Below are positions 1-64,000 of a stretch of DNA of 64,000 nt, piece by piece. The translations under genes and the position numbers were made by a program. This stretch comes from an uncultured Flaviramulus sp. (GTDB lineage Bacteria > Bacteroidota > Bacteroidia > Flavobacteriales > Flavobacteriaceae): contig CANLXL010000001.1 in assembly GCA_947495125.1 (NCBI GenBank), positions 682,001 to 746,000 of the forward strand, written 5' to 3'. Below the pieces are notes generated by a model. It was not told where the DNA came from, did no database searches, and saw nothing but the letters and a program-made list of their open reading frames with translations. The number at the start of each line of letters is the position of its first letter. Position 1 is the first letter of the stretch.

Positions 1-660
1 AGTACCTCCAAAGCCTATTCCAGGAATAACACCTCTTTCAAAACCTGTGGTATTATTTGCTCTATTGGCGCCATAAACAGGGACACCATCTATTACGATT
101 AGCGGGTTACTGTCTGCATTTAAAGTACTAATCCCTCTAATGGTTATTGCCGTAGCACTTCCCGGAACACCGGAACTGGATATCACCTGCACGCCTGAAA
201 TCTTTCCGGCTAAGGCGTTATCTATACTCACTATGGTTTTATCAATGTCTTTGGCCTTGATAGATCCGATAGATCCCGTCAGGTCTCTTTTTTCCTGAAC
301 ACCATAACCTACTACAGTTACTAAATCCAGAGCTTCGATACTTTCTTTTAAAGCGATTGTAATGGGGTTTTCGTCGATCACTTTATGTTCGTAAGTCGCA
401 TAGCCTAAGGCAGAAACAACCAATATATCTCCCAGATTTACGTTAATGGAAAACTGACCATCAAAATCTGACGCCACACCTTTAACAGTTCCTTTAACGA
501 GTATGGTTGCCCCTAATACGGGTTGATTATCTGCTTCTGCAAGAACAATACCTTGTACCTCAATTGCTTTTATGGATTGGGCCTTAGTAATATCTTGTCC
601 GAAGGACACCGTAAGACAGCATAACACCATACTTACAGATAAAATTAAATTTTTAATCAT
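1..660 (-). CDS. SusC/RagA-family TonB-linked outer membrane protein, N-terminal part
   Basis: This gene is cut by the left edge of the window; only the first 220 codons are seen. The reading starts at an ATG (658-660) with a signal peptide (MIKNLILSVSMVLCC...SFGQ, about residues 1-22). A carboxypeptidase-regulatory-like fold follows (about 30-110, with the typical GATILVKGT and DGQFSI signatures), then a TonB plug beginning VVGYGVQEKRDLTGS and containing IRGISTLN and PLIVIDGVP. These are hallmarks of SusC receptors, which import oligosaccharides or peptides with a SusD partner. There is no STN domain, so it is not of the sigma-signalling type. It lies 149 bp downstream of the BNR-repeat lipoprotein and probably shares its promoter. 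A SusD gene would be expected beyond the left edge. Confidence 0.93.
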   Translation of the reverse strand, partial: MIKNLILSVSMVLCCLTVSFGQDITKAQSIKAIEVQGIVLAEADNQPVLGATILVKGTVKGVASDFDGQFSINVNLGDILVVSALGYATYEHKVIDENPITIALKESIEALDLVTVVGYGVQEKRDLTGSIGSIKAKDIDKTIVSIDNALAGKISGVQVISSSGVPGSATAITIRGISTLNADSNPLIVIDGVPVYGANRANNTTGFERGVIPGIGFGGT

Positions 661-809
661 GTCTTTATATTTTATTAATCGATGATTATAGCGATGTAGT
701 AATGAAACAAAAAAACTGTTTTTAATCTGAAAATGCGACATATAGATGCTATTAAGTTGAACAAACTATTTGACATTTTCTACATTACTTGATACTATAA
801 GTAAATTTA

Positions 810-2273
810 TTAGTTTAGTTTGTTCAATTTACCTGACCATACATCAGTTAACGTTGAAAACACAGCTTTTCCATCAACAACCTCTGTTGCTTGTCCACCA
901 ATAATAAAGATATTCCCTTGAGGATCGACAAAAATATTAGAATTACATCTCGGTGTAAACGTATCTGGTAAGGCTTGGAAAGGTTCTACCGGATTCCATG
1001 TAACACCACCATCTTCAGATATTAAAACTTCAGAAGTACAGGTTCCATCGGCTAAGGCACCACCAAACATCCATAACTTATCATCATAAGATACCACGCT
1101 GGTTCTCATTCTGGCAGAGAACGCTCCATCAGACACCAAGGCCCATGTCACACCATCTGTTGAAGACCAAATATCGCTTAACGGCACACCGTCTAGATCC
1201 AATCCTCCAACAATATGCATTTTTCCGTCATGCATATATGATCCTGCATATGTTCTTTTGGTCATTTCCGCCGTGTAATCTTCAGTTAAGGCGAATGTAG
1301 CACCGTCATCTGTAGATATTAATGTTTTAGAAGCAATTCCTGCTGCAGGTGTATAGACCGCATCCGGTTTAAAACCTTCAAGGTTACTAAAAACCGCTTG
1401 ATTACCTCCAATACCATAAATGATGCCATCTAAAGAAAATGAAGGGGTTCTAACCGATGCCACAGATTCCGGACCAAAAAACCCTCCGGTATCTATGGCT
1501 AATGCTCCAGCTGTTTTAGTCCATGCGATACCATCACTGGTTGTATATAAATCTGATGTTAAGCCTTTTTGAAAAAATTGAGGATCTCCAATTCCAAAAG
1601 GATCAAGCAATTCTGCAAATCCAACTACGTAAGCAACGCCATTTTGTACAACAACATTATGATCTGAACCTGTTGGAAAATCTCCTGTTGGGGTTTCTTC
1701 GGTCCAATTAGCGCCACCTGTAGAACTGTATAATTTAGACACTCCAAATTTCCCTTCTTTTCCAACAATCAGGAAATGTTTCCCGTTAAGGAAGAAATAT
1801 TTCTGAGAACCTAAATCCACATCAAATGCATTTACACTGACTTGATTCCACTGTACTTCTTCAGGGTTCACCTGAGACACATTAGCTTTAACCGTATACG
1901 TTCTTTGTGACACACCATCTATGGCTGTTAACGTATAGACAACATCATTTGTGAAATCATTTTGAGTTACGCCACTTATTTGTTCAACGCCGTTTACCGT
2001 TACTGTAGAGCCTTTAATGGCCACAAATTTAGCCGTTAAATTACTCACATCAAATTGATATGGCAAAAGGTCTTCGTTTTCAATAACATAAGTACTTTGA
2101 TCTACACCAAAAGGAAAATCACTAAGCGACTCTTCAACAAATCCGAACTGAATTATGCCGGTTAGGTCTGTTTGAGGGTCATCATCATCTGTGTCACAGC
2201 TTGTCGTAAACAGTAGTCCAAATAATAGTACTAGAGAGGATAGATACTTTAATTTTTGTTTTGATTTCATCAT
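810..2273 (-). CDS. DUF6242-like lipoprotein with BNR/Asp-box beta-propeller
   Basis: An exported lipoprotein of about 487 aa. The signal peptide ends in a lipobox with Cys at about residue 26 (LLFTTSC), followed by an Asp-rich run. An N-terminal Ig-like part is followed by a propeller with repeated Asp-box motifs such as SSTDGVTW, SEDGGVTW and TTSDGIAW and Kelch-like phrases (KLWMFGGALADG, NIFIIGG). This matches the DUF6242 type found next to Bacteroidota SusC/D genes, where it is presumed to bind ligand or matrix at the surface. The frame can be extended to a TTG at 2282, but ATG codons at 2273 and 2270 sit at the natural start of the signal peptide, so I use 2273. It leads a unit with the downstream SusC. 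The shared regulatory box lies about 90 bp upstream. Confidence 0.85.
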   Translation of the reverse strand: MMKSKQKLKYLSSLVLLFGLLFTTSCDTDDDDPQTDLTGIIQFGFVEESLSDFPFGVDQSTYVIENEDLLPYQFDVSNLTAKFVAIKGSTVTVNGVEQISGVTQNDFTNDVVYTLTAIDGVSQRTYTVKANVSQVNPEEVQWNQVSVNAFDVDLGSQKYFFLNGKHFLIVGKEGKFGVSKLYSSTGGANWTEETPTGDFPTGSDHNVVVQNGVAYVVGFAELLDPFGIGDPQFFQKGLTSDLYTTSDGIAWTKTAGALAIDTGGFFGPESVASVRTPSFSLDGIIYGIGGNQAVFSNLEGFKPDAVYTPAAGIASKTLISTDDGATFALTEDYTAEMTKRTYAGSYMHDGKMHIVGGLDLDGVPLSDIWSSTDGVTWALVSDGAFSARMRTSVVSYDDKLWMFGGALADGTCTSEVLISEDGGVTWNPVEPFQALPDTFTPRCNSNIFVDPQGNIFIIGGQATEVVDGKAVFSTLTDVWSGKLNKLN

Positions 2274-2365
2274 GTTTAACAAAATTTAGTTAATTAAATT
2301 GGTTCATTAGTTTAAGAATTAAAACCATGTCTTTCTTCCTTTTAGAAGTCAACACGTTCATCCGA

Positions 2366-2414
2366 CAAAGTTATAGGCACGCCTCAATAAAAATATAGGG
2401 ATAATTCCTCATTT
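2366..2414 (-). promoter_or_regulatory. Promoter with conserved box (site A) for the DUF6242-susC unit
   Basis: Read on the minus strand, a 21-bp box (2394-2414) with the core AGGAATTATCCCTATA is followed by exactly 20 nt and then TAACTTTG (2366-2373), a perfect match to the Bacteroidota -7 consensus TANNTTTG. The same box and the same 20-nt spacing occur at 5361-5409 and 12396-12444. The box occupies the place of a -33 element, the usual position for an activator that contacts RNA polymerase. The binding protein is inferred to be the NarL-type regulator encoded at 4635-5306. Confidence 0.7.
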
Positions 2415-2471
2415 CTTTTTTTACGATACAATATCATACTTAGTTTTTTATATTTGTTCATATTCGAATTT

Positions 2472-4625
2472 ATGAAACCGCTAAGGCTATTACTTCTTTT
2501 TTTTATTGGTGTTTGGTTTATACCGATATCTATTTTTGGCCAAAAGCAAAAGGATTCACTGGCTATTATTAACAAAATTAATGCGCTTAATTCTAATTAT
2601 TACTTAAGTGTCAACAAGAGTCCTGCCTCAAGCTTAAACTATGCGAAAGAAGCTTTTTCGTATTATGACAGCATCGCATCTCCTGAAGTAAAATTTAAGA
2701 TCACCGCAAATTTTGGAACCGCACTTTTTATCAATGAACATTACAGTCAGGCCCTATCTGTTTTAAATAAAATTCAAACACTCGAGGTACAAAACAACAA
2801 TAAGGCTTTATACTATACACTGCGCGGTTTGGTCGAGACCGATTTAAATTTAACCTTACAAGCAGAAGATAGTTATAAAAAAGCGCTTGAACTTTATATT
2901 GAACTCAATGACCGAGATAATGAGTTTACCGTTTTAAACAATCTGGGATTACTCTATAATAATATTGGGGATTACAAACGGTCCTTAGAGTCCTATATAA
3001 ACTGCTATGCCATTATAGAAGATCTCGAAGTTCAAGTAGACCGTTATAAGTATTATATGAATGTTGGAACGGTAAGCTATAATTTAAATGATTTCACCAA
3101 AGCTCTGGATTCGTACACCTCTGCTTTGGAAGAAGCCGTTGATAAAAAGGATACGCTTAGAATATTTAAGGCTTACGAAAAAATAGCGCAGAGTCATGTT
3201 GAAGTGAATCGACCCGACGCAGCGATTAACAACTATAACAAATCGCTAGAAGGCTACACAAAACTGGGTTTGAAAAAGGAGGCCGGTAATATTCTATTAA
3301 GTCTTGGTGATATTTATTATTCAAAAAATAAAAAAGAAGCCGCACTCAAACATTATACGGAAGCTCTAGAGATTGCTCTTAAAAACAACTTCGCTCAGGA
3401 AAACTATCAATCGTCTATCCGATTGGCGGCATACTATCTTGAACTATTAAATTACGATAAAGCGGAATCCTTCTACAAGAAGGTCATTGAAAACGCAGAA
3501 ACGATAAGCAATCTGGAACTCTTAAAAAAAGCCTATCATGGCTTATATGAAATAGAAAAACATCATAACAACACGTCGCGTTCTCTAACTTATCTGGAGC
3601 ATTATTTAGAGTATGATGCCATGATTAGAGAAAACCAATTAATTACGCAAAATGAACAGATTGAAATTCAGTTCGACCTAAAACAAAAAGAACTGGAACT
3701 CGAAAAAAATGAGTTACAATTAGAAAATCAGAGACAACAAGTACAGGGCTTAATCATCGTTGCCGTGTTAATTGCTTTGCTACTGATTCTCATTTTGACC
3801 TCATATTTTCAAAAACGTAAAGCTGAAAAACTGCTGTCGGCACAAAACGCCAAGATCAATACTCAAAATCAGGAATTGGTGCTTACCAATAAAGAAATTA
3901 AAGCACGACGAAAGGAACTTAGTAATTTGAATAAAGTTAAAGATCAACTGTTATCGATCATTGCCCATGATGTTAAAAGCCCTATGACCGACCTTTATAA
4001 TTTACTGTATATCCTGAGACATAATTTGAATGCCCTCCATAAAGATGCATTAAAGAAAAATTTAGCCATTATAGAATCAAGCACCAGTAATCTTTTAAAT
4101 CTTCTTAATAATATTTTGAATTGGACCATTAGCCAATCCTCGGGAATTCAAATCAAAACGAGTTCTTTTTCATTACATGAATTAATAGATACCAATTTGA
4201 AACTGGTTGAAAGTTCGATCGTTGCCAAAGATCTTAGTGTGACCTTTACACCTAACGAAACGATCGACCATTTTACATCCGATTTAAATATTGTGGATTT
4301 TGCTTTGAGGAACATCTTGTCCAATGCTGTTAAATTCACTAACAATAAGGGCACAATCGACCTCAAAATTATGGAAGTTGACGACTCCCAAATCGAGATT
4401 CGCATTGCAGATTCCGGTATCGGGTTTAATGAAAACATTCATACCCTTCTTAAAGAAAATACGGAAAGGGTTCCAACCACCTTAGGAACAAATACTGAAA
4501 AAGGTTATGGAATTGGGTTATCTTTGTGTAAAAAGATGTTGGCCAAAATTAATTCGGAGATTGTTTATGAAGAAAATAATCCCACCGGATCTGTTTTTAC
4601 CTTGCGTTTAACTTCTATGAATTAA
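2472..4625 (+). CDS. TPR-containing sensor histidine kinase
   Basis: A membrane-bound hybrid of a periplasmic sensor and a cytoplasmic kinase, about 717 aa. Signal peptide MKPLRLLLLFFIGVWFIPISIFGQ; about eight tetratricopeptide repeats (roughly residues 30-390); a coiled coil rich in Glu and Gln; one membrane segment (about 425-445, LIIVAVLIALLLILILTSYF); then the kinase. The H-box is IAHDVKSP with His499, the N-box is NILSNAVKFTNN, and the G-boxes are ADSGIGF and GYGIGLSLCKK. All catalytic motifs are intact. A TTG 18 bp upstream is in frame, but the ATG at 2472 begins the signal peptide. The stop codon lies 9 bp before the response regulator, so the two form an operon. The sensed signal is unknown; TPR sensors of this sort usually bind a protein or peptide partner. 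Confidence 0.92.
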   Translation: MKPLRLLLLFFIGVWFIPISIFGQKQKDSLAIINKINALNSNYYLSVNKSPASSLNYAKEAFSYYDSIASPEVKFKITANFGTALFINEHYSQALSVLNKIQTLEVQNNNKALYYTLRGLVETDLNLTLQAEDSYKKALELYIELNDRDNEFTVLNNLGLLYNNIGDYKRSLESYINCYAIIEDLEVQVDRYKYYMNVGTVSYNLNDFTKALDSYTSALEEAVDKKDTLRIFKAYEKIAQSHVEVNRPDAAINNYNKSLEGYTKLGLKKEAGNILLSLGDIYYSKNKKEAALKHYTEALEIALKNNFAQENYQSSIRLAAYYLELLNYDKAESFYKKVIENAETISNLELLKKAYHGLYEIEKHHNNTSRSLTYLEHYLEYDAMIRENQLITQNEQIEIQFDLKQKELELEKNELQLENQRQQVQGLIIVAVLIALLLILILTSYFQKRKAEKLLSAQNAKINTQNQELVLTNKEIKARRKELSNLNKVKDQLLSIIAHDVKSPMTDLYNLLYILRHNLNALHKDALKKNLAIIESSTSNLLNLLNNILNWTISQSSGIQIKTSSFSLHELIDTNLKLVESSIVAKDLSVTFTPNETIDHFTSDLNIVDFALRNILSNAVKFTNNKGTIDLKIMEVDDSQIEIRIADSGIGFNENIHTLLKENTERVPTTLGTNTEKGYGIGLSLCKKMLAKINSEIVYEENNPTGSVFTLRLTSMN

Positions 4626-4634
4626 CACCGCGTT

Positions 4635-5306
4635 ATGAGTCAGATTAAAGTACTTATTGCAGACGACCATTATATCGTTCGATTAGGATTAAAAATACTC
4701 ATTGATTCTTTCGAAGACTTTGAAGTTGTTATGGACGCAGAAAACGGACAAAAGGTCTTAGACCATATCGAAACGGCCAACTATTTTATTCTCGATCTTG
4801 AAATGCCCGTTGTTGATGGTGTTGAAGCCTTAAAGATCATCCGCGAAAATCATCCTGAAAAAAAGGTCATCCTGCTCACTAATTGTATGGATATTCCAAC
4901 ATTGATAAAAGCCAAAAAATTAAAACCTAATGGTTTTTTGTTTAAAGATGGGATGCATGAGGAAATTAAGATCTGTTTAAATGAATTAAAAAAAGGAAAT
5001 TATTATACCGGTAGAAATTGTAAAGCATTTTTCGAACGGCATAAAGAAGACATTATAGAAACCGAAAATCTGATTCGAGATTTAGACGCTCTGACCAAAA
5101 CAGAAATACGGGTGCTTTATAAAATTTCGGAAAACCTCTCAACATCAGAAATCGCCGAGGTGCTCTTCAATAGCCCAAAAACCATCGATAATCATCGTAC
5201 TAATATTGCTAAAAAACTAGATATTAGCGGGTATAATAATCTTCAGGCGGTAGCCATAAATCACAAATCGCTCATTGAATCTTTGTACAATGCGTTAGAG
5301 TCATAA
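4635..5306 (+). CDS. NarL/FixJ-family response regulator (LuxR-type HTH)
   Basis: 223 aa. The receiver domain (residues 4-120) has the acidic pair ADDH, the phospho-acceptor Asp54 in ILDLEMP and the conserved Lys in FLFKDG. The C-terminal LuxR-type HTH (about 150-215) contains LTKTEIRVL and SPKTIDNHRTNIAKKL. It is transcribed just behind the TPR kinase and is its obvious partner. Its likely targets are the three promoters sharing the AGGAATTATCCCTATA box: two flank this kinase-regulator pair (2394-2414 and 5361-5381) and the third is at 12424-12444. The partner assignment rests on gene order and the target assignment on motif placement, so both are inference. Confidence 0.93.
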   Translation: MSQIKVLIADDHYIVRLGLKILIDSFEDFEVVMDAENGQKVLDHIETANYFILDLEMPVVDGVEALKIIRENHPEKKVILLTNCMDIPTLIKAKKLKPNGFLFKDGMHEEIKICLNELKKGNYYTGRNCKAFFERHKEDIIETENLIRDLDALTKTEIRVLYKISENLSTSEIAEVLFNSPKTIDNHRTNIAKKLDISGYNNLQAVAINHKSLIESLYNALES

Positions 5307-5360
5307 TGCATATTAAATTGACATGAATTTTGTTTAAGAGTTCATATTAAATTAGGACTG

Positions 5361-5409
5361 AAATAAGGAATTATCCCTATACCTGTATTCGCAAATTGAT
5401 TTAGTTTTG
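5361..5409 (+). promoter_or_regulatory. Promoter with conserved box (site B) for the haloperoxidase fusion gene
   Basis: The box at 5361-5381 shares the 16-nt core AGGAATTATCCCTATA, base for base, with site A. After exactly 20 nt comes TAGTTTTG (5402-5409), a perfect TANNTTTG -7 element. Transcription should start near 5415, leaving a leader of only about 15 nt before the TTG start at 5431. The site directly follows the response regulator gene, which is its likely binding protein. Confidence 0.7.
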
Positions 5410-5430
5410 CGAAAATAGCATCTTAAACCA

Positions 5431-8400
5431 TTGAAACTTATTGCCAAAAATACAGGCTTCCTATGCGTTGCGTTACTATGGAATATATCCGTTTCGCAAA
5501 CCTTTCAGGCACTTGATGAAACCTCGGGAATAGATCATGTATTTCAGGAATTCGGACAAATGGGTGGTGGTTGTGTTTTCTTCGATTATGACAATGATGG
5601 CTGGGAAGACCTTTATATAACCAGCGGCCTTTCCCGGGATAAATTATATCGCAACCTAGGCAATGGAACCTTTAGTGAGATGGTATCAGCAGGGTTTCAA
5701 ATCACTGAAAATTTTTATACAACGGCTGCTGTAAGCGGTGATATAAATAACGACGGCTATAGGGATCTTTTAGTCACCACATGGAATGGTAAAGACAACT
5801 TGGGTGACTTTGAACGAAACCTTCTTTTTATCAATAATGGTAATGGCACATTTTCTGAAACCGGACTTACCTCCGGTTTAACTGAAACAAGTTTTACCAT
5901 GGGTGCCTCAATGATAGACTATAACAAAGATGGCTTTTTAGATATCTATGCTGTTAATTATATTAAGGAACGTCGTTTTACTTATGATGCCGAAGGCGAT
6001 ATTACGGGTTTTGATCATGAATGCTTTGAAAACCTGTTCTACGAAAATAATAAAGACGGTACGTTTACCGAGAAATCAGCAGCACTGGGTATAGATAACT
6101 CAGGGTGTGCTTTGGCGGTTATGCCAACAAATTTCGATCAGGATGACGATCAGGACCTCTATATTGCTAACGACTTTGGTGCATTTATTCTCTCGAACGC
6201 CATGTATCAAAATAATTACCCGGATGCTTCATTCTCTGATGTTTCCAGCACCACTCAAACGGATGTTGGTATCTATGCGATGGGCATTGCCTATGGCGAT
6301 ATTGATAAAGATTCAGATTTTGATTATTACGTCACCAATTTAGGCAGAAACGTCCTTCTTGAAAACAATGGGAATGCTGTGTTTTTAGATATTACGGCCA
6401 ATGCTACTGTTGAAAACACAAATACTTCAGAATTTGGCGGAAATGCATTAACCACAGGTTGGGGCACGGCGTTTCTGGATGTTAATAACGATTCCTGGCT
6501 GGACTTGTTTGTGGCCAACGGCAGGGTTCCTTCGTCATTTTTACCTACCGGAGAGAACGACCCGAATAAACTCTATTTGAATAATGGAGACTCTACATTT
6601 TCAGACATCTCTGCGAGTGCCAGAATTGATGATCCCAGAAGAGGACGGGGCATGGCCTATTGTGATTTTGATAAAGATGGTGATCTGGATATCATGGTTG
6701 TGGTTCAAAACATGAATGGTAATATAGAATCTAAATCCAAATTTTTCGTAAACCAACTAAACCCGAGTACGTCTACCGATAAAAATTGGGTGCAATTTGA
6801 TTTAGAAGGCGTTAGCATCAATAGAGATGCCATGGGTGCGAAAATAATTCTAACCGTTAACGGCGAAACATTGGTTCAGGAAGTACATGGTCAGGGCAGT
6901 CACTGTAGCCAGCACTCCTTGGTTTTACATTTTGGCCTGGCCACTAATGCCGTTATTGATCGTGCTGAGATCATTTGGTCTTCATCCTCAAAACAAATAT
7001 TTTCAGACGTAGAAGCAAACCACAGATACATTCTAAAAGAAGGGGATGCCACATTAAAAATCGATGAAAATACTTTAGTAAGCGGGTGTACGGATCCGAA
7101 TTCCTGTTCCTATAACCCTTTAGCCACAGTAGACGATGGTAGTTGTGAATACCTCACTGTCAATGCTATTTCAGGAGCCGCTCAATCCGGTTTTAATAAC
7201 ATTGAAGTGTATCATTATACCCCTTCAAAAACAAACTCACAATTAACATGGACGGTTGAAGGTGGTGAGATTCTTAACGGACAAAACACGAATAGTATTA
7301 CCGTAAAATGGGGTTTGTATGAGCAGGGAAACATTTCTGTTTTAGAAACTACCGATACTTGCAATCATCCATTTAAAAGTCTGGATGTCACTTTAAACCT
7401 TTCAAATGTTTCAGAAGATATCTCCGTCGCCAGAATTTGGAATGAAGCTCTTTTAGAAGCCATAAGACATGATTATGCACGTCCCACCGTACATGCGAGA
7501 AATCTTTTTCATACAGCGGTGGCCTTATACGATACCTGGGCGATATATAATGAACAGGCCATACCTTATTTAATAGGAAATGAGCTTCATAACTTCCAAA
7601 GTGAACTCAAAGAATTTACGCCTAATGAAAGTCGTGAGCCCTCAACTAAAAAAGCTATGAGTTATGCGGTTTATCGCCTGTTGACTCATCGTTTTAAAAA
7701 TTCGCCGGGTGCAGAAGCGTCTTTAGCACGATTTGATTTCATTATGGAACAATTGGGTTACGACACCAACTATACATCAAATACCTATAGCTCTGGTTAT
7801 GCGGCAGATTTAGGAAACTATATCGGTGAAACACTGATCAATTATGGGCATTCGGATAACTCCCAGGAATCAAGTGATTACGACAACAGTTTTTACGAAC
7901 CTGTTAACCCGCCTATTGTCCTCAACCCCTCCGGGTTTTCTACGGGCATTTTAAATGCGAATCGTTGGCAACCCTTAACTTTTAATACATTTATAGATCA
8001 AAGTGGCAACTTAATCCCGGGGTCTACACCTGAGTTTTTAAGTCCCGAATGGGGTTCGGTGCTCCCTTTTGCCTTACCGGAAGATCAAAAAACAATTCAT
8101 AAAAGAAACGGCGACGATTATGTCCTATATCACGATCCGGAAATGCCGCCTCAGCTAAGTACAGGAGCGCAAACCACCTCGAGTGAGCAGTATAAATGGA
8201 ATTTTTCACTGGTCTCTTTATGGAGCTCTCATTTAGACCCCTCTGATGGCGTACAATGGGATATCTCACCAAAATCCATCGGAAATATTGATATCGAGCT
8301 ATTCCCGAAAGACTTTAAAGATTATCCCGATTTTTATGACACTGTTAATGGCGGCGACATTAGTATCGGACATCAATTAAACCCTGTTACCGGTGAACCA

Positions 8401-9534
8401 TACGAAACACAAATGGTTCCGCGAGCCGATTACGCCAGGGTGTTGGCCGAGTTTTGGGCAGATGGTCCGGATTCGGAAACACCTCCCGGACACTGGTTTA
8501 CGATTCTTAATTATGTGACAAATCATGAGCTTTTTACGCGAAAATTTAACGGCACCGGAAACGAGCTACACCCATTGGAATGGGATGTCAAGGCCTATTT
8601 TATTTTAGGTGGTGCTTTGCATGATTCTGCAGTGGCTGCGTGGGGCATAAAAGGGTGGTACGATTATATCAGGCCCATATCGGCCATTCGGTATATGTGT
8701 GAATTAGGACAAAGTACAGACCCGTCTTTACCCAATTATAATCAAGCCGGTACTCCGTTAATGGACGGTTTTATTGAAATCGTAGAAGCAGGAGATGATT
8801 TAAGCGGTGCCAATAATGAGCATGTCGGAAAAATAAAAGTCTATGCCTGGCGTGGTCATGATTTTATAAGCGACGCCAATACAGATGTTGCAGGTGTTGG
8901 CTGGATTTTAGCTGAACATTGGTGGCCCTACCAAAGACCTTCTTTTGTTACACCGCCTTTTGCGGGCTATGTGTCGGGGCATTCCACATTTTCCAGAGCT
9001 GCAGCTGAAGTGATGACACTCATTACCGGAGATGAATTTTTTCCGGGAGGTATGGGCGAGTTTATTGCTAAAAAGGATGAATTTTTAGTTTTTGAAAAAG
9101 GGCCTTCTGTAGATATTAAATTGCAATGGGCGACCTATCGTGATGCCTCAGACCAAACCAGTCTTTCCAGGATTTGGGGAGGGATACATCCTCCTGCTGA
9201 TGATATTCCGGGTCGATTAATTGGTGAGCAAATTGGTATTGACGCCTATCAGTTTGCACTGCCTTATTTTAATTCAGATCCTAGTGCTTCCGAAACGGAA
9301 GCCATGACCATTTACCCAAACCCTGTAGAAAATAATGAGGTTTATATTAAGAACTCATCAGCCAATGACGTGTTTAACCTCTTTGACATTCATGGCAGAC
9401 TAATACCCTTAACCAACGTTCAATTTAATGACTTAAACCATACCACGGTATTAAAACTTCCGGAAACCATGGTATCCGGGTTATATATTCTTAAAACAGC
9501 GCATGCGTCTAAGATTTTAATTGTTAAAGATTGA
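5431..9534 (+). CDS. Secreted FG-GAP/ASPIC-UnbV and vanadium-haloperoxidase-like fusion with T9SS tail
   Basis: 1367 aa. In order: signal peptide (ends ISVSQ); seven FG-GAP/VCBS-like repeats with Ca-binding DxDxDG loops (about 45-430); an ASPIC/UnbV domain (about 465-545); a Cys-containing module CTDPNSCSYNP...DDGSC common in secreted flavobacterial proteins; an Ig/PKD-like part; a PAP2/vanadium-haloperoxidase domain (about 670-1285); and a type IX secretion tail starting YPNP. All three vanadate-binding signatures are present: Lys1074-x6-Arg1081-Pro, Ser1182-Gly-His1184 (Val instead of Pro before Ser), and Ser-Arg1247-x5-His1253-x3-Asp1257. It may oxidise halides with peroxide or act as a secreted phosphatase. 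The start is TTG; no ATG lies nearby in frame, and the signal peptide begins right there. Confidence 0.88.
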   Translation: MKLIAKNTGFLCVALLWNISVSQTFQALDETSGIDHVFQEFGQMGGGCVFFDYDNDGWEDLYITSGLSRDKLYRNLGNGTFSEMVSAGFQITENFYTTAAVSGDINNDGYRDLLVTTWNGKDNLGDFERNLLFINNGNGTFSETGLTSGLTETSFTMGASMIDYNKDGFLDIYAVNYIKERRFTYDAEGDITGFDHECFENLFYENNKDGTFTEKSAALGIDNSGCALAVMPTNFDQDDDQDLYIANDFGAFILSNAMYQNNYPDASFSDVSSTTQTDVGIYAMGIAYGDIDKDSDFDYYVTNLGRNVLLENNGNAVFLDITANATVENTNTSEFGGNALTTGWGTAFLDVNNDSWLDLFVANGRVPSSFLPTGENDPNKLYLNNGDSTFSDISASARIDDPRRGRGMAYCDFDKDGDLDIMVVVQNMNGNIESKSKFFVNQLNPSTSTDKNWVQFDLEGVSINRDAMGAKIILTVNGETLVQEVHGQGSHCSQHSLVLHFGLATNAVIDRAEIIWSSSSKQIFSDVEANHRYILKEGDATLKIDENTLVSGCTDPNSCSYNPLATVDDGSCEYLTVNAISGAAQSGFNNIEVYHYTPSKTNSQLTWTVEGGEILNGQNTNSITVKWGLYEQGNISVLETTDTCNHPFKSLDVTLNLSNVSEDISVARIWNEALLEAIRHDYARPTVHARNLFHTAVALYDTWAIYNEQAIPYLIGNELHNFQSELKEFTPNESREPSTKKAMSYAVYRLLTHRFKNSPGAEASLARFDFIMEQLGYDTNYTSNTYSSGYAADLGNYIGETLINYGHSDNSQESSDYDNSFYEPVNPPIVLNPSGFSTGILNANRWQPLTFNTFIDQSGNLIPGSTPEFLSPEWGSVLPFALPEDQKTIHKRNGDDYVLYHDPEMPPQLSTGAQTTSSEQYKWNFSLVSLWSSHLDPSDGVQWDISPKSIGNIDIELFPKDFKDYPDFYDTVNGGDISIGHQLNPVTGEPYETQMVPRADYARVLAEFWADGPDSETPPGHWFTILNYVTNHELFTRKFNGTGNELHPLEWDVKAYFILGGALHDSAVAAWGIKGWYDYIRPISAIRYMCELGQSTDPSLPNYNQAGTPLMDGFIEIVEAGDDLSGANNEHVGKIKVYAWRGHDFISDANTDVAGVGWILAEHWWPYQRPSFVTPPFAGYVSGHSTFSRAAAEVMTLITGDEFFPGGMGEFIAKKDEFLVFEKGPSVDIKLQWATYRDASDQTSLSRIWGGIHPPADDIPGRLIGEQIGIDAYQFALPYFNSDPSASETEAMTIYPNPVENNEVYIKNSSANDVFNLFDIHGRLIPLTNVQFNDLNHTTVLKLPETMVSGLYILKTAHASKILIVKD

Positions 9535-9756
9535 TTTTCTAAATTCAGATTATTTCGAATAATAATAGTCAAGCTGAAGACCGAAACAACGTCATGTCTG
9601 ATGTTTTGTAATCGTTTTTCTTTAGAACTGAATTGGATTTTGATTAATAATAACCTCGGCCTCGAGAAACCCCAGAACAAGTTAAACTCGGCTTGATAGC
9701 GACATCGTCGTTAATACCCGGTCTTAAACTAAACGACAATTTAAAGTTACCCTGTT

Positions 9757-9777
9757 TTGCTGAGCTTGTCGAAGCAC
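9757..9777. repeat. Dispersed short repeat containing CTGAGCTTGTCGAAG
   Basis: The sequence TGCTGAGCTTGTCGAAGCA is an imperfect dyad. From memory, its core is a very common interspersed element in flavobacterial intergenic DNA. Only this copy is seen in the window, so the assignment rests on recall and not on copies counted here. Confidence 0.4.
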
Positions 9778-9852
9778 AATGAAACGAAAAATATTAACGC
9801 CGCTAGCGCTAAAATAGACACAAATAATACTACCTCCTTCAGTTTAACGCAT

Positions 9853-9885
9853 AAAAAAGTGCGCCAATCAACTTAGCACACTTTT
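9853..9885 (-). terminator. Intrinsic terminator for the minus-strand thioredoxin-like operon
   Basis: On the minus strand AAAAGTGTGCTAA pairs with the later TTGGCGCACTTTT, with two mismatched positions, and ends in a T-run. It lies 43 bp beyond the stop of the gene ending at 9928 and could also serve the convergent plus-strand gene. Confidence 0.55.
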
Positions 9886-9927
9886 ATAATATAACTAACT
9901 CAAATAAATATTCTAAACGTACGAGGG

Positions 9928-11166
9928 TTAATCCAATAATTCTTTCAACTTCTCAGTAAGCTTATCACCTCTCAAATTTGTCGCCACAATTTTACCTGTA
10001 GTGGTATCGATGAGAAAATTAGCAGGAACTCCGGTAACACCGTACAGTTCTTTCGGCCCTGTTTTTGTTCCCATACCACTATCTATCCATGGAAGATCTT
10101 CCTCTTTCGAAGCTCTTTCCCAAGCTGCTCTTGAATCGTCAATAGTAAATGAAAATATTTCAAAACCTTTTTTATTATACTCAGCATAGGCTTCTTTCAT
10201 ATGTGGAATTTCCGAACGGCAAGGTCCGCACCAAGATGCCCAAAACTCTAACAACACCAGTTTATGCTCTTTTTGTGAACAAACATCTCCAAGAGAAATG
10301 GCCTGTTTATCTAATGTTTCTGCATAAAACGAGTTCATCGGACTTCCGACACCAACTCTGCTTTTTGCAACTCTGGCTTTACCTGCATCAATGGCTCTAA
10401 AAATAACATCTTTAATTCGTGCATCTTTTACATCAATGTTTATCAATGCTCGATGAGCCTCCTCCATCCACGGACCTCCGTAAGCAGCACAGTCAAGCAT
10501 CATTAACAATATTTCTTTATCGGTATTGGTTTTAGCCGTTTGAAGATAATGTGCTAATTCGAAATCAATCATTTCACCGGAAATTCGAACGGCTTCATCA
10601 TTCACCTTTGCTTTTTCAGCTTCAGTTTTACTCCTGTAATCTACATACAGTTTTCCGTAGCGCTCTTGTAATTCTAAAAATTCAGGTGCCGATTTATAGG
10701 CAAAAATAACATCGTTAAAGTTTGTATCGCCACCAGTCATCGTGAAGATATTGGGTTTGTTCCCTAATTTCATGATAAAATCACCGGAAGAAAGAATAAA
10801 ATTCATGCCTTTCATAACCCCCATGGTCGCACCCTGTTTATTTTTAGCACTTATATAAATGTAAACATTTTGAGGGCTATCAATTTTACCAGATATTTTG
10901 AACTTCCCTCTTTTCACTGGTCCTTGAGCATATACGACTTCATTAGAGCTTGCGCCTCCCATCATCATCATGGCTCCACCGGTTGAGGCTTTTTTAGTCT
11001 CCGTCTTTTTTGGATACCCTACAATTTTAATCGTGCCTTCAGTATAATAACTCGATAAATCTCCGGATATCGTAAACGCCTTCTCGTTGTCATCGTAATC
11101 TTTATTTGCCGCAAATGCAGTAGCTACAGAAAACAACAATGGTAATATAATCTTAAATAATTTCAT
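9928..11166 (-). CDS. TlpA-family thiol-disulfide oxidoreductase with DUF4369-like N-terminus
   Basis: 412 aa exported protein. Signal peptide MKLFKIILPLLFSVATAFA; a DUF4369-like beta-rich domain (about 30-140), with an odd Gly/Met-rich insert (GGAMMMMGGASS near residue 65); a helical linker; and a thioredoxin fold (about 285-412) with the active site WCGPC, Cys313 and Cys316. Members of this family act in the periplasm, typically as reductants for cytochrome or other thiol proteins, but in Bacteroidota most are of unknown target. It follows the second TlpA gene by 23 bp on the same strand and precedes a terminator, so the two are co-transcribed. A third relative lies at 20290-21444, at the other end of the same locus. 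Confidence 0.9.
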   Translation of the reverse strand: MKLFKIILPLLFSVATAFAANKDYDDNEKAFTISGDLSSYYTEGTIKIVGYPKKTETKKASTGGAMMMMGGASSNEVVYAQGPVKRGKFKISGKIDSPQNVYIYISAKNKQGATMGVMKGMNFILSSGDFIMKLGNKPNIFTMTGGDTNFNDVIFAYKSAPEFLELQERYGKLYVDYRSKTEAEKAKVNDEAVRISGEMIDFELAHYLQTAKTNTDKEILLMMLDCAAYGGPWMEEAHRALINIDVKDARIKDVIFRAIDAGKARVAKSRVGVGSPMNSFYAETLDKQAISLGDVCSQKEHKLVLLEFWASWCGPCRSEIPHMKEAYAEYNKKGFEIFSFTIDDSRAAWERASKEEDLPWIDSGMGTKTGPKELYGVTGVPANFLIDTTTGKIVATNLRGDKLTEKLKELLD

Positions 11167-11189
11167 CTCTTATCTGTTAATGGTAATAA

Positions 11190-12350
11190 TTAATTAAAGA
11201 TTTCCTTTAATTTTTCTTGTAACGCTTCTCCTCTTAGGTTTAAAGCCATGACTTTGCCCTCTTTATCTAACAGCACCATATAAGGAATCCCTGAGAACAC
11301 GTAATCTTTCATAATTTTCTTAGAATCCTGTGCCAATAAAAGCGTGCCTTCCAACTGATCTTCCTTAACGGCCTTTCTCCAGGCATCCTCTTTTTTATCT
11401 ATAGAAACGCTCACCACTTCAAACCCCTGGTCTTTATATAACTGATATTGTTTTTGCACATTAGGCGACTCTTTTCTACAAGGTCCGCACCAGGAAGCCC
11501 AAAAATCAATAAGTACATACTTTCCTTTAAAAGAACTCAGCGATACTTGGTCCCCATTGAGATCAGGAAAGGTGAAATCCGGAGCTACCTTACCAATTTT
11601 TGTTTTTTCAGCATCTGCTATTTTTTCTAACAGGTCGGCTTTCGCATTTTGTACATAAGCATCATTCGGAAATTTTTTGGCCAAAGCCTCATATTGCTCA
11701 ACCATATAATCTTTATGTCTTTTCCATGACAAACGTTGTAAGGCTTTCACAACCGTAGGATAGTCACCATACATGGCAATAATATTTTTGGTATCTCTTT
11801 CACTCGTATCATGCATCACATCCCAGCCTTTAGCAGCATCCTCTTGCCATGCTTTTGAATCTGACAAAGATGCTCTATATTGTTGCTGTCCTACCGCAAT
11901 CATATATTGGTAGTTTTGGTAACCAGCCCAATGAACCGCATTCAACACATTATTTTTTTCGCCACCTTTAATATGAACATGGGGTGGGTTTTTGATCTTA
12001 ATCTTAGCGGTATCGACTCCTCTGAAGTTGATCTCTAAATCTTCATCATCGACATAAAATTCAACACGTTGTTGCTTATAAACATCTAAGGTGAAATATT
12101 CCGGATTTTCAGTTTCCAACTCAAACGTATAGTTGTTAAGTGAATCTAATTTTATTTCTTTTATCACTTCATATTCATTGTCCTCATTACGTTGTGTGAC
12201 GTTTATTCCAAACTTATCGTTAGCGTCTGCGAATTTAATATGTCCTTTTACGGTAATTTTATGTTTTTGTGATGCTTCTTTTGATGGTGCTGTATTGCAT
12301 GAATAAAAGCAACCAATTAATAATGCTATTACGAATATCTTTTTTGTCAT
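11190..12350 (-). CDS. TlpA-family thioredoxin-like lipoprotein with DUF4369-like domain
   Basis: 386 aa. The signal peptide ends with the lipobox GCFYSC (Cys18), so the protein should be anchored in a membrane facing the periplasm or surface. The N-terminal DUF4369-like region covers about 28-130, and the thioredoxin domain about 255-386 with WCGPC (Cys288, Cys291). The phrase APDFTFPDLNGDQVSLSSFKGKYVLIDFWASWCGPC is split into short blocks typical of TlpA/ResA. It is first in a two-gene unit. Site C of the conserved promoter box lies upstream, which links this unit to the kinase/regulator pair at 2.5-5.3 kb. Confidence 0.9.
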   Translation of the reverse strand: MTKKIFVIALLIGCFYSCNTAPSKEASQKHKITVKGHIKFADANDKFGINVTQRNEDNEYEVIKEIKLDSLNNYTFELETENPEYFTLDVYKQQRVEFYVDDEDLEINFRGVDTAKIKIKNPPHVHIKGGEKNNVLNAVHWAGYQNYQYMIAVGQQQYRASLSDSKAWQEDAAKGWDVMHDTSERDTKNIIAMYGDYPTVVKALQRLSWKRHKDYMVEQYEALAKKFPNDAYVQNAKADLLEKIADAEKTKIGKVAPDFTFPDLNGDQVSLSSFKGKYVLIDFWASWCGPCRKESPNVQKQYQLYKDQGFEVVSVSIDKKEDAWRKAVKEDQLEGTLLLAQDSKKIMKDYVFSGIPYMVLLDKEGKVMALNLRGEALQEKLKEIFN

Positions 12351-12395
12351 TATGGCTATAATTTTACCTGTTAAAACTAAGTGTATTTCTTGTGG

Positions 12396-12444
12396 TAAAA
12401 TTATGATACGAGGTCAATACGGATATAAGGAAGATTCCTCATTT
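12396..12444 (-). promoter_or_regulatory. Promoter with conserved box (site C) for the TlpA operon
   Basis: On the minus strand the box at 12424-12444 (core AGGAATCTTCCTTATA, three changes from sites A and B) is followed by exactly 20 nt and TAATTTTA (12396-12403), one base off the TANNTTTG consensus. The preserved spacing makes chance similarity unlikely. Expected transcript leader is about 40 nt before the start at 12350. Confidence 0.62.
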
Positions 12445-12490
12445 TTGGAAAAGCCTTGGTATGAATTAAGGCGGCAAGAGGCCCCTTTAA

Positions 12491-13075
12491 TTATTTTACA
12501 AATTTCAATTTACGCTGTATTCTTCTTATAAAAAAGAAAAACATATTGTCCTTTTCAAAGCCTTGACGTATTTTTTTGTAGGCAATACGCATTTGGGCTT
12601 CAACAGTTTTTTGAGAGATTTTTAACTTCGTAGCAATCTCTCTATACTTTAACCCATTTATTTTGTTAAGCTCCAGAATTTCCTTACAGCGTGGGGGCAA
12701 TGTATCAACGATACTTTTAAGCTTGCTCAGACGTGTTTCCAGTAGCTCTTTATCTTCTACGATGGTATTTCTTAATGCCTCTTCCCGTAAATCATCAAAA
12801 AAAGTCTGCTGACTTTTCATTTTTCTGAAATGATCAATATAGGTATTGTAAGCTACGGAATACAAATAACTTTTAGGAGATTTCGTGATGTTAAACTTTT
12901 GACGTTTGGTCCAAATAATGATAAAGGTTTGTTGAATGATATCTTCAGATAAATCCTTATCATGAGTAAAAGTCGTCATATAGCCAACTAAGGGCTTATA
13001 ATAGCGATTAAACAGAGCCTTAAAGGACGCTTTATCATTATTTTGTATGGCTGCTATTAATTGTAAATCATCCAT
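12491..13075 (-). CDS. ECF RNA polymerase sigma-70 factor (Bacteroides expansion type)
   Basis: 194 aa. Sigma region 2 spans about 8-75 (ALFNRYYKPLVGYM, DLSEDIIQQTFIIIWTKR, YLYSVAYNTYIDHFR) and region 4 about 118-172 (LPPRCKEILELNKINGLK, REIATKLKISQKTVEAQM). It should direct transcription of the neighbouring SusC/D genes under control of FecR. It is unusual in being divergent from its FecR partner; in most such loci sigma, FecR, SusC and SusD run one after the other. The C-terminus carries a short basic, aromatic tail (MFFFFIRRIQRKLKFVK). It lies 140 bp upstream of the TlpA genes on the same strand, but site C between them suggests separate control. Confidence 0.94.
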   Translation of the reverse strand: MDDLQLIAAIQNNDKASFKALFNRYYKPLVGYMTTFTHDKDLSEDIIQQTFIIIWTKRQKFNITKSPKSYLYSVAYNTYIDHFRKMKSQQTFFDDLREEALRNTIVEDKELLETRLSKLKSIVDTLPPRCKEILELNKINGLKYREIATKLKISQKTVEAQMRIAYKKIRQGFEKDNMFFFFIRRIQRKLKFVK

Positions 13076-13153
13076 TGAGAGTCTTCAATCCTTTAACAAA
13101 TGTGTAAATATCTTGGTGAATAAAAAAATTATTATAAAAAATAAAATTCTTTT

Positions 13154-13191
13154 AAGGGTTTTTTAGAAGTGCTTCCGTCCCTCTTATATAA
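13154..13191 (+). promoter_or_regulatory. Candidate ECF-sigma promoter upstream of fecR-like gene
   Basis: The stretch AAGGGTTTTTTAG...CCGTCCCTCTTATATAAC resembles promoters often seen before Bacteroidota FecR genes, with a GGGTTTT-type -35 and a CGTC-type -10 about 17 nt apart. It ends some 18 bp before the FecR start. That the adjacent sigma factor recognises it is inference from position and recall. Confidence 0.4.
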
Positions 13192-13209
13192 CACCCAAAA
13201 TAATAGACT

Positions 13210-14346
13210 TTGGAAGATTTAATTTATAAATTTTTATCTGATACGATTAGCAAAGCTGAATTAGAAAAGCTTCAGAAGTGGTTGCAAAATGATGATAACA
13301 AAGCGGCATTTGAAGTCCATGTTAGAGATGCCTATGCTGTTAATATGCTGTATAATGATGTTGATATTGAACACGCATTGAAGAAGGTACTGGATAACAT
13401 TAAAGCCCCATCCAGAGTGGTTCCATTATACAAACGAAGCATTTTTAAATATGCGGCAGCTATTTTAATCTTTATTTCAGCGGGAATTTTCTTTTTAACT
13501 AAAAAGGACACCCAAACCGTTGAACCTATTATCGTTAACAATACGATTAAGGTGGGTACGAATAAGGCCATATTAACTCTGGAAGATGGCACCGATGTTA
13601 CTCTGGAAAAAGAGCAAAACTATATCGCTGAAAACTTAGAGAGTAATGGTGAAGAGATTATATATAAAACATCAAACAATAGCAATCAGGATATCGCTTA
13701 CAACTATTTAACCATTCCCAGAGGTGGTCAATACTACATAAAATTATCTGATGGTACGGAAGTATGGTTAAATTCAGAATCCAAACTAAAGTATCCGGTC
13801 GCTTTTCAGGAAGGAGGAATGAGGCAGGTAGAATTGATCTATGGGGAAGCTTACTTCGATGTATCGCCTAGCACCTTGCACAAAGGTTCTAAATTTAAGG
13901 TGTTATCCAATGCTCAGGAAGTTGAAGTTTTTGGCACCGAGTTCAATATAAAAGCCTATAAAGATGAAACCAGTACCTATACGACCTTAGTTGAAGGTAA
14001 AGTGGCTGTTAGCAATACATTAAGCTCCGAAATTCTGGTTCCCGGTCAACAATCCATAATTGAAGAAAACAGCAATCATATAGAAATTATTAGCGTTGAT
14101 GTTTACGACGAAATTTCATGGAAAGACGGTGTTTTCAGCTTTAAAAACAAACCTCTTAAAGCCATTGCTAAAGTCTTGTCACGCTGGTACGATATGGACG
14201 TTATCTTTTTAGATAAGTCCTTAGAAAATGTAAAATTTAAAGGGGTTTTAGGGAAAGATCAACCTATTGAAGAAATCCTGTCGGCCATTAAGTCGGTATC
14301 TATAAACAACTATGAAATTAATAATAAAACGATCATTATAAAATAA
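13210..14346 (+). CDS. FecR-family anti-sigma factor
   Basis: 378 aa inner-membrane regulator. The cytoplasmic N-terminus (1-78) would hold the sigma factor; one membrane segment (about 79-96, YAAAILIFISAGIFFL); a periplasmic FecR domain (about 165-270, with IPRGGQYYIKLSDGTEVWLN); and a C-terminal DUF4974 domain (about 305-378) that contacts the STN domain of the receptor. It reads from a TTG at 13210, which gives the usual short MEDLIYKFL start; the first in-frame ATG is much later. It precedes the STN-bearing SusC by 131 bp and diverges from its sigma factor. Signal flow should be receptor STN to FecR to sigma. Confidence 0.92.
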   Translation: MEDLIYKFLSDTISKAELEKLQKWLQNDDNKAAFEVHVRDAYAVNMLYNDVDIEHALKKVLDNIKAPSRVVPLYKRSIFKYAAAILIFISAGIFFLTKKDTQTVEPIIVNNTIKVGTNKAILTLEDGTDVTLEKEQNYIAENLESNGEEIIYKTSNNSNQDIAYNYLTIPRGGQYYIKLSDGTEVWLNSESKLKYPVAFQEGGMRQVELIYGEAYFDVSPSTLHKGSKFKVLSNAQEVEVFGTEFNIKAYKDETSTYTTLVEGKVAVSNTLSSEILVPGQQSIIEENSNHIEIISVDVYDEISWKDGVFSFKNKPLKAIAKVLSRWYDMDVIFLDKSLENVKFKGVLGKDQPIEEILSAIKSVSINNYEINNKTIIIK

Positions 14347-14477
14347 CAGAGCCTATGGTATAAAACAACATTATAAAACTAAAAGGGACAAAGTCAAAAC
14401 CGTTCAAAGCATTCGACTTCACCCCTGTTTCATTATCAATTAATTACATGTATAACTAACTAATAACACGCAAATTT

Positions 14478-17400
14478 ATGGAAATTAAATTAAAGGACGT
14501 TCTTTCCTTCCCGATAGCTATTGGGATTAGAAAAAACCTATTACTATTCATTATGAGGGCTTTTATCTTTTTATGCTGTGCAACCGTCTTTAGCTTAGCA
14601 CCAAACAATTTGGTATCTCAAAATTCCAGAATTAAAATAGATACAGATAAAATATTGACGGTTGATGAAGTATTTGATCTTATCAAAGAACAAACCAATT
14701 ATAAATTCATTTATGAAGTAGGCATATTTAAAGACTTTAAGTCTATAGAAGTGAAGAAAGGTGTCATTCGAACCAATAAATTATTACAAAAAAGCTTATC
14801 TCAAGGTGATTTCAACCTGATTGTAACTACCAATAACACTATTCTTATAAGAGAAAAATCAAAAAGAAGACAAAAAAAAGTCTCCGGTGAAGTTTTTAAC
14901 AAAGACGGATTGCCTCTACCTGGTGTAGTTGTTTTGATAAAAGGAACAACCACTGGAACTGTGACAAATTTTGATGGTAACTACACCATTGACGTTCCCA
15001 ATCCGGAGAATATACTGGTCTTTTCTTTTTTGGGGTATGAAACACAAGAGATGCTGGTAGGCAATCAAAAGATAATCAATGTCACATTAAAAGAAGACAT
15101 TGCCGAATTATCAGAAGTCATCGTTACCGGATATCAAAATATTTCACCAAATAAATCCACCGGATCAACCGCAGTGGTTAGCGGTAAAACACTTGAACGA
15201 AAAGGAAACCCAAATCTCCTGCAATCCCTGGAAGGACAAATTCCCGGGTTATTATTATCAAGTGATCCTACTCAGGAAGGTGGTACAAACATTAATATTC
15301 GTGGTATTGCGAATTTAAATGGAAATGCAAGCCCTTTGATTGTTGTTGATGGGTTTCCTTTGGAGGCCGATTTATCATCCATCAACCCCTACGAAGTAGA
15401 AACCGTTACCGTTTTAAAAGATGCCGCTGCGGCTTCCATATACGGTGCTCGCTCTGCTAACGGCGTTATTGTTATTACAACTAAAAGGGGGAAATCAGGA
15501 AAAATGAAGGTGGGTTACCGCAGTTTTTTAACAATTACGGAAAGTCCGGATTTAGCATATCGCCTAAACCGAGCAGATGCCGATACGTATATAAACACAC
15601 AATTACAAACTGCTAATAATTTTGTAGCAAGCGGGTCGTTTTCAGGACACACATATCAATGGTATTTAGAGAACATCCCGAACTTCGCAAACTTCTTTAG
15701 TGCCTCGAGAAACATTGTTGCCGATGCTGTTTTTGGAGCTGGCGACGGGTACATTACTGAGGCTGAAAGAGATTCGCGCATAAATGCCTTAAGAGGTTTT
15801 GATAATTTAGAGCAAATAGAAGATAATTTTTATCAGTCACAATTTCAACAACAACACAATCTTAGCCTTAATGGTGGTAATGATAAAAGTACATTTCGGG
15901 CTAGTATAAATTATACGTCCTCAGAAGGACAAAATGTAGGAAGTGAAACCGATAGGTTCTTGATTGACGTAGCCAACAATATCAAAATCAATGATAAGAT
16001 CAATATAGATCTTGTAGGAAATGCTACTTTCAATAATTCCGAGAGCATTCCCATCGACGAAGGTACTTTTAGATCGGTTAGTCCCTACGAAAGACTGCAA
16101 GATGAAAATGGCAACCCCTTATCTGTTAGAACAGAGAACATAAGTTTTGGCACAAATAACCAGGGCCTCTCCGGAGGAAAAGACCCTTTAATCATTCAAA
16201 ATCAAATTGATGCCGGTTTATTAGACGAAAACTATTATCCGCTCCAAGAGTTAAAGGAAAACCAAACTGAAACTAAAAATGTTTCTTTGAGATTACAAGC
16301 AAGAATTAATGCAAAGCTAACCAACGACCTCAACGGCTCTTTTTCCTTTCAATATGAGTCCGGTAATATTAAAAACGACATTCTTCAAAGGGATGAAGCA
16401 TGGGCCCTTAAAAACTTAATTAACAATGCTACACCTTTATCTTTTGACGGTAACTTAACCGAATTACATATTCCCAGAGGTGCCCGACTTATTGAAACAC
16501 GTAGCAATAGAAATTCCTATACATTACGTGGGCAGTTAGATTTTAACAAAACCTATGGAGATCATGAAATAAGTGCTCTGGCCGGTACTGAAATTAGACA
16601 CATTTTTACTAAACAAACCACTACGGATCGTTTTGGGTTCGATGAAAACACCTTGCAATTTAGGTTCGTTAATAAAGGTTTTATACAAAATGGAAACCTG
16701 GAAGATGTTTGGCATCCAAACGGAATCATTGCCGGTGGCATTCCTTTTAATGATCGTTTTAACGAAACCACAGATCGTTTTTTCTCCTTATTCGGAAACG
16801 CCTCTTATGGTTATAAAAACAAATACATCCTTTCAGGAAGTATTCGTATCGATCAATCTAACCTGTTTGGAACAAACCCGGAATTTAGATATAAACCTTT
16901 CTGGTCTGTTGGTGCTAAATGGCGAGCCTTGGAAGAAGACTTTATCACTATTAATTGGTTAGATCAGCTGGATGTTCGCGCTTCCTATGGTATTAATGGT
17001 AATATTTCTAATCAGTTTGGTCCCTTTGATATCGCACAATTCCTTTTTACCCCATTTCTAAATGATGCACAGTCCTTACGAATCATTACCCCGGGAATCA
17101 ATGACCTAAGGTGGGAAAGAACAGCGACTACCAATATTGGACTCGATCTGGCTTTTCTAAACAGTCGCATTAATCTTGGGCTTGATTATTATATTAGAAA
17201 AACCACAGACCTACTAGCCAATAGTGAGGCCGACACAACACTTGGTTTCTCATCTTTGGTTAGAAACGATGCGAATATCGATAATAACGGGATTGAAGTT
17301 TCCCTAAACACAACGAACATTCGTACCAAAAACTTTAGTTGGTCTACCAATATTACCTTTAGACATAACAACAATGAAGTTAAAGAAGTCTTTACGGAAG

Positions 17401-18098
17401 AGCAATCTCCGGCAAGATCGGCCGGAAGACAAAATTTAACAGGAGCTCCTGCAAACACATTTTGGGTTTGGGATTATGCAGGCTTAAATGAAGATGGTTT
17501 TCCTACAATTAAAAAAGCTAATGGGGATCTTATTACCATAGATAATGATATAAATACCGGTGAACTTTTCGATGCTTTCGATTTTGAAGACCGTGTTGAC
17601 GCAGGCACTACAGACCCCATCTATACAGGAGCCATTACCAACACTTTTAACTATAAAGATTTCAGTCTTTCCTTTTTATTTGTAGGTAGCGGCGGTCATG
17701 TCTTATTAAGAGATTCCTATAATGGCACACCCTTCTTTACTGGCACAGAATTTATACACAGTGATGTTACCAAAGCATGGACACAAGTGGGAGATGAAAA
17801 CACAACGGATATTCCAAGATTAGACGGAAACGTTTATGCACCTGGATTTATACGAAATAGTAATAAGAACATTATTGATGGAGATTACATTAGGCTTCGG
17901 GAAGTTATCCTTACCTACAACCTATCCGGTAACTGGATAAAAAACACATTTGATAATGTCACTTTAAATTTTAGAGCTAACAACCTCTTTGATATTACTA
18001 AAAATGATTTTGATATTGATCCGGAAGCACACGGTTTAGGGACACGGTTCTTCAAAGTTGAGCCATCCTACTCATTCGGAATAAATCTAAACTTTTAA
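14478..18098 (+). CDS. SusC/RagA TonB-linked outer membrane receptor with STN domain
   Basis: 1206 aa. A long N-terminal extension precedes the signal peptide (about 25-50, LLLFIMRAFIFLCCATVFSL). An STN (secretin/TonB N-terminal) signalling domain follows (about 53-125), then the carboxypeptidase-like domain (about 133-215, GVVVLIKGTTTGTVTNFDG), the TonB plug (about 215-345, with INIRGIANLNG and PLIVVDGFP) and a beta-barrel ending in the terminal Phe of SFGINLNF. The STN domain is the link to FecR and the ECF sigma factor. A copy of a dispersed palindrome lies within codons 11-17. SusD follows after 19 bp. The transported ligand is not evident; the flanking TlpA-like proteins do not specify a glycan. 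Confidence 0.95.
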   Translation: MEIKLKDVLSFPIAIGIRKNLLLFIMRAFIFLCCATVFSLAPNNLVSQNSRIKIDTDKILTVDEVFDLIKEQTNYKFIYEVGIFKDFKSIEVKKGVIRTNKLLQKSLSQGDFNLIVTTNNTILIREKSKRRQKKVSGEVFNKDGLPLPGVVVLIKGTTTGTVTNFDGNYTIDVPNPENILVFSFLGYETQEMLVGNQKIINVTLKEDIAELSEVIVTGYQNISPNKSTGSTAVVSGKTLERKGNPNLLQSLEGQIPGLLLSSDPTQEGGTNINIRGIANLNGNASPLIVVDGFPLEADLSSINPYEVETVTVLKDAAAASIYGARSANGVIVITTKRGKSGKMKVGYRSFLTITESPDLAYRLNRADADTYINTQLQTANNFVASGSFSGHTYQWYLENIPNFANFFSASRNIVADAVFGAGDGYITEAERDSRINALRGFDNLEQIEDNFYQSQFQQQHNLSLNGGNDKSTFRASINYTSSEGQNVGSETDRFLIDVANNIKINDKINIDLVGNATFNNSESIPIDEGTFRSVSPYERLQDENGNPLSVRTENISFGTNNQGLSGGKDPLIIQNQIDAGLLDENYYPLQELKENQTETKNVSLRLQARINAKLTNDLNGSFSFQYESGNIKNDILQRDEAWALKNLINNATPLSFDGNLTELHIPRGARLIETRSNRNSYTLRGQLDFNKTYGDHEISALAGTEIRHIFTKQTTTDRFGFDENTLQFRFVNKGFIQNGNLEDVWHPNGIIAGGIPFNDRFNETTDRFFSLFGNASYGYKNKYILSGSIRIDQSNLFGTNPEFRYKPFWSVGAKWRALEEDFITINWLDQLDVRASYGINGNISNQFGPFDIAQFLFTPFLNDAQSLRIITPGINDLRWERTATTNIGLDLAFLNSRINLGLDYYIRKTTDLLANSEADTTLGFSSLVRNDANIDNNGIEVSLNTTNIRTKNFSWSTNITFRHNNNEVKEVFTEEQSPARSAGRQNLTGAPANTFWVWDYAGLNEDGFPTIKKANGDLITIDNDINTGELFDAFDFEDRVDAGTTDPIYTGAITNTFNYKDFSLSFLFVGSGGHVLLRDSYNGTPFFTGTEFIHSDVTKAWTQVGDENTTDIPRLDGNVYAPGFIRNSNKNIIDGDYIRLREVILTYNLSGNWIKNTFDNVTLNFRANNLFDITKNDFDIDPEAHGLGTRFFKVEPSYSFGINLNF
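14509..14526. repeat. Palindromic repeat core inside the susC-like coding region
   Basis: TCCCGATAGCTATTGGGA is a palindrome with one mismatched pair. Its first 13 bases recur exactly at 33494-33506 in the intergenic repeat there. Here it encodes FPIAIG in the poorly conserved extension before the signal peptide, so an insertion would be tolerated. Confidence 0.6.
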
Positions 18099-18117
18099 CT
18101 CATAAAGACTTTTTAAG

Positions 18118-19476
18118 ATGAAAAAAATATTCAATATATATATATTCTCCATGTTCATAGCTTTCACCAGTTGTGATGACTATTTGGATGTTGAACCCAT
18201 TGGCCTCGTTGTCCCTGAAAATGTAGAACATTTCGATTTATTATTAAACGGTGAACGAAATATCGTATTTACTTCAGATCAAGATGATTTGGTTATATCT
18301 GCCGATGATTTTGTACTAAGCTCTTTCGGGTTTGGTAATTTAGAGGATCCGAGCAATCAAAATTTACAGTTGTTTTCGTGGAACTCAGACTTATATAAAG
18401 ATTCAGATCCCAAACAAGTTTGGAGTCTGCCCTATGCCAATATTTACACGTTTAATTCGGTTATCAATGGTGTGGAAGATGCATCTTTAGCACCTGCCTA
18501 TGTTGAAGCAGATAAAGGTCGAATTAAGGCCGAAGCACAAACACAACGTGCTTTCGAATATTGGATATTGGTAAACACTTTTGCAAAACAATACGATGCC
18601 GGAACCGCAGCTTCAGATCCGGGTGTCCCTCTAGTGACCGTCGCCGATGTTTCGCAAACCACCCCACAACGATCAACAGTTCAAGACGTCTATGATTTTA
18701 TTTTAAAAGATCTTGAAGACGCTGTGGCAAGTTTGTCTTCAGAATCCGTTAATATAGGGCGTCCTTCAAGAGGAGCGGCTTACGCCATGTTAAGTCGTGT
18801 GAAATTATATATGGGAGCATATGCCGAGGCTATCACTTATGCCGATCTCGCACTCAGTGAAAATAATTTTATAGCAGATTATACGGTTAGTATCGACGAT
18901 TTAGAAGATGAAAATTATATGCGAAAAATGATGGGCGTAGGTTTGGGCTTCAGAGGTGGACCACTTACCTCTGCCCTGGTTGATTTATTTGACGCTACCG
19001 ATGGGCGTTTTACGGAGCTCACCAGAGATAATTGGAACGGCGATGGCACCACCATAATCACCAGTATTTTTACTCAAAGAGTCACGATTTGGCCAACGGT
19101 TCCGGAAGTTCATTTAATCAAAGCCGAATGCCATGCCCGTTTGAACAATGCTTCTGATGCTATTGCTGAGTTAAACACCTTACGTGTTAAAAGAATTCCG
19201 GCCTATACAAACTTAACGGATGCTGATTTTACCTCTGACACTGAACTATTAACTTTTACATTGGAGGAAAAAAGAAGAGAAACCTTTAGAATGAATTTAC
19301 GTTGGTTTGAGCTTAAACGCCTTAATCTGGAAACCGCCACCGCAACAACATTGATGCATACCTTACCGGATGGGGTTACCAGTTTTACCCTAACACCGGG
19401 TGCCAATAACTGGGTGTTTCCTATTCCTCAGCAAGTGCTAAATTTTGTTGACTTAGAACAAAATCCAAGAGATTGA
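18118..19476 (+). CDS. RagB/SusD-family nutrient-binding lipoprotein
   Basis: 452 aa surface lipoprotein. The signal peptide ends with the lipobox FTSC (Cys19), followed by DDYLDVEPIG, the usual SusD start. The N-terminal helical TPR-like part contains AEAQTQRAFEYWILVNTF, and the C-terminal part has VPEVHLIKAECHARL and EEKRRETFRMNLRWFELKRL, classic SusD signatures. It forms the lid over the SusC barrel encoded 19 bp upstream. It is shorter than most glycan-binding SusD proteins (500-600 aa), which fits a small-ligand system. Ends FPIPQQVLNF...NPRD. Confidence 0.94.
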   Translation: MKKIFNIYIFSMFIAFTSCDDYLDVEPIGLVVPENVEHFDLLLNGERNIVFTSDQDDLVISADDFVLSSFGFGNLEDPSNQNLQLFSWNSDLYKDSDPKQVWSLPYANIYTFNSVINGVEDASLAPAYVEADKGRIKAEAQTQRAFEYWILVNTFAKQYDAGTAASDPGVPLVTVADVSQTTPQRSTVQDVYDFILKDLEDAVASLSSESVNIGRPSRGAAYAMLSRVKLYMGAYAEAITYADLALSENNFIADYTVSIDDLEDENYMRKMMGVGLGFRGGPLTSALVDLFDATDGRFTELTRDNWNGDGTTIITSIFTQRVTIWPTVPEVHLIKAECHARLNNASDAIAELNTLRVKRIPAYTNLTDADFTSDTELLTFTLEEKRRETFRMNLRWFELKRLNLETATATTLMHTLPDGVTSFTLTPGANNWVFPIPQQVLNFVDLEQNPRD

Positions 19477-19540
19477 TTAACACATATAAACACCGTAATC
19501 ATGATAACATATGGTTATGGTGTTTACCTTAAAAAATATA

Positions 19541-20206
19541 ATGATGAAGTACCTACTAATATGCACCTTTGCCTTATTTACGTCGTACATTTCCATAAAT
19601 AATGCTCTCCAGAACTGCAAAGTAAGACTGGAAGCCATCAATAAAAAATATGAAGGCGATTGTAAAAAAGGCTATGCTCATGGCTTCGGAAAAGCATGGG
19701 GAGCATCTGATTTTTATGAAGGTAATTTTCGTAAAGGATTACCACATGGCGAAGGTTCCTATACATGGGGAAATGGTAATATATATGTGGGCAACTTTTC
19801 GAAAGGGCTCATGGATGGACAAGGGGTATTAACACTAAAAGGCGCCTCCGGTAAAGAGGATGTTAAAAAAGGTTTCTTTAAAAAAGGGGAATACATAGGA
19901 ATCTATGAAAAACCCTATAAGGTCATTTCACAAACGGGTATTAGAACCATTAAATTTAGAGAGAACAATATTCAACAAAACGAAGTAAGAATAACGGTTT
20001 ATAAAGATGGACAAATAATTACACCCTCCATTTCCATAACCGACATCAATAATACGCCTGTGGAAAATCGCAATGGAACCGTTTTAACAAATGTGGTGTT
20101 CCCTTTAAAAAGGGTCGATCTCTCTTTTAGCGTAGATTCCTTTACATATAAAGTCATTTTTGAAATCTATAAGAAAAATGACTGGGAAGTCACCTTGTCT
20201 TTATAA
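19541..20206 (+). CDS. Exported MORN-repeat protein
   Basis: 221 aa. The signal-peptide-like start MMKYLLICTFALFTSYISINNA is followed by MORN repeats (about 35-110) seen as YEGDCKKGYAHGFGKAWG, YEGNFRKGLPHGEGSYTW and YVGNFSKGLMDGQGVLTL. The C-terminal half (110-221) is beta-rich and unrecognised. An upstream in-frame ATG at 19511 would add ten residues, but ATG at 19541 or 19544 begins the hydrophobic segment. It lies 64 bp after SusD on the same strand. MORN repeats usually bind lipid or protein surfaces; the role here is unknown. Presence in a SusCD operon is uncommon. Confidence 0.8.
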   Translation: MMKYLLICTFALFTSYISINNALQNCKVRLEAINKKYEGDCKKGYAHGFGKAWGASDFYEGNFRKGLPHGEGSYTWGNGNIYVGNFSKGLMDGQGVLTLKGASGKEDVKKGFFKKGEYIGIYEKPYKVISQTGIRTIKFRENNIQQNEVRITVYKDGQIITPSISITDINNTPVENRNGTVLTNVVFPLKRVDLSFSVDSFTYKVIFEIYKKNDWEVTLSL

Positions 20207-20289
20207 AAAAAGACTTTAAAAAGCCTGAAGGTTTAGCGTATTGAATTGCACTATACCAGTACACAACTATTAATTCGAAATAAAAAAAC

Positions 20290-21444
20290 ATGAAACAAAC
20301 ACATAAAATACTTTTCTTTTCTCTTTTCACCTTATTTTTTGCCCTAAGTTGTCAGACCGAAAAAAAACATATTGAAATTACAATCGATTATTCGAAAGTA
20401 CCTGATCTCAATGGTAAATACATATATCTGAGTATTAATAAAGCCTATGAATCTCAAAAAATTGATTCTATCTTAATAGAAAAAGATAAGAAACTCCTTT
20501 TTCTAATGGACAAAAAAAGTACAGAATCGATGTTTAACATAAGCTTAAAAAAGAAATACGCACCTATTACTTCTTTTTTTGCGGGTACAAACGACGTTCA
20601 AATTGTTCTAACTAAACATAGTGATGACAATGAAATCAATGCTTCGGTAAATAGTTCGGGACCTGAACAAATAGCTTATAATAACTATTTAGAAGGTCTA
20701 AGACCTTTGAAGGCGCATCAAAATAAATTATCCAGAGAATGGCGTCTTCTGGTTAAAGAAAAAAAACATCTGATCCCCGGAGTACGACGAGTTCCGGACT
20801 CTATGTCCAGACTTGTTCGAAAACAAATAAGAAATTATTATAACGATTATATAACCAACAATAATGGAACTTCTTTATATCTGTTAAATACTGCCTTAAG
20901 GTTTACTTATAATGCCAAAGACTTGGATAGTATCTTAAATGGTTATTCTAAGAAATATCACAATGATTTTTCATATACAAACTTAGTGGAAAGAGTAGGC
21001 ATCATGAAAAACTTGGAAATTGGTGCTGTTGCTCCGGATTTTACCATGCCGGATGTTGATGGTAACCTTGTATCATTGTCATCTTATAGAGGGAAGTACG
21101 TATTACTGGATTTTTGGGCTTCATGGTGTGGTCCCTGTAGAGCGGAAAACCCTCATGTGGTTAAAGCCTACAACACCTATAAAGGTAAAGGGTTTGAAGT
21201 ACTGGGAGTTTCTTATGATTATCCTGGAAATCGCGATAAATGGCTAAAAGCTATAAAAGATGATCAATTGCCATGGACTCAATTATCCAATCTATTAGGT
21301 TGGAAAGACCCTACCAGTAAGTTGTATAATATTAGTGGTATCCCTTCTCCTTTTCTAATTGATCCTGAAGGTCGGATAATTGCAAAAAATGATAACATAC
21401 GCGGTGAAAAATTACTGGAAAAACTATCGGAGATCTATGATTGA
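20290..21444 (+). CDS. TlpA-family thioredoxin-like lipoprotein
   Basis: 384 aa. The signal peptide ends with lipobox FALSC (Cys21). A divergent DUF4369-like N-terminal region (about 28-130) with many Lys residues precedes a helical linker and a thioredoxin fold (about 243-384) carrying WCGPC (Cys280, Cys283). It resembles the two minus-strand TlpA-like genes at 9928-12350 in layout, so the locus holds three such proteins around one SusCD pair. It is last in the fecR-susC-susD-MORN series, 83 bp behind the MORN gene. Probable role: reduction or isomerisation of disulfides outside the cytoplasm, perhaps in the imported substrate; this is inference. Confidence 0.88.
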   Translation: MKQTHKILFFSLFTLFFALSCQTEKKHIEITIDYSKVPDLNGKYIYLSINKAYESQKIDSILIEKDKKLLFLMDKKSTESMFNISLKKKYAPITSFFAGTNDVQIVLTKHSDDNEINASVNSSGPEQIAYNNYLEGLRPLKAHQNKLSREWRLLVKEKKHLIPGVRRVPDSMSRLVRKQIRNYYNDYITNNNGTSLYLLNTALRFTYNAKDLDSILNGYSKKYHNDFSYTNLVERVGIMKNLEIGAVAPDFTMPDVDGNLVSLSSYRGKYVLLDFWASWCGPCRAENPHVVKAYNTYKGKGFEVLGVSYDYPGNRDKWLKAIKDDQLPWTQLSNLLGWKDPTSKLYNISGIPSPFLIDPEGRIIAKNDNIRGEKLLEKLSEIYD

Positions 21445-21621
21445 TAAGACCATTTATTCTGAGCAATAATGAACCATCCAATCTCCACTATTTTCGTTTA
21501 TAAAAATAACCCCAAGGGGTTTAAAAGATAAAATACTGTCGCATTTGGATAGGCAGTATATCTCTTTAATTTTATTTAGTCTTTGCTTTTTTTGAGTTAG
21601 TCATTATTTTACGAAAATTGC

Positions 21622-21651
21622 AAAAAAAGGGAAGTTTAATACTTCCCTTTA
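21622..21651. terminator. Bidirectional intrinsic terminator
   Basis: A perfect 10-bp stem AAAGGGAAGT / ACTTCCCTTT with a 5-nt loop lies between convergent genes. On the minus strand it runs into a T-run, so it ends the polysaccharide operon; it can also stop transcripts from the TlpA side. Confidence 0.85.
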
Positions 21652-21672
21652 TGTTTTAATAAAACTCTGTTT

Positions 21673-23958
21673 TCAGAACACAGAAACTTTAAACACACCT
21701 ACCGGTACATTTTTTCCAGGTTTTTTAAATCTAATAGTCAATGCTCCAGTCTTAACAGTTTTATCAAAGGTAATACTATTGATGGCTTGATAATTATCCT
21801 TTTTAGTATAGATTAATTGATCTCGATCGTTAAATATTTCATAATCACGCACCACAAAATGCGTCACAGATTCCGGATGCGTCATTAAAATGGATTCTAA
21901 GGCATTATCAAAATCGGCATCAAAGAATATCTTGATCTGTTTTATCGATTTGGGTTTTTCCCACGTTAAAGTCAGTTGCGGCATGGCATCATCTAAAGCA
22001 GCCACCCAGGCGTTAACCTGTCCGTTTGAAGTAGGTCGTAAGCACCCATTTTTGATCTTTTCAGGAGAAAAACAAGAAATAGAGGGAAAAACTGTCAAGG
22101 CCATATTTTTTCCATCGGGTGTTCTTTCCGGAGTCCAAAAATCGAAAGTATCAATCCCTATATGCTCAGGAGGCTCTTGCATTCCAAAATTCGATACCGC
22201 CCGATTTACTTTTTGATGAACGGTCATGATTCCTGAAAAGCGCTCATCAGATAATAACACCTCTACGGCTTCATTTTTCATAAAACATAAATAAAAGTAT
22301 CCGTCTTGGTCTACTTTTTTATCACTAATAAAAGTGACTTCCTGTTTTCCGGATATTATCTCAAATGTTTTAGATGCCATCTCGACATCAGGAGTAAAAT
22401 GTTTTTCACTCGAACTTCGTTTTAATTTTATCGTTAATGATGTGTTTTCCAACGCCTTCAGTTTTATCGTAAATGTATACTTGTTTCCTGAAGTCAAAGG
22501 AAGCATTTGAGCCATATTCGACGCTAGTGTTTTCCATGTTACCGATGTATTAATACTGCTAAGTTCAAGTGTTGATGACGACGATACACGTGCTGTTTGA
22601 ACCAGATCTTCAGCATCCGGTGTTTCAATTCCCGGGATACTTTGCCCGTCTTTATTTAATTCCAGTTGAAGGTGTCGAATGTTGTCCTGATCTGCTAATG
22701 TTCGTGGTGACCAACTATTTTTCGAACACAAAACAGCAGCTTTGCCGACGGCTTGTGCCCCATGAGCACAAGTAAGCATAACCCTGGAAGACCCAAAAGC
22801 TACATGCGATGCACTTATAATCCGTCCGGCCAGAAACAGGTTGTCTATATCTTTACTGTAATAGCATCTATAAGGGATGGTATAAATGCCTTTTCCATGC
22901 CATTGCGTGCACGAATTGTGTTTGCTATATACACCATCTGCCGGATGCAAATCCATAGCCCAGCCTCCAAAGGCTATATCATCATAATGCGGCCGTTGCT
23001 CAACAATATCTTTTTGTGACAACATATAATCCCCTTCAAATCTTCGGCTTTCCCTTTTCCCAGGAATGGTTCCAACCCATTCTAAAGTCAAATTTTCAGC
23101 ATCCGGGAATTTCCCGCTATTCTTGACATAGTCCCAAATACCATACACCACTTTCCATAGTTCAAATTTTATATCTTCAGATTGATGGATAGTATCCAAC
23201 CGTCCTCCATATTCAACCCACCATAATTTGCAGCCGTGATCATTCAGTTGATAGTTTCGTATTCTGGGTAGCTCGGCAGCATTGTCTATAGCGAATGATG
23301 GTGCCTTATAATCCACCGGTTTTCCTAAATCCTTAGTATAAAAATATAGGGAGTGCCCCAGTAAATTTCCGTAGTCTTCAATATTCGGCGCAAAGCCTTC
23401 ATCGAACTCTGCCGGAGATTCTGCTCCCATTCTAAATGATGCACCCGCCTGAAAGGCGACGATCCCGTCTCCAGAGGCATCGCAAAACAATGGTGCTTCT
23501 AAAATATAGGATGTCGAATTCTGACTACAGAATGCCTTAACACTGCCAATGCGTCTGTCACTTACCTTTTGTGTTTCATAAATGGCGGTGTTTAATAATA
23601 GTGTGATGTTGTCTTCATTGTATACTTTTTCTAAGAGAATGGTATCAAAAATTAAAGGATTACCTTCCTTATTTCTATATAAATTATCCAAAAGTATTTC
23701 ATTGATTAAACCGCCTTCTCTCGCCCAACGATTATTATTCCCCATATGAGAGGTGGCGCCTAAAGCCCATAGTCGAACTTCACTGGAGGCATTTCCCCCC
23801 AAAACCGGTCTATCCTGAACTAAGACCACTTTAATGCCATCTCGCGCTGCTGTTATGGCGGCGCAAACGCCGGACAAACCTCCTCCAATAACAATTAAAT
23901 CGGCTTTTAAGTTTATTCGTTTATTCTTTCTTTCTGTTCTAAATGCGTCTTTTATCAT
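21673..23958 (-). CDS. FAD-dependent oxidoreductase (FAD_oxidored family) with C-terminal beta domains
   Basis: 761 aa, no signal peptide, so probably cytoplasmic. The N-terminal Rossmann motif is DLIVIGGGLSGVCAAITAARDG (split here only by reading; residues about 21-42), followed by LGGNASSEVRLW, typical of the FAD_oxidored family. FAD-domain motifs continue with DASGDGIVAFQAGA and the late LFLAGRIISASHVAFGSSRVM. The last 300 residues are beta-sandwich-like, with no family recognised. It is the last gene of the operon that starts at 33316. The paralogue at 26798-28570 shares the FAD core but is exported. The substrate is unknown; possibly a released sugar acid or aldehyde. Confidence 0.85.
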   Translation of the reverse strand: MIKDAFRTERKNKRINLKADLIVIGGGLSGVCAAITAARDGIKVVLVQDRPVLGGNASSEVRLWALGATSHMGNNNRWAREGGLINEILLDNLYRNKEGNPLIFDTILLEKVYNEDNITLLLNTAIYETQKVSDRRIGSVKAFCSQNSTSYILEAPLFCDASGDGIVAFQAGASFRMGAESPAEFDEGFAPNIEDYGNLLGHSLYFYTKDLGKPVDYKAPSFAIDNAAELPRIRNYQLNDHGCKLWWVEYGGRLDTIHQSEDIKFELWKVVYGIWDYVKNSGKFPDAENLTLEWVGTIPGKRESRRFEGDYMLSQKDIVEQRPHYDDIAFGGWAMDLHPADGVYSKHNSCTQWHGKGIYTIPYRCYYSKDIDNLFLAGRIISASHVAFGSSRVMLTCAHGAQAVGKAAVLCSKNSWSPRTLADQDNIRHLQLELNKDGQSIPGIETPDAEDLVQTARVSSSSTLELSSINTSVTWKTLASNMAQMLPLTSGNKYTFTIKLKALENTSLTIKLKRSSSEKHFTPDVEMASKTFEIISGKQEVTFISDKKVDQDGYFYLCFMKNEAVEVLLSDERFSGIMTVHQKVNRAVSNFGMQEPPEHIGIDTFDFWTPERTPDGKNMALTVFPSISCFSPEKIKNGCLRPTSNGQVNAWVAALDDAMPQLTLTWEKPKSIKQIKIFFDADFDNALESILMTHPESVTHFVVRDYEIFNDRDQLIYTKKDNYQAINSITFDKTVKTGALTIRFKKPGKNVPVGVFKVSVF

Positions 23959-24013
23959 TCTTGATACTGTGCTTTTAACTTGAACTTCATTTCTTATTTC
24001 GACTCATACTATC

Positions 24014-25669
24014 TTAAGTGAAGCGAATTTTACGCCTAATCTTGGGATGGATACATGCTGATACAACTAATATTAATATGGCTACCGCGAAGACCACTTC
24101 CTGAGATTCTTTTGCTATAAACCCAAGTGCCAGGACTAGAATACCAACAACAGATAATGTAATAGTCAAGACCTTTAAACCAAAGCTATTTTGCTCTATA
24201 TCGGTATCTTCTTGGACCTCAATGTTCTTCATGATTTTATATTTTAGATAATCGTTACTTTCTTTTTTAAGCGTTCTCGCATATATATCGTAAGTTACTA
24301 ATAAAAGTAACGGAAGTATCGCTCCCAAAAGCATTTCATTTGCTCTCGATAAGGCTGTACCAAAAAAAGGCTCAGTAAAAAACTTAAAGCCAACGTTTAC
24401 CAATAAGCTTATTGCTGTAATCCATAAAATGGATTTTCCAGTATGCCATTTAGAAAATAGTGCCCAGATTGGAGGCCCATACAAAGAACAACCCGTCACA
24501 GCACCAATACTTAATACCACATTAACAATACCCCCGGCTGCAGGAACTAAAAGCGCCACTAAAATAGTACCGACACCAAATAAAAGCGTGGAAAGTTTCG
24601 CAACCCGCATCGTTGTTTTTAATGAGGCATTGGGCTTAATGATTTTGAAAATATCGTTAGTTATCACCGAGGCGGCTAAATTTAGTGTTGTATTTACCGA
24701 ACTTGCCGTAGCGAAAACCATACCACCTAACATCAACCCTAACATACCTAGTGGCAGTACTTGTTTACATATCAACAGGTAGGCGCCTTCGTTGTTCAAT
24801 CCGTCTAAGGTCGGGTTCAAAACCCGGTAAATCATGGGCGGTAACATCCAGATGAATGGGCTTAACAGATATAACCATCCAAAGGTGAGTCCAACTTTTT
24901 TTGCACTTTTAGCGTTCTTCACACTGGTATACCGTTGAACATATGCCCAATTGCCGCCGATAAAGATGGTATTATAAATAGCGAACGCCACAATAAACCA
25001 CCAGGTATATTCGCCACTGGTCCAATCAAAGAAATTCTCCGGTACGCGCTCTACAAATTGATTAAAACCTCCTACTTCCTGTAAAGACAGATATACTACT
25101 ATAAATACAGCGGCGGTTAAAATCACAAATTGAAGTACGTCGGTGATGATCACCGCCCATAAGCCTCCTACCACTGTATAGAGCAGAATTAAAAGTCCTA
25201 AAACAATAACACAGGCATTAATCGAGAATCCTGTTGAGACATTGATGATTTTTGCCACCGGGTATAAAAAGGCTCCTGAATAAGCCAGAGATAAAACGAG
25301 TATTAAATAGGTGTAGAACTTTTGAACACGATCGCCTAATCTGTTTCTAACAAACTCGGCTGCAGTCAGGCTATTGGTTCTTCTCCATGCCGGAGCAATA
25401 AGGTAAGCCACTAAAAATCCACCTAAACACATAGCCATTTGAATTGTTATAGCCACCCATCCCAATTCATAGGCAATAGAACCCCAAACTACAAAAGTGC
25501 CCGCAGAAAAGAAACTCATAAATAAGGACAAACCACTGACCGACCACGGGACATTGCCTCCTGCCGCGAAATACGATTTCATATCGGATCCCCGTTTACG
25601 AAATGCCAAACCGGCAAGTACAATGACTAATGAAAATACGATAATAACAAGGTAATCTATCTGATGCAT
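24014..25669 (-). CDS. Sodium:solute symporter family (SSS) transporter
   Basis: 551 aa integral membrane protein with about 13-14 hydrophobic helices. Diagnostic SSS features include AAGGNVPWSVSGLSLFMSFFSAGTFVVWG near the start (positions about 36-64), WRRTNSLTAAEFVRNRLG, and VVGGLWAVIITDVLQFVIL. It should carry a monosaccharide or sugar acid into the cytoplasm with sodium, downstream of the glycosidases of the same operon. It sits 55 bp before the cytoplasmic FAD oxidoreductase, which may act on its cargo. Start ATG at 25669, 13 bp behind the preceding gene. Confidence 0.93.
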   Translation of the reverse strand: MHQIDYLVIIVFSLVIVLAGLAFRKRGSDMKSYFAAGGNVPWSVSGLSLFMSFFSAGTFVVWGSIAYELGWVAITIQMAMCLGGFLVAYLIAPAWRRTNSLTAAEFVRNRLGDRVQKFYTYLILVLSLAYSGAFLYPVAKIINVSTGFSINACVIVLGLLILLYTVVGGLWAVIITDVLQFVILTAAVFIVVYLSLQEVGGFNQFVERVPENFFDWTSGEYTWWFIVAFAIYNTIFIGGNWAYVQRYTSVKNAKSAKKVGLTFGWLYLLSPFIWMLPPMIYRVLNPTLDGLNNEGAYLLICKQVLPLGMLGLMLGGMVFATASSVNTTLNLAASVITNDIFKIIKPNASLKTTMRVAKLSTLLFGVGTILVALLVPAAGGIVNVVLSIGAVTGCSLYGPPIWALFSKWHTGKSILWITAISLLVNVGFKFFTEPFFGTALSRANEMLLGAILPLLLLVTYDIYARTLKKESNDYLKYKIMKNIEVQEDTDIEQNSFGLKVLTITLSVVGILVLALGFIAKESQEVVFAVAILILVVSACIHPKIRRKIRFT

Positions 25670-25682
25670 ATGGAATCTATGG

Positions 25683-26798
25683 CTATTTATTTGTTTTTAA
25701 GAATGCGTCAATCAAATAACTATGAGCATAGTTTTTATCCTTACTAACTTTTCTTAAATTTCTTTTCATTGTATTGGTGATTCTAAGTGTGTTTTCTTCT
25801 AAGTATTTGAGGTAATGCTTCAATTGATTTTTGGTCATATTATCTAAGAAACCTGCTAAGATTTCAATAGCATCCGGGGCAGCAAATTCCAGTTTATTAA
25901 TCAATAACGTTTTCGAATTCAGATCAACTCCGGGGAACATTGTATAAAGCTGATTTGTTATCTCCTTTTCCGAATACAAATCAGTTGGTAGCTTTTTCAA
26001 AATATAGGTTCTTGTTAGTGCATTAGTACTTTTAAATATGCTTACAATTTGCTTTGAATGTACTCTAAAATCAGCTTGACTCAATTGTTTTAATCCGTAA
26101 ATTTGGTAATCCTTATACAAGGAATACAGGAAATATTCTTTGAGATCATCCGCTCCTATAGTTTCTAAGTTCTTCCTTATTTTCTTCTTAGCATCACCAT
26201 GTACCAGGTGCCATATCGTATAGCATGAATATAAACCACCTTTCACAACAGATTCCTTTATTTCCTTTTTTGTTGCTCCCGAAATACCATCCAAATCCTT
26301 TGAATTAATGTTAGATAGTGACACAGGTATTTTATCTATTAAATCGGACATTTTTCGTCGTTTGAGAACCGAATTATCATCTAGCAACAGTTTATGAAGC
26401 TTCTGATAATCTGCTTTTTCAAAAGGGTCATGTTCAAATTTGGTGAGCGGGTACTTATCATAAGTGCCATAACCAACATAGTTTCCCAACAAATTCCAAT
26501 ACACCTTGATATTTGCCAATTTGCATTCGCCATCAGCACACACGGAAGTTTCTATTTCTGAAAAGAACAATCTGGGTTCTCCGAGGCTATTAGACAATAA
26601 CCTCACCTGGTGTTCAATTTCAGTAGTTAGAGAAGTATCTGAAGATTTTACCGAAAATTCAAAAATCGACTCATCACTCTCAATATCTTTCCATTCATCG
26701 GCCATACTGAAAAACATGGGGCGATAATCAGGTTTTTTTTGCTCCTGAAACCCCATCGCCATAAAGACTACAATTATGAATGAAATCAATTTACGCAT
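25683..26798 (-). CDS. Exported protein of unknown function with flavinylation-like DGISGAT motif
   Basis: 371 aa with a signal-peptide-like start (MRKLISFIIVVFMAMGFQ). Residues 75-135 are conserved-looking (CADGECKLANIKVYWNLLGNYVGY, Cys87 and Cys92; PLTKFEHDPF). Residues 170-176 read DGISGAT, matching the Dgx(s/t)gAT signature at which ApbE attaches FMN in FMN_bind proteins; the acceptor would be Thr176. It is followed by VVKGGLYSCYTIWHLVHG. The C-terminal half is helical, HEAT-like in look. Its start codon overlaps the stop of the exported FAD oxidoreductase (TAATG), which implies translational coupling. No full FMN_bind domain is obvious to me, and no ApbE is in the window. Confidence 0.75.
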   Translation of the reverse strand: MRKLISFIIVVFMAMGFQEQKKPDYRPMFFSMADEWKDIESDESIFEFSVKSSDTSLTTEIEHQVRLLSNSLGEPRLFFSEIETSVCADGECKLANIKVYWNLLGNYVGYGTYDKYPLTKFEHDPFEKADYQKLHKLLLDDNSVLKRRKMSDLIDKIPVSLSNINSKDLDGISGATKKEIKESVVKGGLYSCYTIWHLVHGDAKKKIRKNLETIGADDLKEYFLYSLYKDYQIYGLKQLSQADFRVHSKQIVSIFKSTNALTRTYILKKLPTDLYSEKEITNQLYTMFPGVDLNSKTLLINKLEFAAPDAIEILAGFLDNMTKNQLKHYLKYLEENTLRITNTMKRNLRKVSKDKNYAHSYLIDAFLKTNK

Positions 26799-28570
26799 TA
26801 CTTTTGCTTTTCAATCAAATCTAAATACTCCTGAAGATGTTTGGTATAAACTGCTCTTGGATTGATGTCGTATTTTTTACATATGACCGCTGCCAATCCT
26901 ACTGCGGCTCCCATTTGCCCGGTAGTAAGCATCACTCTCGGCCCTCCTAAACCAATATGAGAACAACTAAAATTTCTTCCCGCCATAAATAGGTTGTTGA
27001 TATTTTTCGAGTATAAACTTCTATAAGGCACATAGTATTTTTCAGTTTGATAATAGATCGCCTTAGATAGAAAATCCGGTATCGCTTCATCCTTTAAGTG
27101 TTTTTGATAGTGAACATCTACCTCCCTGATCTCTTCCACGACGGCATCTTCAAATTTGGTGTGATTTTTTACATCGTTGAAGGTATAAACATGATCCCCA
27201 ATTAGTCTTCGAGATTCTCGTTTTCCAACCAAATAAGAAACCCATTGTAATTTGTAGTTTTTATTCTCTTCCAGTTTTTTTGCGTTGGCAAACGATCCAA
27301 ATATGGCACGCAACATATGGTCTCTGATATCTTCGGCATCATGTATTTGATGCAAATCGTTTCTTGTAAATTCCCAGTACCATTCTCCTGCTATGGCTTT
27401 ATGCTCTTTAGCTACATCAATAGCCCATGGAAGTTGGGGAAATTCATGAACATCTTCGGTCTTTTCATTTTGCCAAAGTACCGAAGACCCCATGACAAAA
27501 TTATCGGCTTCTTCAGGACTCCAAAGTTCGCCCCATTCTTCCCATGCTTCCCCATAAGTATCTGCACTTTCTCTGCCATAAGAAAACTCGGCACCTGCCC
27601 AAAACCCTATCCAGCCATCGCCCGTAGAATCAACGAAACGTGGAGCCGTAAAGCGAATGCGTTCCCCTGTTGATGTATGTCTGGCATCCACGTATTGTAT
27701 GGTATTATTTTCAGAAACTGCATCATAGGCTCTCCAGTTTAGAAAAAGGTCTATATTTTTAAAGCTTTTAACATTTCTATCTCGCTTTTCCTGATCGTAT
27801 TTTGCTTCCGAAGAACCATTAGGGTAATGTTTGGTATCGATCATCTTTAAAATGCGTTCATATTTTCCATAGATTCCTAAGGTATGGACACGAATTTCTT
27901 CACTGGCATTTCCTCCCAACACAGGTCGGTCATGAATGAGTGCTACTTTTAACCCTTGTTCAGCAGAAGCAATAGCTGCTGCGCACCCGGCTAACCCACC
28001 TCCAGTAATTACCAAATCATATGTTTTTTGCGTTTCAGGACTTGTGGCTTCACCCAGTTTAGTTTTTCTCCAGGTAGCCAATTCAGATTTAGAATTTGTC
28101 GGTGGTGTTTTGGACTTGCTAAAATATATAGCATCACATCTACCATTGAAACCGGTTAAATCTGCTAGCTGAATATCAACATGAGAAGATTTAATTTTTA
28201 CTTTTCCGGCATACTCCCAGCCCCATTCAGGTGTAAGACCAAGGTTGTGTTTTAAAGGCTTTCCATTAATAAGAATTTTAAACTGCCCCGGGGCATCCCA
28301 ATTTCCGGGAACCCAGTTCTTCGTTCTGGCCCAAACATGGTAGTTCCCTTTATTATTAAATGTTATTTGCGTAGATGCATTCGAAACAGGCACACCCATA
28401 CCATGCGCCATGATATACGAAGACCCCATTTGTTCTACAAATTGCTGATCTACCACCCATCCACCTTTATCGATAAAGCTTTCGGCTTCTATTAAAACAT
28501 TTTGCTGACCAATGAGCTGATTAAAAATCAAGACTGTACAAATTGATGTTAACCAAGTTATTTTTTTCAT
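26798..28570 (-). CDS. Exported FAD-dependent oxidoreductase with N-terminal carbohydrate-binding-like domain
   Basis: 590 aa from the ATG at 28570, which begins a clear signal peptide (MKKITWLTSICTVLIFNQLIGQQ); an ATG at 28594 would add eight residues. A beta-sandwich starting VLIEAESF (about 25-155) resembles CBM6-like or other sugar-binding modules. The FAD_oxidored domain has DLVITGGGLAGCAAAIASAEQG and LGGNASEEIRVH near residues 185-225, DSTGDGWIGFWAGAEF in the middle, and LFMAGRNFSCSHIGLGGPRVM near the C-terminus. It is thus a periplasmic or surface flavoenzyme in the polysaccharide operon, coupled to the DGISGAT protein. A paralogue lacking the export signal ends the operon. Confidence 0.87.
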   Translation of the reverse strand: MKKITWLTSICTVLIFNQLIGQQNVLIEAESFIDKGGWVVDQQFVEQMGSSYIMAHGMGVPVSNASTQITFNNKGNYHVWARTKNWVPGNWDAPGQFKILINGKPLKHNLGLTPEWGWEYAGKVKIKSSHVDIQLADLTGFNGRCDAIYFSKSKTPPTNSKSELATWRKTKLGEATSPETQKTYDLVITGGGLAGCAAAIASAEQGLKVALIHDRPVLGGNASEEIRVHTLGIYGKYERILKMIDTKHYPNGSSEAKYDQEKRDRNVKSFKNIDLFLNWRAYDAVSENNTIQYVDARHTSTGERIRFTAPRFVDSTGDGWIGFWAGAEFSYGRESADTYGEAWEEWGELWSPEEADNFVMGSSVLWQNEKTEDVHEFPQLPWAIDVAKEHKAIAGEWYWEFTRNDLHQIHDAEDIRDHMLRAIFGSFANAKKLEENKNYKLQWVSYLVGKRESRRLIGDHVYTFNDVKNHTKFEDAVVEEIREVDVHYQKHLKDEAIPDFLSKAIYYQTEKYYVPYRSLYSKNINNLFMAGRNFSCSHIGLGGPRVMLTTGQMGAAVGLAAVICKKYDINPRAVYTKHLQEYLDLIEKQK

Positions 28571-28601
28571 AATCTTTTCACTTAAATATTTCATTTAGTT
28601 T

Positions 28602-30101
28602 TTAATCTCTTCTACTAACAGTGTTCCTTATTGAATTAACTTTAGCACGCTCCACATCATTCAACACTTGATTTCTAAGCTTTTCAATAGCTCCTGAATT
28701 CCTTTTAAATGTGGTCTCGCCATAATCTTCAAAAGCCCGCACTATTTCCTGTGAATCTTCCAGAAACCCTTTATCATCAATATCATGCATCCAGTGATCC
28801 AAGTTCTCACGCATTTCTTGGAGTGTTATTTCCCTTCCCGGTTTTAAAGCTAAATTATTTAATTCATAGGGATCGTTAATAACGTCATATAATTCCTCAT
28901 ACACCATAGGTTCAACTAATCTGGACTGATGGTCATTAAGTTCTTTCCGATCATTTAAAATATTAAGTAAATGATACATGGGGTGATTTGCTCGCCTATA
29001 GGCCGTTGTTCCTGAATTTACCGACACATTCGTATTATAATTTCTAATATATCTATACCGCTTCCCACGTACAGTACGCGATTTGAAATGTACATTCCCG
29101 ATGCGGTCTACGGCTCCATAGACGAACCTTTTATGTATTTCTGAACCAGTTCCCAAAAAAGGTGTTCCCTGCACATTATAATTATCGGCTTCGGCTAAAT
29201 TTAAAGTTGATGCCGTTACATCTATTAAACTCACCAATTGTGAATCGACACCACGTTCGTGTAACAATGTTTTACGGACATTATCATCAAAAGAAGAAAT
29301 TATAAGTGGGATTTTAAGTCCGGATTCGTATAAAAAATTCTTAGCTCTTATCATAGGCCGTCCATGATCTGAAAAGAAAAATATTAAGGTATTATCTAAT
29401 AGTTTTTTAACTTTTAAATCATTGAGAATTCCAGCAATTTGCTCGTCGAGTTTTTGAATCGATTCATAATATCCAGTCCAATCTTCTCTGGATACGGTGT
29501 GGTCTGGATAATACGGTGGTACACTTATTTTGTCTGGATTGATTGGGTTCTTATTGTCCTTTGAAAATCCTCGATGGGTAAGAGAAAGACTGATTCTGGC
29601 AAAAAAAGGTGATTCTTTATCAAGCTCATCCCAATGGTATTTATCATAAGTTTTCGGATCATAATCAAATAGCCAATCTGTTTTTCCCGTACCGGGCTTA
29701 GAGATAATATTGGCAGTTTGATATCCGCTTCTCTTTAATACAACATGCATGGGTTCAACGCCATTAGGTAGTGCGGGCTTTAAACTATCGGGGTATCTCA
29801 TATGGCGGGCCCCTAAACTATTTTGATAATGTCCGGTAATTAGGGCTGTTCTGCTTGGAGAACACGCAGGGCCATTAGAAAAGGCATTTTCATACCGTAT
29901 ACCTCGTTTAGCTAAAGCATCCAGTGCCGGAGTTTTTATCAAACCATTTCCATAACATGCCAGATCCTGTGACATGTCCTCAGCTATGATCCAAACGATA
30001 TTAGGTCTTTCAAAAATTGCTTTGGCTTTTTCTTTATGACCACAACTCATGACTGCCGTCATAGCCATATAAAAACCTACTATGAATATTCTAAACCTCA
30101 T
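28602..30101 (-). CDS. Sulfatase (S1 family) lipoprotein
   Basis: 499 aa. Signal peptide with lipobox AVMSC (Cys20). The N-terminal metal-site Asp lies in NIVWIIAEDMSQD. The catalytic signature is Cys80-Ser-Pro-Ser-Arg84 followed by TALITG, so the Cys should be converted to formylglycine by an FGE-type maturase (not in this window). A second metal region is LIFFFSDHGRPM. It removes sulfate esters from the glycan handled by this locus; subfamily cannot be set by eye, though the layout resembles S1_8 or neighbours. It lies between the GH31 gene and the exported FAD oxidoreductase, 28-31 bp from each. Confidence 0.94.
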   Translation of the reverse strand: MRFRIFIVGFYMAMTAVMSCGHKEKAKAIFERPNIVWIIAEDMSQDLACYGNGLIKTPALDALAKRGIRYENAFSNGPACSPSRTALITGHYQNSLGARHMRYPDSLKPALPNGVEPMHVVLKRSGYQTANIISKPGTGKTDWLFDYDPKTYDKYHWDELDKESPFFARISLSLTHRGFSKDNKNPINPDKISVPPYYPDHTVSREDWTGYYESIQKLDEQIAGILNDLKVKKLLDNTLIFFFSDHGRPMIRAKNFLYESGLKIPLIISSFDDNVRKTLLHERGVDSQLVSLIDVTASTLNLAEADNYNVQGTPFLGTGSEIHKRFVYGAVDRIGNVHFKSRTVRGKRYRYIRNYNTNVSVNSGTTAYRRANHPMYHLLNILNDRKELNDHQSRLVEPMVYEELYDVINDPYELNNLALKPGREITLQEMRENLDHWMHDIDDKGFLEDSQEIVRAFEDYGETTFKRNSGAIEKLRNQVLNDVERAKVNSIRNTVSRRD

Positions 30102-30129
30102 GTTTTAATTATTTATCCATGATACTTGA

Positions 30130-32343
30130 TCATTCTTTTTCTTTGACCAAATAATTATGATTTTTTTCTATTGAAAAATTAATACTTTCACTTTTTTGAT
30201 CTTTCGAAAAAGTCACCGCTTTATTTGTAGTTAAATCAATAACTTCGACATCACTTTGGTTCCTCCATTTTTGATATCGAATCTTACTTTCAGATGCTCC
30301 ATCCGGGTGGGTAAATACGACATTGGTTTCCTCTTCCGAAATCGGATATACATGAGCCTGCAGCGGTTGATCATCCGACTCGCGTAAAACAATAAAGCCT
30401 TTCCCTCCAATAAAACAAGGCACCTTACTTAATGGCAACTCGTAGTTATTAAGCGTTAAAGGTCCCTGGTATTTTTTCCCGGTTTCATAATCACACCAAA
30501 TACCATCAGGTAAATACACATCCATTTTGCCAGTAGTATGATTTTTTAAAAGCGGGGTGGCTAAAACAGATTCTCCAATCATCCATTGAAAGTTTTCCAA
30601 ATTCGCAACCTGCTTGTCTTCAGGAAAAGCAATGGTCAACGGTGTTAAGGTTGTCGGGTATCCTGTTGTATACCCTTCCAACGCAGCACTATACATATAC
30701 GGAGCGATTTGGTAATGAAAATCGATACCCTTTTTGAATATTTTTTGTTTTTCGATCGACCATTTTTCCGGGTATGCTCCAACGGCCATACCGGAGGTAA
30801 GTGACAATAACCAGGTGTGCCTGATATTCTTATCGACCTGGCTTTCATTATGCATATTATGAACACCTGCCACGTCTGAATAAACATTAGGAAAACCTGA
30901 GGCCGCATATTGAAAATAATTGATTGGCAATCTTTGCGATATATTCCCCACACCGGTATCGTTGATACGAAGTAAAGTTCCGGGAGCTGTAAACTCACCA
31001 TTCCTGGCCATCACCAGACCATCTTTTTCCGCTATTTCTTTAATGGGAGCATTATAAATATTGGTTAATGAATCCAAATTCATCATGGTATCTTCTTTAA
31101 TACCGTCCACACTCCAAAGCTCATACTGCTGCTGATACCATTGAGCGGCCCCGGGTGCATCACCATTTAACAGATTACTGGGAACAATGGGAAATATTCC
31201 TGAAGTTATTTCAAAAACAGATCCTTTATCGTCAAGAACCAGATATCCTTTTTCTTTGGCTTCGGAAGTCAGTTTGTTGCCATAAAACGAATCTACTTTT
31301 AAGTTTTTATCTCGTTTCTTTGTTTTTGGATAGTACGGCCCTCCTTCCGGAATAAAATTGGTTCTAAGGCCAATCATCCATTTAATATCCTGACTATGCA
31401 TCCAGGATTTAAAGGCTGAAGCTTCAGAGAATTTTTCACCCCATCTTCCGAAACTCGTGGTGGTACCGCCCTGATCCCAAAACCCCGAACCTGTGACGGC
31501 CCAACGTATGGGATAATCATTTTTATGAAACTTTTCTAATATTTTTCGAACCGTATTCTGGTTGGTATTCCAACCTAAAGCATCCCAGGATTCCCAACCC
31601 AGCTCGAACAACCTGAATTTAGGTTTGACATCTTGATAGCCTTCAGAATGTCTTATTTTTTTATAACTATCGTAAATCTCATGCGGTGTTCCTAAAAAAT
31701 AATAAAACGTTGCTTTTCCTTGTTTGGAAATGTTCATGCTATACTCATGATCATTAATAATTACCATTTTCTTTCCATGGTCGAAAAACACACCCGCCAC
31801 TCCATTTTGTGGAAATATAGCAAAAGAACTTACCCAACGGTTGGAGCCCCCATTGTTTATGATATTATAGGTATCCTTTTTATTGGCAACCAGGTTAAAA
31901 TCTTCTTCGTAGGAACCTGCATCTCCCAAGCCATGAGCTACGGGCATGCCTCCGACGCGCATGGAAATAGTCATATATTTTTCTGATTTCGGTATTACCG
32001 TGAACTTTGAAACTCCATTTCTAAAATGCACTTTCACTAGAGCCTTTTCTCCTTCTGAACTTATCACCTTGAACACCTTTTCCTCGCGAGCTTTGCTCTT
32101 TTCCTCCGATACTGAAACAATTGGAGCTCCATCCAAAAATAAACCCGAATCAGCTGCATACGGAACTAAGGTATGATTTTCAGAATTTCCGAATTTAACC
32201 TGAAAGGTCTGGGTGTTAATAGTTAATACATGTTTCCCATCTAGGATACTTATTTCATTATCCTCAGGTTTTGATTCCGTGCACGCAAAAACAAGCAAGC
32301 CAATGATGCCGGTGATTATATGTTTTAATATCATTCTACTCAT
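30130..32343 (-). CDS. Glycoside hydrolase family 31-like lipoprotein
   Basis: 737 aa from the ATG at 32343; a second ATG at 32334 would give MILKHIITG. Both lead to a lipoprotein signal ending LLVFAC. The longer frame upstream lies inside the preceding gene and is not a real start. An N-terminal beta-sandwich is followed by a TIM barrel with the GH31 nucleophile motif VDGIKEDTM (Asp418) and the later YSDVAGV, then C-terminal beta domains (SVLATPLL). The family covers alpha-glucosidases, alpha-xylosidases, alpha-galactosidases and others, so specificity is open. The start overlaps the stop of the GH43-like gene by 8 bp, implying coupling. Acts outside the cytoplasm on alpha-linked sugars. Confidence 0.88.
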   Translation of the reverse strand: MSRMILKHIITGIIGLLVFACTESKPEDNEISILDGKHVLTINTQTFQVKFGNSENHTLVPYAADSGLFLDGAPIVSVSEEKSKAREEKVFKVISSEGEKALVKVHFRNGVSKFTVIPKSEKYMTISMRVGGMPVAHGLGDAGSYEEDFNLVANKKDTYNIINNGGSNRWVSSFAIFPQNGVAGVFFDHGKKMVIINDHEYSMNISKQGKATFYYFLGTPHEIYDSYKKIRHSEGYQDVKPKFRLFELGWESWDALGWNTNQNTVRKILEKFHKNDYPIRWAVTGSGFWDQGGTTTSFGRWGEKFSEASAFKSWMHSQDIKWMIGLRTNFIPEGGPYYPKTKKRDKNLKVDSFYGNKLTSEAKEKGYLVLDDKGSVFEITSGIFPIVPSNLLNGDAPGAAQWYQQQYELWSVDGIKEDTMMNLDSLTNIYNAPIKEIAEKDGLVMARNGEFTAPGTLLRINDTGVGNISQRLPINYFQYAASGFPNVYSDVAGVHNMHNESQVDKNIRHTWLLSLTSGMAVGAYPEKWSIEKQKIFKKGIDFHYQIAPYMYSAALEGYTTGYPTTLTPLTIAFPEDKQVANLENFQWMIGESVLATPLLKNHTTGKMDVYLPDGIWCDYETGKKYQGPLTLNNYELPLSKVPCFIGGKGFIVLRESDDQPLQAHVYPISEEETNVVFTHPDGASESKIRYQKWRNQSDVEVIDLTTNKAVTFSKDQKSESINFSIEKNHNYLVKEKE

Positions 32344-33316
32344 GGTTTCCGGTTTTTGGAACAAGCATGGATGTTTCCTCATTATCCAGTCCATCATTCC
32401 AGAACAACGGCGCCATTCTGAAATCATGCTGATTCCCGGAAGATCGGGATAAGTACCATTTCCCATCTAAATCTCTAACAATTTCCGCGGCATGCCAGGG
32501 GTTGATACGCTTCACCAGATCACTGCTTTTCCATAAAAACGGTGTTTTGCTTCTGAAAAAATCCTGCCCGCCATGAGGCCAGGTAGGCCTAGCCGAAAGC
32601 GTCAAGTAATAATACTCCCCACGTTTTACAACAAAAGGAGATTCAACACCGGGGTTCTCCGTATGTTCATCAAAACAGATTTTTGGCCCGTCCCAATGCA
32701 GTAAATCTTTACTGGTGCTATAACCGACCACCCAGTGTTTATCGTCTTTAAGCATACTAAAATACATGATCCATTCATCGCTATGCCTAAATACCATGGG
32801 ATCCTTATTTTTTTGATTGTTCGTAAATTCATTGGCATATGCGAATAACGGCGCTTTGGATGGATGTTTCCATGCGTACAAATCTTCCGAAATTGCATAT
32901 CGTATTTGACGCGGTACCCCGATACTCGTATAAAACATATAATATTGTCCCTTGTCATATATGATATGAGGTGCCCATATTTCTTGTTCGTTATAGGTGA
33001 ATGATTTGTGTTTTTTCCAGTTTGTCTGTGTCAATGAATCGGCTGTAAGGTGTATAAATTCTCTATTATCTTCTATAATTCCATACAAGTGCCAGTGTTT
33101 ATCTTTAGCATTATATATGATGGTATGGTCATAAGCATAGGGCAATTTATAGATGGTAAAGATATCTCCAATAGCTATGGAGTCTTTGATTTCAACATGA
33201 TCCCGTTGACTTTTTTTGTTCGTATTCCTGTTTACTGATTGCTTGCATCCAAAGCACATCAGAACAGTTACCAAAAAAAGAGATTTATATAGAAACGCCT
33301 TTTGCGTATTATTCAT
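32336..33316 (-). CDS. GH43-like five-bladed beta-propeller lipoprotein
   Basis: 326 aa. Signal peptide with lipobox MCFGC (Cys24). Blade motifs of clan GH-F/J propellers are clear: YAYDHTIIYN (Asp63, likely general base), EIWAPHIIYDKGQYYMFYTS, KDPMVFR (Asp172, likely pKa modulator) and GVESPFVVKRGEYYYL (Glu225, likely acid). It should cleave a terminal sugar such as arabinose, xylose or galactose, or a related residue; specificity cannot be read. First gene of the 12-kb operon running down to 21673; the next gene overlaps its stop. Confidence 0.82.
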   Translation of the reverse strand: MNNTQKAFLYKSLFLVTVLMCFGCKQSVNRNTNKKSQRDHVEIKDSIAIGDIFTIYKLPYAYDHTIIYNAKDKHWHLYGIIEDNREFIHLTADSLTQTNWKKHKSFTYNEQEIWAPHIIYDKGQYYMFYTSIGVPRQIRYAISEDLYAWKHPSKAPLFAYANEFTNNQKNKDPMVFRHSDEWIMYFSMLKDDKHWVVGYSTSKDLLHWDGPKICFDEHTENPGVESPFVVKRGEYYYLTLSARPTWPHGGQDFFRSKTPFLWKSSDLVKRINPWHAAEIVRDLDGKWYLSRSSGNQHDFRMAPLFWNDGLDNEETSMLVPKTGNHE

Positions 33317-33436
33317 GGTTACTTTCTATTTAACGTTAGTTCGATATAATTAAACTAACTCTATGTTTTTAAAATACTTATTAACACTATAAAATCAATA
33401 TCTTTTCGAGTATTTTTCGACGTTAGGAGGAAAATG

Positions 33437-33458
33437 TCTGCCTGCCGGTAGGCAGGTA
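33437..33458. repeat. Palindromic repeat CCTGCCGGTAGGCAGG
   Basis: A perfect 6-bp stem (33441-33446 with 33451-33456) around GGTA. It is GC-rich against an AT-rich background, as expected of an interspersed repeat. From recall, the same element is frequent in Flavobacteriaceae; no second copy seen here. Confidence 0.5.
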
Positions 33459-33479
33459 TCGAGAAATAAGTACTTAATT

Positions 33480-33525
33480 GGTTCTCTATACAATCCCGAT
33501 AGCTATAGAGATCACTCGAACTGAC
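33480..33525. repeat. Dispersed intergenic repeat, copy 1
   Basis: Begins GGTTCTCT, contains CCCGATAGCTAT and ends GATCACTCGAACTGAC. It matches copy 2 at 40538-40582 at both ends, while the centre differs; its core also occurs at 14509-14521. Confidence 0.6.
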
Positions 33526-33658
33526 TATCAGGTTCCTAAATAATTTCTTATGTCGAACTCATATTATTTATTATATGCTTAAAAGGACATATTAACCCTT
33601 TTAAATTTAAGCTATTTTGACCAAAATGAGGTGTCAGTTCCAAAATTCAATTTCGATA

Positions 33659-33697
33659 AAAAAAGGAAAGAGCAATGATTCGGATGCTCTTTCCTAA
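33659..33697 (-). terminator. Intrinsic terminator of the susCD unit
   Basis: A perfect 11-bp stem AGGAAAGAGCA / TGCTCTTTCCT (33664-33674 and 33685-33695) followed on the minus strand by seven T. It lies about 50 bp past the susD stop, so the downstream enzymes are a separate or attenuated transcript. Confidence 0.85.
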
Positions 33698-33744
33698 ACT
33701 AAAACAAACTATTAACTCAAATACTAATACTCATCGTATTATTC

Positions 33745-35532
33745 TTAATATCCTTGATTTTGGCTCAACTGAAAGCCTTCTCCTTCATAAAGATCAATTT
33801 CAGATTGCGGAATCGGGAACAAATAATCCCTTGGCGCTGTAAAGTTTCTTTCATGTGCATTTTGCCAATTTCCAAATAATCTGGAATCGTACCCTGTTGG
33901 ATCTATGACACCTCCGACCAATAAGGATCTCCAATCATCATATCCTGAACGGTCCGGATAGGTAACAACGCCGTCGTCATCAATATTCGGAATACTCCCG
34001 GCTGTTGCTGAAGGAAGGTCTAGAACTCTACCAATGAGGGGTTCTTCCCTTACTTTTTCTGCGATACGCCACCTCAACATATCAAAATACCGAAACCCTT
34101 CACTGGACAATTCTATACGCCTTTCCATTCTCAATATTTTTCTAAGCCCTGCCTGACCTGATTCAGTAACTAAAGGGTAAGATGCTCCTCCCCAGGCTCT
34201 TTCTCTTAACATATTCAACGCATCTCTGGCAGCTCCTAAATCTCCTCCAAGTTCAATCTCGGCTTCAGCTTTTATTAAATAAACTTCAGCTAAGCGCATT
34301 AGAATAAAATCAACGCGTCCTGTAGATATATTTTGTTGTAGATTTTCCACGTGCGTAAATTTTCTCCATAAATATCCAGATAAACCTGCAGGCCATTGCG
34401 CAGACCTACAATTTTCGTTGGTGACACGTGTTGGTGTGCCATCTATAAATCGTGTGGTTTGCAAACTATCGCGATGGGACTCATGGATATAACCACCCCA
34501 TAAATCCTGAGGAATTACAATAGATGCTCTTAATCGCGGATCTCTATTAGACCACGGATCTTGGGGGTCGTAACTCGGATCTTGATCAATTGGTAATCCG
34601 TTTGCAGTCGGATAAGCATCTATAAAGTTTTGTGTCGGTAAGGCCTGACTAAAAATACTTCCAAATCGATAGCCATATCTTAAAGGGAAAAAATTTCCTC
34701 TGAAATCCTCTTCATAAGGTATTTTTAACAGGGTCTCGCTCGCACCTTCACCATTAACAGTGAAAAGTTCTTCATAATCAGGGTACAGTGTGGCTCCTTG
34801 TGCTGAAGCTGCAGTCAAAGCATTATCGGCGGCTTGACTGGCCATAGCATAATCTTCATTATATAGTGCGGTTCTTGCTTTCATACCGTAAACCGTAGCC
34901 AACGTAATACGTTCATTTCCAGAGGCCGTGGGATCGATTAAAGCCGCCGCCTGATCTAAATCATTATAAACATTTTGTATTACCGCCGATTTCTCCGTTC
35001 TATCCAGAAACGCATCAAGCGGGTCTGTGGGTAAAAAATCTATGTAAGGCACATCACCATAATATTCGGTGAGGTTATGATAAGCAAATGCCCTCAAGGC
35101 CAAAGCCTGCGCCTTGATATCGTTAAACACGGTTGGTTCGATCAAATCAACCGATTTTTCCATATTATTTAACAGGTTATTAGCACGCCCGATCGCCACA
35201 TAATATGTATTGTATGGTCCTCTGAACCCACTATTAGCATCATGTGTACTGTTACTCATTGCTCTCAAACCGTCGTTGCCATCAGTAAGTCTGTATAGGG
35301 CATTATCGGTCATCATGTTTTCCATAAATACGGCATAAGGCAATCCTTCCATACCCGGACCGGAAAACACGCCATAAAGTCCGTTTAGGGCCAGATTAAT
35401 TTGATTGGCATCCGAAAAGAAGGTCGCATCGGTTGGGTTTCCGAGCGGTTCTAGATCCAACACCTTATCGGCACATGAACCCATGACCAAAACCAGTATC
35501 AGACTAATGAAAATGTTATTTATTTTTTTCAT
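33745..35532 (-). CDS. RagB/SusD-family glycan-binding lipoprotein
   Basis: 595 aa from the ATG at 35532 (an ATG at 35556 would add eight residues). Signal peptide with lipobox VMGSC (Cys20) followed by ADKVLDLEPLG. SusD features: DATFFSDANQINLALNGLYG, AQALALRAFAYHNLTEYYGDVPYI, VDFILMRLAEVYLIKAEAEIELGG, and LFPIPQSEIDL near the end. Full length for a glycan-binding SusD. It pairs with the SusC encoded 32 bp upstream and is followed by a strong terminator. Confidence 0.96.
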   Translation of the reverse strand: MKKINNIFISLILVLVMGSCADKVLDLEPLGNPTDATFFSDANQINLALNGLYGVFSGPGMEGLPYAVFMENMMTDNALYRLTDGNDGLRAMSNSTHDANSGFRGPYNTYYVAIGRANNLLNNMEKSVDLIEPTVFNDIKAQALALRAFAYHNLTEYYGDVPYIDFLPTDPLDAFLDRTEKSAVIQNVYNDLDQAAALIDPTASGNERITLATVYGMKARTALYNEDYAMASQAADNALTAASAQGATLYPDYEELFTVNGEGASETLLKIPYEEDFRGNFFPLRYGYRFGSIFSQALPTQNFIDAYPTANGLPIDQDPSYDPQDPWSNRDPRLRASIVIPQDLWGGYIHESHRDSLQTTRFIDGTPTRVTNENCRSAQWPAGLSGYLWRKFTHVENLQQNISTGRVDFILMRLAEVYLIKAEAEIELGGDLGAARDALNMLRERAWGGASYPLVTESGQAGLRKILRMERRIELSSEGFRYFDMLRWRIAEKVREEPLIGRVLDLPSATAGSIPNIDDDGVVTYPDRSGYDDWRSLLVGGVIDPTGYDSRLFGNWQNAHERNFTAPRDYLFPIPQSEIDLYEGEGFQLSQNQGY

Positions 35533-35564
35533 CGTATATATATTTTTAAATTTCATAGTGTATT

Positions 35565-38500
35565 CTAAAAGCTTATGTTTATACCAAACGTGTATGAGAT
35601 TACAATGGGGTAAATATTCCCCTGACTGCCGTTTGGTATCAATACATCGACACCATCCGGTAAGTCTCTATTTAATGTGATTAAGTTTTGTCCAGTCGCG
35701 TATACCCTAACCTTGCTTAAAAAATCAACCTTATCTATGGCTGAATCCGGGAGTGTATATCCTAACGTAATGTTTCTAATTCTTAAGTAAGAGGCATCAA
35801 AAACATAAGTTGAATTTGTACGACTATTGTTGCTACCGCCACTATAAGGTTTAAGAATGGGAAACCTTGCATTCGGGTTTTCGGGCGTCCAAGACTCGGT
35901 GAGATGATATTCAAAAACATTTCCCGCATTGAACAAGGGCTGCACTATATTTCTGGTTAAAAACACTTCTCTGTCGGTCACACCAAGAGCATTTATAGAA
36001 AAATCAACATTCTTATAATCGAACCCCAGATTGAAAGCAAAGGTTTTTGACGGAAAAGAGTTCCCAATAATTGTTCTGTCATCATTGTTAACCACACCAT
36101 CCGGTTCACCCGTCAAATTTCCATCGGCATCACGTCCATTATTATCTTCAAATCGGATATCACCCGGCTCTAAAGTTCCGAATTGGGCAGGCGCTGCATC
36201 GATCTCTTCCTGTGATTGGAAAATACCTAAAGACCTAAATCCAAATATGGATCCTAATGGCTTTCCTACCTGAGTAATGCTGGAGCCGCCAATAATAAAG
36301 TCTACGCCATTTAAATCGGTTACTTCATTTTTAACGGTGGCAAAATTCCCTCCGATGAAATAATTGAAATGCTCTCCAATGGAATCCTCCCAACGGATAT
36401 CCAAATCTATCCCTGAATTTTTCAAGCTGTATATATTGGCCTGCGGACTTCCCAAACCTGTTGTACTTGGTATACGCTGAGTTCCTAATAAATCGTTGGT
36501 CTCATTGCTATAATATTCGATCTGTCCACTTAAACGATTATCCAAAAGTCCGAACTCCAATCCAATATTGGTTTTTTCAGCGGTTTCCCAGGATATACTT
36601 GGATTAGACAATACACTTTGTGCAGCAGTCTGTACTATTCCGCCATCAAGAAAATGCCCGTTTCCCAATGCAATTAATGCGGTATAGGGAAATTCACTTC
36701 CTATATTCTGATTTCCTAATTGTCCCCAAGAGGCTTTTAATTTTAAATTATTGAATAGCCCCGAGGATTGCATAAACCCTTCTTCTGAAATACGCCATCC
36801 GACAGAAACACTTGGAAAATTACCACTTCTGTTTGCAGGAGCAAATCGTGACGAAGCATCCCGACGTAAAACAAATTCTAATAAATACTTATCATCATAG
36901 GCATAATTAAAACGTCCAAAAACAGACTCCAATCCATTTTGTCCGGCACTACCTGAATTGCTGTCATTTTCTGCAGAACCTGCATTAAGCACTTCCAATC
37001 CGGCAATGCTAAACCCATACCTTGTAGCATTAAATGCATTAGACTGACTCTTAATAAATTCGTATCCTCCTAAAAGACTAACCCGATGCTTATTGAAAAG
37101 TTTGGCATATTGCACCGTTGCAAAGAAGTTATCACTAAAACCCCTGGAATTACCATTGGTTAATTGTACTTCATTATTGGTTCCTGAACTTCGAATTATG
37201 GGATCTTCTCCAAAAAACTCAACCACCTCATATTGTGGGCTAAAACTCTTGGAGTAGGTTTCGGAATGTTCCGGAGAATATGTTGCACTTAAGGTTAATT
37301 CCGGAATCGGATTATAGGTTAGTTTAATTAGCCCTCTGAAATAATTATTTTCACTTTCATTTAAACCGGTAATTCTTGTTCCGGCAATAGGGTTGCCTCC
37401 TGTTGAAGGCAGCGCGAATGATCCGTCACTAAAAATGGCAGGGAATATAGCTGGTTGTCTGTAAGCCGCATTTACGCCATTACCACCACGGGGTGATGTA
37501 TTGTTAATTCTTCTGAAATTGATATCCGCATTAATTTTAAACTTCTCTGAAATTTTAAAATCGGTATTAATTCGTCCTTGAAATCTTTCAGTTCCAAAGT
37601 TTGGGATATTTCCTTCCTGATTTTGATAAGACATACTGGCTCTGGCACGAACGGCCTCCGAACCTCCTGAGACACTTATGTTATGTGATTGCATAAACCC
37701 GGATTCTGAAAACAATAAGCCAATCCAATCCGTATCCGGATAATTATCCAGATCTCCTGGATTTGCTAAATACTGCTGCAATAGCGCATCATCTCCTACT
37801 GTTTCCAAATAGGTTAGAGCATCAACTGGTTTAGGTTGATTTGTTGGATCCTGAAATCCTACATAACTATCATAAGAAACCAAAGCTTTCCCTTGTTTCG
37901 CACGTTTGGTTGTAATTAAAATAACGCCGTTGGCTCCTCTATTTCCGTAAATAGCAGCTGCTCCGGCATCTTTTAACACTGAAATATTTGCTATATCGTT
38001 TGGATTCAATCCATTAAGACTCCCTTCTATTCCATCAATGATTATCGTCGGGCTTGATGAGTTGTTAATAGAATTAATACCGCGAACTGTTAAACTTGCG
38101 CCATCGGCACCTGGTTGCCCACTAGTTTGGATAGCCGTTAGTCCCGGAGATAACCCTTGTAAAGCCTGAGACGTTTGTATCACCGGTTGTCTTTCAATGT
38201 CTTTGGCATCAATGGTAGCCACAGATCCGGTTAGACTTGTTTTTTGCTGGGTACCGTATCCAACAATAACAACCTCATCCAATTGAGACGTATCTTCTTC
38301 TAAGCTAACATTAACAACATTGACTGTACCAATGGTCAAGATTTTAGTTTTATAACCTAGATAGGAAATCGCTAAATTTTGTCCTTCAGCGACATTAATT
38401 GAATAATTTCCATCAAAATCTGTTTGCACGCCATTTGTAGAACCTTGAACAATGATACTCGCCCCTATTAAAGGAATTCCTTCTGTATCAGTGACCTTTC

Positions 38501-38576
38501 CGCTCACCGTTTTTTCTTGCGCCCACAATAAAGAACTGCAAATCAAAAACATTAATAATAGATAATTTTTTTTCAT
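35565..38576 (-). CDS. SusC/RagA-family TonB-linked outer membrane protein
   Basis: 1003 aa. Signal peptide (MKKNYLLLMFLICSSLLWAQ); carboxypeptidase-like domain (about 22-100, GASIIVQGSTNGVQTDFDG); TonB plug (about 108-225, VVIVGYGTQQKTSLTGS, LTVRGINSINN, PTIIIDGIEG); and a beta-barrel ending in YTFGINISF. No STN domain, so regulation is not through a FecR/sigma pair but probably through the divergent LacI protein. It imports oligosaccharides of the target polysaccharide, with SusD encoded just downstream. The expected promoter region carries two LacI-type operators 97-152 bp upstream. Confidence 0.97.
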   Translation of the reverse strand: MKKNYLLLMFLICSSLLWAQEKTVSGKVTDTEGIPLIGASIIVQGSTNGVQTDFDGNYSINVAEGQNLAISYLGYKTKILTIGTVNVVNVSLEEDTSQLDEVVIVGYGTQQKTSLTGSVATIDAKDIERQPVIQTSQALQGLSPGLTAIQTSGQPGADGASLTVRGINSINNSSSPTIIIDGIEGSLNGLNPNDIANISVLKDAGAAAIYGNRGANGVILITTKRAKQGKALVSYDSYVGFQDPTNQPKPVDALTYLETVGDDALLQQYLANPGDLDNYPDTDWIGLLFSESGFMQSHNISVSGGSEAVRARASMSYQNQEGNIPNFGTERFQGRINTDFKISEKFKINADINFRRINNTSPRGGNGVNAAYRQPAIFPAIFSDGSFALPSTGGNPIAGTRITGLNESENNYFRGLIKLTYNPIPELTLSATYSPEHSETYSKSFSPQYEVVEFFGEDPIIRSSGTNNEVQLTNGNSRGFSDNFFATVQYAKLFNKHRVSLLGGYEFIKSQSNAFNATRYGFSIAGLEVLNAGSAENDSNSGSAGQNGLESVFGRFNYAYDDKYLLEFVLRRDASSRFAPANRSGNFPSVSVGWRISEEGFMQSSGLFNNLKLKASWGQLGNQNIGSEFPYTALIALGNGHFLDGGIVQTAAQSVLSNPSISWETAEKTNIGLEFGLLDNRLSGQIEYYSNETNDLLGTQRIPSTTGLGSPQANIYSLKNSGIDLDIRWEDSIGEHFNYFIGGNFATVKNEVTDLNGVDFIIGGSSITQVGKPLGSIFGFRSLGIFQSQEEIDAAPAQFGTLEPGDIRFEDNNGRDADGNLTGEPDGVVNNDDRTIIGNSFPSKTFAFNLGFDYKNVDFSINALGVTDREVFLTRNIVQPLFNAGNVFEYHLTESWTPENPNARFPILKPYSGGSNNSRTNSTYVFDASYLRIRNITLGYTLPDSAIDKVDFLSKVRVYATGQNLITLNRDLPDGVDVLIPNGSQGNIYPIVISYTFGINISF

Positions 38577-38672
38577 TTAAATTGATTTAAAAAATTAGAT
38601 AAAGAATCTAATTAGAGTTTAGTTATGAGGCGAAATTTAGATAGGAAATAGTTCGTCTATTGGAAAATTGAA

Positions 38673-38700
38673 ATTTAAATTACCGGAAACGATACCGAAA
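38673..38700. promoter_or_regulatory. LacI-type operator, site 1
   Basis: ATTTAAATTACCGGAA followed by ACGATACCGAAAACG. The centre CGGAAACGATACCG is an imperfect dyad around a CG step, as LacI-family operators are. The 16-nt lead ATTTAAATTACCGGAA is repeated exactly 31 bp further on. Confidence 0.6.
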
Positions 38701-38703
38701 ACG

Positions 38704-38728
38704 ATTTAAATTACCGGAAGCGTTTCCG
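38704..38728. promoter_or_regulatory. LacI-type operator, site 2
   Basis: Second copy of ATTTAAATTACCGGAA running into CGGAAGCGTTTCCG (38715-38728), a dyad with a single mismatched pair and central CG. The 31-bp spacing from site 1 equals three helical turns, so two dimers could bind the same face of the DNA. Confidence 0.68.
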
Positions 38729-38903
38729 AAATTCATCAAATATTGCAACTTATTGATTTACAATAATTTAATTATAACTTACATATCTAACTATAGTCAA
38801 ATCAACACCTTCTGATATTTTATTTTATTATTTTTGAAAAACGTACCGGACTTTTTACACATTTCCGAAAATTTTATTTATCCCTATTTTTAACACTTCT
38901 AAA

Positions 38904-39920
38904 ATGAAACATGTCACCATAAAAGATGTCGCCCATAAATTAAATGTTTCAGTGTCTTCGGTATCCAGAGCCTTTAATGATAAATATGACATTAAAAAGG
39001 AAACCAAGGAATTGATACTTAAAACGGCAGAAGACATGGGATACTTCCCCAATCCGATTGCCAAGAAATTGAGTCAAAACAAAACCTTTAATATCGGTGT
39101 GGTTGTTCCAGAGTTCATTAATGAGTTTTATTCTGAAGTTATTATAGCCATCCAGGAAGTTTTAATGCCTTTAGGTTATCAGGTACTTATCATGCAATCT
39201 GATGAAAACGCTGAGCAAGAACTTAAAAATGTTAAGACCTTAATTCATAATATGGTGGATGGTCTAATTATCGCACCGACCATGGAAGAGCATAATATTA
39301 ATATGAAGTATTATTTGAATCAGCACAATAATGGCAACCCTATCGTGTTTATGAGTCGCGTGGATGAATCACTATCGGCGTCTAAAGTACTTTTCAACAA
39401 TAAAAAATGGAGCTTTTTTGCAACAGAACACCTTATAAGGCAGGGTTACCAGAAAATATATCACCTTTCGGGCTACAAGGACCTATGCGTTTCAAATGAT
39501 CGCATTGATGGTTTTAAAAGGGCTATGAACAAGCACAAAATCCCAAAGGACAATTTTAAAATTATTGAAACCGGGCTATTAGCAGAAGAAGGCATGGAGG
39601 TTATTGAAGATTTGATATATATGCATGATATTCCCAACGCTATCTTTTGCGTCAACGACCTGGTCGCTATGGGAGCCATTAAAAAATTAAAAAGTAATGG
39701 TATTCGTGTTCCGGAGGACGTTGCGGTCATTGGTTTTACAGAGACGCGTATGGCTGAACTTATTACACCACAACTAAGCAGTATAAAACAACCCACATCT
39801 GAAATGGGTAAAAAGGCCGCAGAACTTTTATTAAAACAGATCGAAAACGAGGCCTTTGAACACGAGACCGTCGTTATGAATGGGGTACTAAATATCAGGG
39901 AGTCTTCTTTAATCCCATAA
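38904..39920 (+). CDS. LacI-family transcriptional regulator
   Basis: 338 aa. N-terminal HTH with hinge helix (1-58: VTIKDVAHKLNVSVSSVSRAFN, MGYFPNPIAKKLSQ) and a periplasmic-binding-protein-like effector domain (60-338, IGVVVPEFINEFYSEV, HNMVDGLIIAP, AIFCVNDLVAMGAI, VAVIGFTETRMAELITPQLSSI). It is divergent from susC and should control the polysaccharide locus through the two operators between them, responding to an intracellular sugar brought in by the symporter. Possible half-sites 30-60 bp upstream of its own start suggest autoregulation. Confidence 0.95.
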   Translation: MKHVTIKDVAHKLNVSVSSVSRAFNDKYDIKKETKELILKTAEDMGYFPNPIAKKLSQNKTFNIGVVVPEFINEFYSEVIIAIQEVLMPLGYQVLIMQSDENAEQELKNVKTLIHNMVDGLIIAPTMEEHNINMKYYLNQHNNGNPIVFMSRVDESLSASKVLFNNKKWSFFATEHLIRQGYQKIYHLSGYKDLCVSNDRIDGFKRAMNKHKIPKDNFKIIETGLLAEEGMEVIEDLIYMHDIPNAIFCVNDLVAMGAIKKLKSNGIRVPEDVAVIGFTETRMAELITPQLSSIKQPTSEMGKKAAELLLKQIENEAFEHETVVMNGVLNIRESSLIP

Positions 39921-39948
39921 AAAAAGGCTACAATTTCTTGTAGCCTCA
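39920..39948. terminator. Intrinsic terminator between convergent lacI and yegP-like genes
   Basis: A perfect 8-bp stem GGCTACAA / TTGTAGCC with a TTTC loop. On the minus strand it is followed by a T-run, so it chiefly ends the YegP-like transcript. Confidence 0.75.
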
Positions 39949-39980
39949 CCATGTAATCTATGAGTAATTACACGCACCTT

Positions 39981-40310
39981 TTATGATAAATCTTCAACAG
40001 TAGCTTTAGGAGCATTGGTTTTCACAGAGTTAATACCATTCTCCATGGCACCTGTAGATGAGTACATCTCACTGGTACCAATAACCTGACTGTTGCCGGC
40101 TTTCAAATTAAAATAAGGTTTACCATTTGAGGTTGTAAGACGATCATATCTTGCATCATCCGCTGAATTTTTTCTAACAGATTCTATACCATTATTGCAG
40201 CCAGATTTTGCAGCATATCCTTCACTGGCTAGGATTGTTTGTCCGTTACCTGCTTTTAATCTGAATCTAAATTCTCCTCTTTTGTCTTTGTAAATTTCAA
40301 ATTTTGCCAT
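39981..40310 (-). CDS. YegP/DUF1508-family protein
   Basis: 109 aa made of two tandem DUF1508 units: FEIYKDKRGEFRFRLKAGNGQTILASEGY...CNNGIESVRKN (1-50, quoted in part) and RYDRLTTSNGKPYFNLKAGNSQVIGTSEMY...MENGINSVKTN (53-100). This is the standard length and layout of YegP-like proteins, small cytoplasmic proteins of unclear function. It stands alone, with a terminator on each side. Confidence 0.93.
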   Translation of the reverse strand: MAKFEIYKDKRGEFRFRLKAGNGQTILASEGYAAKSGCNNGIESVRKNSADDARYDRLTTSNGKPYFNLKAGNSQVIGTSEMYSSTGAMENGINSVKTNAPKATVEDLS

Positions 40311-40389
40311 TTTATAGGGTTTTGTGATTAAGTATTTACCAATGAGACACTGAGCGCTTTAAAAAGTCACATTTCGATTCTTATTCAAC

Positions 40390-40421
40390 AAAAAAGAGAG
40401 TTACAACCCTCGTAACTCTCC
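40390..40421 (-). terminator. Intrinsic terminator downstream of the CHAT operon
   Basis: A perfect 9-bp stem GAGAGTTAC / GTAACTCTC with a 7-nt loop, followed on the minus strand by a run of six T. It lies about 210 bp past the CHAT gene stop, with the dispersed repeat in between. Confidence 0.75.
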
Positions 40422-40537
40422 TTTGTTCAAAAAAAGAATGTGTTTTACCCACAAACTCTTAATTGATTAATAGCACTTATTGGACACGGCTTTTTTATAA
40501 AAGTCACATGGACTGAAAAAAACTTAGTTTATTAACA

Positions 40538-40582
40538 GGTTCTCTCCCTATAGCTAACGGGATAGGGATCACTCGAACCGAC
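40538..40582. repeat. Dispersed intergenic repeat, copy 2
   Basis: Begins GGTTCTCT and ends GATCACTCGAACCGAC, like copy 1 at 33480-33525. The centre holds CCCTAT...ATAGGG arms around an ATAGCTA core. Confidence 0.6.
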
Positions 40583-40630
40583 ACTAATAAGACAATTAGA
40601 ATTCAAATTACACAACGGGCGAATTCACAT

Positions 40631-43600
40631 TTAGGTACTTCGGTTTTTCACAAACAACCTTACCCCAATAATGATTAATATTCCTGTAAAGATCAACCAC
40701 CACACAGTATTTGAAGATGAGGAAAAATCTACCGGTGCCGTATCCCCCATGATAATTAAACCCGCCCAATAATGTGGATGTATGGTTCTGCCTTTTGCCA
40801 TTTTTAAATACTGTAACTTGGCTTGCTTTAAGGCCTTATCTTTTGTTAAACCATCTTCAAGATAGGAATAAAAATAGTCCAGAATCTGAGCACTTGATTG
40901 TTCATCAATTTGCCATAAACTGGTTAATATGCTTTCACTTCCTGCATAGTTAAATGCGTGGGCCAGAGATAACATCCCCTCTCCCGGTTGATAACTGGGT
41001 TTCCCCGTATCGCATGCCGTAAGTACGGCCAATTTCGAATTTAAGTTTTGGTTATATATCTCAAAAGCATATAAATAATTATTATTTATATGGGTGGAAT
41101 CGGATACGTTCTTGGCAAAGACCAAGCGTGATAACTCCGGGTTTAAATTATCGGATTCCGCATGCGTTCCAATATGAATGATTTTATGTTCTTTTTTTAT
41201 ATTCGTAAAAAGCTGTTTTGATGCTAGCGCGTTGGTATATAACTTACCTTTAAGCTTCCGACTTATTTTCTCAACCAGAGAGACACTAAAGGGTTGTGGT
41301 AATAATTTTAAATAGGTGTTATCCAACTCCAGTGAATCTTTTACTGCAATTTTGTAGTTCGCTTTCATATTCGCGCTAAATTCAGGGGCAAACGCCAGAA
41401 AATCATTTTCAAAATCAAAGGTCTTTCTATTTTTATCCAATAAAAATAGACTGTAATTATAGGATAGACTGTGCTTATTTAAAAGACTGGCACTCGCTAA
41501 TTCCTGAAACGTATTTGCTCTTTTTGGAGTCAACAACTCGAAGCTTAAATTGAATAAAGCACCATGCGGATACACAATAACATGGTCTGTATTAACTAAA
41601 TGTTCTATAGGTTTCCAAAGTTGCTGGTATAGCTTATCATACGCCTCTAAAAGAACAGCTTCTTCGTTATAAAATTGTAAGGTGGTACTAATAAGGGTTT
41701 CCAGATTTTCGTGGGGTATTGGTAAAAGGGTTTTGTCCTTCCCATTTATGACTAAAACGAACAACTTATCTTCAATATTAAAATACCGCACCAGGGTTTT
41801 ACTATGATCTTCTGTACTTAAAAAATCTTTTACCGATTTCTTTACCGAGGCATAGCGCATTTTATAATATCTGGAATGCTTGTTCTTTAAGTCCGATAAA
41901 AATACATCCCAATCGGCAATGGCTTGGGTAAGAGCATCCACATTTGTTTCATCAATCGTGGTATTATCCAGTAGTTGCTTTAATTCAGATTTTAACGCAC
42001 TTTCCTTTTCTAAAACTGTTTTAGGGACATCGCTGACTTCAATATCTTTTAGGTTTAACCTCGACCTGATACGTTGATATATGGAAGATTCATGCAACTC
42101 AATAAGTTCATTTAAAAATCGTCCTTCGTGCGTTAATTGATAGCGTTCTAACTGTACTTGTTTGGCAAACTCAAAGAGTTCTGTATTAACACCCGAACTA
42201 TTAAAACCCTCATTAACAATGCTTTTAAAAGGCTTTTTATCTTCATCTATCGCAATAATGGCATTGAGCTTTCCGGCTATTTCTTTTAAACCTTCAACAT
42301 TGTCTTTTTCTATTTGAGCATATTTTGCTTTTTCCTTTAACAATAACAAATCGACATAATCGATACCGAAAAAAGCTTGATTCCTCGGAGATTCGTCAGA
42401 AATTTTTTGAATAATTTGGATGCCTTTGTCAGCGTATTCAACAGCCGATTTATAATCACCTGCATCAAAGCTGATTCTACCCAAGGTAAGTAATGCTGCT
42501 TTGGTAAGATAGGCATTATCGCCATAGTTCTCTTTCGTAAAATTATAAATCTCTAAAGCGGTTTGCTTAGCCTTTGAAAAGTATTCTATTTCAGCATACC
42601 CTTGCGCAAGGCCTAGTTTGAGATAGATTTGATTCTGACTTAAGCCTCTTGGGTTATGCTCATTATAAATATCTGTTGCTTTTTCGTAAGCTGAAACTGC
42701 TTTTTCGAACTGCCGACTTTTAAAATAGGCATCACCTAAAATCCTGTAATATTGGGCATACCAATTATAACTATCCCCTTCTATATGTTGCAAAACCTGT
42801 TCGGCTTCTTTTAAGTATTTAAAGGCTTCTTCTAAATTATTTCTAAACAAATTAGCTTCCGCCATCATAATAACCGCATTATGATTTTGCGCTGTATTTG
42901 GTAAAAAATTCTTTTTGGCGTGATCGTAACCTATTTTGGCAAACTTTAGCGCCTTTTCCTTATCACCTAAATCGTAATACAAGCTTCCTAAATTTCTAAA
43001 TGATATTGAAAGATTCCCATTAACTCTGGATTTTAAGGGATGGTTATTTGTTTTAGAAAGGAATGTTTGAAACAAACGGACACCTTCCAATGACAAGGCC
43101 ATGGCTTCTTCATAATTCCCTTCCGATTGTTTTACTAAAAACCAATTGCCATTGATGGTACCTGGCAAATAATAGGTGTTTTCCGGTGTGGGTTCCATAT
43201 CTTTAATTCCGGAAAGGGCCTTTTTAAAATAGTAATTCGCACTATCTGACTTGCTGGTAAAATAACTGATACTCCCCTTATAATTATAAACTCGAGGTGC
43301 TAATGGAAATGTTTTGTTTGGAAATTTTTTCAAAATAGCAACAGCTTCGTCGGTATGCGTAAACAGAAGCTCATAATTTCCTTGTTTCATACCATATTCG
43401 GCTTGATAAAAACTGGATTCCAAAAGGAGTTCTGGCTGGGTTAAACGCTTTGCAATTTTAGCTGCCAATTCAGCATTCTTATAGGCTGAAGCCGCTTTAC
43501 CCTGATCGTTATAAAGGGACGCCATAGCGATATGCGAATGGTAAATCACCCTTTCAGGAGCCTGAGTTATTAGGGTGTTATGAACCTCTAATACTTTCGG

Positions 43601-43852
43601 GAATGTGGTTACAGAATCTTTGAGCATGGAAACGGCTCCTAAGGGATACATATATTGCGGAACACCTTGATACGCTTTTATTTTAAGCAAAGAATCTATC
43701 TTTGAACGTATAAAATCATCTGCTTGCTCAATGCGATTCTCGGCAATGAGTTTCATCGCCACCTTATTATGGTCCTGAGCTTGAATAAATGAGGTTGAAA
43801 AGAACCATATCCCGACCCAAAACAACAGTATTTGAATCTTAAACCCTTTCAT
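40631..43852 (-). CDS. CHAT-domain caspase-like protease with TPR sensor region
   Basis: 1073 aa. Signal peptide (ending SFIQAQ); some ten tetratricopeptide repeats (about 60-490); a coiled-coil middle (about 590-700); a CHAT protease domain (about 770-1030) with the catalytic pair His897 (HIGTHAE) and Cys947 (LTACDTG); and a C-terminal membrane anchor (about 1045-1065, VWWLIFTGILIIIGVRLF) followed by a short basic tail. The protease should therefore face the periplasm, tethered to the inner membrane. It is third in an operon with an ECF sigma factor and a membrane TPR protein, 1 bp behind the latter. Its substrate is unknown; CHAT domains elsewhere cleave partner proteins on signal. Confidence 0.9.
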   Translation of the reverse strand: MKGFKIQILLFWVGIWFFSTSFIQAQDHNKVAMKLIAENRIEQADDFIRSKIDSLLKIKAYQGVPQYMYPLGAVSMLKDSVTTFPKVLEVHNTLITQAPERVIYHSHIAMASLYNDQGKAASAYKNAELAAKIAKRLTQPELLLESSFYQAEYGMKQGNYELLFTHTDEAVAILKKFPNKTFPLAPRVYNYKGSISYFTSKSDSANYYFKKALSGIKDMEPTPENTYYLPGTINGNWFLVKQSEGNYEEAMALSLEGVRLFQTFLSKTNNHPLKSRVNGNLSISFRNLGSLYYDLGDKEKALKFAKIGYDHAKKNFLPNTAQNHNAVIMMAEANLFRNNLEEAFKYLKEAEQVLQHIEGDSYNWYAQYYRILGDAYFKSRQFEKAVSAYEKATDIYNEHNPRGLSQNQIYLKLGLAQGYAEIEYFSKAKQTALEIYNFTKENYGDNAYLTKAALLTLGRISFDAGDYKSAVEYADKGIQIIQKISDESPRNQAFFGIDYVDLLLLKEKAKYAQIEKDNVEGLKEIAGKLNAIIAIDEDKKPFKSIVNEGFNSSGVNTELFEFAKQVQLERYQLTHEGRFLNELIELHESSIYQRIRSRLNLKDIEVSDVPKTVLEKESALKSELKQLLDNTTIDETNVDALTQAIADWDVFLSDLKNKHSRYYKMRYASVKKSVKDFLSTEDHSKTLVRYFNIEDKLFVLVINGKDKTLLPIPHENLETLISTTLQFYNEEAVLLEAYDKLYQQLWKPIEHLVNTDHVIVYPHGALFNLSFELLTPKRANTFQELASASLLNKHSLSYNYSLFLLDKNRKTFDFENDFLAFAPEFSANMKANYKIAVKDSLELDNTYLKLLPQPFSVSLVEKISRKLKGKLYTNALASKQLFTNIKKEHKIIHIGTHAESDNLNPELSRLVFAKNVSDSTHINNNYLYAFEIYNQNLNSKLAVLTACDTGKPSYQPGEGMLSLAHAFNYAGSESILTSLWQIDEQSSAQILDYFYSYLEDGLTKDKALKQAKLQYLKMAKGRTIHPHYWAGLIIMGDTAPVDFSSSSNTVWWLIFTGILIIIGVRLFVKNRST

Positions 43853-43853
43853 C

Positions 43854-44582
43854 TTATTCTAGGGTTTTAAGTATTTCTCTTGAAACATCAGAATCGCTAT
43901 CCCTTAAAGCCTTTTTGGCCCCTTCGATATTACCAGCTTTGAATTGTATTAAGCCAAGGTAAAAATTAGCGTCTTTATAAAATGCAGATCGTTCAATATC
44001 CTTAACCTTTTCCAGATAGAATGACGCATTAGAAAGATCTTCGGTAGCCAAATGACTTACCCCTAAAAAGTAATTTAGGGTGTCATTCTCGGGTTTATCT
44101 TTAAGCAACACTTTCCATTTCGATATCGCCGTTTTATAGTTTTCCTGCTTGTAATCGACCATGGCCTCGTAAAACTCATAATCTTTGGCACTACCCATTA
44201 CTGTTGGTAAACCCGGGTCCGGCGTAAAATACTTTGTATAGATTTTTTCTCCCGGTGTTTGCCTGTTGAAAAACCAGAAACTCCCAAATAAAAGGAAGAT
44301 CGTTACGGAAGCTGCCACCAGATAAAACCTTGATTTCCGACTTTTAGCGCGGTCTATGTCTGACGTTGGAATGGCGTTGTGAAATTCATCCAACTTATCT
44401 CTTAACGCCGTTTCTTCTATTACAGAAAACAGGCTCTCGAAATCTTCGAATTGTGTTTTTAATTCTGCATTTGCCTCCAGTTCAATCTTAAAACGTTCTT
44501 GTTCCCGGGCATTCATGTGGCCCATAAGAAAACGTTCAAAGGTTTCCTGTTGTTCTTGAGATATGTATTTAGGTTTACTCAT
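43854..44582 (-). CDS. Single-pass membrane TPR protein, putative anti-sigma factor
   Basis: 242 aa. The N-terminal cytoplasmic part (1-85) begins with a short anti-sigma-like segment (ETFERFLMGHMNAREQERFKIELEAN). One membrane helix (about 86-104, FYLVAASVTIFLLFGSFWFF) precedes a periplasmic domain with three TPR units (about 135-240). Its start overlaps the stop of the sigma factor gene by 8 bp, and the CHAT gene follows after 1 bp. The layout fits an anti-sigma factor whose TPR domain receives a signal, perhaps from the TPR region of the CHAT protein. No zinc-binding HxxxCxxC motif is present, so this is inference from order and topology. Confidence 0.75.
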   Translation of the reverse strand: MSKPKYISQEQQETFERFLMGHMNAREQERFKIELEANAELKTQFEDFESLFSVIEETALRDKLDEFHNAIPTSDIDRAKSRKSRFYLVAASVTIFLLFGSFWFFNRQTPGEKIYTKYFTPDPGLPTVMGSAKDYEFYEAMVDYKQENYKTAISKWKVLLKDKPENDTLNYFLGVSHLATEDLSNASFYLEKVKDIERSAFYKDANFYLGLIQFKAGNIEGAKKALRDSDSDVSREILKTLE

Positions 44583-45144
44583 TATTTTTCAATTCCAGAC
44601 TTAAGGCTTTTAGCTTTTCCATGCATCGGTATTTTTGATTTCTTGCAGACGCTGAGGTCATCTTCAATACCTCGGAAATAGCATTCATGGATTTCCGTTC
44701 AAAATAAAACAATTTTAAAAGTGTTTTACACTGTTCGCCCAGCTTAGCCAGGGCTTGTTTTAATATGAATTGTTTTTTGGCTTCTTCATCTTCTTCAATA
44801 TCGACCTCATCTTTCACTGCCGTTAAATGGGAGGTCTCATTGGTCAGCACCGTTTTTTTATAAGTAGCGGATCTTAAATGATCTGTCCATTTATGCTTTG
44901 CGATCGTGTATAAATAGGCCTCTACACTGCTTCCTGTTTTTTTAAATTTTTCGTCTTTAATATTCTTCCAGCATGCGATAAACGCCTCTTGATAAATATC
45001 TTTAGCTATGGTATGATTTCCACTATTCTTTAAAACATAAGCATTAACCTTTGGGTACATGCTTGTATAGACAGCTTTTAGAACCTTAGAGTCGTTCTTT
45101 TTAAAACCTAAAACAAGTTGTTCTTGACTATAATGCTTTAACAT
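44575..45144 (-). CDS. ECF-type RNA polymerase sigma factor
   Basis: 189 aa. Region 2 spans about 10-85 (VLKAVYTSMYPKVNAYVLKN, AKDIYQEAFIACWKNI, EAYLYTIAKHKWTDHLR) and region 4 about 125-180 (LGEQCKTLLKLFYFERKSM, ISEVLKMTSASARNQKYRCMEKL). It heads the sigma - membrane TPR - CHAT operon and probably drives that operon or a stress regulon. A 7-bp hairpin starts two bases upstream of its start codon and may affect translation. It differs from the sigma factor at 12491-13075, so the two serve separate systems. Confidence 0.93.
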   Translation of the reverse strand: MLKHYSQEQLVLGFKKNDSKVLKAVYTSMYPKVNAYVLKNSGNHTIAKDIYQEAFIACWKNIKDEKFKKTGSSVEAYLYTIAKHKWTDHLRSATYKKTVLTNETSHLTAVKDEVDIEEDEEAKKQFILKQALAKLGEQCKTLLKLFYFERKSMNAISEVLKMTSASARNQKYRCMEKLKALSLELKNNE

Positions 45145-45146
45145 TC

Positions 45147-45171
45147 CCCATACCTAGTTGAAAAGTATGGG
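45147..45171 (-). promoter_or_regulatory. Hairpin abutting the sigma factor start codon
   Basis: CCCATAC / GTATGGG, 7 bp, with an 11-nt loop, placed 2 bases upstream of the start codon. Such a stem would cover the ribosome-binding area. Whether it is an RNA switch or an operator dyad cannot be told. Confidence 0.4.
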
Positions 45172-45256
45172 AAATTTAAAGATTTTTATGGGTTTACAAA
45201 AGGAACTTTCATTTTATTGACCTAAAAATATTACTTTTCTAATCATCTTAGTGTCA

Positions 45257-47716
45257 TTAAGGCTCTAATTCAACCCGTACTTCTGCAAAGCCCTCCAGCG
45301 TTCCCAGAGCTGCAAGTGCATCTGCTCTGGCAGAATCCGGACCGCTTCCCGTATAGGTTATATATCTGTATTTGCCATCAGTTAAATCGGAATCATTGCC
45401 AGCCGTCCAACTTTTACCGGAGTTTACAAAACTTGTAGAATTATTACCAAACTTAAGTTCCTTTACTCTTAAACTATAATTTAAAGCATCTGCCTCTGGA
45501 GAAAATTGAAAGAATACGGCATAACCATAGCCGTCTCCGTTACTATCGTCCCAGATGTCATACTCAACTTTTGGATATAAGTACTTTACGTTTTCTTCAT
45601 TTTTAATATTAATGGTAGCACTTACTTCATCTAACAAGCGATAGTCTTCATTGCTATTTTTTGGCTTTGCGTATATCGCAGCGTAAATCGTTTCCACTCC
45701 TTGCTCTGTTTCACTATCGGTACATCTATAAACTACGGCATTTTCATTGTACGTCGTCCAGTTTGTTCCAAACCCCGCCAATAAACCATAACTTCCGTTT
45801 GTTGTCCAAACCACTTTATAATCAGATTCGCTATTCGGGATTATCGTTTCTCCATCGGCATTGCTTAAGTACAATGTTAAATCGGTATTACCCTGAATGG
45901 TAACGCCATTTGGTTTTATTCTGAACTTATCTTTCTTAACATTGACTTCCATAGATGCTGTTTCCAATTCTATTTTATCGGCCCCTTCCACTCTAAAAAC
46001 TTTAACAGATACGGTTTCAATATTATCGCCATCGGATAATTGACTGCTAGAAGCTGTGCTAATAAATAAAACACGTTCTGAATCAGAATTGAAATTAGTA
46101 CCACTATTCCCTTTCGTATCACTTAGAAACCCGCCAAATACTGAGGATGTAGTCCATTCGTACTCATAGACATCATTGGCCTGACCACCATTTACAACGG
46201 TTGCAATAATCTCTTTTCCATCAGATGTATTGCTGGTAACCATCGTTTCCGGATTCAGGCTTACCGCCCCGTCTTCCACAGTAACATCCCAACTTTCGAG
46301 ACTTTTAGAAGCACCTATTTTCGAATTTACACATTGATAACTCAATAGATTTGCTATTTTATTAATAACACCGGCTATTTTTGTGACATTCTTTTTTTGA
46401 TCATTGTTAAGAATATAGTTGTACGGTTGGTTTCCTCCACCGCTTAAAATATCATAAGCGTCCAACATAATATCAAAGGCATCTCCAAAAGAACCATTAT
46501 TATCTTTGTAGATGTCATCAATATAATTGTGAAGTGCCGTTTCGAAATCACCTTCAAAAATAAGTGTGTTAACGGCTGAATTAGCATCTAAATATGGTTT
46601 CACCTGAACGTAGAGTTCTTCATCTTTAGAACCTTTTAACAAAAGTAAATCTGACTTCCTTCCTGAAATTTCTGTTAGTACAGGCAAAAGATAATCAACA
46701 ATAAATGTTTTCTGAGATAGGCGCTCGAACATTCCCTGCTCATCCTCAGTCATTTCTCTATCCTTTCCTGAAGACCCGGGGCCAATAACAGACACCTCAT
46801 AGAGAACACTAAGTTCAGATTCTTCTAAGGGTAAGGCTTGAGCATCTGTTTTCTGTACTTCATAAATGGGGTTACCACAATTTGCTAAACTCGCCATAAC
46901 GGCTTTTGGTCTGTTTGTTTGCCCTTCATCTAATATTGGTGCGGTTATTGGAAAATCAAAATCAGCAAAATCAGTGCCATTTACAGCACTGTTTATAACC
47001 GTTTCTTGTCCGGATTTATTTGTAGATGTCATTTTATAAATAAATGCATGTGAACGTCTCGGATATTCATTACTAATTTCAATACTATTATTTATAATTT
47101 CTTTAATACGAATGCCACTTCTAACATCTTTTTCGTCTACCAATACTCTATTTGAAAGATCTACATCGGTTTTCTCATCTAGAATTTTATCTATAAAATT
47201 CAATAAACCTGAGCTAAATCCGCCCTTCTGAAGCATCAGTCTATCGGCTTTAAAAGTATCTGTTAAGCTTGATATAAATTCTTCAAAACTTGGCATTTGA
47301 GCAAGTTCTTCTAATATCTCTTTTTTCAAATCCTCTTTTTCGGCGTAACCAACCACCGAAAAGTAAGCCAGCACTTCAGCCGTTGTTTTCAAAGAAATTT
47401 CTGTTTTTTCCTTTGATACAAAACCTGCTAAAACGGGGTTGCTATTGGCATCAAATAAAAATGCCAATTCCAAATCATTTCCGAATACCGGAATTTCGGC
47501 ATTACCCGAACCATCTACTTTAGTATCCTCCCCTAAAGTGTTTACTATATTGTCTGTCAAGGTTCCTGAATCACCATCGGGTAAAACGACTTGAATTGTT
47601 GTACTCTCGTTAAATCGATTCTCACCAGTTGCTTCACCGGAACCATCATCGTCGGAATTACAGCCTGCAACAAACAGGAATACTGATATTGTTAAAAATT
47701 TAAATACATTTTTCAT
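45257..47716 (-). CDS. Large secreted lipoprotein of unknown function
   Basis: 819 aa. Signal peptide with lipobox FVAGC (Cys19), then an acidic and Gly/Ser-rich linker (NSDDDGSGEATG), a typical mark of surface-exposed flavobacterial lipoproteins. Residues 60-480 are mixed helix and strand with no recognised family. Residues 480-720 look like two Ig-like repeats (DVTVEDGAVSLNP..., FRIKPNGVTIQG...), and the last 90 residues form another beta domain. It has no catalytic motif that I can see. It is last in a run of minus-strand genes coding exported proteins; a 59-bp gap separates it from the lipoprotein upstream. A structural or adhesive role is possible but unproven. Confidence 0.75.
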   Translation of the reverse strand: MKNVFKFLTISVFLFVAGCNSDDDGSGEATGENRFNESTTIQVVLPDGDSGTLTDNIVNTLGEDTKVDGSGNAEIPVFGNDLELAFLFDANSNPVLAGFVSKEKTEISLKTTAEVLAYFSVVGYAEKEDLKKEILEELAQMPSFEEFISSLTDTFKADRLMLQKGGFSSGLLNFIDKILDEKTDVDLSNRVLVDEKDVRSGIRIKEIINNSIEISNEYPRRSHAFIYKMTSTNKSGQETVINSAVNGTDFADFDFPITAPILDEGQTNRPKAVMASLANCGNPIYEVQKTDAQALPLEESELSVLYEVSVIGPGSSGKDREMTEDEQGMFERLSQKTFIVDYLLPVLTEISGRKSDLLLLKGSKDEELYVQVKPYLDANSAVNTLIFEGDFETALHNYIDDIYKDNNGSFGDAFDIMLDAYDILSGGGNQPYNYILNNDQKKNVTKIAGVINKIANLLSYQCVNSKIGASKSLESWDVTVEDGAVSLNPETMVTSNTSDGKEIIATVVNGGQANDVYEYEWTTSSVFGGFLSDTKGNSGTNFNSDSERVLFISTASSSQLSDGDNIETVSVKVFRVEGADKIELETASMEVNVKKDKFRIKPNGVTIQGNTDLTLYLSNADGETIIPNSESDYKVVWTTNGSYGLLAGFGTNWTTYNENAVVYRCTDSETEQGVETIYAAIYAKPKNSNEDYRLLDEVSATINIKNEENVKYLYPKVEYDIWDDSNGDGYGYAVFFQFSPEADALNYSLRVKELKFGNNSTSFVNSGKSWTAGNDSDLTDGKYRYITYTGSGPDSARADALAALGTLEGFAEVRVELEP

Positions 47717-47775
47717 GAATAACTGTTTTTTTTGATTATTGTTTTTTTAGATATCGAGATTTAAACAAAATGTCA

Positions 47776-49026
47776 TCAAAACGCTTTTTTAACTTTTGTC
47801 CATGACCTGTTATTTAAATTGATATCCCCATTGGGGTTGTAGAAGTAATTGTCATTTTTAACGTAGTTACCATCACTATCCATCCAATATTCATTGGACC
47901 CCGCTTGTACTTGATAATTTCGTCCGGTAGAGGGGTTATAAACGGTTTCCTGTTCGTTGATCATATTAATGAATCGCTTCTGCCCCACATCACTACCTTG
48001 ACCGAAAGTTCTACCCATAAAAGATGCATGATTGGCATCCTGGGCCGCCCAAATGCCTTTCATTTTTTGTTGGTGGGCGTTAAAGGCTACCTGACGGTTT
48101 TGCATGTTTCTTTGATGTTTTCTGGCTGCTTCTCTGGCACGTTGTTGACTGAGTTGTGCCATGTATTGCTTCCACTGTGGGTTGTCTTTTGTGGCTTCGG
48201 TGGCATCTAAAAGCTTGTTAATGGTTTCGTCCAGCTTATGATCATCTACAAAAACATAATCCAAACTGTAGAACCAAAACACCATGGAATCGTTAGAAAG
48301 CAATGGTTGTGTCATGGCAATTTTTATTAGAGTTACCAGTGCTTTTTGCCCCTTATTGTTAGTCCACTCTGTAACGTAATGATCTAACTGAGCCTGCTGA
48401 CCACCACTTTTATTCAGCATATTTCTTAAATACCGCTTGGCTCTGGGAATATGTTTTTGGCCCACCAACTGAAACCCACTTTGGGTCATTCTGCTGTTGA
48501 CTTCCTCTTCCATAATTTGCGCATTACTAATTATAGGACGTATCATAGACGCCGTGCTACTATACTGCCGCATGAGCTGTGCGGTTTGATAATTCGGGTA
48601 GTGTAAATTGAACTTTATGGGGGTATTAAAGGTTTTTAAATTATCGGGGCCTTGAATTTGCATTAAAAACAAAGGAATCTTTTGGTCTATGGTATAGGTT
48701 GGTTTTGAAATGACCTGCCAGTTGCCAGGGTATTCTGTACTGTTGACGACCAAACCGGTTCTGGCATCTCTAAATTCGTGCTTCTTTTTACCACCGTTGA
48801 AAACCTTTGAAAACAGTCCCTTCTTTTCACGCTTTAGTGCGTGGTTAACTTGTTCCGTGGTATATTGATCTGGTGATTCCGGGTCATCTTCGCCATAAGC
48901 TTCTTCTAAAGCTTCATAATATGCATCGTCGTCATACATAGCGTCATTATTACGGCTATTTTGTTTGCATCCAAAGGTTAAAAGGAGGGTAATGAGGGTG
49001 GCCTGACATACCGTTTTTGTTCTCAT
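47776..49026 (-). CDS. Lipoprotein of unknown function
   Basis: 416 aa. Signal peptide with lipobox LTFGC (Cys20), then an acidic stretch (DAMYDDDAYYEALEEAYGEDDPES). The centre (about 85-290) is a compact domain with PGNWQVISKPTYTIDQKIPLF and ALVTLIKIAMTQPLL. Residues 290-330 form a Gln/Arg-rich helix (QLSQQRAREAARKHQRNMQN). The C-terminal part carries aromatic, Asn-rich motifs: YNPSTGRNYQVQAGSNEYWMDSDG and YFYNPNGDIN. I do not recognise the family. The layout suggests a secreted protein with a helical stalk and a small C-terminal beta domain. Confidence 0.75.
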   Translation of the reverse strand: MRTKTVCQATLITLLLTFGCKQNSRNNDAMYDDDAYYEALEEAYGEDDPESPDQYTTEQVNHALKREKKGLFSKVFNGGKKKHEFRDARTGLVVNSTEYPGNWQVISKPTYTIDQKIPLFLMQIQGPDNLKTFNTPIKFNLHYPNYQTAQLMRQYSSTASMIRPIISNAQIMEEEVNSRMTQSGFQLVGQKHIPRAKRYLRNMLNKSGGQQAQLDHYVTEWTNNKGQKALVTLIKIAMTQPLLSNDSMVFWFYSLDYVFVDDHKLDETINKLLDATEATKDNPQWKQYMAQLSQQRAREAARKHQRNMQNRQVAFNAHQQKMKGIWAAQDANHASFMGRTFGQGSDVGQKRFINMINEQETVYNPSTGRNYQVQAGSNEYWMDSDGNYVKNDNYFYNPNGDINLNNRSWTKVKKAF

Positions 49027-49109
49027 GATATTCTATTGCTTTATGATTTACAATAGTGTATCGGGAAAGTTTTAAAATGTCATCAGGAAGAAAAGGTTCA
49101 TATCCATAA

Positions 49110-49144
49110 TAAAAAAAGGCTAACCTTTATTAGGCTAACCTTTA
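49110..49144 (-). terminator. Strand-biased terminator built from a direct repeat
   Basis: AGGCTAACCTTTA occurs twice in tandem (49117-49129 and 49132-49144). As minus-strand RNA, GGUUAGCC can pair with the second GGUUAGCC through six Watson-Crick and two G-U pairs and is followed by seven U. On the plus strand the same positions would be A-C mismatches. It sits just past the coiled-coil gene. Confidence 0.65.
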
Positions 49145-49166
49145 ACATCATCAACTTTAAGTGCTA

Positions 49167-49691
49167 TTAATTGTCCTTAGATGATTGTTTTAGTTTCTTC
49201 GCTTTTTTGACTTTCTTTTCCAAAGAATCCACCTCTCTTTCAATGGCTTTTATTTTTTCCATTTTTTGATCATAGGCCTTCTCGGAAATTTCTCCCTGCT
49301 TCTTTTGTTTCTTAAGTTTTTCTTTAGTTTGCTTCATGCGTTCTCTGGCCGTATTTACCTTGGACTCTCCCTTTTCCACCTTGGTTTCCAACTCTTTGAT
49401 CTTTTCTTCCTGCTTTAGTTTGGCTTGCCTTGCTCGCTCTTTACCAAATTCTTTTCCCCGGAGATCGCCCTTGTTCTTTCCATAGGCATTCCCTTCGTTT
49501 TCCAAAGCCTCCTTTTCGGCTTTAAGTTCCTTTTCTTTATTCTTTAACTCCTTTTCAGCCTTATCTTTCTTATTTTTTATTTGCTTTTCGGTTTTTTCCT
49601 TTTTACCGACTTTTTCGGGCTTTTGAGCAAAACTATTCGTCATAAAACCAAGTACCAGAACAAGGGTTACGATTTTAAATGTTATCTTCAT
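49167..49691 (-). CDS. Exported, highly charged coiled-coil protein
   Basis: 174 aa. Signal peptide (MKITFKIVTLVLVLGFMTNSFAQ) followed by an almost continuous Lys/Glu-rich coiled coil (25-165) with only a short break at NAYGKNKGDLRGKEFG (about 66-82). About a third of residues are Lys. There is no enzyme motif. It may be a periplasmic scaffold or bind acidic envelope polymers; function unknown. It lies 10 bp behind a small coiled-coil lipoprotein on the same strand and ends at a terminator, so the two form a unit. Confidence 0.8.
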   Translation of the reverse strand: MKITFKIVTLVLVLGFMTNSFAQKPEKVGKKEKTEKQIKNKKDKAEKELKNKEKELKAEKEALENEGNAYGKNKGDLRGKEFGKERARQAKLKQEEKIKELETKVEKGESKVNTARERMKQTKEKLKKQKKQGEISEKAYDQKMEKIKAIEREVDSLEKKVKKAKKLKQSSKDN

Positions 49692-49701
49692 AATGTCAGG
49701 T

Positions 49702-49926
49702 TTATAATTCGTTAAACATGTTATCCAATTTCTCGATGGATGCTTGAATCTCCGATTCTGCTGCTTTTAGTTCTTCAGTAACCGCTTCAAGAACTTTAAT
49801 TTCCTGTTGCAAGTGAAGCGCTTCAAGTTTTACAGAAGTGCTTTCAGCCTCTACCTTTTCTTTTTTATCGCCACAGCTTAAGTTTACAAAGACGATACAA
49901 ACCAATAAAATGCCTAAATTTCTCAT
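49702..49926 (-). CDS. Small coiled-coil lipoprotein
   Basis: 74 aa. Signal peptide with lipobox VNLSC (Cys18); the mature part of about 57 residues is one amphipathic coiled coil (KLEALHLQQEIKVLEAVTEELKAA and following). It resembles Lpp-like small envelope lipoproteins in size and layout but is not homologous by any motif I can see. Co-transcribed with the charged coiled-coil protein 10 bp downstream, perhaps as a partner. Confidence 0.72.
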   Translation of the reverse strand: MRNLGILLVCIVFVNLSCGDKKEKVEAESTSVKLEALHLQQEIKVLEAVTEELKAAESEIQASIEKLDNMFNEL

Positions 49927-50078
49927 AATATCATCGTTTACAGTTTTTAAGACACCAGCGAATCAATAAAGTCACATGCTATTTAATTCTATTAAAAATT
50001 CACTATATTGTAGTATCCTCTCAATCTCCTAGACTTCACTTAATTATAATACATTCTAACCAACCAATATTATTAATT

Positions 50079-50579
50079 ATGAAGATCAGATCATTCATTA
50101 TCTTACTGCTAGCCCCTATTTTGATGACTAATTGCGAGCAACCTCCTAAGGATGCCACCGACGACATTGTTGCTGCCAATGCGGTTTTTGCCGAACATTT
50201 TAACGCTCATAACGGGAAGGCTCTTGGCGAGCTTTACACTAAAGACGGCAGATTGTTTCCGGTTAACAGCCCGGTTATAGAAGGCCAGGAAGCCATCGGG
50301 AAATTTTGGTCCGCCGTATTCGGTATGGGCATTGACAACGCGACATTAAGCACGGTTCATGTTGAGACGTTTAACAATACCGCTGTTGAAGAAGGTGCTT
50401 ATAAATTGTTCGATTCTGAAGGCAATCAACTGGATGAAGGTAAATATATTATTATCTGGAAAAACGTCGACGGCCAGTGGCGACTGGATCGGGATATTTT
50501 TAGCACGAATATGCCAGCTCCGGAACCTCCGAAAGTGGAAGAATCCGATGAAAGTGACTCCGACGGGGATCAGGCATAA
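50079..50579 (+). CDS. NTF2-like/DUF4440-type lipoprotein
   Basis: 166 aa. Signal peptide with lipobox LMTNC (Cys19). A SnoaL/NTF2-like cone fold (about 28-145) is suggested by IVAANAVFAEHFNAHNGKALGELYTKDGRLFPVNSPVIEGQEAIGKFW (seen over positions 30-77) and YIIIWKNVDGQWRLDRDIFS. This matches ketosteroid-isomerase-like secreted proteins with a conserved W-x-x-D-x-D/F-x end. The C-terminal tail is acidic (EESDESDSDGDQA). It is divergent from the small lipoprotein gene, with 152 bp between. Such proteins often bind small hydrophobic ligands; the activity is unknown. Confidence 0.83.
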   Translation: MKIRSFIILLLAPILMTNCEQPPKDATDDIVAANAVFAEHFNAHNGKALGELYTKDGRLFPVNSPVIEGQEAIGKFWSAVFGMGIDNATLSTVHVETFNNTAVEEGAYKLFDSEGNQLDEGKYIIIWKNVDGQWRLDRDIFSTNMPAPEPPKVEESDESDSDGDQA

Positions 50580-50795
50580 ACCTTTCATTTTAAAGGAGAT
50601 TATCTAAAAAAGTATTTCTAACGATCCTTCTAATCTAAGAATCGATTATTTCAAATATTTAAATTTGATAAAAAGTGCATTTCTGTTTAGGCATTTCAGA
50701 ACGTTATTTTCTATATCATCTCTTTTAGACACTTTATTTATCCCATCATACTATAATCCCACCGAATTCTAAAGTGATCATTTAAACTTAAAAAC

Positions 50796-51968
50796 ATGAA
50801 ATCAGAAAACAATAATACTGCAGAGCCCACCCTTCTTTTTATACCCGACATTAGCGGGTTTACCAAGTTCGTACATGAAACTGAAGTATCACATAGCGAA
50901 CATATCATCAAGGAATTATTGGAGACTCTGATCGATGCTAATGAAATGGATCTTGAAATCTCTGAAATTGAAGGCGATGCTATTCTTTTTTATCGCAAGG
51001 GCAGAAAACCCACAGCGGCTGAGACCCTGGCGCAGGTACAACGCATGTATACCAAATTTCACGCCTGCCTTAGAAAGTATGACACCCAAAGAATTTGTCA
51101 GTGCGGAGCTTGTGTCAATGCCAACAGTCTTAGTTTGAAATTTATTATTCATTATGGCAATATTTCCATCAGCCAGGTAAAAAACCGATCCAAGCTATTT
51201 GGAAAAGATTTGATCGTGGCTCACCGCCTGATGAAAAATGATGTGTCTATTGAAGAATATGCTTTAATCACCAACCAACTGATGAACGCTTGTTCGACTT
51301 GGGTTGAAGTTGACCAAATTGCCTGGGAAAAGCCAAACAAAGGTGTAGGTGAGTACGATTTTGGCAGCATTACTTACTGTTACTTGTCCCTGACTCCTCT
51401 AGAACCTCATATCCCACAGCCCGTTATTGAAGATTTTACCCCGGACCCAAAGATGCTTAGTATCCTTGAGGTAGAGGAGATTGTCAATGCTCCTATAGAA
51501 CTGGTTTTCGATGTTATTTCAGATACTAACGCAAAGCATCTTTGGGTACTGCATGTTAAGGGCAGTGATAAAACTAATGGTAAGATTACCAAAAACGGGA
51601 GTACCCATCGTTGTATTATGAATGAGGATGAGACCGACCCGTTTATTACGTCTCATAGCTTTAAAATAAGCAAAGATCATATTACCTGGGTAGATACCAA
51701 TCATACCGGAGGCACCAATTTGGTCATCACGCTGCGTCGTATTGGAAATCGGTTGACTCGTGTACATTTTAATGTCTTCCTAAAGCTAAACCCTATTCAA
51801 AAGATAATATTCAATTTATTTAAGAAAAAGGATCTTACCGCTTTCTTTGGCGGCTCGCTCAAAAGACTCAATGAATACTGTACAACTTTGGATAAGGAAG
51901 GTATCGGACATTCGTCGGGTATCTTACTGGAACCGGCAGAAAGTGCGATAATGGAATCGGAGGCTTAA
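50796..51968 (+). CDS. DUF2652 and SRPBCC-fold protein
   Basis: 390 aa, cytoplasmic. Residues 10-200 match DUF2652 (TLLFIPDISGFTKFVHETEVSHSEHIIKELLE, split by line; IEGDAILFYRKG; FIIHYGNISISQVKNRSKLFGKDLIVAHRLMKN), which resembles a nucleotidyl cyclase fold whose metal residues are partly kept (Asp in PDISGF and EGDAILFY). Residues 225-365 form a SRPBCC/polyketide-cyclase-like domain (EVEEIVNAPIELVFDVISDTNA...). A CQCGAC motif (about 101-106) is notable and could bind metal. Catalysis is not proven for this family. It has its own promoter region (216 bp upstream). Confidence 0.86.
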   Translation: MKSENNNTAEPTLLFIPDISGFTKFVHETEVSHSEHIIKELLETLIDANEMDLEISEIEGDAILFYRKGRKPTAAETLAQVQRMYTKFHACLRKYDTQRICQCGACVNANSLSLKFIIHYGNISISQVKNRSKLFGKDLIVAHRLMKNDVSIEEYALITNQLMNACSTWVEVDQIAWEKPNKGVGEYDFGSITYCYLSLTPLEPHIPQPVIEDFTPDPKMLSILEVEEIVNAPIELVFDVISDTNAKHLWVLHVKGSDKTNGKITKNGSTHRCIMNEDETDPFITSHSFKISKDHITWVDTNHTGGTNLVITLRRIGNRLTRVHFNVFLKLNPIQKIIFNLFKKKDLTAFFGGSLKRLNEYCTTLDKEGIGHSSGILLEPAESAIMESEA

Positions 51969-51979
51969 TCCCGAAAGTT

Positions 51980-52201
51980 TTATTCTCCGATCATTTGGAA
52001 GAATTCTGAGATTTTGATTTCTCGGGCTTCGCAAATACGTTCCAGTGTGGTTAAGGAAATACCACTGCCTTCAGGCTTTAAAATCCGTCGAACTAATTTT
52101 TCGTCTATAGCATGATCTTTGGCAAATTGACGATTGGATTTGGATTTCCTAATCCATTCCGAAGCGATGTAATTACATATCTTTTTCTTTAAGCCATCCA
52201 T
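51980..52201 (-). CDS. Small XRE-like helix-turn-helix protein
   Basis: 73 aa starting at the ATG at 52201 (a TTG nine bases upstream is in frame but less likely). HTH region: SNRQFAKDHAIDEKLVRRILKPEGSGISLTTLERICEAREIKISEFF (spread over 23-70), typical of small Cro/C1-like regulators with the LERICEA recognition-end motif. It lies divergent from a small gene of unknown function; a perfect 14-bp inverted repeat 28 bp upstream is its likely operator. Convergent with the DUF2652 gene, 11 bp apart. Confidence 0.82.
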   Translation of the reverse strand: MDGLKKKICNYIASEWIRKSKSNRQFAKDHAIDEKLVRRILKPEGSGISLTTLERICEAREIKISEFFQMIGE

Positions 52202-52228
52202 ATTAAACAAAGAAATGGTATGTTTGAA

Positions 52229-52260
52229 AAAATAATGCGGAAATAATTCCGCATTATTTT
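52229..52260. promoter_or_regulatory. Perfect 14-bp inverted repeat, candidate operator
   Basis: AAAATAATGCGGAA, loop ATAA, TTCCGCATTATTTT. It lies between two divergent genes, covering the expected core promoter of both. The neighbouring XRE-like protein is the natural candidate to bind it. A terminator reading is less likely since no gene ends here. Confidence 0.68.
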
Positions 52261-52296
52261 AATTTTTACTATATTAGAATCATCAAACCCAATGAC

Positions 52297-52584
52297 ATGA
52301 CGCCAGAAGAATTTAAATCAAAATACCTACACACCTTACATACCGATACTTCAAAGTCTGAAACCTATATCAAACTACCCATTGCTGATTTGAATGAACT
52401 TGCCTATTTTCAAACCTCGTTGCTCGAATGTATCGGGTTATTATCTCAATTGGAACAAACACAGTATAAGCATGAGCAAATGCAGGGCGCTATGTATTGG
52501 CTTAGCAGACTCTTGTTGGTTGGGTATCCTCAGACTGAAATGGATGGGTTGGAGGAATGGTTAATAAATGATGACATTCCTTAA
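52297..52584 (+). CDS. Small hypothetical protein
   Basis: 95 aa, cytoplasmic, mostly helical, no recognised family. Two Trp-containing segments (AMYWLSRLLLVGYPQTEMDGLEEWL, about 64-88) end the protein. A decayed copy of that C-terminal segment lies at 60862-60960, with about nine differences in 71 bases. The gene is divergent from an XRE-like regulator with a shared inverted repeat and could be its controlled partner, but it does not look like a known toxin. Confidence 0.72.
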   Translation: MTPEEFKSKYLHTLHTDTSKSETYIKLPIADLNELAYFQTSLLECIGLLSQLEQTQYKHEQMQGAMYWLSRLLLVGYPQTEMDGLEEWLINDDIP

Positions 52585-52617
52585 ATTCCAATTCCGAACT
52601 ATATCAGAATTGGAATT
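52584..52617. terminator. Hairpin between convergent genes
   Basis: Perfect 11-bp arms AATTCCAATTC / GAATTGGAATT with a 12-nt loop, starting in the stop codon of the 95-aa gene. The following T-rich tract is weak, so it is a moderate terminator candidate. Confidence 0.6.
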
Positions 52618-52637
52618 ATTACTCAAATTGCGCTAAT

Positions 52638-54017
52638 TTATACAAATCGCACCCCATTAGCTTCAAATGTTCTTATAATATCATCTATAGGGTTTGCGAT
52701 GGTATGATATTGTCCGCCATTAGCTTGCCCGCCGCCCATCAACATGCCTACAACTTCCCGATCTTCATTAACAATCATCGATCCGGAATCTCCAGGTTGA
52801 GAAAATGCGTTATACGGATTATTAGATTGAATTCGAAGTTGGTTATAATAGGTCATTGCTCCAAAATTCGGATAATTTATAACGCAGGTAAACGTATCAC
52901 TAACCACCTTACCGGATGTAAATTGGGTTGTTCTCCCGTATTTTGCAACATCATCACCCGGAAAAGTTACATCGTGCCCTCGCGTATTTCCAATACCTTG
53001 AATCGTTTTGCTTGTAGCATTTCTAGTTGGAATTGTGGCCAGCGAAGCATCAATATTATGTGGCTGACCAATAAAACCCATATAATATGAGCCTGCCAAA
53101 GATTCCGGAAAATGACCTCCCATAGGAAGCGCAGGTTGGCTGATAGGATCCCCTGGACTTGTATGAGGCCCCGAAGCCAAAACATGTGTGCTGCTTATTA
53201 GCATTTGCATTCCAAAATTGGTATCTAGTACCATACCCAGGGTTCCATAAATATCAAGGTCAAAAGGACCAACTGAAATACCTCCAATTATGGGATTCGC
53301 TATGGGATCTACAAGAAGGTCCTTAACTGGTTGCGGACTCACTTTTTCAGCATATTCATAGGCCGAAAAATCGCCTTCCCAAACATCGGTTTTTATACCT
53401 TGTATCTTTTTTGGAATTTGAAGGTCTTCGTCAATATCAAATTTCTTTTTTACAAAAACAATAATGGCCAGCTCTTTAGTTACTATCCCTTTCTTGACCT
53501 TATAGTCAATATCTATTGCTGTAACACCCTCTCTACTTAAAAGATTGTCTTCAACGGTTTTCTTTATTTGTTGAATGTGTTTTCTATACCTTAAATCATT
53601 AGGGTCATTATTAAAACGCAACTTGTTTTTATCTACATCTTGTACCTTCTTCCAAAACTGTCGGGCAATTTCATTAAACGCCTCTTCTTTTTCTTTAAAC
53701 AGGTTTTCAAACTTAATTCTTTCATCATGCATTAAATTTTCATCATCAAAACCTGTGCATTCCCCATTCACATAGAATATTTTTGCATTGCGAATTCCCG
53801 TTTTCGAAAAATTAAGTGAAATATGGAATTTTGTAAATTCTCCGGTTCCTTTATCCGTGGGGTGAACCGTAAAATGGGTATTATATTTATCTGTTTCTTT
53901 GGCCGACCTATAGTAAGAATATGAATGACTATAAATACTATTGCTTGTTTTGTAAGCCCCATTAAACTCTTTGCTATCTATAATAGATACCTGATCTTTT
54001 AAATATTTACATTTCAT
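52638..54017 (-). CDS. Trypsin-like serine protease domain protein without signal peptide
   Basis: 459 aa. No signal peptide or membrane segment. Residues 1-150 are unrecognised. Residues 160-195 (GVTAIDIDYKVKKGIVTKELAIIVFVKKK) resemble the strand-rich lead seen before trypsin-like domains in some bacterial and plant proteins. The protease region (about 235-459) has the triad in order: His278 (SSTHVLAS), Asp323 (NIDASLATI) and Ser411 (PGDSGSM). The triad spacing suits a small chymotrypsin-fold enzyme. Cytoplasmic location is unusual for this fold. It is followed by a hairpin and preceded by another terminator, so it is probably transcribed alone. Confidence 0.82.
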   Translation of the reverse strand: MKCKYLKDQVSIIDSKEFNGAYKTSNSIYSHSYSYYRSAKETDKYNTHFTVHPTDKGTGEFTKFHISLNFSKTGIRNAKIFYVNGECTGFDDENLMHDERIKFENLFKEKEEAFNEIARQFWKKVQDVDKNKLRFNNDPNDLRYRKHIQQIKKTVEDNLLSREGVTAIDIDYKVKKGIVTKELAIIVFVKKKFDIDEDLQIPKKIQGIKTDVWEGDFSAYEYAEKVSPQPVKDLLVDPIANPIIGGISVGPFDLDIYGTLGMVLDTNFGMQMLISSTHVLASGPHTSPGDPISQPALPMGGHFPESLAGSYYMGFIGQPHNIDASLATIPTRNATSKTIQGIGNTRGHDVTFPGDDVAKYGRTTQFTSGKVVSDTFTCVINYPNFGAMTYYNQLRIQSNNPYNAFSQPGDSGSMIVNEDREVVGMLMGGGQANGGQYHTIANPIDDIIRTFEANGVRFV

Positions 54018-54080
54018 AATTTGTGATTTTAATTATTAATTTAATCTGTGGTCTCCCCTTTAAGCACAACAAATGTGTTT

Positions 54081-54121
54081 AAAAAATGAAGCTCAAAATC
54101 TAGTTTTGATTTTGAGCTTCA
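54081..54121 (-). terminator. Intrinsic terminator downstream of the 510-aa gene
   Basis: A perfect 13-bp stem GAAGCTCAAAATC / GATTTTGAGCTTC with a 7-nt loop, then ATTTTTT on the minus strand. It separates the 510-aa gene from the protease gene. Confidence 0.87.
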
Positions 54122-54133
54122 AGAATAATTTTA

Positions 54134-55666
54134 TTAAGCAAAGGGATATTCAACTCCTACAGCTACAAGCTGACATAGAGATTCATTAATATCTACTGTT
54201 CCAGGGGTATATCCCGGCTCATTAGGTTTTAATGTTACTGTAATTGAAGTATTCGTTTCGTCACTATACTCATATGAATGGCTTGAACTTTCACTAGCTC
54301 CCCCCAATTTAATTCCTAAGAAACTAATACCTGCACTTGCATGTTGTTCAAAATAATTTTTAACATCTTTACTATTGCATTCTTCAAAGGTCATACTAAG
54401 CTCTAAAAATTGACTTAGAACTAAACTATTTATATACCCAAAATCACCACCTTCGGCAAAATTAAAGTTTGGTTCACTGGTAAACCTATAACCGGTAACA
54501 TCCGTATTTTTACCATTTTTAATAGCTTCTTTTACCGGTGAAGTAGACATCCATCCTTTCCTGGTAGAAATATTATACAATTGAGGATTAATCGTTACAA
54601 TAGGATTTACCGTTGGATTATTTACTACTACTTTTACAGAATATTTTGACCCAGCAAAGTCTTCTTGGAATATACTTCCGCTAGCTCCTCCACTAAGTCC
54701 TAAAGAGAAAAAGCTCAAAATAGGAATATTAATACCTCCTCCTACAGAAGCCTGAAAATTTAAAGTAGTTTTCTCGGATTTGGTAATATTAGCAGTATAT
54801 TGAAAGGTCCCTGTCGGCGGATTTTGACCAAGGGCACCAACAACAGCTAAGGGATCATTTGGAGCAAACATTAACCCCGGAACATAGGCATTATCTCCTG
54901 TTAAGTTCATTCCTCCATTGCTTTCATCCGGGTTTTGAACATTATTAATGATACCTGCTATGGTTTGTGTAGCATTGGCGACCATTGCGGAGATTACACC
55001 ACCTTTACCTTGTGCACTATAAATATCCACTATATAAGTACGCATTTGTTTAGATACCGAAGCTGGGATTTCACCAAAAATCTTATCGAAATTGTTCAAG
55101 TTCGTATAAGGGTATGAGGGGTCATCTTTTAAAACTTCAATATAATCTTCACTAACCCAAATAGTTTGCAAAGTATTTGTTATTTGTATCAAAGCAATCT
55201 TAGTATCCTTATCTAATTCCGGGATTTCTTTTTGTTTCATTGCTTGTACCCAAGCATTCCAAAGCGGTGTTAAGGCTCTTACGGCTTTAGCTGTATTTGC
55301 ATCATTCTGTTGCTGAGTTGCTTGATCTTTAGTAGACAACTGAAACATTAACTTAAGATAGACACTATTATAGTCACTAATAAAACTGTTTTGAGCAAGT
55401 TCAACTTCGTCAACTCCAAATTCCGATGTTGTACCTTCAATCCGTTGGTCTAATAAGTTATTATATAGCGCAGTATTAATATCTCCAGTGGTGAGATCTT
55501 TATAATAAAAGGATGCCTGAGCATTCGAAGTACCTTTTAACAATTTTAAACTACCAGCATTGGGTATTTGCTTTATTATGTTCGCCATATACTCATCGTA
55601 TACTTGTTGCGTTGGGACATCTGTAAAAGTTCTATTCAAGATTTTCTTTAAAATATCAGATTTCAT
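54134..55666 (-). CDS. Uncharacterised 510-aa protein with glycine-rich beta segments
   Basis: 510 aa from the ATG at 55666; the frame runs on to a TTG at 55732, but that extension is basic and unlike a start. No signal peptide. Residues 1-190 are helical and Gln-rich. Two hydrophobic Gly/Ser segments stand out: ASVGGGINIPILSFFSLGLSGGASG (about 309-333, given only in part) and ASAGISFLGIKLGGASESS (about 449-467). The C-terminus ends VAVGVEYPFA. Such Gly-rich amphipathic stretches occur in pore-forming proteins, but no known family motif is visible. The function is unknown. A strong terminator follows. Confidence 0.7.
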   Translation of the reverse strand: MKSDILKKILNRTFTDVPTQQVYDEYMANIIKQIPNAGSLKLLKGTSNAQASFYYKDLTTGDINTALYNNLLDQRIEGTTSEFGVDEVELAQNSFISDYNSVYLKLMFQLSTKDQATQQQNDANTAKAVRALTPLWNAWVQAMKQKEIPELDKDTKIALIQITNTLQTIWVSEDYIEVLKDDPSYPYTNLNNFDKIFGEIPASVSKQMRTYIVDIYSAQGKGGVISAMVANATQTIAGIINNVQNPDESNGGMNLTGDNAYVPGLMFAPNDPLAVVGALGQNPPTGTFQYTANITKSEKTTLNFQASVGGGINIPILSFFSLGLSGGASGSIFQEDFAGSKYSVKVVVNNPTVNPIVTINPQLYNISTRKGWMSTSPVKEAIKNGKNTDVTGYRFTSEPNFNFAEGGDFGYINSLVLSQFLELSMTFEECNSKDVKNYFEQHASAGISFLGIKLGGASESSSHSYEYSDETNTSITVTLKPNEPGYTPGTVDINESLCQLVAVGVEYPFA

Positions 55667-55990
55667 GATTTTATAAATTATGGTTCCTACTCTTTTAATA
55701 CTGGTTTTTCGGACGACACCATTTTTAATCAATACTATTTGCAGCTACACAATAAAAAGATTAACCAAATATGTTTTTTTAATACAGGAAAAAGAAAAGA
55801 GATGAGTGGACGATATATATTATTGAGTAGATGGCAGTTATTTGTGAGTAAACCATAATTAGATGGTATTCACAAAATCTTATATTGAAAAGTAAGATTA
55901 CTCTTTATTTTTTCACTAACTTATAGTCCTAAGAAAAATAGCAACATAAAACACTCTCTAAGAACATGTACTAACAAAAACCAACCAAAC
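55667..55990. other. Divergent intergenic region
   Basis: 324 bp, AT-rich, between the 510-aa gene (minus) and the 190-aa gene (plus). It should hold both promoters. A weak inverted repeat AATCTTA / TAAGATT (55876-55882 and 55893-55899) is the only structure found. Nothing else recognised. Confidence 0.5.
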
Positions 55991-56563
55991 ATGTTCATTA
56001 AAATTAATGTAAAAACCAAAACCAAAAACTATCGGAGAAAATTTCCTGTTAATTTAAAAGATCTTGAAGAAGCGATTAAAGCTTCATATTTAGGTTTGGG
56101 AACGCCTTACCAACCTATTGCTGTCGACAATTTTATCAGCTTGGGTGATAGTCAGTTTCCGGCGATACCGGCAAAAGCAAAAATCACTGCTAAATTATGT
56201 CCGAAAAATAAAGATGACTGCCAATACAAATTAAGTGCTCCCCAATTGGTATGCTGCAAAGTTAAAAACGTTGGCAGAGTATTTAACAATACAGATCGCA
56301 TAGCAAAAAACTATTGGAAGGTGATTTTCCATTGCGACTCTAAGCATATTTTTGGAGCTCCTGAAGGCACCTTATTTATTGCTCCAAATAAAAAGGGTAA
56401 ATGCAGTATCTCAACAACAAAAAAATTCCCGGAAACCGTCGTAGCGTATAGCATCATGTTCTCTTTAATTATTGAGCATAAGAGTAATTATAAACGTAGG
56501 TATTATTTTATATTGGATCCGGTGGTAAAAGTTAGTTCAAAACCTCCACTTCCTCCAATATAG
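55991..56563 (+). CDS. Uncharacterised 190-aa cysteine-containing protein
   Basis: 190 aa, no signal peptide or membrane segment. Basic and beta-rich, with six Cys (in KLCPKNKDDCQYK, LVCCKVK, FHCDSK and KCSIS), odd for a cytoplasmic protein. Ends with a Pro-rich tail (KPPLPPI). I recognise no family. It is 7 bp upstream of the HisKA_2 kinase gene on the same strand and so is the first gene of a three-gene operon with a kinase and a LytTR regulator. Being divergent from the 510-aa gene, it may be co-regulated with it. Confidence 0.7.
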   Translation: MFIKINVKTKTKNYRRKFPVNLKDLEEAIKASYLGLGTPYQPIAVDNFISLGDSQFPAIPAKAKITAKLCPKNKDDCQYKLSAPQLVCCKVKNVGRVFNNTDRIAKNYWKVIFHCDSKHIFGAPEGTLFIAPNKKGKCSISTTKKFPETVVAYSIMFSLIIEHKSNYKRRYYFILDPVVKVSSKPPLPPI

Positions 56564-56570
56564 AATTATT

Positions 56571-58355
56571 ATGAAAAGACTTAAGTGTTATCATTTTTTG
56601 TTTTTTTTAATGGGCGTTTCTATGTGTTTTTCTCAAAATATAAGAAAAATTGATAGCCTAATCCTGTTACTAAATAATGAAAGTTTATCTGTTGAAGAAC
56701 AAACCACCAAACTTAAAACAATAGCTCATTATCATCCAAAGTTAAACGAAGCTTTGAAGTATGCTAAAAGGCTTTTAGATTTAGCTGAAGATATAAATTC
56801 TAACGCATTACGCGCTGAAGCTTATGAAGAAATTAGTCATATAGAACGTCAGCTTGGTAATAATTCAGCATCTCTAAACGCTACTCTTAAGGCGCTACAG
56901 ATTTATGAGTCGGAAGGCATGGCAGATCGGCTTGCTGCCTCATACAATCAACTTGCGACTAATTATATGAGTGACGAAAATTATAATTCTGCTATCAAAT
57001 ATTTGAAGAAAGCTGAAAAAATTTATTCAGACTCAGATCATATTCAAAATCACATCTTAACTATTTTAAATTTAGGAGAAGCCTATCGCTTAGATAAACA
57101 TTTAGATAGTGCGGCAACCACTTTTCAAAAGACTTTACTATTAAACAAAACGATAAATAACAACATCATACAAGGCTATTCTCAAGGTAATTTAGGCATG
57201 GTTTATAATGCACAAAATAAGTTAATGCTTGCCAAAGAATGTTTAAATGATGCTATTCATATTCTTGGTCCTTTAGAAGATTATTACTCCACTTCTGTAT
57301 ATATAGCTGAACTGGGAACCGTCTATAATAAAGAAGCCAAATACGGTGACGCCGAGAACCAATTCCTGGAGGCATTAGCAATGGCCGAGCAAGCCGGGCT
57401 TAAAGAACAAATCCGAGATTTTAGTGCTCAATTATCTTCATTTTATGAAAATCGAGCGCAATACGCTCAGGCTTTAACGTATCAAAAATCATTTCAGGTT
57501 TATCAAGACAGCTTGGTTAACAAAGAAAATGTTCAGAAAATTGAACAACTAAAGGCAGGCTATGAAATTGATAAGCGAGAGTCTGAGATTGGGTTACTCA
57601 ACAGCATTAATACCAAACAGAAATATTGGGTCATTGCTTTAGGCCTAGGGATATCCTTGTTACTCCTTTTTGCTTATTTACTTTACAAAGGCAATAAAAA
57701 AGTTAAAACAACCAATAGCGCATTGTCTAAGCAAAAGGACATTATCACCAAGCGTGAACAAGAAAAAGCCATGTTGCTCAGGGAGCTTAATCATCGGATA
57801 AAAAACAACCTGCAAATGATTTCAAGCTTGTTAAACCTACAGAGTCACGAACTTACCGGGCATCCCGCCAAAGAAGCGATTATTGCCGGAAAACATCGGG
57901 TTGAAGCCCTTTCTTTGGTCCATAGAAAACTCTATCAAGAAGATTTGGATACGCGCATTATGCTAAAGGACTATATTGAAGAATTGGTTTTAGGACTCTT
58001 TCATGGTTATGATGCTTCTTTTAAACCCAACTTTGAAATTGATGATATTAGCGTGAGCCTCGATATGGCGGTACCATTGGCCTTAGTTATTAACGAAATA
58101 ATAATAAATGCCTTAAAATATGCATACCAAAATATAGATAGTCCAAGGCTTAAATTAATAATGGCAGAGGATAAAAACGATTTAGATATTCAAATTATCG
58201 ACAATGGTATTGGTTTTAACACCAGCAAAGCCGAAGAAAACAATGCCTTTGGTATCAAACTTATCTACGCATTAATTGAGCAGCTGGAAGGTGTTATTAA
58301 AAAATTAGACAGTAAAACAGGCACCCATTGGAAAATGAAAATAAAAATAAATTAA
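56571..58355 (+). CDS. TPR-containing HisKA_2 sensor histidine kinase
   Basis: 594 aa. Signal peptide (MKRLKCYHFLFFLMGVSMCFS); TPR repeats (about 60-320, e.g. AIKYLKKAEKIYSDSD, KECLNDAIHILGPLED); one membrane helix (about 351-371, WVIALGLGISLLLLFAYLLY); a short coiled coil; and the kinase with the HisKA_2 signature LLRELNHRIKNNLQMISSLL (His408), N-box LVINEIIINALKYAY and G-box IDNGIGF, then NAFGIKLIYAL. All key residues are present. The partner LytTR regulator begins 13 bp downstream. A small uncharacterised gene precedes it by 7 bp. Confidence 0.92.
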   Translation: MKRLKCYHFLFFLMGVSMCFSQNIRKIDSLILLLNNESLSVEEQTTKLKTIAHYHPKLNEALKYAKRLLDLAEDINSNALRAEAYEEISHIERQLGNNSASLNATLKALQIYESEGMADRLAASYNQLATNYMSDENYNSAIKYLKKAEKIYSDSDHIQNHILTILNLGEAYRLDKHLDSAATTFQKTLLLNKTINNNIIQGYSQGNLGMVYNAQNKLMLAKECLNDAIHILGPLEDYYSTSVYIAELGTVYNKEAKYGDAENQFLEALAMAEQAGLKEQIRDFSAQLSSFYENRAQYAQALTYQKSFQVYQDSLVNKENVQKIEQLKAGYEIDKRESEIGLLNSINTKQKYWVIALGLGISLLLLFAYLLYKGNKKVKTTNSALSKQKDIITKREQEKAMLLRELNHRIKNNLQMISSLLNLQSHELTGHPAKEAIIAGKHRVEALSLVHRKLYQEDLDTRIMLKDYIEELVLGLFHGYDASFKPNFEIDDISVSLDMAVPLALVINEIIINALKYAYQNIDSPRLKLIMAEDKNDLDIQIIDNGIGFNTSKAEENNAFGIKLIYALIEQLEGVIKKLDSKTGTHWKMKIKIN

Positions 58356-58368
58356 CTCATCCTATAAC

Positions 58369-59139
58369 ATGAATAGCCAAAATACAAAAGTGAAAATTCT
58401 TATTGTTGAGGATGAAATACTCATTGCTCAGGACATTGCAAACAGGCTTAAAGCCATTAACTATGACATTGTTGGAATCGCTGCTTCTGCTAATCGGGCT
58501 TTAGATTTAATTATTGAAAGCCCTAATGTGGATATGATTTTAATTGACATCATTTTAAAAGGTGAACTTGACGGTATTGAACTGGCACGCATAATTAATG
58601 AAAACCATCAGATCCCATTTATATTTTTAACATCTCATGCAGACACGCATTTGGTAAATCGTGCAAAAAGTGTTCGCCCCTGTGCCTATATTTTGAAACC
58701 ATTTAACGATCGGCAAGTGAGTATTGCTATCGAATTGGCCTTAATGAATTTTGCAAACAAAACTTATAAAAAATCATTGTTAGAAAATCGATCGTTCTCC
58801 AAAACCGATAATCAAGTATTACATATTAAAGACAGTTTATTTCTTAAAAAAGGGCATCATTTTGAACGGGTTCCGATACAGGAAATTTTGTTTTTGAAAG
58901 CAGATAACAACTATTGTACGGTAAGCACAAAATCTGAACGGTTTATATACTCCATGGTATTAAAAAGAATTGAAGCTCACCTTCCTTTAAATCAATTTTT
59001 AAGAGTACATAGAAGCTATGTTATAAATATTAATTCTGTTAATGGGTTTGAAGGAAACACGCTTTTTATTGGAGAGAAAAAAATTCCGGTAAGTAAAACT
59101 TATAAGCATGCCGTATTTAAGTTATTTCATACGATTTAA
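58369..59139 (+). CDS. LytTR-family response regulator
   Basis: 256 aa. Receiver domain (about 8-125) with VEDE, phospho-acceptor Asp60 (LIDIIL) and Lys in YILKPF. LytTR DNA-binding domain (about 155-253) seen as IQEILFLKADNNYCTV, FLRVHRSYVININSV and KKIPVSKTYK. It is transcribed with the HisKA_2 kinase and should be phosphorylated by it. Targets are unknown; the 510-aa or SGNH-hydrolase genes nearby are possible, but no shared motif was found. Confidence 0.93.
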   Translation: MNSQNTKVKILIVEDEILIAQDIANRLKAINYDIVGIAASANRALDLIIESPNVDMILIDIILKGELDGIELARIINENHQIPFIFLTSHADTHLVNRAKSVRPCAYILKPFNDRQVSIAIELALMNFANKTYKKSLLENRSFSKTDNQVLHIKDSLFLKKGHHFERVPIQEILFLKADNNYCTVSTKSERFIYSMVLKRIEAHLPLNQFLRVHRSYVININSVNGFEGNTLFIGEKKIPVSKTYKHAVFKLFHTI

Positions 59140-59146
59140 TTGTTAA

Positions 59147-59190
59147 AAAAGCTTTCCATTTTCAACATATCGAAAAAGAAAAGCTTTTAA
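59147..59190. terminator. Weak hairpin between convergent genes
   Basis: AAAAGCTTT pairs with AAAGCTTTT across a 24-nt loop between convergent stops at 59139 and 59206. The long loop and AT-rich stem make it only a tentative terminator. Confidence 0.35.
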
Positions 59191-59205
59191 AAACAGAGGC
59201 GCAAG

Positions 59206-60681
59206 TTAGTTTATTACGCCTACTCCAATACCCGATCCATTTATACGAGTACCTCCATCTGACAAATTACCAATTCTTTTCAACAGAATTTCTGCAGTGG
59301 CTCTCGTTCCTTTTTCATTAGGATGTAGAACACCGTCCCTATCCCCTTGATTTCTACAAGATTCATTAAAAAACACATAATATGGATTCGTACTGCAATA
59401 ACTATGAGACAAATATATATCCGCTATGCCTCCCTGGTAAAAAAACTTTTGACCTGTCTTACCTCTAATAATGTTAGCTCCCTCCAGCACCACTTGATTT
59501 AATTTTTGAGCACTTTCATAAATAAAACTCGATTCTCTAAAATTAATTCTTTCTCCTGTCCCCGGATATTTACGAAACTTTCCACAACCTCTTGTGACTT
59601 CGCCATTGTCGTTCCCAAACAAGAGCTCTGGGTATTCTGTTAAGAGGCCAAGCTTAAAGGTTATTTCTTTACCGCTTAGAACATCTCCCAGAATTACGTA
59701 TCTCCTTCTCAATTCTTCTAAACGCTCATCCACAATTTCCTGATAATTTGTTGCATTTCTATTAAGTATACTTCTTTTTAGATTCCCAAAAGTTTCTCCT
59801 AACGTTTCGTTTGCTACTAACTCTGCAAATATCTCCGACCATTCAATATCATTCACTCCAATAGAAACTAATAAAACGTCTATGGGTCTCAACCCGATGG
59901 CTTCCTGAAGTTGATCTAACTGACCTTTACCTATTTCCTTACCCTCCTGCGGAAATAAAATTCCATCCAAAATTCCTGCTCCGCTTGAAGCAAAACTTAG
60001 AAATGTTATTGTTGAATGTTTATCTTTTTGTAATTCTTTAACCACTTTGGCATGACTGGATTTTAACGACCTATGTGCATCTTCATCAAGCCAGGAGGCA
60101 TTGACATGGGTTTTTGTTAAATTTCCTTTATAATCGCATTCATAAGATCCGTTCTTATCTGGCAACCCTTCTCCTGATGCATTAGAATCGCCCAAACTTA
60201 CGACTAAATGGTTTTTTGGTTTAATCATTATGCGTTTACGACATATTTGCTTACCATTTTCAGATATTGTTAATAACACTTCATACCTTGTTAAATCCGG
60301 AAATGCCGGACCAATACGCGTTTTAAACTCATTAATAGATGCTTTATTATTGGCTAAATCACCATTGGTCATAAACAAATGTGGGTGTGTTCCAATACCG
60401 GAATCGTATTTAAACCCATTTTGGATTCCGGAGATAATCCAACGATAACGATAAGAACTTTTTGTGTACCCTTGAGCTTTGAGCAAAATAGAATAATTCT
60501 TATTTGAATAATAAGAAGGGTTGTAAGAATGTGTGGATTGATCATAGTTAGTTTTTATATCTCTCTCTACCATTTCCCATACCAAATTGATTTGACATGA
60601 TGAACTAAACCCACCTCCAGCCTGACCCAAAGATAGCAAACTTACTAGCATAATTACTGTTGAAATAAATTGTGTTTTCAT
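59206..60681 (-). CDS. Secreted SGNH/GDSL-type hydrolase
   Basis: 491 aa. Signal peptide (MKTQFISTVIMLVSLLSLGQA), then an N-terminal beta domain (about 25-155) and an SGNH fold (about 157-470). Catalytic blocks: Ser166 in GDSNASGEG, the oxyanion Gly in FLSFASSGAG, Asn277 in GVND, and the Asp449/His453 pair in RDGVLHPN. It is therefore probably a secreted esterase or lipase; the GDSxxxGEG form is common in bacterial SGNH lipases and deacetylases. Several Cys residues (such as C-terminal SCRNQGD) suggest disulfides. Monocistronic, convergent with the LytTR gene. Confidence 0.86.
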   Translation of the reverse strand: MKTQFISTVIMLVSLLSLGQAGGGFSSSCQINLVWEMVERDIKTNYDQSTHSYNPSYYSNKNYSILLKAQGYTKSSYRYRWIISGIQNGFKYDSGIGTHPHLFMTNGDLANNKASINEFKTRIGPAFPDLTRYEVLLTISENGKQICRKRIMIKPKNHLVVSLGDSNASGEGLPDKNGSYECDYKGNLTKTHVNASWLDEDAHRSLKSSHAKVVKELQKDKHSTITFLSFASSGAGILDGILFPQEGKEIGKGQLDQLQEAIGLRPIDVLLVSIGVNDIEWSEIFAELVANETLGETFGNLKRSILNRNATNYQEIVDERLEELRRRYVILGDVLSGKEITFKLGLLTEYPELLFGNDNGEVTRGCGKFRKYPGTGERINFRESSFIYESAQKLNQVVLEGANIIRGKTGQKFFYQGGIADIYLSHSYCSTNPYYVFFNESCRNQGDRDGVLHPNEKGTRATAEILLKRIGNLSDGGTRINGSGIGVGVIN

Positions 60682-60861
60682 GAGATTATAATTTATATGT
60701 TTGCTCCAAAACTATAGCAAGCTCATTAACAACTATTTACAAAAAGTAAGAAAAAAGTGAAATTATTTTTGCATTTATTACAATTCTTGTAATCGATTTA
60801 TAGGTCGTTCGTATTTATTGCAAAACCAACTTGGACAACAATCGTATAACTCCAGTAAACG

Positions 60862-60960
60862 CTGGGTGTTATGTATTGGCTTAGCAGGCTCTTGTTAGCT
60901 GGTTATCCTCAGGCCGAAAGGGATGGATTGGAGTAATGGTTGACGGAGGATTTACGGTAA
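60862..60960 (+). pseudogene. Remnant of a paralogue of the 95-aa gene at 52297
   Basis: Reads GVMYWLSRLLLAGYPQAERDGLE, stop, WLTEDLR, stop. This matches the last third of the intact 95-aa protein (AMYWLSRLLLVGYPQTEMDGLEEW). About nine of 71 aligned bases differ, and a GAA-to-TAA change creates the inner stop. The 5' two thirds are missing or unrecognisable, and no start is present. Confidence 0.8.
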
Positions 60961-60969
60961 AATTCCAAA

Positions 60970-61006
60970 AATGGGAAGCCTCGATCTATAATGAGGCTTC
61001 CCTTAA
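60970..61006 (-). terminator. Intrinsic terminator of the TonB receptor gene
   Basis: A perfect 10-bp stem GGGAAGCCTC / GAGGCTTCCC with a 10-nt loop, 8-11 bp beyond the stop codon of the receptor on the minus strand. The stem is stable; the T-rich tract after it is short. Confidence 0.8.
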
Positions 61007-61013
61007 AATCAAA

Positions 61014-63248
61014 TTAAAACTTCACAGACACCTTTCCTCTTAAAAAGAAAGGGCTTCCAGGTGTAAAATGTATTTCTTCAACAGGGTTTGGTTCATTAAG
61101 CAATCTGCTTTCTGTAGCAAACTGAGTTTCATTCCATTCGCTGTCAAATAAATTTTCAACAACCACCCCGAACGTCCAATTTTTATGGTTGTAATTTAAG
61201 TTTAGATCTGTTATAAAATAACCTTCAGCCACAATAGAATTGTCTTCGTTTGCCGGTCTATCTTTTATATACCGGTAACTCAAACCTCCTGAGAACTTAC
61301 CCAAGTCTCTAAAATTAATACCCCCGGAAGACGTTAGATCCGGTGCTAAAGGAATGTAATTCTCTCCATCCGGGTCTTCTGTACTTCTTGCATGAGCATA
61401 ATTAATATCTGTATTAAAAAACACCTCATCCGTTATTTGGTACCTTAGCCCAAAATCGACCCCATAGCGTGCTGTTTTTCCACTAGGCTCAACGATTCCG
61501 GCATCACCAACATAAACAAACTCTTGTTGTAAAAACAAGGTCCAAAACGCAGCGTTTATAACTAGCCTATCCATCGGTTTTAAAATGGTCCCAATATCGG
61601 CACCAAATGCCGTTGGCAGTATTTTTTCTCCTCTATTTGCAGTAACCACCCTACTATCATTAGAGTGATAACCCAAGCCCGTTTTTAAAAACAGTTGCGT
61701 GTTGGACGAAGCCGAATAAATGATATTAAGTTTAGGGCTTAATAGGATCTTATTTTCGCTTTTACTATCGTAGGTCGTAGTTAGTAAATCTTCGTAATCG
61801 AAGGTGAAATAATCTAAACGCAGACCAGGATTGAATGTCCATTTTTTCTTTTTATAGGTAAGGTTAGCATGGGAGAATGCATTAAGCTCATCAACGTTTC
61901 CATAGGCTAATCGTTCTAATAATGTTTTTCTGTTTTGTGTTCTTGAAAGTTGCACATCGTTAACATCGTCATAGCGAAATCCAACGCCCAATTCATATTT
62001 AAGTTGTGCGTCATGATCTTCAAGATGAAATGAGTGTTCAAATGCTGTTTTTCCGCCTATAATAGTTCTATTTTCATATTGTCTGATTTGATCTGCATTT
62101 ACCGGGTCTTCTAAAAAGAATGTAAAGTTTGAAAATAGTTCAAAATCATACTTAGAAACATATGCTGAAGATTTCACCTTGGAGTGTTCGTCTAATTGTT
62201 TATTATGATTGACCCAAATGTTGGTTCTACTGGTATTTCCGCCTTCGGTGTCATCGATCGCTCCAAATCGACCAATTAGTCCTTGATCTATTGCTCTTTG
62301 GGGCACTTGACCAGAAGCATCCCATTTACTTTGAAAATGAGAGATGGCCAGGTTAAACTCCTGATCTTTGTAATTATTAAAGTTATACCTGCCCATGATA
62401 TTAATACGATTAAAATTTTGCGGTGAGTCAAAAACACCGTCAGATAACATCAACTCACTAGCAATATAGGCATCACTATTTTCGGCATCCAGAATTTTAA
62501 ACATGTTTAAAGCTCGAATAGTATTAAACTGCCCTGCTTCCAGCAATATCATATTATCATCTATAGTTTTCTTTGTCCTTATGTCAACATACCCTGCTGT
62601 ATTAAAGTTTCCTTTATTGGCATAGTAAGCCCCTTTTCCAAAATCTAAATTATCTATAGTTTCAGGAATAATAAAATGCATATCTGCATAACCTTGACCA
62701 TGGGCATGAGACACCATATTTACCGGCATGCCATCAACATCTATAGCGATATCCGTTCCATGATCTATATCAAAACCTCTTAAAAATATTTGCTCTGCTT
62801 TACCGCCTCCTGCATGTTGCCCTATAATTAATCCGGGTATTTTTCTAAGGATCTCTTGAGAGGATTTAACGGGGCTTGTCTTAATATCAACATTAACAAA
62901 TTGGCTTAATACATTGACTTTCGAAACAATTAAAACCTGATCTAATGATGCTGATGAAATGGTTAGTTTTACATCGACACTGCTATCTAAATGAGATTCA
63001 ATAATGGTAAGCTTATAATTTTCATATCCTAATTGATAAAAATAGACGATATCTCCAACAGAAATATCATCAAGTTCAAAATATCCAGAAACATTTGTAT
63101 AGGTGTATGCTCCTGTAGTTTCATTATAAACACCTACATCCTGTAGTGGTTTATCATTATCTTCAGAAATTACTATCCCGCTAAGTTCGTGAGCCTCCAC
63201 ACCGAAAAAAACAGCTAAAAGAAAATAAAATAATATATATTTTTTCAT
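61014..63248 (-). CDS. TonB-dependent receptor, possibly for metal
   Basis: 744 aa from the ATG at 63248, which starts the signal peptide MKKYILFYFLLAVFFGVEA; an in-frame TTG lies 30 bp upstream. A carboxypeptidase-like domain (about 18-105) precedes the TonB plug (about 120-230) and a beta-barrel ending FFLRGKVSVKF. The plug has RGFDIDHGTDIAIDVDGMPVNMVSHAHGQGYADMH (about 157-191, quoted in part), with four His in a short run that could bind a metal. It is not SusC-like and has no SusD. Upstream lies a His-containing small protein; this arrangement is often linked to metal uptake or export, but that is inference. Confidence 0.88.
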   Translation of the reverse strand: MKKYILFYFLLAVFFGVEAHELSGIVISEDNDKPLQDVGVYNETTGAYTYTNVSGYFELDDISVGDIVYFYQLGYENYKLTIIESHLDSSVDVKLTISSASLDQVLIVSKVNVLSQFVNVDIKTSPVKSSQEILRKIPGLIIGQHAGGGKAEQIFLRGFDIDHGTDIAIDVDGMPVNMVSHAHGQGYADMHFIIPETIDNLDFGKGAYYANKGNFNTAGYVDIRTKKTIDDNMILLEAGQFNTIRALNMFKILDAENSDAYIASELMLSDGVFDSPQNFNRINIMGRYNFNNYKDQEFNLAISHFQSKWDASGQVPQRAIDQGLIGRFGAIDDTEGGNTSRTNIWVNHNKQLDEHSKVKSSAYVSKYDFELFSNFTFFLEDPVNADQIRQYENRTIIGGKTAFEHSFHLEDHDAQLKYELGVGFRYDDVNDVQLSRTQNRKTLLERLAYGNVDELNAFSHANLTYKKKKWTFNPGLRLDYFTFDYEDLLTTTYDSKSENKILLSPKLNIIYSASSNTQLFLKTGLGYHSNDSRVVTANRGEKILPTAFGADIGTILKPMDRLVINAAFWTLFLQQEFVYVGDAGIVEPSGKTARYGVDFGLRYQITDEVFFNTDINYAHARSTEDPDGENYIPLAPDLTSSGGINFRDLGKFSGGLSYRYIKDRPANEDNSIVAEGYFITDLNLNYNHKNWTFGVVVENLFDSEWNETQFATESRLLNEPNPVEEIHFTPGSPFFLRGKVSVKF

Positions 63249-63448
63249 TTTTTTGATTTTTAAATTTATGAGCACCAATAAATAAGGCTAACAGCCAATT
63301 AAAATGCACACAATGATTTAGTAAGTAATAGAATAATCTAGGAAACGTAACATAAAAGAAGTCATAGTAATAATATAAACACCTCGAAACGTTCAAAAAC
63401 ATAGAGGTCATTTACAAATTCAATGGATAGAATCTTAATCTATGAGTG

Positions 63449-63886
63449 CTACGTTATGATAGCTTTTGGCGGGATTTTTATCTTTCTATAAAATCCTTTT
63501 TTTATATTTTTTTCACGATAACCGATAACATGCAATGATTCGGTTCGAACAAATCTTATCACTTTAAATTTTGGAGCGCGAAAATGTTTATCAATACTTA
63601 TATCAACCAAACCAGGTTTATTCGAATCTGTATTCTGGGAATTATCATCTGAAAAAAAATCTAAAATATCAATTAGTACATGCTCGTGGTTAGAAATAGT
63701 CGATTTGCTATATTTATAATCTAAATTGTCATCAAGGTTATGTGATAACACAGTATTTGGCATTTGCAAGTAGTGTGACATAGTATGCAACATACTTTTA
63801 ACTTCTTTATGTATTGGCATGAATATATACAAGATACTAATTACAATAGCTATAAATTTTACGATATGTATTTTAAAACTTTTCAT
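63449..63886 (-). CDS. Small membrane-anchored protein with scattered His
   Basis: 145 aa. A hydrophobic segment near the N-terminus (about 7-25, IVKFIAIVISILYIFMPI) may be a signal anchor. The rest is hydrophilic with His at HTMSHYLQ, SHNLDD, NHEHVLID and later positions. No recognised domain. It precedes the TonB receptor on the same strand by 200 bp, so a shared function in metal handling is possible. Codon use looks normal for this window. Confidence 0.6.
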   Translation of the reverse strand: MKSFKIHIVKFIAIVISILYIFMPIHKEVKSMLHTMSHYLQMPNTVLSHNLDDNLDYKYSKSTISNHEHVLIDILDFFSDDNSQNTDSNKPGLVDISIDKHFRAPKFKVIRFVRTESLHVIGYREKNIKKGFYRKIKIPPKAIIT

Positions 63887-63915
63887 TTTTTTTGATACAA
63901 ATACACCAATAATCC

Positions 63916-64000
63916 TTATTCGTTTAATTGTTCGACCATTATTTTTTCTAAATAGTTTGAGTACGTTTCAATAGTAGGCATAATAAAAACTTTATTTAAC
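63916..64000 (-). CDS. C-terminal end of a gene cut by the right edge
   Basis: The frame open to the window edge reads LNKVFIMPTIETYSNYLEKIMVEQLNE and stops at 63916-63918. It looks helical and coding, and may be the end of a gene on the minus strand. Alternatively it is a chance frame of 27 codons. Nothing further can be said from here. Confidence 0.4.
   Translation of the reverse strand, partial: LNKVFIMPTIETYSNYLEKIMVEQLNE

Follow-up and report, generated by a model that had tools for sequence, protein, structure and literature searches.

Do three promoters of similar build in the window (the whole 64,000-nucleotide stretch of the Flaviramulus genome analysed here) answer to a single activator, and is this activator the response regulator encoded beside them? 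A preliminary description had proposed so, on the grounds of a shared 21-bp box placed exactly 20 nt before a -7 element. All three positions were borne out (Table 1), and so was the distance of exactly 20 nt to an element of the form TANNTTTR. Within the window the 21-bp box is indeed shared, but identity over 21 bp is stricter than the corresponding sites of relatives.

Table 1. Box-led promoters, regulatory genes and target genes, in window coordinates
Feature	Position	Strand	Remarks
Box 1	2394..2414	-	dyad 2396-2411, centre 2403.5; precedes DUF6242/BamI-like - SusC - SusD - thioredoxin unit
-7 element TAACTTTG of box 1 promoter	2366..2373	-	
Box 2	5361..5381	+	dyad 5364-5379, centre 5371.5; precedes haloperoxidase-like fusion
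-7 element TAGTTTTG of box 2 promoter	5402..5409	+	
Box 3	12424..12444	-	dyad 12426-12441, centre 12433.5; precedes tlpA1-tlpA2
-7 element TAATTTTA of box 3 promoter	12396..12403	-	
Divergent TATATTTG, probable -7 element of kinase-regulator operon	2449..2456	+	45.5 bp from box 1 dyad centre
TPR histidine kinase, candidate sensor	2472..4625	+	HDVKSP phospho-acceptor motif; TTG start 2454 also possible
NarL-type response regulator, candidate activator	4635..5306	+	receiver + GerE
DUF6242 + kelch propeller lipoprotein, BamI-like	810..2273	-	first gene of box 1 unit
FG-GAP/UnbV_ASPIC + vanadium haloperoxidase-like fusion	5431..9534	+	T9SS sorting domain
TlpA1	11190..12350	-	thioredoxin-fold, CGPC
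TlpA2	9928..11166	-	thioredoxin-fold, CGPC

It could be objected that promoters of an AT-rich genome look alike by chance, and the box taken loosely gives this view something to stand on. Without mismatches, AGGAATNWTCCYTATA occurs in its own genome (5.36 Mb) only at the three window sites. Once up to two mismatches are allowed, it has 101 occurrences compared with 95 of the reversed pattern; taken by itself, the loose box is therefore not overrepresented. Inside the window, 19 matches with up to three mismatches compare with a shuffle mean of 12.75. Spacing changes the picture. Thirty box places of the genome (all six with no or one mismatch and the first 24 listed of the 95 with two) were examined for TANNTTTR at offsets between 5 and 40; seven possess it, five of them at exactly 20. 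A pattern with variable gap (11 gap lengths) gave 16 matches in seven genomes, 13 of them at the expected gap (three of the 13 being the window sites used to make the pattern), and two matches when reversed. An otherwise identical pattern with the gap one base shorter has no match in these seven genomes. When the gap was fixed and as many as three mismatches were tolerated, six genomes yielded 19 matches, i.e. 14 real sites and five others, compared with seven for the reversed control. The box together with its spacing, not the box alone, goes beyond chance. Chance likeness is contradicted by the fixed spacing as well as by conservation of the sites in five relatives, and we reject it as practically impossible, even though the loose box shows no excess.

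Scanning the whole genome with the box and its gap revealed two additional sites adjoining -7 elements, bringing the box-led promoters to five. One precedes a thioredoxin gene (the second thioredoxin unit) 5.6 kb left of the window, the other an operon for an M16 peptidase, DsbD and TlpA about 212 kb left of it. The regulon thereby extends beyond the targets named in the preliminary description.

Five relatives possess an ortholog of the response regulator at 64-82% identity and have kept box and regulator together. In all six regulator-bearing genomes (own included) the box precedes both the orthologous DUF6242-SusC unit and the orthologous tlpA1. A scan with the box only found it at both orthologous promoters of four relatives, 8 of 8 at 20 nt, and G021 likewise has it at both. 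For these two promoters the claim that box and regulator are conserved jointly holds; it does not extend fully to the M16 operon, whose box is missing in some regulator-bearing genomes. Three of five orthologous copies from regulator-bearing genomes carry it (G149 and an unlinked copy of G151 are devoid of it), as against neither of two copies from genomes lacking the regulator. Seven weaker M16 matches (30-49% identical), none having a box with a -7 element, were left out of the ortholog counts. Two supposed regulator bearers were dropped and excluded from the counts as well: G016, with 45% identity over residues 45-218, two internal stops and, in a 20-kb stretch, no kinase, target gene or box with -7 element, and L045 (Thalassomonas, 33%), which shows no box with -7 element.

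Across the order, the pattern occurs five times in its own genome and once in each of five others among 395 genomes (reversed control, three), the matches in the five others all lying within reading frames. No regulator match at 1e-50 was found in the 394 other genomes, with at most seven candidates scored per genome. The BamI-like/SusC unit is present in three of the 395 (own, G021 and G539), and no case of this unit without the regulator was found among them. Since regulator and unit were never seen apart, their co-occurrence does not separate regulation from joint inheritance. Pieces of G539 match the Snuella locus.

What kind of protein would recognize such a box? It is a near-palindromic 7-2-7 dyad, TRAGGAA-NN-WTCCYTA, and its symmetry has a maximum at a single centre (6.5; 68%, compared with 19-45% at 16 other centres tried). 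The two heptamers, TRAGGAA and WTCCYTA, lie 2 bp apart in inverted orientation, as in a NarL-type operator. At 17 sites in six genomes the distance from the dyad centre down to the first base of TANNTTTR is 30.5 bp; this element stands at offset 20 in 16 of the 17, the remaining one having TAATTTAA there. Orthologous sites show mean identities of 80-87% in the box, 32-47% in the spacer and 26-40% in the flanks; the spacing of 20 nt is thus common to the 17 sites although spacers and flanks have diverged. If TANNTTTR sits at its usual place, the dyad centre falls at about -41, predicting a class II activator position.

NarL-family regulators also act as repressors, and the dyad overlaps the -33 region. 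The same dyad and regulator might therefore work in the opposite sense, the dimer occupying the upstream part of the promoter and holding off RNA polymerase until a signal lifts the block. We consider this unlikely: a rigid 20 nt at all 17 sites, despite spacer drift, appears to suit contact between activator and polymerase better, since steric blocking tolerates shifts in position.

Nor does the box behave as an upstream element for an alternative (ECF) sigma factor, a reading suggested by the sigma factor gene at 12491-13075, directly upstream of box 3, and by another one adjoining the regulator in G021. In four relatives, what lies upstream of the tlpA1 box is no sigma factor gene, which led us to discard the product of 12491-13075 as recogniser, and dyad symmetry is a feature that sigma factors need not have. 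Among the first 15 sites, TANNTTTR ends in G nine times and in A six times, in agreement with the Bacteroidota housekeeping promoter (TAnnTTTG); an element of this type is the housekeeping -7 consensus, as far as passages of one paper go (PMC7366714). Recognition by an ECF factor is in our opinion highly improbable.

The activator is best sought in the kinase-regulator operon. The regulator scores above the gathering score for both Pfam Response_reg (65.2 bits) and GerE (42 bits) and resembles PDB 1a04 (E 9.6e-14), while reaching 77.8 bits with the NCBIfam NarL model (cut-off 250) and 59.9 bits with the RcsB model (cut-off 235). Directly upstream lies a TPR-HisKA-HATPase kinase, also kept in the five relatives and presumably its cognate partner; it gives 184.5 bits with NCBIfam FimS (equivalog cut-off 600), the kinase part being the best stretch. 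In the recognition-helix stretch 14 of 19 residues are invariant among the six orthologs, compared with 52 of 115 in the receiver. The octamer TATATTTG, which would serve the operon itself, recurs 45.5 or 47.5 bp from the box 1 dyad centre in five of six genomes, G150 being without it.

Could another LuxR/NarL-type protein, encoded elsewhere, bind the boxes, the adjacent pair being a mere neighbour or a target? Half-sites resemble each other across NarL-family proteins, the kinase starts about 60 bp from box 1, and other LuxR-type regulators do exist in this genome, which at first look offers 49-59 regulator-like candidates. Yet the 394 genomes of the order that lack this regulator (at most seven candidates scored per genome) give no non-coding match to the pattern. 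A further TPR-kinase/regulator pair, encoded close to the unit (L037:1125-3659), was rejected as binder; it has no Pfam GerE match, and nothing clearly corresponding to it turned up in the locus-flanking stretches of the five relatives, the nearest being a 183-aa frame of Snuella with 27% identity (L098:4197-4748). NK2020 has another kinase-like gene at that place. A different binder is, in our judgement, rather improbable. Because regulator and main target unit were never seen apart, the identity of the binder rests on dyad layout, synteny and the conserved recognition helix, and from these sequence features the TPR-kinase/NarL-type pair emerges as the best candidate activator.

A small regulon thus exists, and the proposal of one activator, most simply the adjacent regulator, gains support from two further sites, from co-conservation and from a dyad that fits a NarL-type dimer, with the regulator remaining a candidate. 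Very probably, the boxes are operators of a single class II activator, most likely this regulator in its phosphorylated form. The kinase would phosphorylate the regulator encoded just after it, whose dimer would bind the 7-2-7 inverted repeat and, from its place 30.5 bp upstream of TANNTTTR, may recruit RNA polymerase carrying the housekeeping sigma factor. Under its control would stand five promoters, namely those of the BamI-like/SusC/SusD/thioredoxin unit, the second thioredoxin unit, the haloperoxidase-like fusion, tlpA1-tlpA2 and the M16 peptidase/DsbD/TlpA operon (presumed operon extents). Exported thiol reduction would then be run jointly with an outer-membrane uptake system.

Among the target genes, susC lies 3´ of the DUF6242 gene and crosses the left edge of the window, and the haloperoxidase-like fusion has no counterpart at the orthologous place in the relatives. 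As a tentative picture, perhaps wrong, the whole might be a self-contained envelope module scattered in flavobacteria. The pair would respond to an extracytoplasmic signal, from thiols or from peptide uptake, and use a single dyad, rigidly placed in class II position at -7-type promoters, to switch on a dedicated SusC/SusD together with a BamI-like lipoprotein of its own, thioredoxins, TlpA, DsbD and the M16 peptidase; new genes, such as the secreted haloperoxidase, would be captured by a box arising before them.

The 17 sites from six genomes can serve directly as a matrix; they also supply a candidate activator, predict the geometry of its binding and define a small regulon that lends itself to experiment. 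An outer-membrane uptake system and a BamI-like lipoprotein are here linked with thiol reduction in the periplasm, a hint that some SusC/SusD systems and disulfide chemistry are controlled jointly. To our knowledge, activator operators with defined spacing to the unusual Bacteroidota -7 promoter have seldom been described, and among the matches listed from a library of open-licence papers we found no description of this box or regulon, nor a paper naming DUF6242.

The known heptamer of NarL is TACYYMT. Closest in kind is NarX/NarL of Escherichia coli, which shares a receiver + GerE regulator and inverted 7-base elements two bases apart by the core promoter; passages of one source describe 7-2-7 inverted repeats bound by NarL and adjoining the -35 element (PMC7419079). 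The half-site found here, TRAGGAA, departs from the NarL consensus heptamer, the promoter is of the Bacteroidota -7 type, the targets are others, and the regulator stays below the 250-bit NarL cut-off. RcsB is likewise a NarL-family regulator, and the RcsAB box TaAGaatatTCcta, as given in parts of two papers (PMC4325325, PMC12388358), resembles TRAGGAA-NN-WTCCYTA in letters, but it spans 14 bp instead of the 16 bp of our dyad; the sensor is a different one, and the RcsB cut-off is missed. FimS/FimR of Porphyromonas gingivalis, in excerpts of one report an activator of fimA and mfa1 (PMC5431200), is also a Bacteroidota two-component system whose FimS model our kinase matches, below the 600-bit cut-off; its targets differ. 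BamI of the Bacteroidota BAM complex consists, according to sections of PMC12578637, of an Ig-like domain and a six-bladed propeller. The DUF6242 protein matches BamI_Bacteroidota (NCBIfam) in its N-terminal part with 124.4 bits, below the equivalog cut-off of 370, and continues with a kelch propeller, but is encoded with SusC/SusD under this box. The regulon is new, but of a known kind.

On re-reading the sequence, the three boxes of the preliminary description, each followed after 20 nt by TANNTTTR, were found where it had placed them. In the site numbering used here, position 1 is the leading A of AGGAATTATCCCTATA and a position 0 is included. When the first 15 sites were aligned, box positions -4, -1, 1-4, 10, 11, 13 and 14 proved invariant, as did TA..TTT in the -7 element; little information resides in the spacer. 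Complementarity within the site reaches its maximum (68%) at centre 6.5, with 19-45% at 16 other centres tried. The box is thus a dyad of two heptamers, TRAGGAA and WTCCYTA, with two bases between them. From the dyad centre to the -7 element there are 30.5 bp, which would place the centre at about -41 in the usual numbering. TAnnTTTG at -7 is described as the housekeeping consensus of Bacteroidota (PMC7366714).

With up to two mismatches, the box alone occurs at 101 places in the 5.36 Mb of the own genome, versus 95 for the reversed pattern. Evidently, a loose box by itself is common and it is the spacing that stands out. Thirty box places (all six with no or one mismatch and the first 24 listed of the 95 with two) were inspected for TANNTTTR at offsets of 5-40; seven have it, five of them at exactly 20. 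When 11 gaps were allowed in seven genomes, 16 matches appeared, 13 at the expected gap and three elsewhere, versus two for the reversed control; shortening the gap by one base left none in these genomes. Fixing the gap and tolerating as many as three mismatches gave 19 matches in six genomes, versus seven for the reversed control. Fourteen of the 19 are real sites; the other five correspond to the chance level and were left out of site counts.

The genome-wide scan with box and gap that the preliminary description had proposed yielded two further own-genome sites in front of -7 elements. All five own-genome sites are intergenic. The thioredoxin gene behind the fourth is followed by genes encoding a small exported product and a protein with NHL repeats, and the M16 peptidase gene behind the fifth by DsbD_N, DsbD and TlpA genes. 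Judged by gene content, with unit extents taken from gene order and strand, four of the five box-led units encode thioredoxin-fold proteins, the exception being the haloperoxidase-like fusion.

Coordinates of sites, site parts and genes (C1, own-genome contig; L, locus stretch; G, genome)
Feature	Position	Strand	Remark
Box 1	window 2394-2414	-	BamI-like/SusC/SusD/thioredoxin unit
Box 2	window 5361-5381	+	haloperoxidase-like fusion
Box 3	window 12424-12444	-	tlpA1-tlpA2
Fourth own-genome site	C1:676339-676383	-	49 nt upstream of thioredoxin gene (CGPC)
Fifth own-genome site	C1:470278-470322	-	114 nt upstream of M16 peptidase gene (HFLEH)
21-bp box	-4 to 16		site numbering from AGGAATTATCCCTATA
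Spacer	17 to 36		site numbering from AGGAATTATCCCTATA
-7 element	37 to 44		site numbering from AGGAATTATCCCTATA
TATATTTG of kinase operon	window 2449-2456		divergent from box 1
DUF6242 protein	window 810-2273
Haloperoxidase-like fusion	window 5431-9534
ECF sigma, FecR, SusC-like, SusD-like cluster	window 12491-19476		adjoins TlpA operon
Similar cluster, G021	L046:8100-14779		adjoins G021 regulator
Ecotin-family protease inhibitor	L096:13413-13952		adjoins tlpA1 in G021
Second TPR kinase/response regulator pair	L037:1125-3659		near unit end; regulator without Pfam GerE match
Partial regulator-like frame, G016	L047:9995-10495		45% identity, two stops

Relatives of the regulator were sought by scanning genome contigs, which returned five loci, including Tamlana sp. 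I1 (82% identity), Snuella sedimenti (77%), Flavobacterium MAG NK2020 (76%) and Cellulophaga omnivescoria (69%); a Thalassomonas match of 33% was excluded from counts. At 1e-40, three of 148 genomes, own included, gave matches: own, G021 (64%) and G016, the last, partial and with two stops, being likewise excluded. Neither a kinase gene nor any target gene lies in the stretch taken from G016. In all five relatives counted, a TPR kinase gene precedes the regulator gene, divergent from the BamI-like/SusC/SusD/thioredoxin unit, and tlpA1 lies nearby, past the regulator in four and downstream of the BamI-like/SusC unit in G021, whose locus straddles the ends of its single contig.

Conservation of box and regulator together at orthologous loci, the other check proposed at the outset, was borne out, both promoters being boxed in all five relatives. 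In four, a scan for the box only found it at the susC-unit and tlpA1 promoters, always 20 nt ahead of TANNTTTR. In G021, the susC site departs from the pattern at four positions, and the tlpA1 site scores 19.1 bits with a matrix built without it. The 21 stretches scanned total 431,081 bases, with some overlap; in them, any matrix match of at least 19 bits is one of the 17 sites or the opposite strand of one G151 palindrome, and the next score down, 15.4 bits, is the opposite strand of box 3. Mean identity between orthologous sites is 80-87% in the box, 80-84% in the -7 element, 32-47% in the spacer and 26-40% in the flanks: everything drifts except the box, the -7 element and their separation.

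A search of 395 genomes from the order, among them the own one, with at most seven candidates scored per genome, detected the regulator at 1e-50 in the own genome only. In 395 genomes drawn likewise, the fixed-gap pattern has five occurrences in the own genome and a single one in each of five others, all of the latter within long reading frames and two in one gene of related genomes; the reversed pattern gave three matches in a draw of the same size. The BamI-like unit was present in three of 395 genomes (own, G021 and G539), and two pieces tested from the G539 stretch are present in the Snuella locus. No case of regulator and BamI-like unit uncoupled was seen.

The M16 operon, away from the locus, offers a partial test. 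Its peptidase gene has 14 matches in 28 genomes, seven at 59-100% identity, and the box precedes three of these seven copies: those of the own genome and Snuella, plus the one G151 copy close to the regulator locus, where the -7 element is TAATTTAA. G151 has two copies (L100 and L109), the box standing only at this one. No box precedes the copies in G019 and G006, neither of which had a regulator match in the 148-genome search. Boxless copies also occur in two genomes that carry the regulator (that of G149 and the second of G151), and these two contradict a strict box rule. The numbers are small, and the test favours a link between box and regulator.

Domain, model and structure matches assign the regulator to the NarL family. 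Across six orthologs, 14 of 19 residues are invariant in the recognition-helix stretch versus 52 of 115 in the receiver, within domain limits that we set ourselves. On the far side of box 1 stands a separate TATATTTG, probably a promoter element of the kinase operon; in five of six genomes its distance to the dyad centre is 45.5 or 47.5 bp.

The haloperoxidase-like fusion joins FG-GAP/UnbV_ASPIC and vanadium haloperoxidase-like domains with a T9SS tail and, by positions read from the sequence, retains K-RP, SGH and SR-H, which we take to be haloperoxidase motifs. Between regulator and tlpA1, the place inspected, the relatives have no counterpart of it. The DUF6242 protein matches the BamI_Bacteroidota model in its N-terminal portion (124.4 bits, cut-off 370) and contains a kelch propeller; hence a BAM-like surface lipoprotein seems to head the SusC/SusD unit (BamI is described in PMC12578637). 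The products look exported or envelope-bound: BamI-like propeller lipoprotein, SusC/SusD, CGPC thioredoxins, TlpA, DsbD and M16 peptidase. Such a set would suit a system that takes up and degrades disulfide-containing peptides, and also one that repairs oxidised envelope thiols.

In the open-licence literature searched, we found no report of the box or regulon; the regulon, its box and the strict spacing on Bacteroidota promoters appear to be undescribed so far. As a type, two-component regulators of the NarL kind that use 7-2-7 operators are already known. NarL sites are described with the same layout as this dyad and can adjoin the core promoter (PMC7419079), and the RcsAB box, as reported, resembles TRAGGAA-NN-WTCCYTA in its letters (PMC4325325; PMC12388358).
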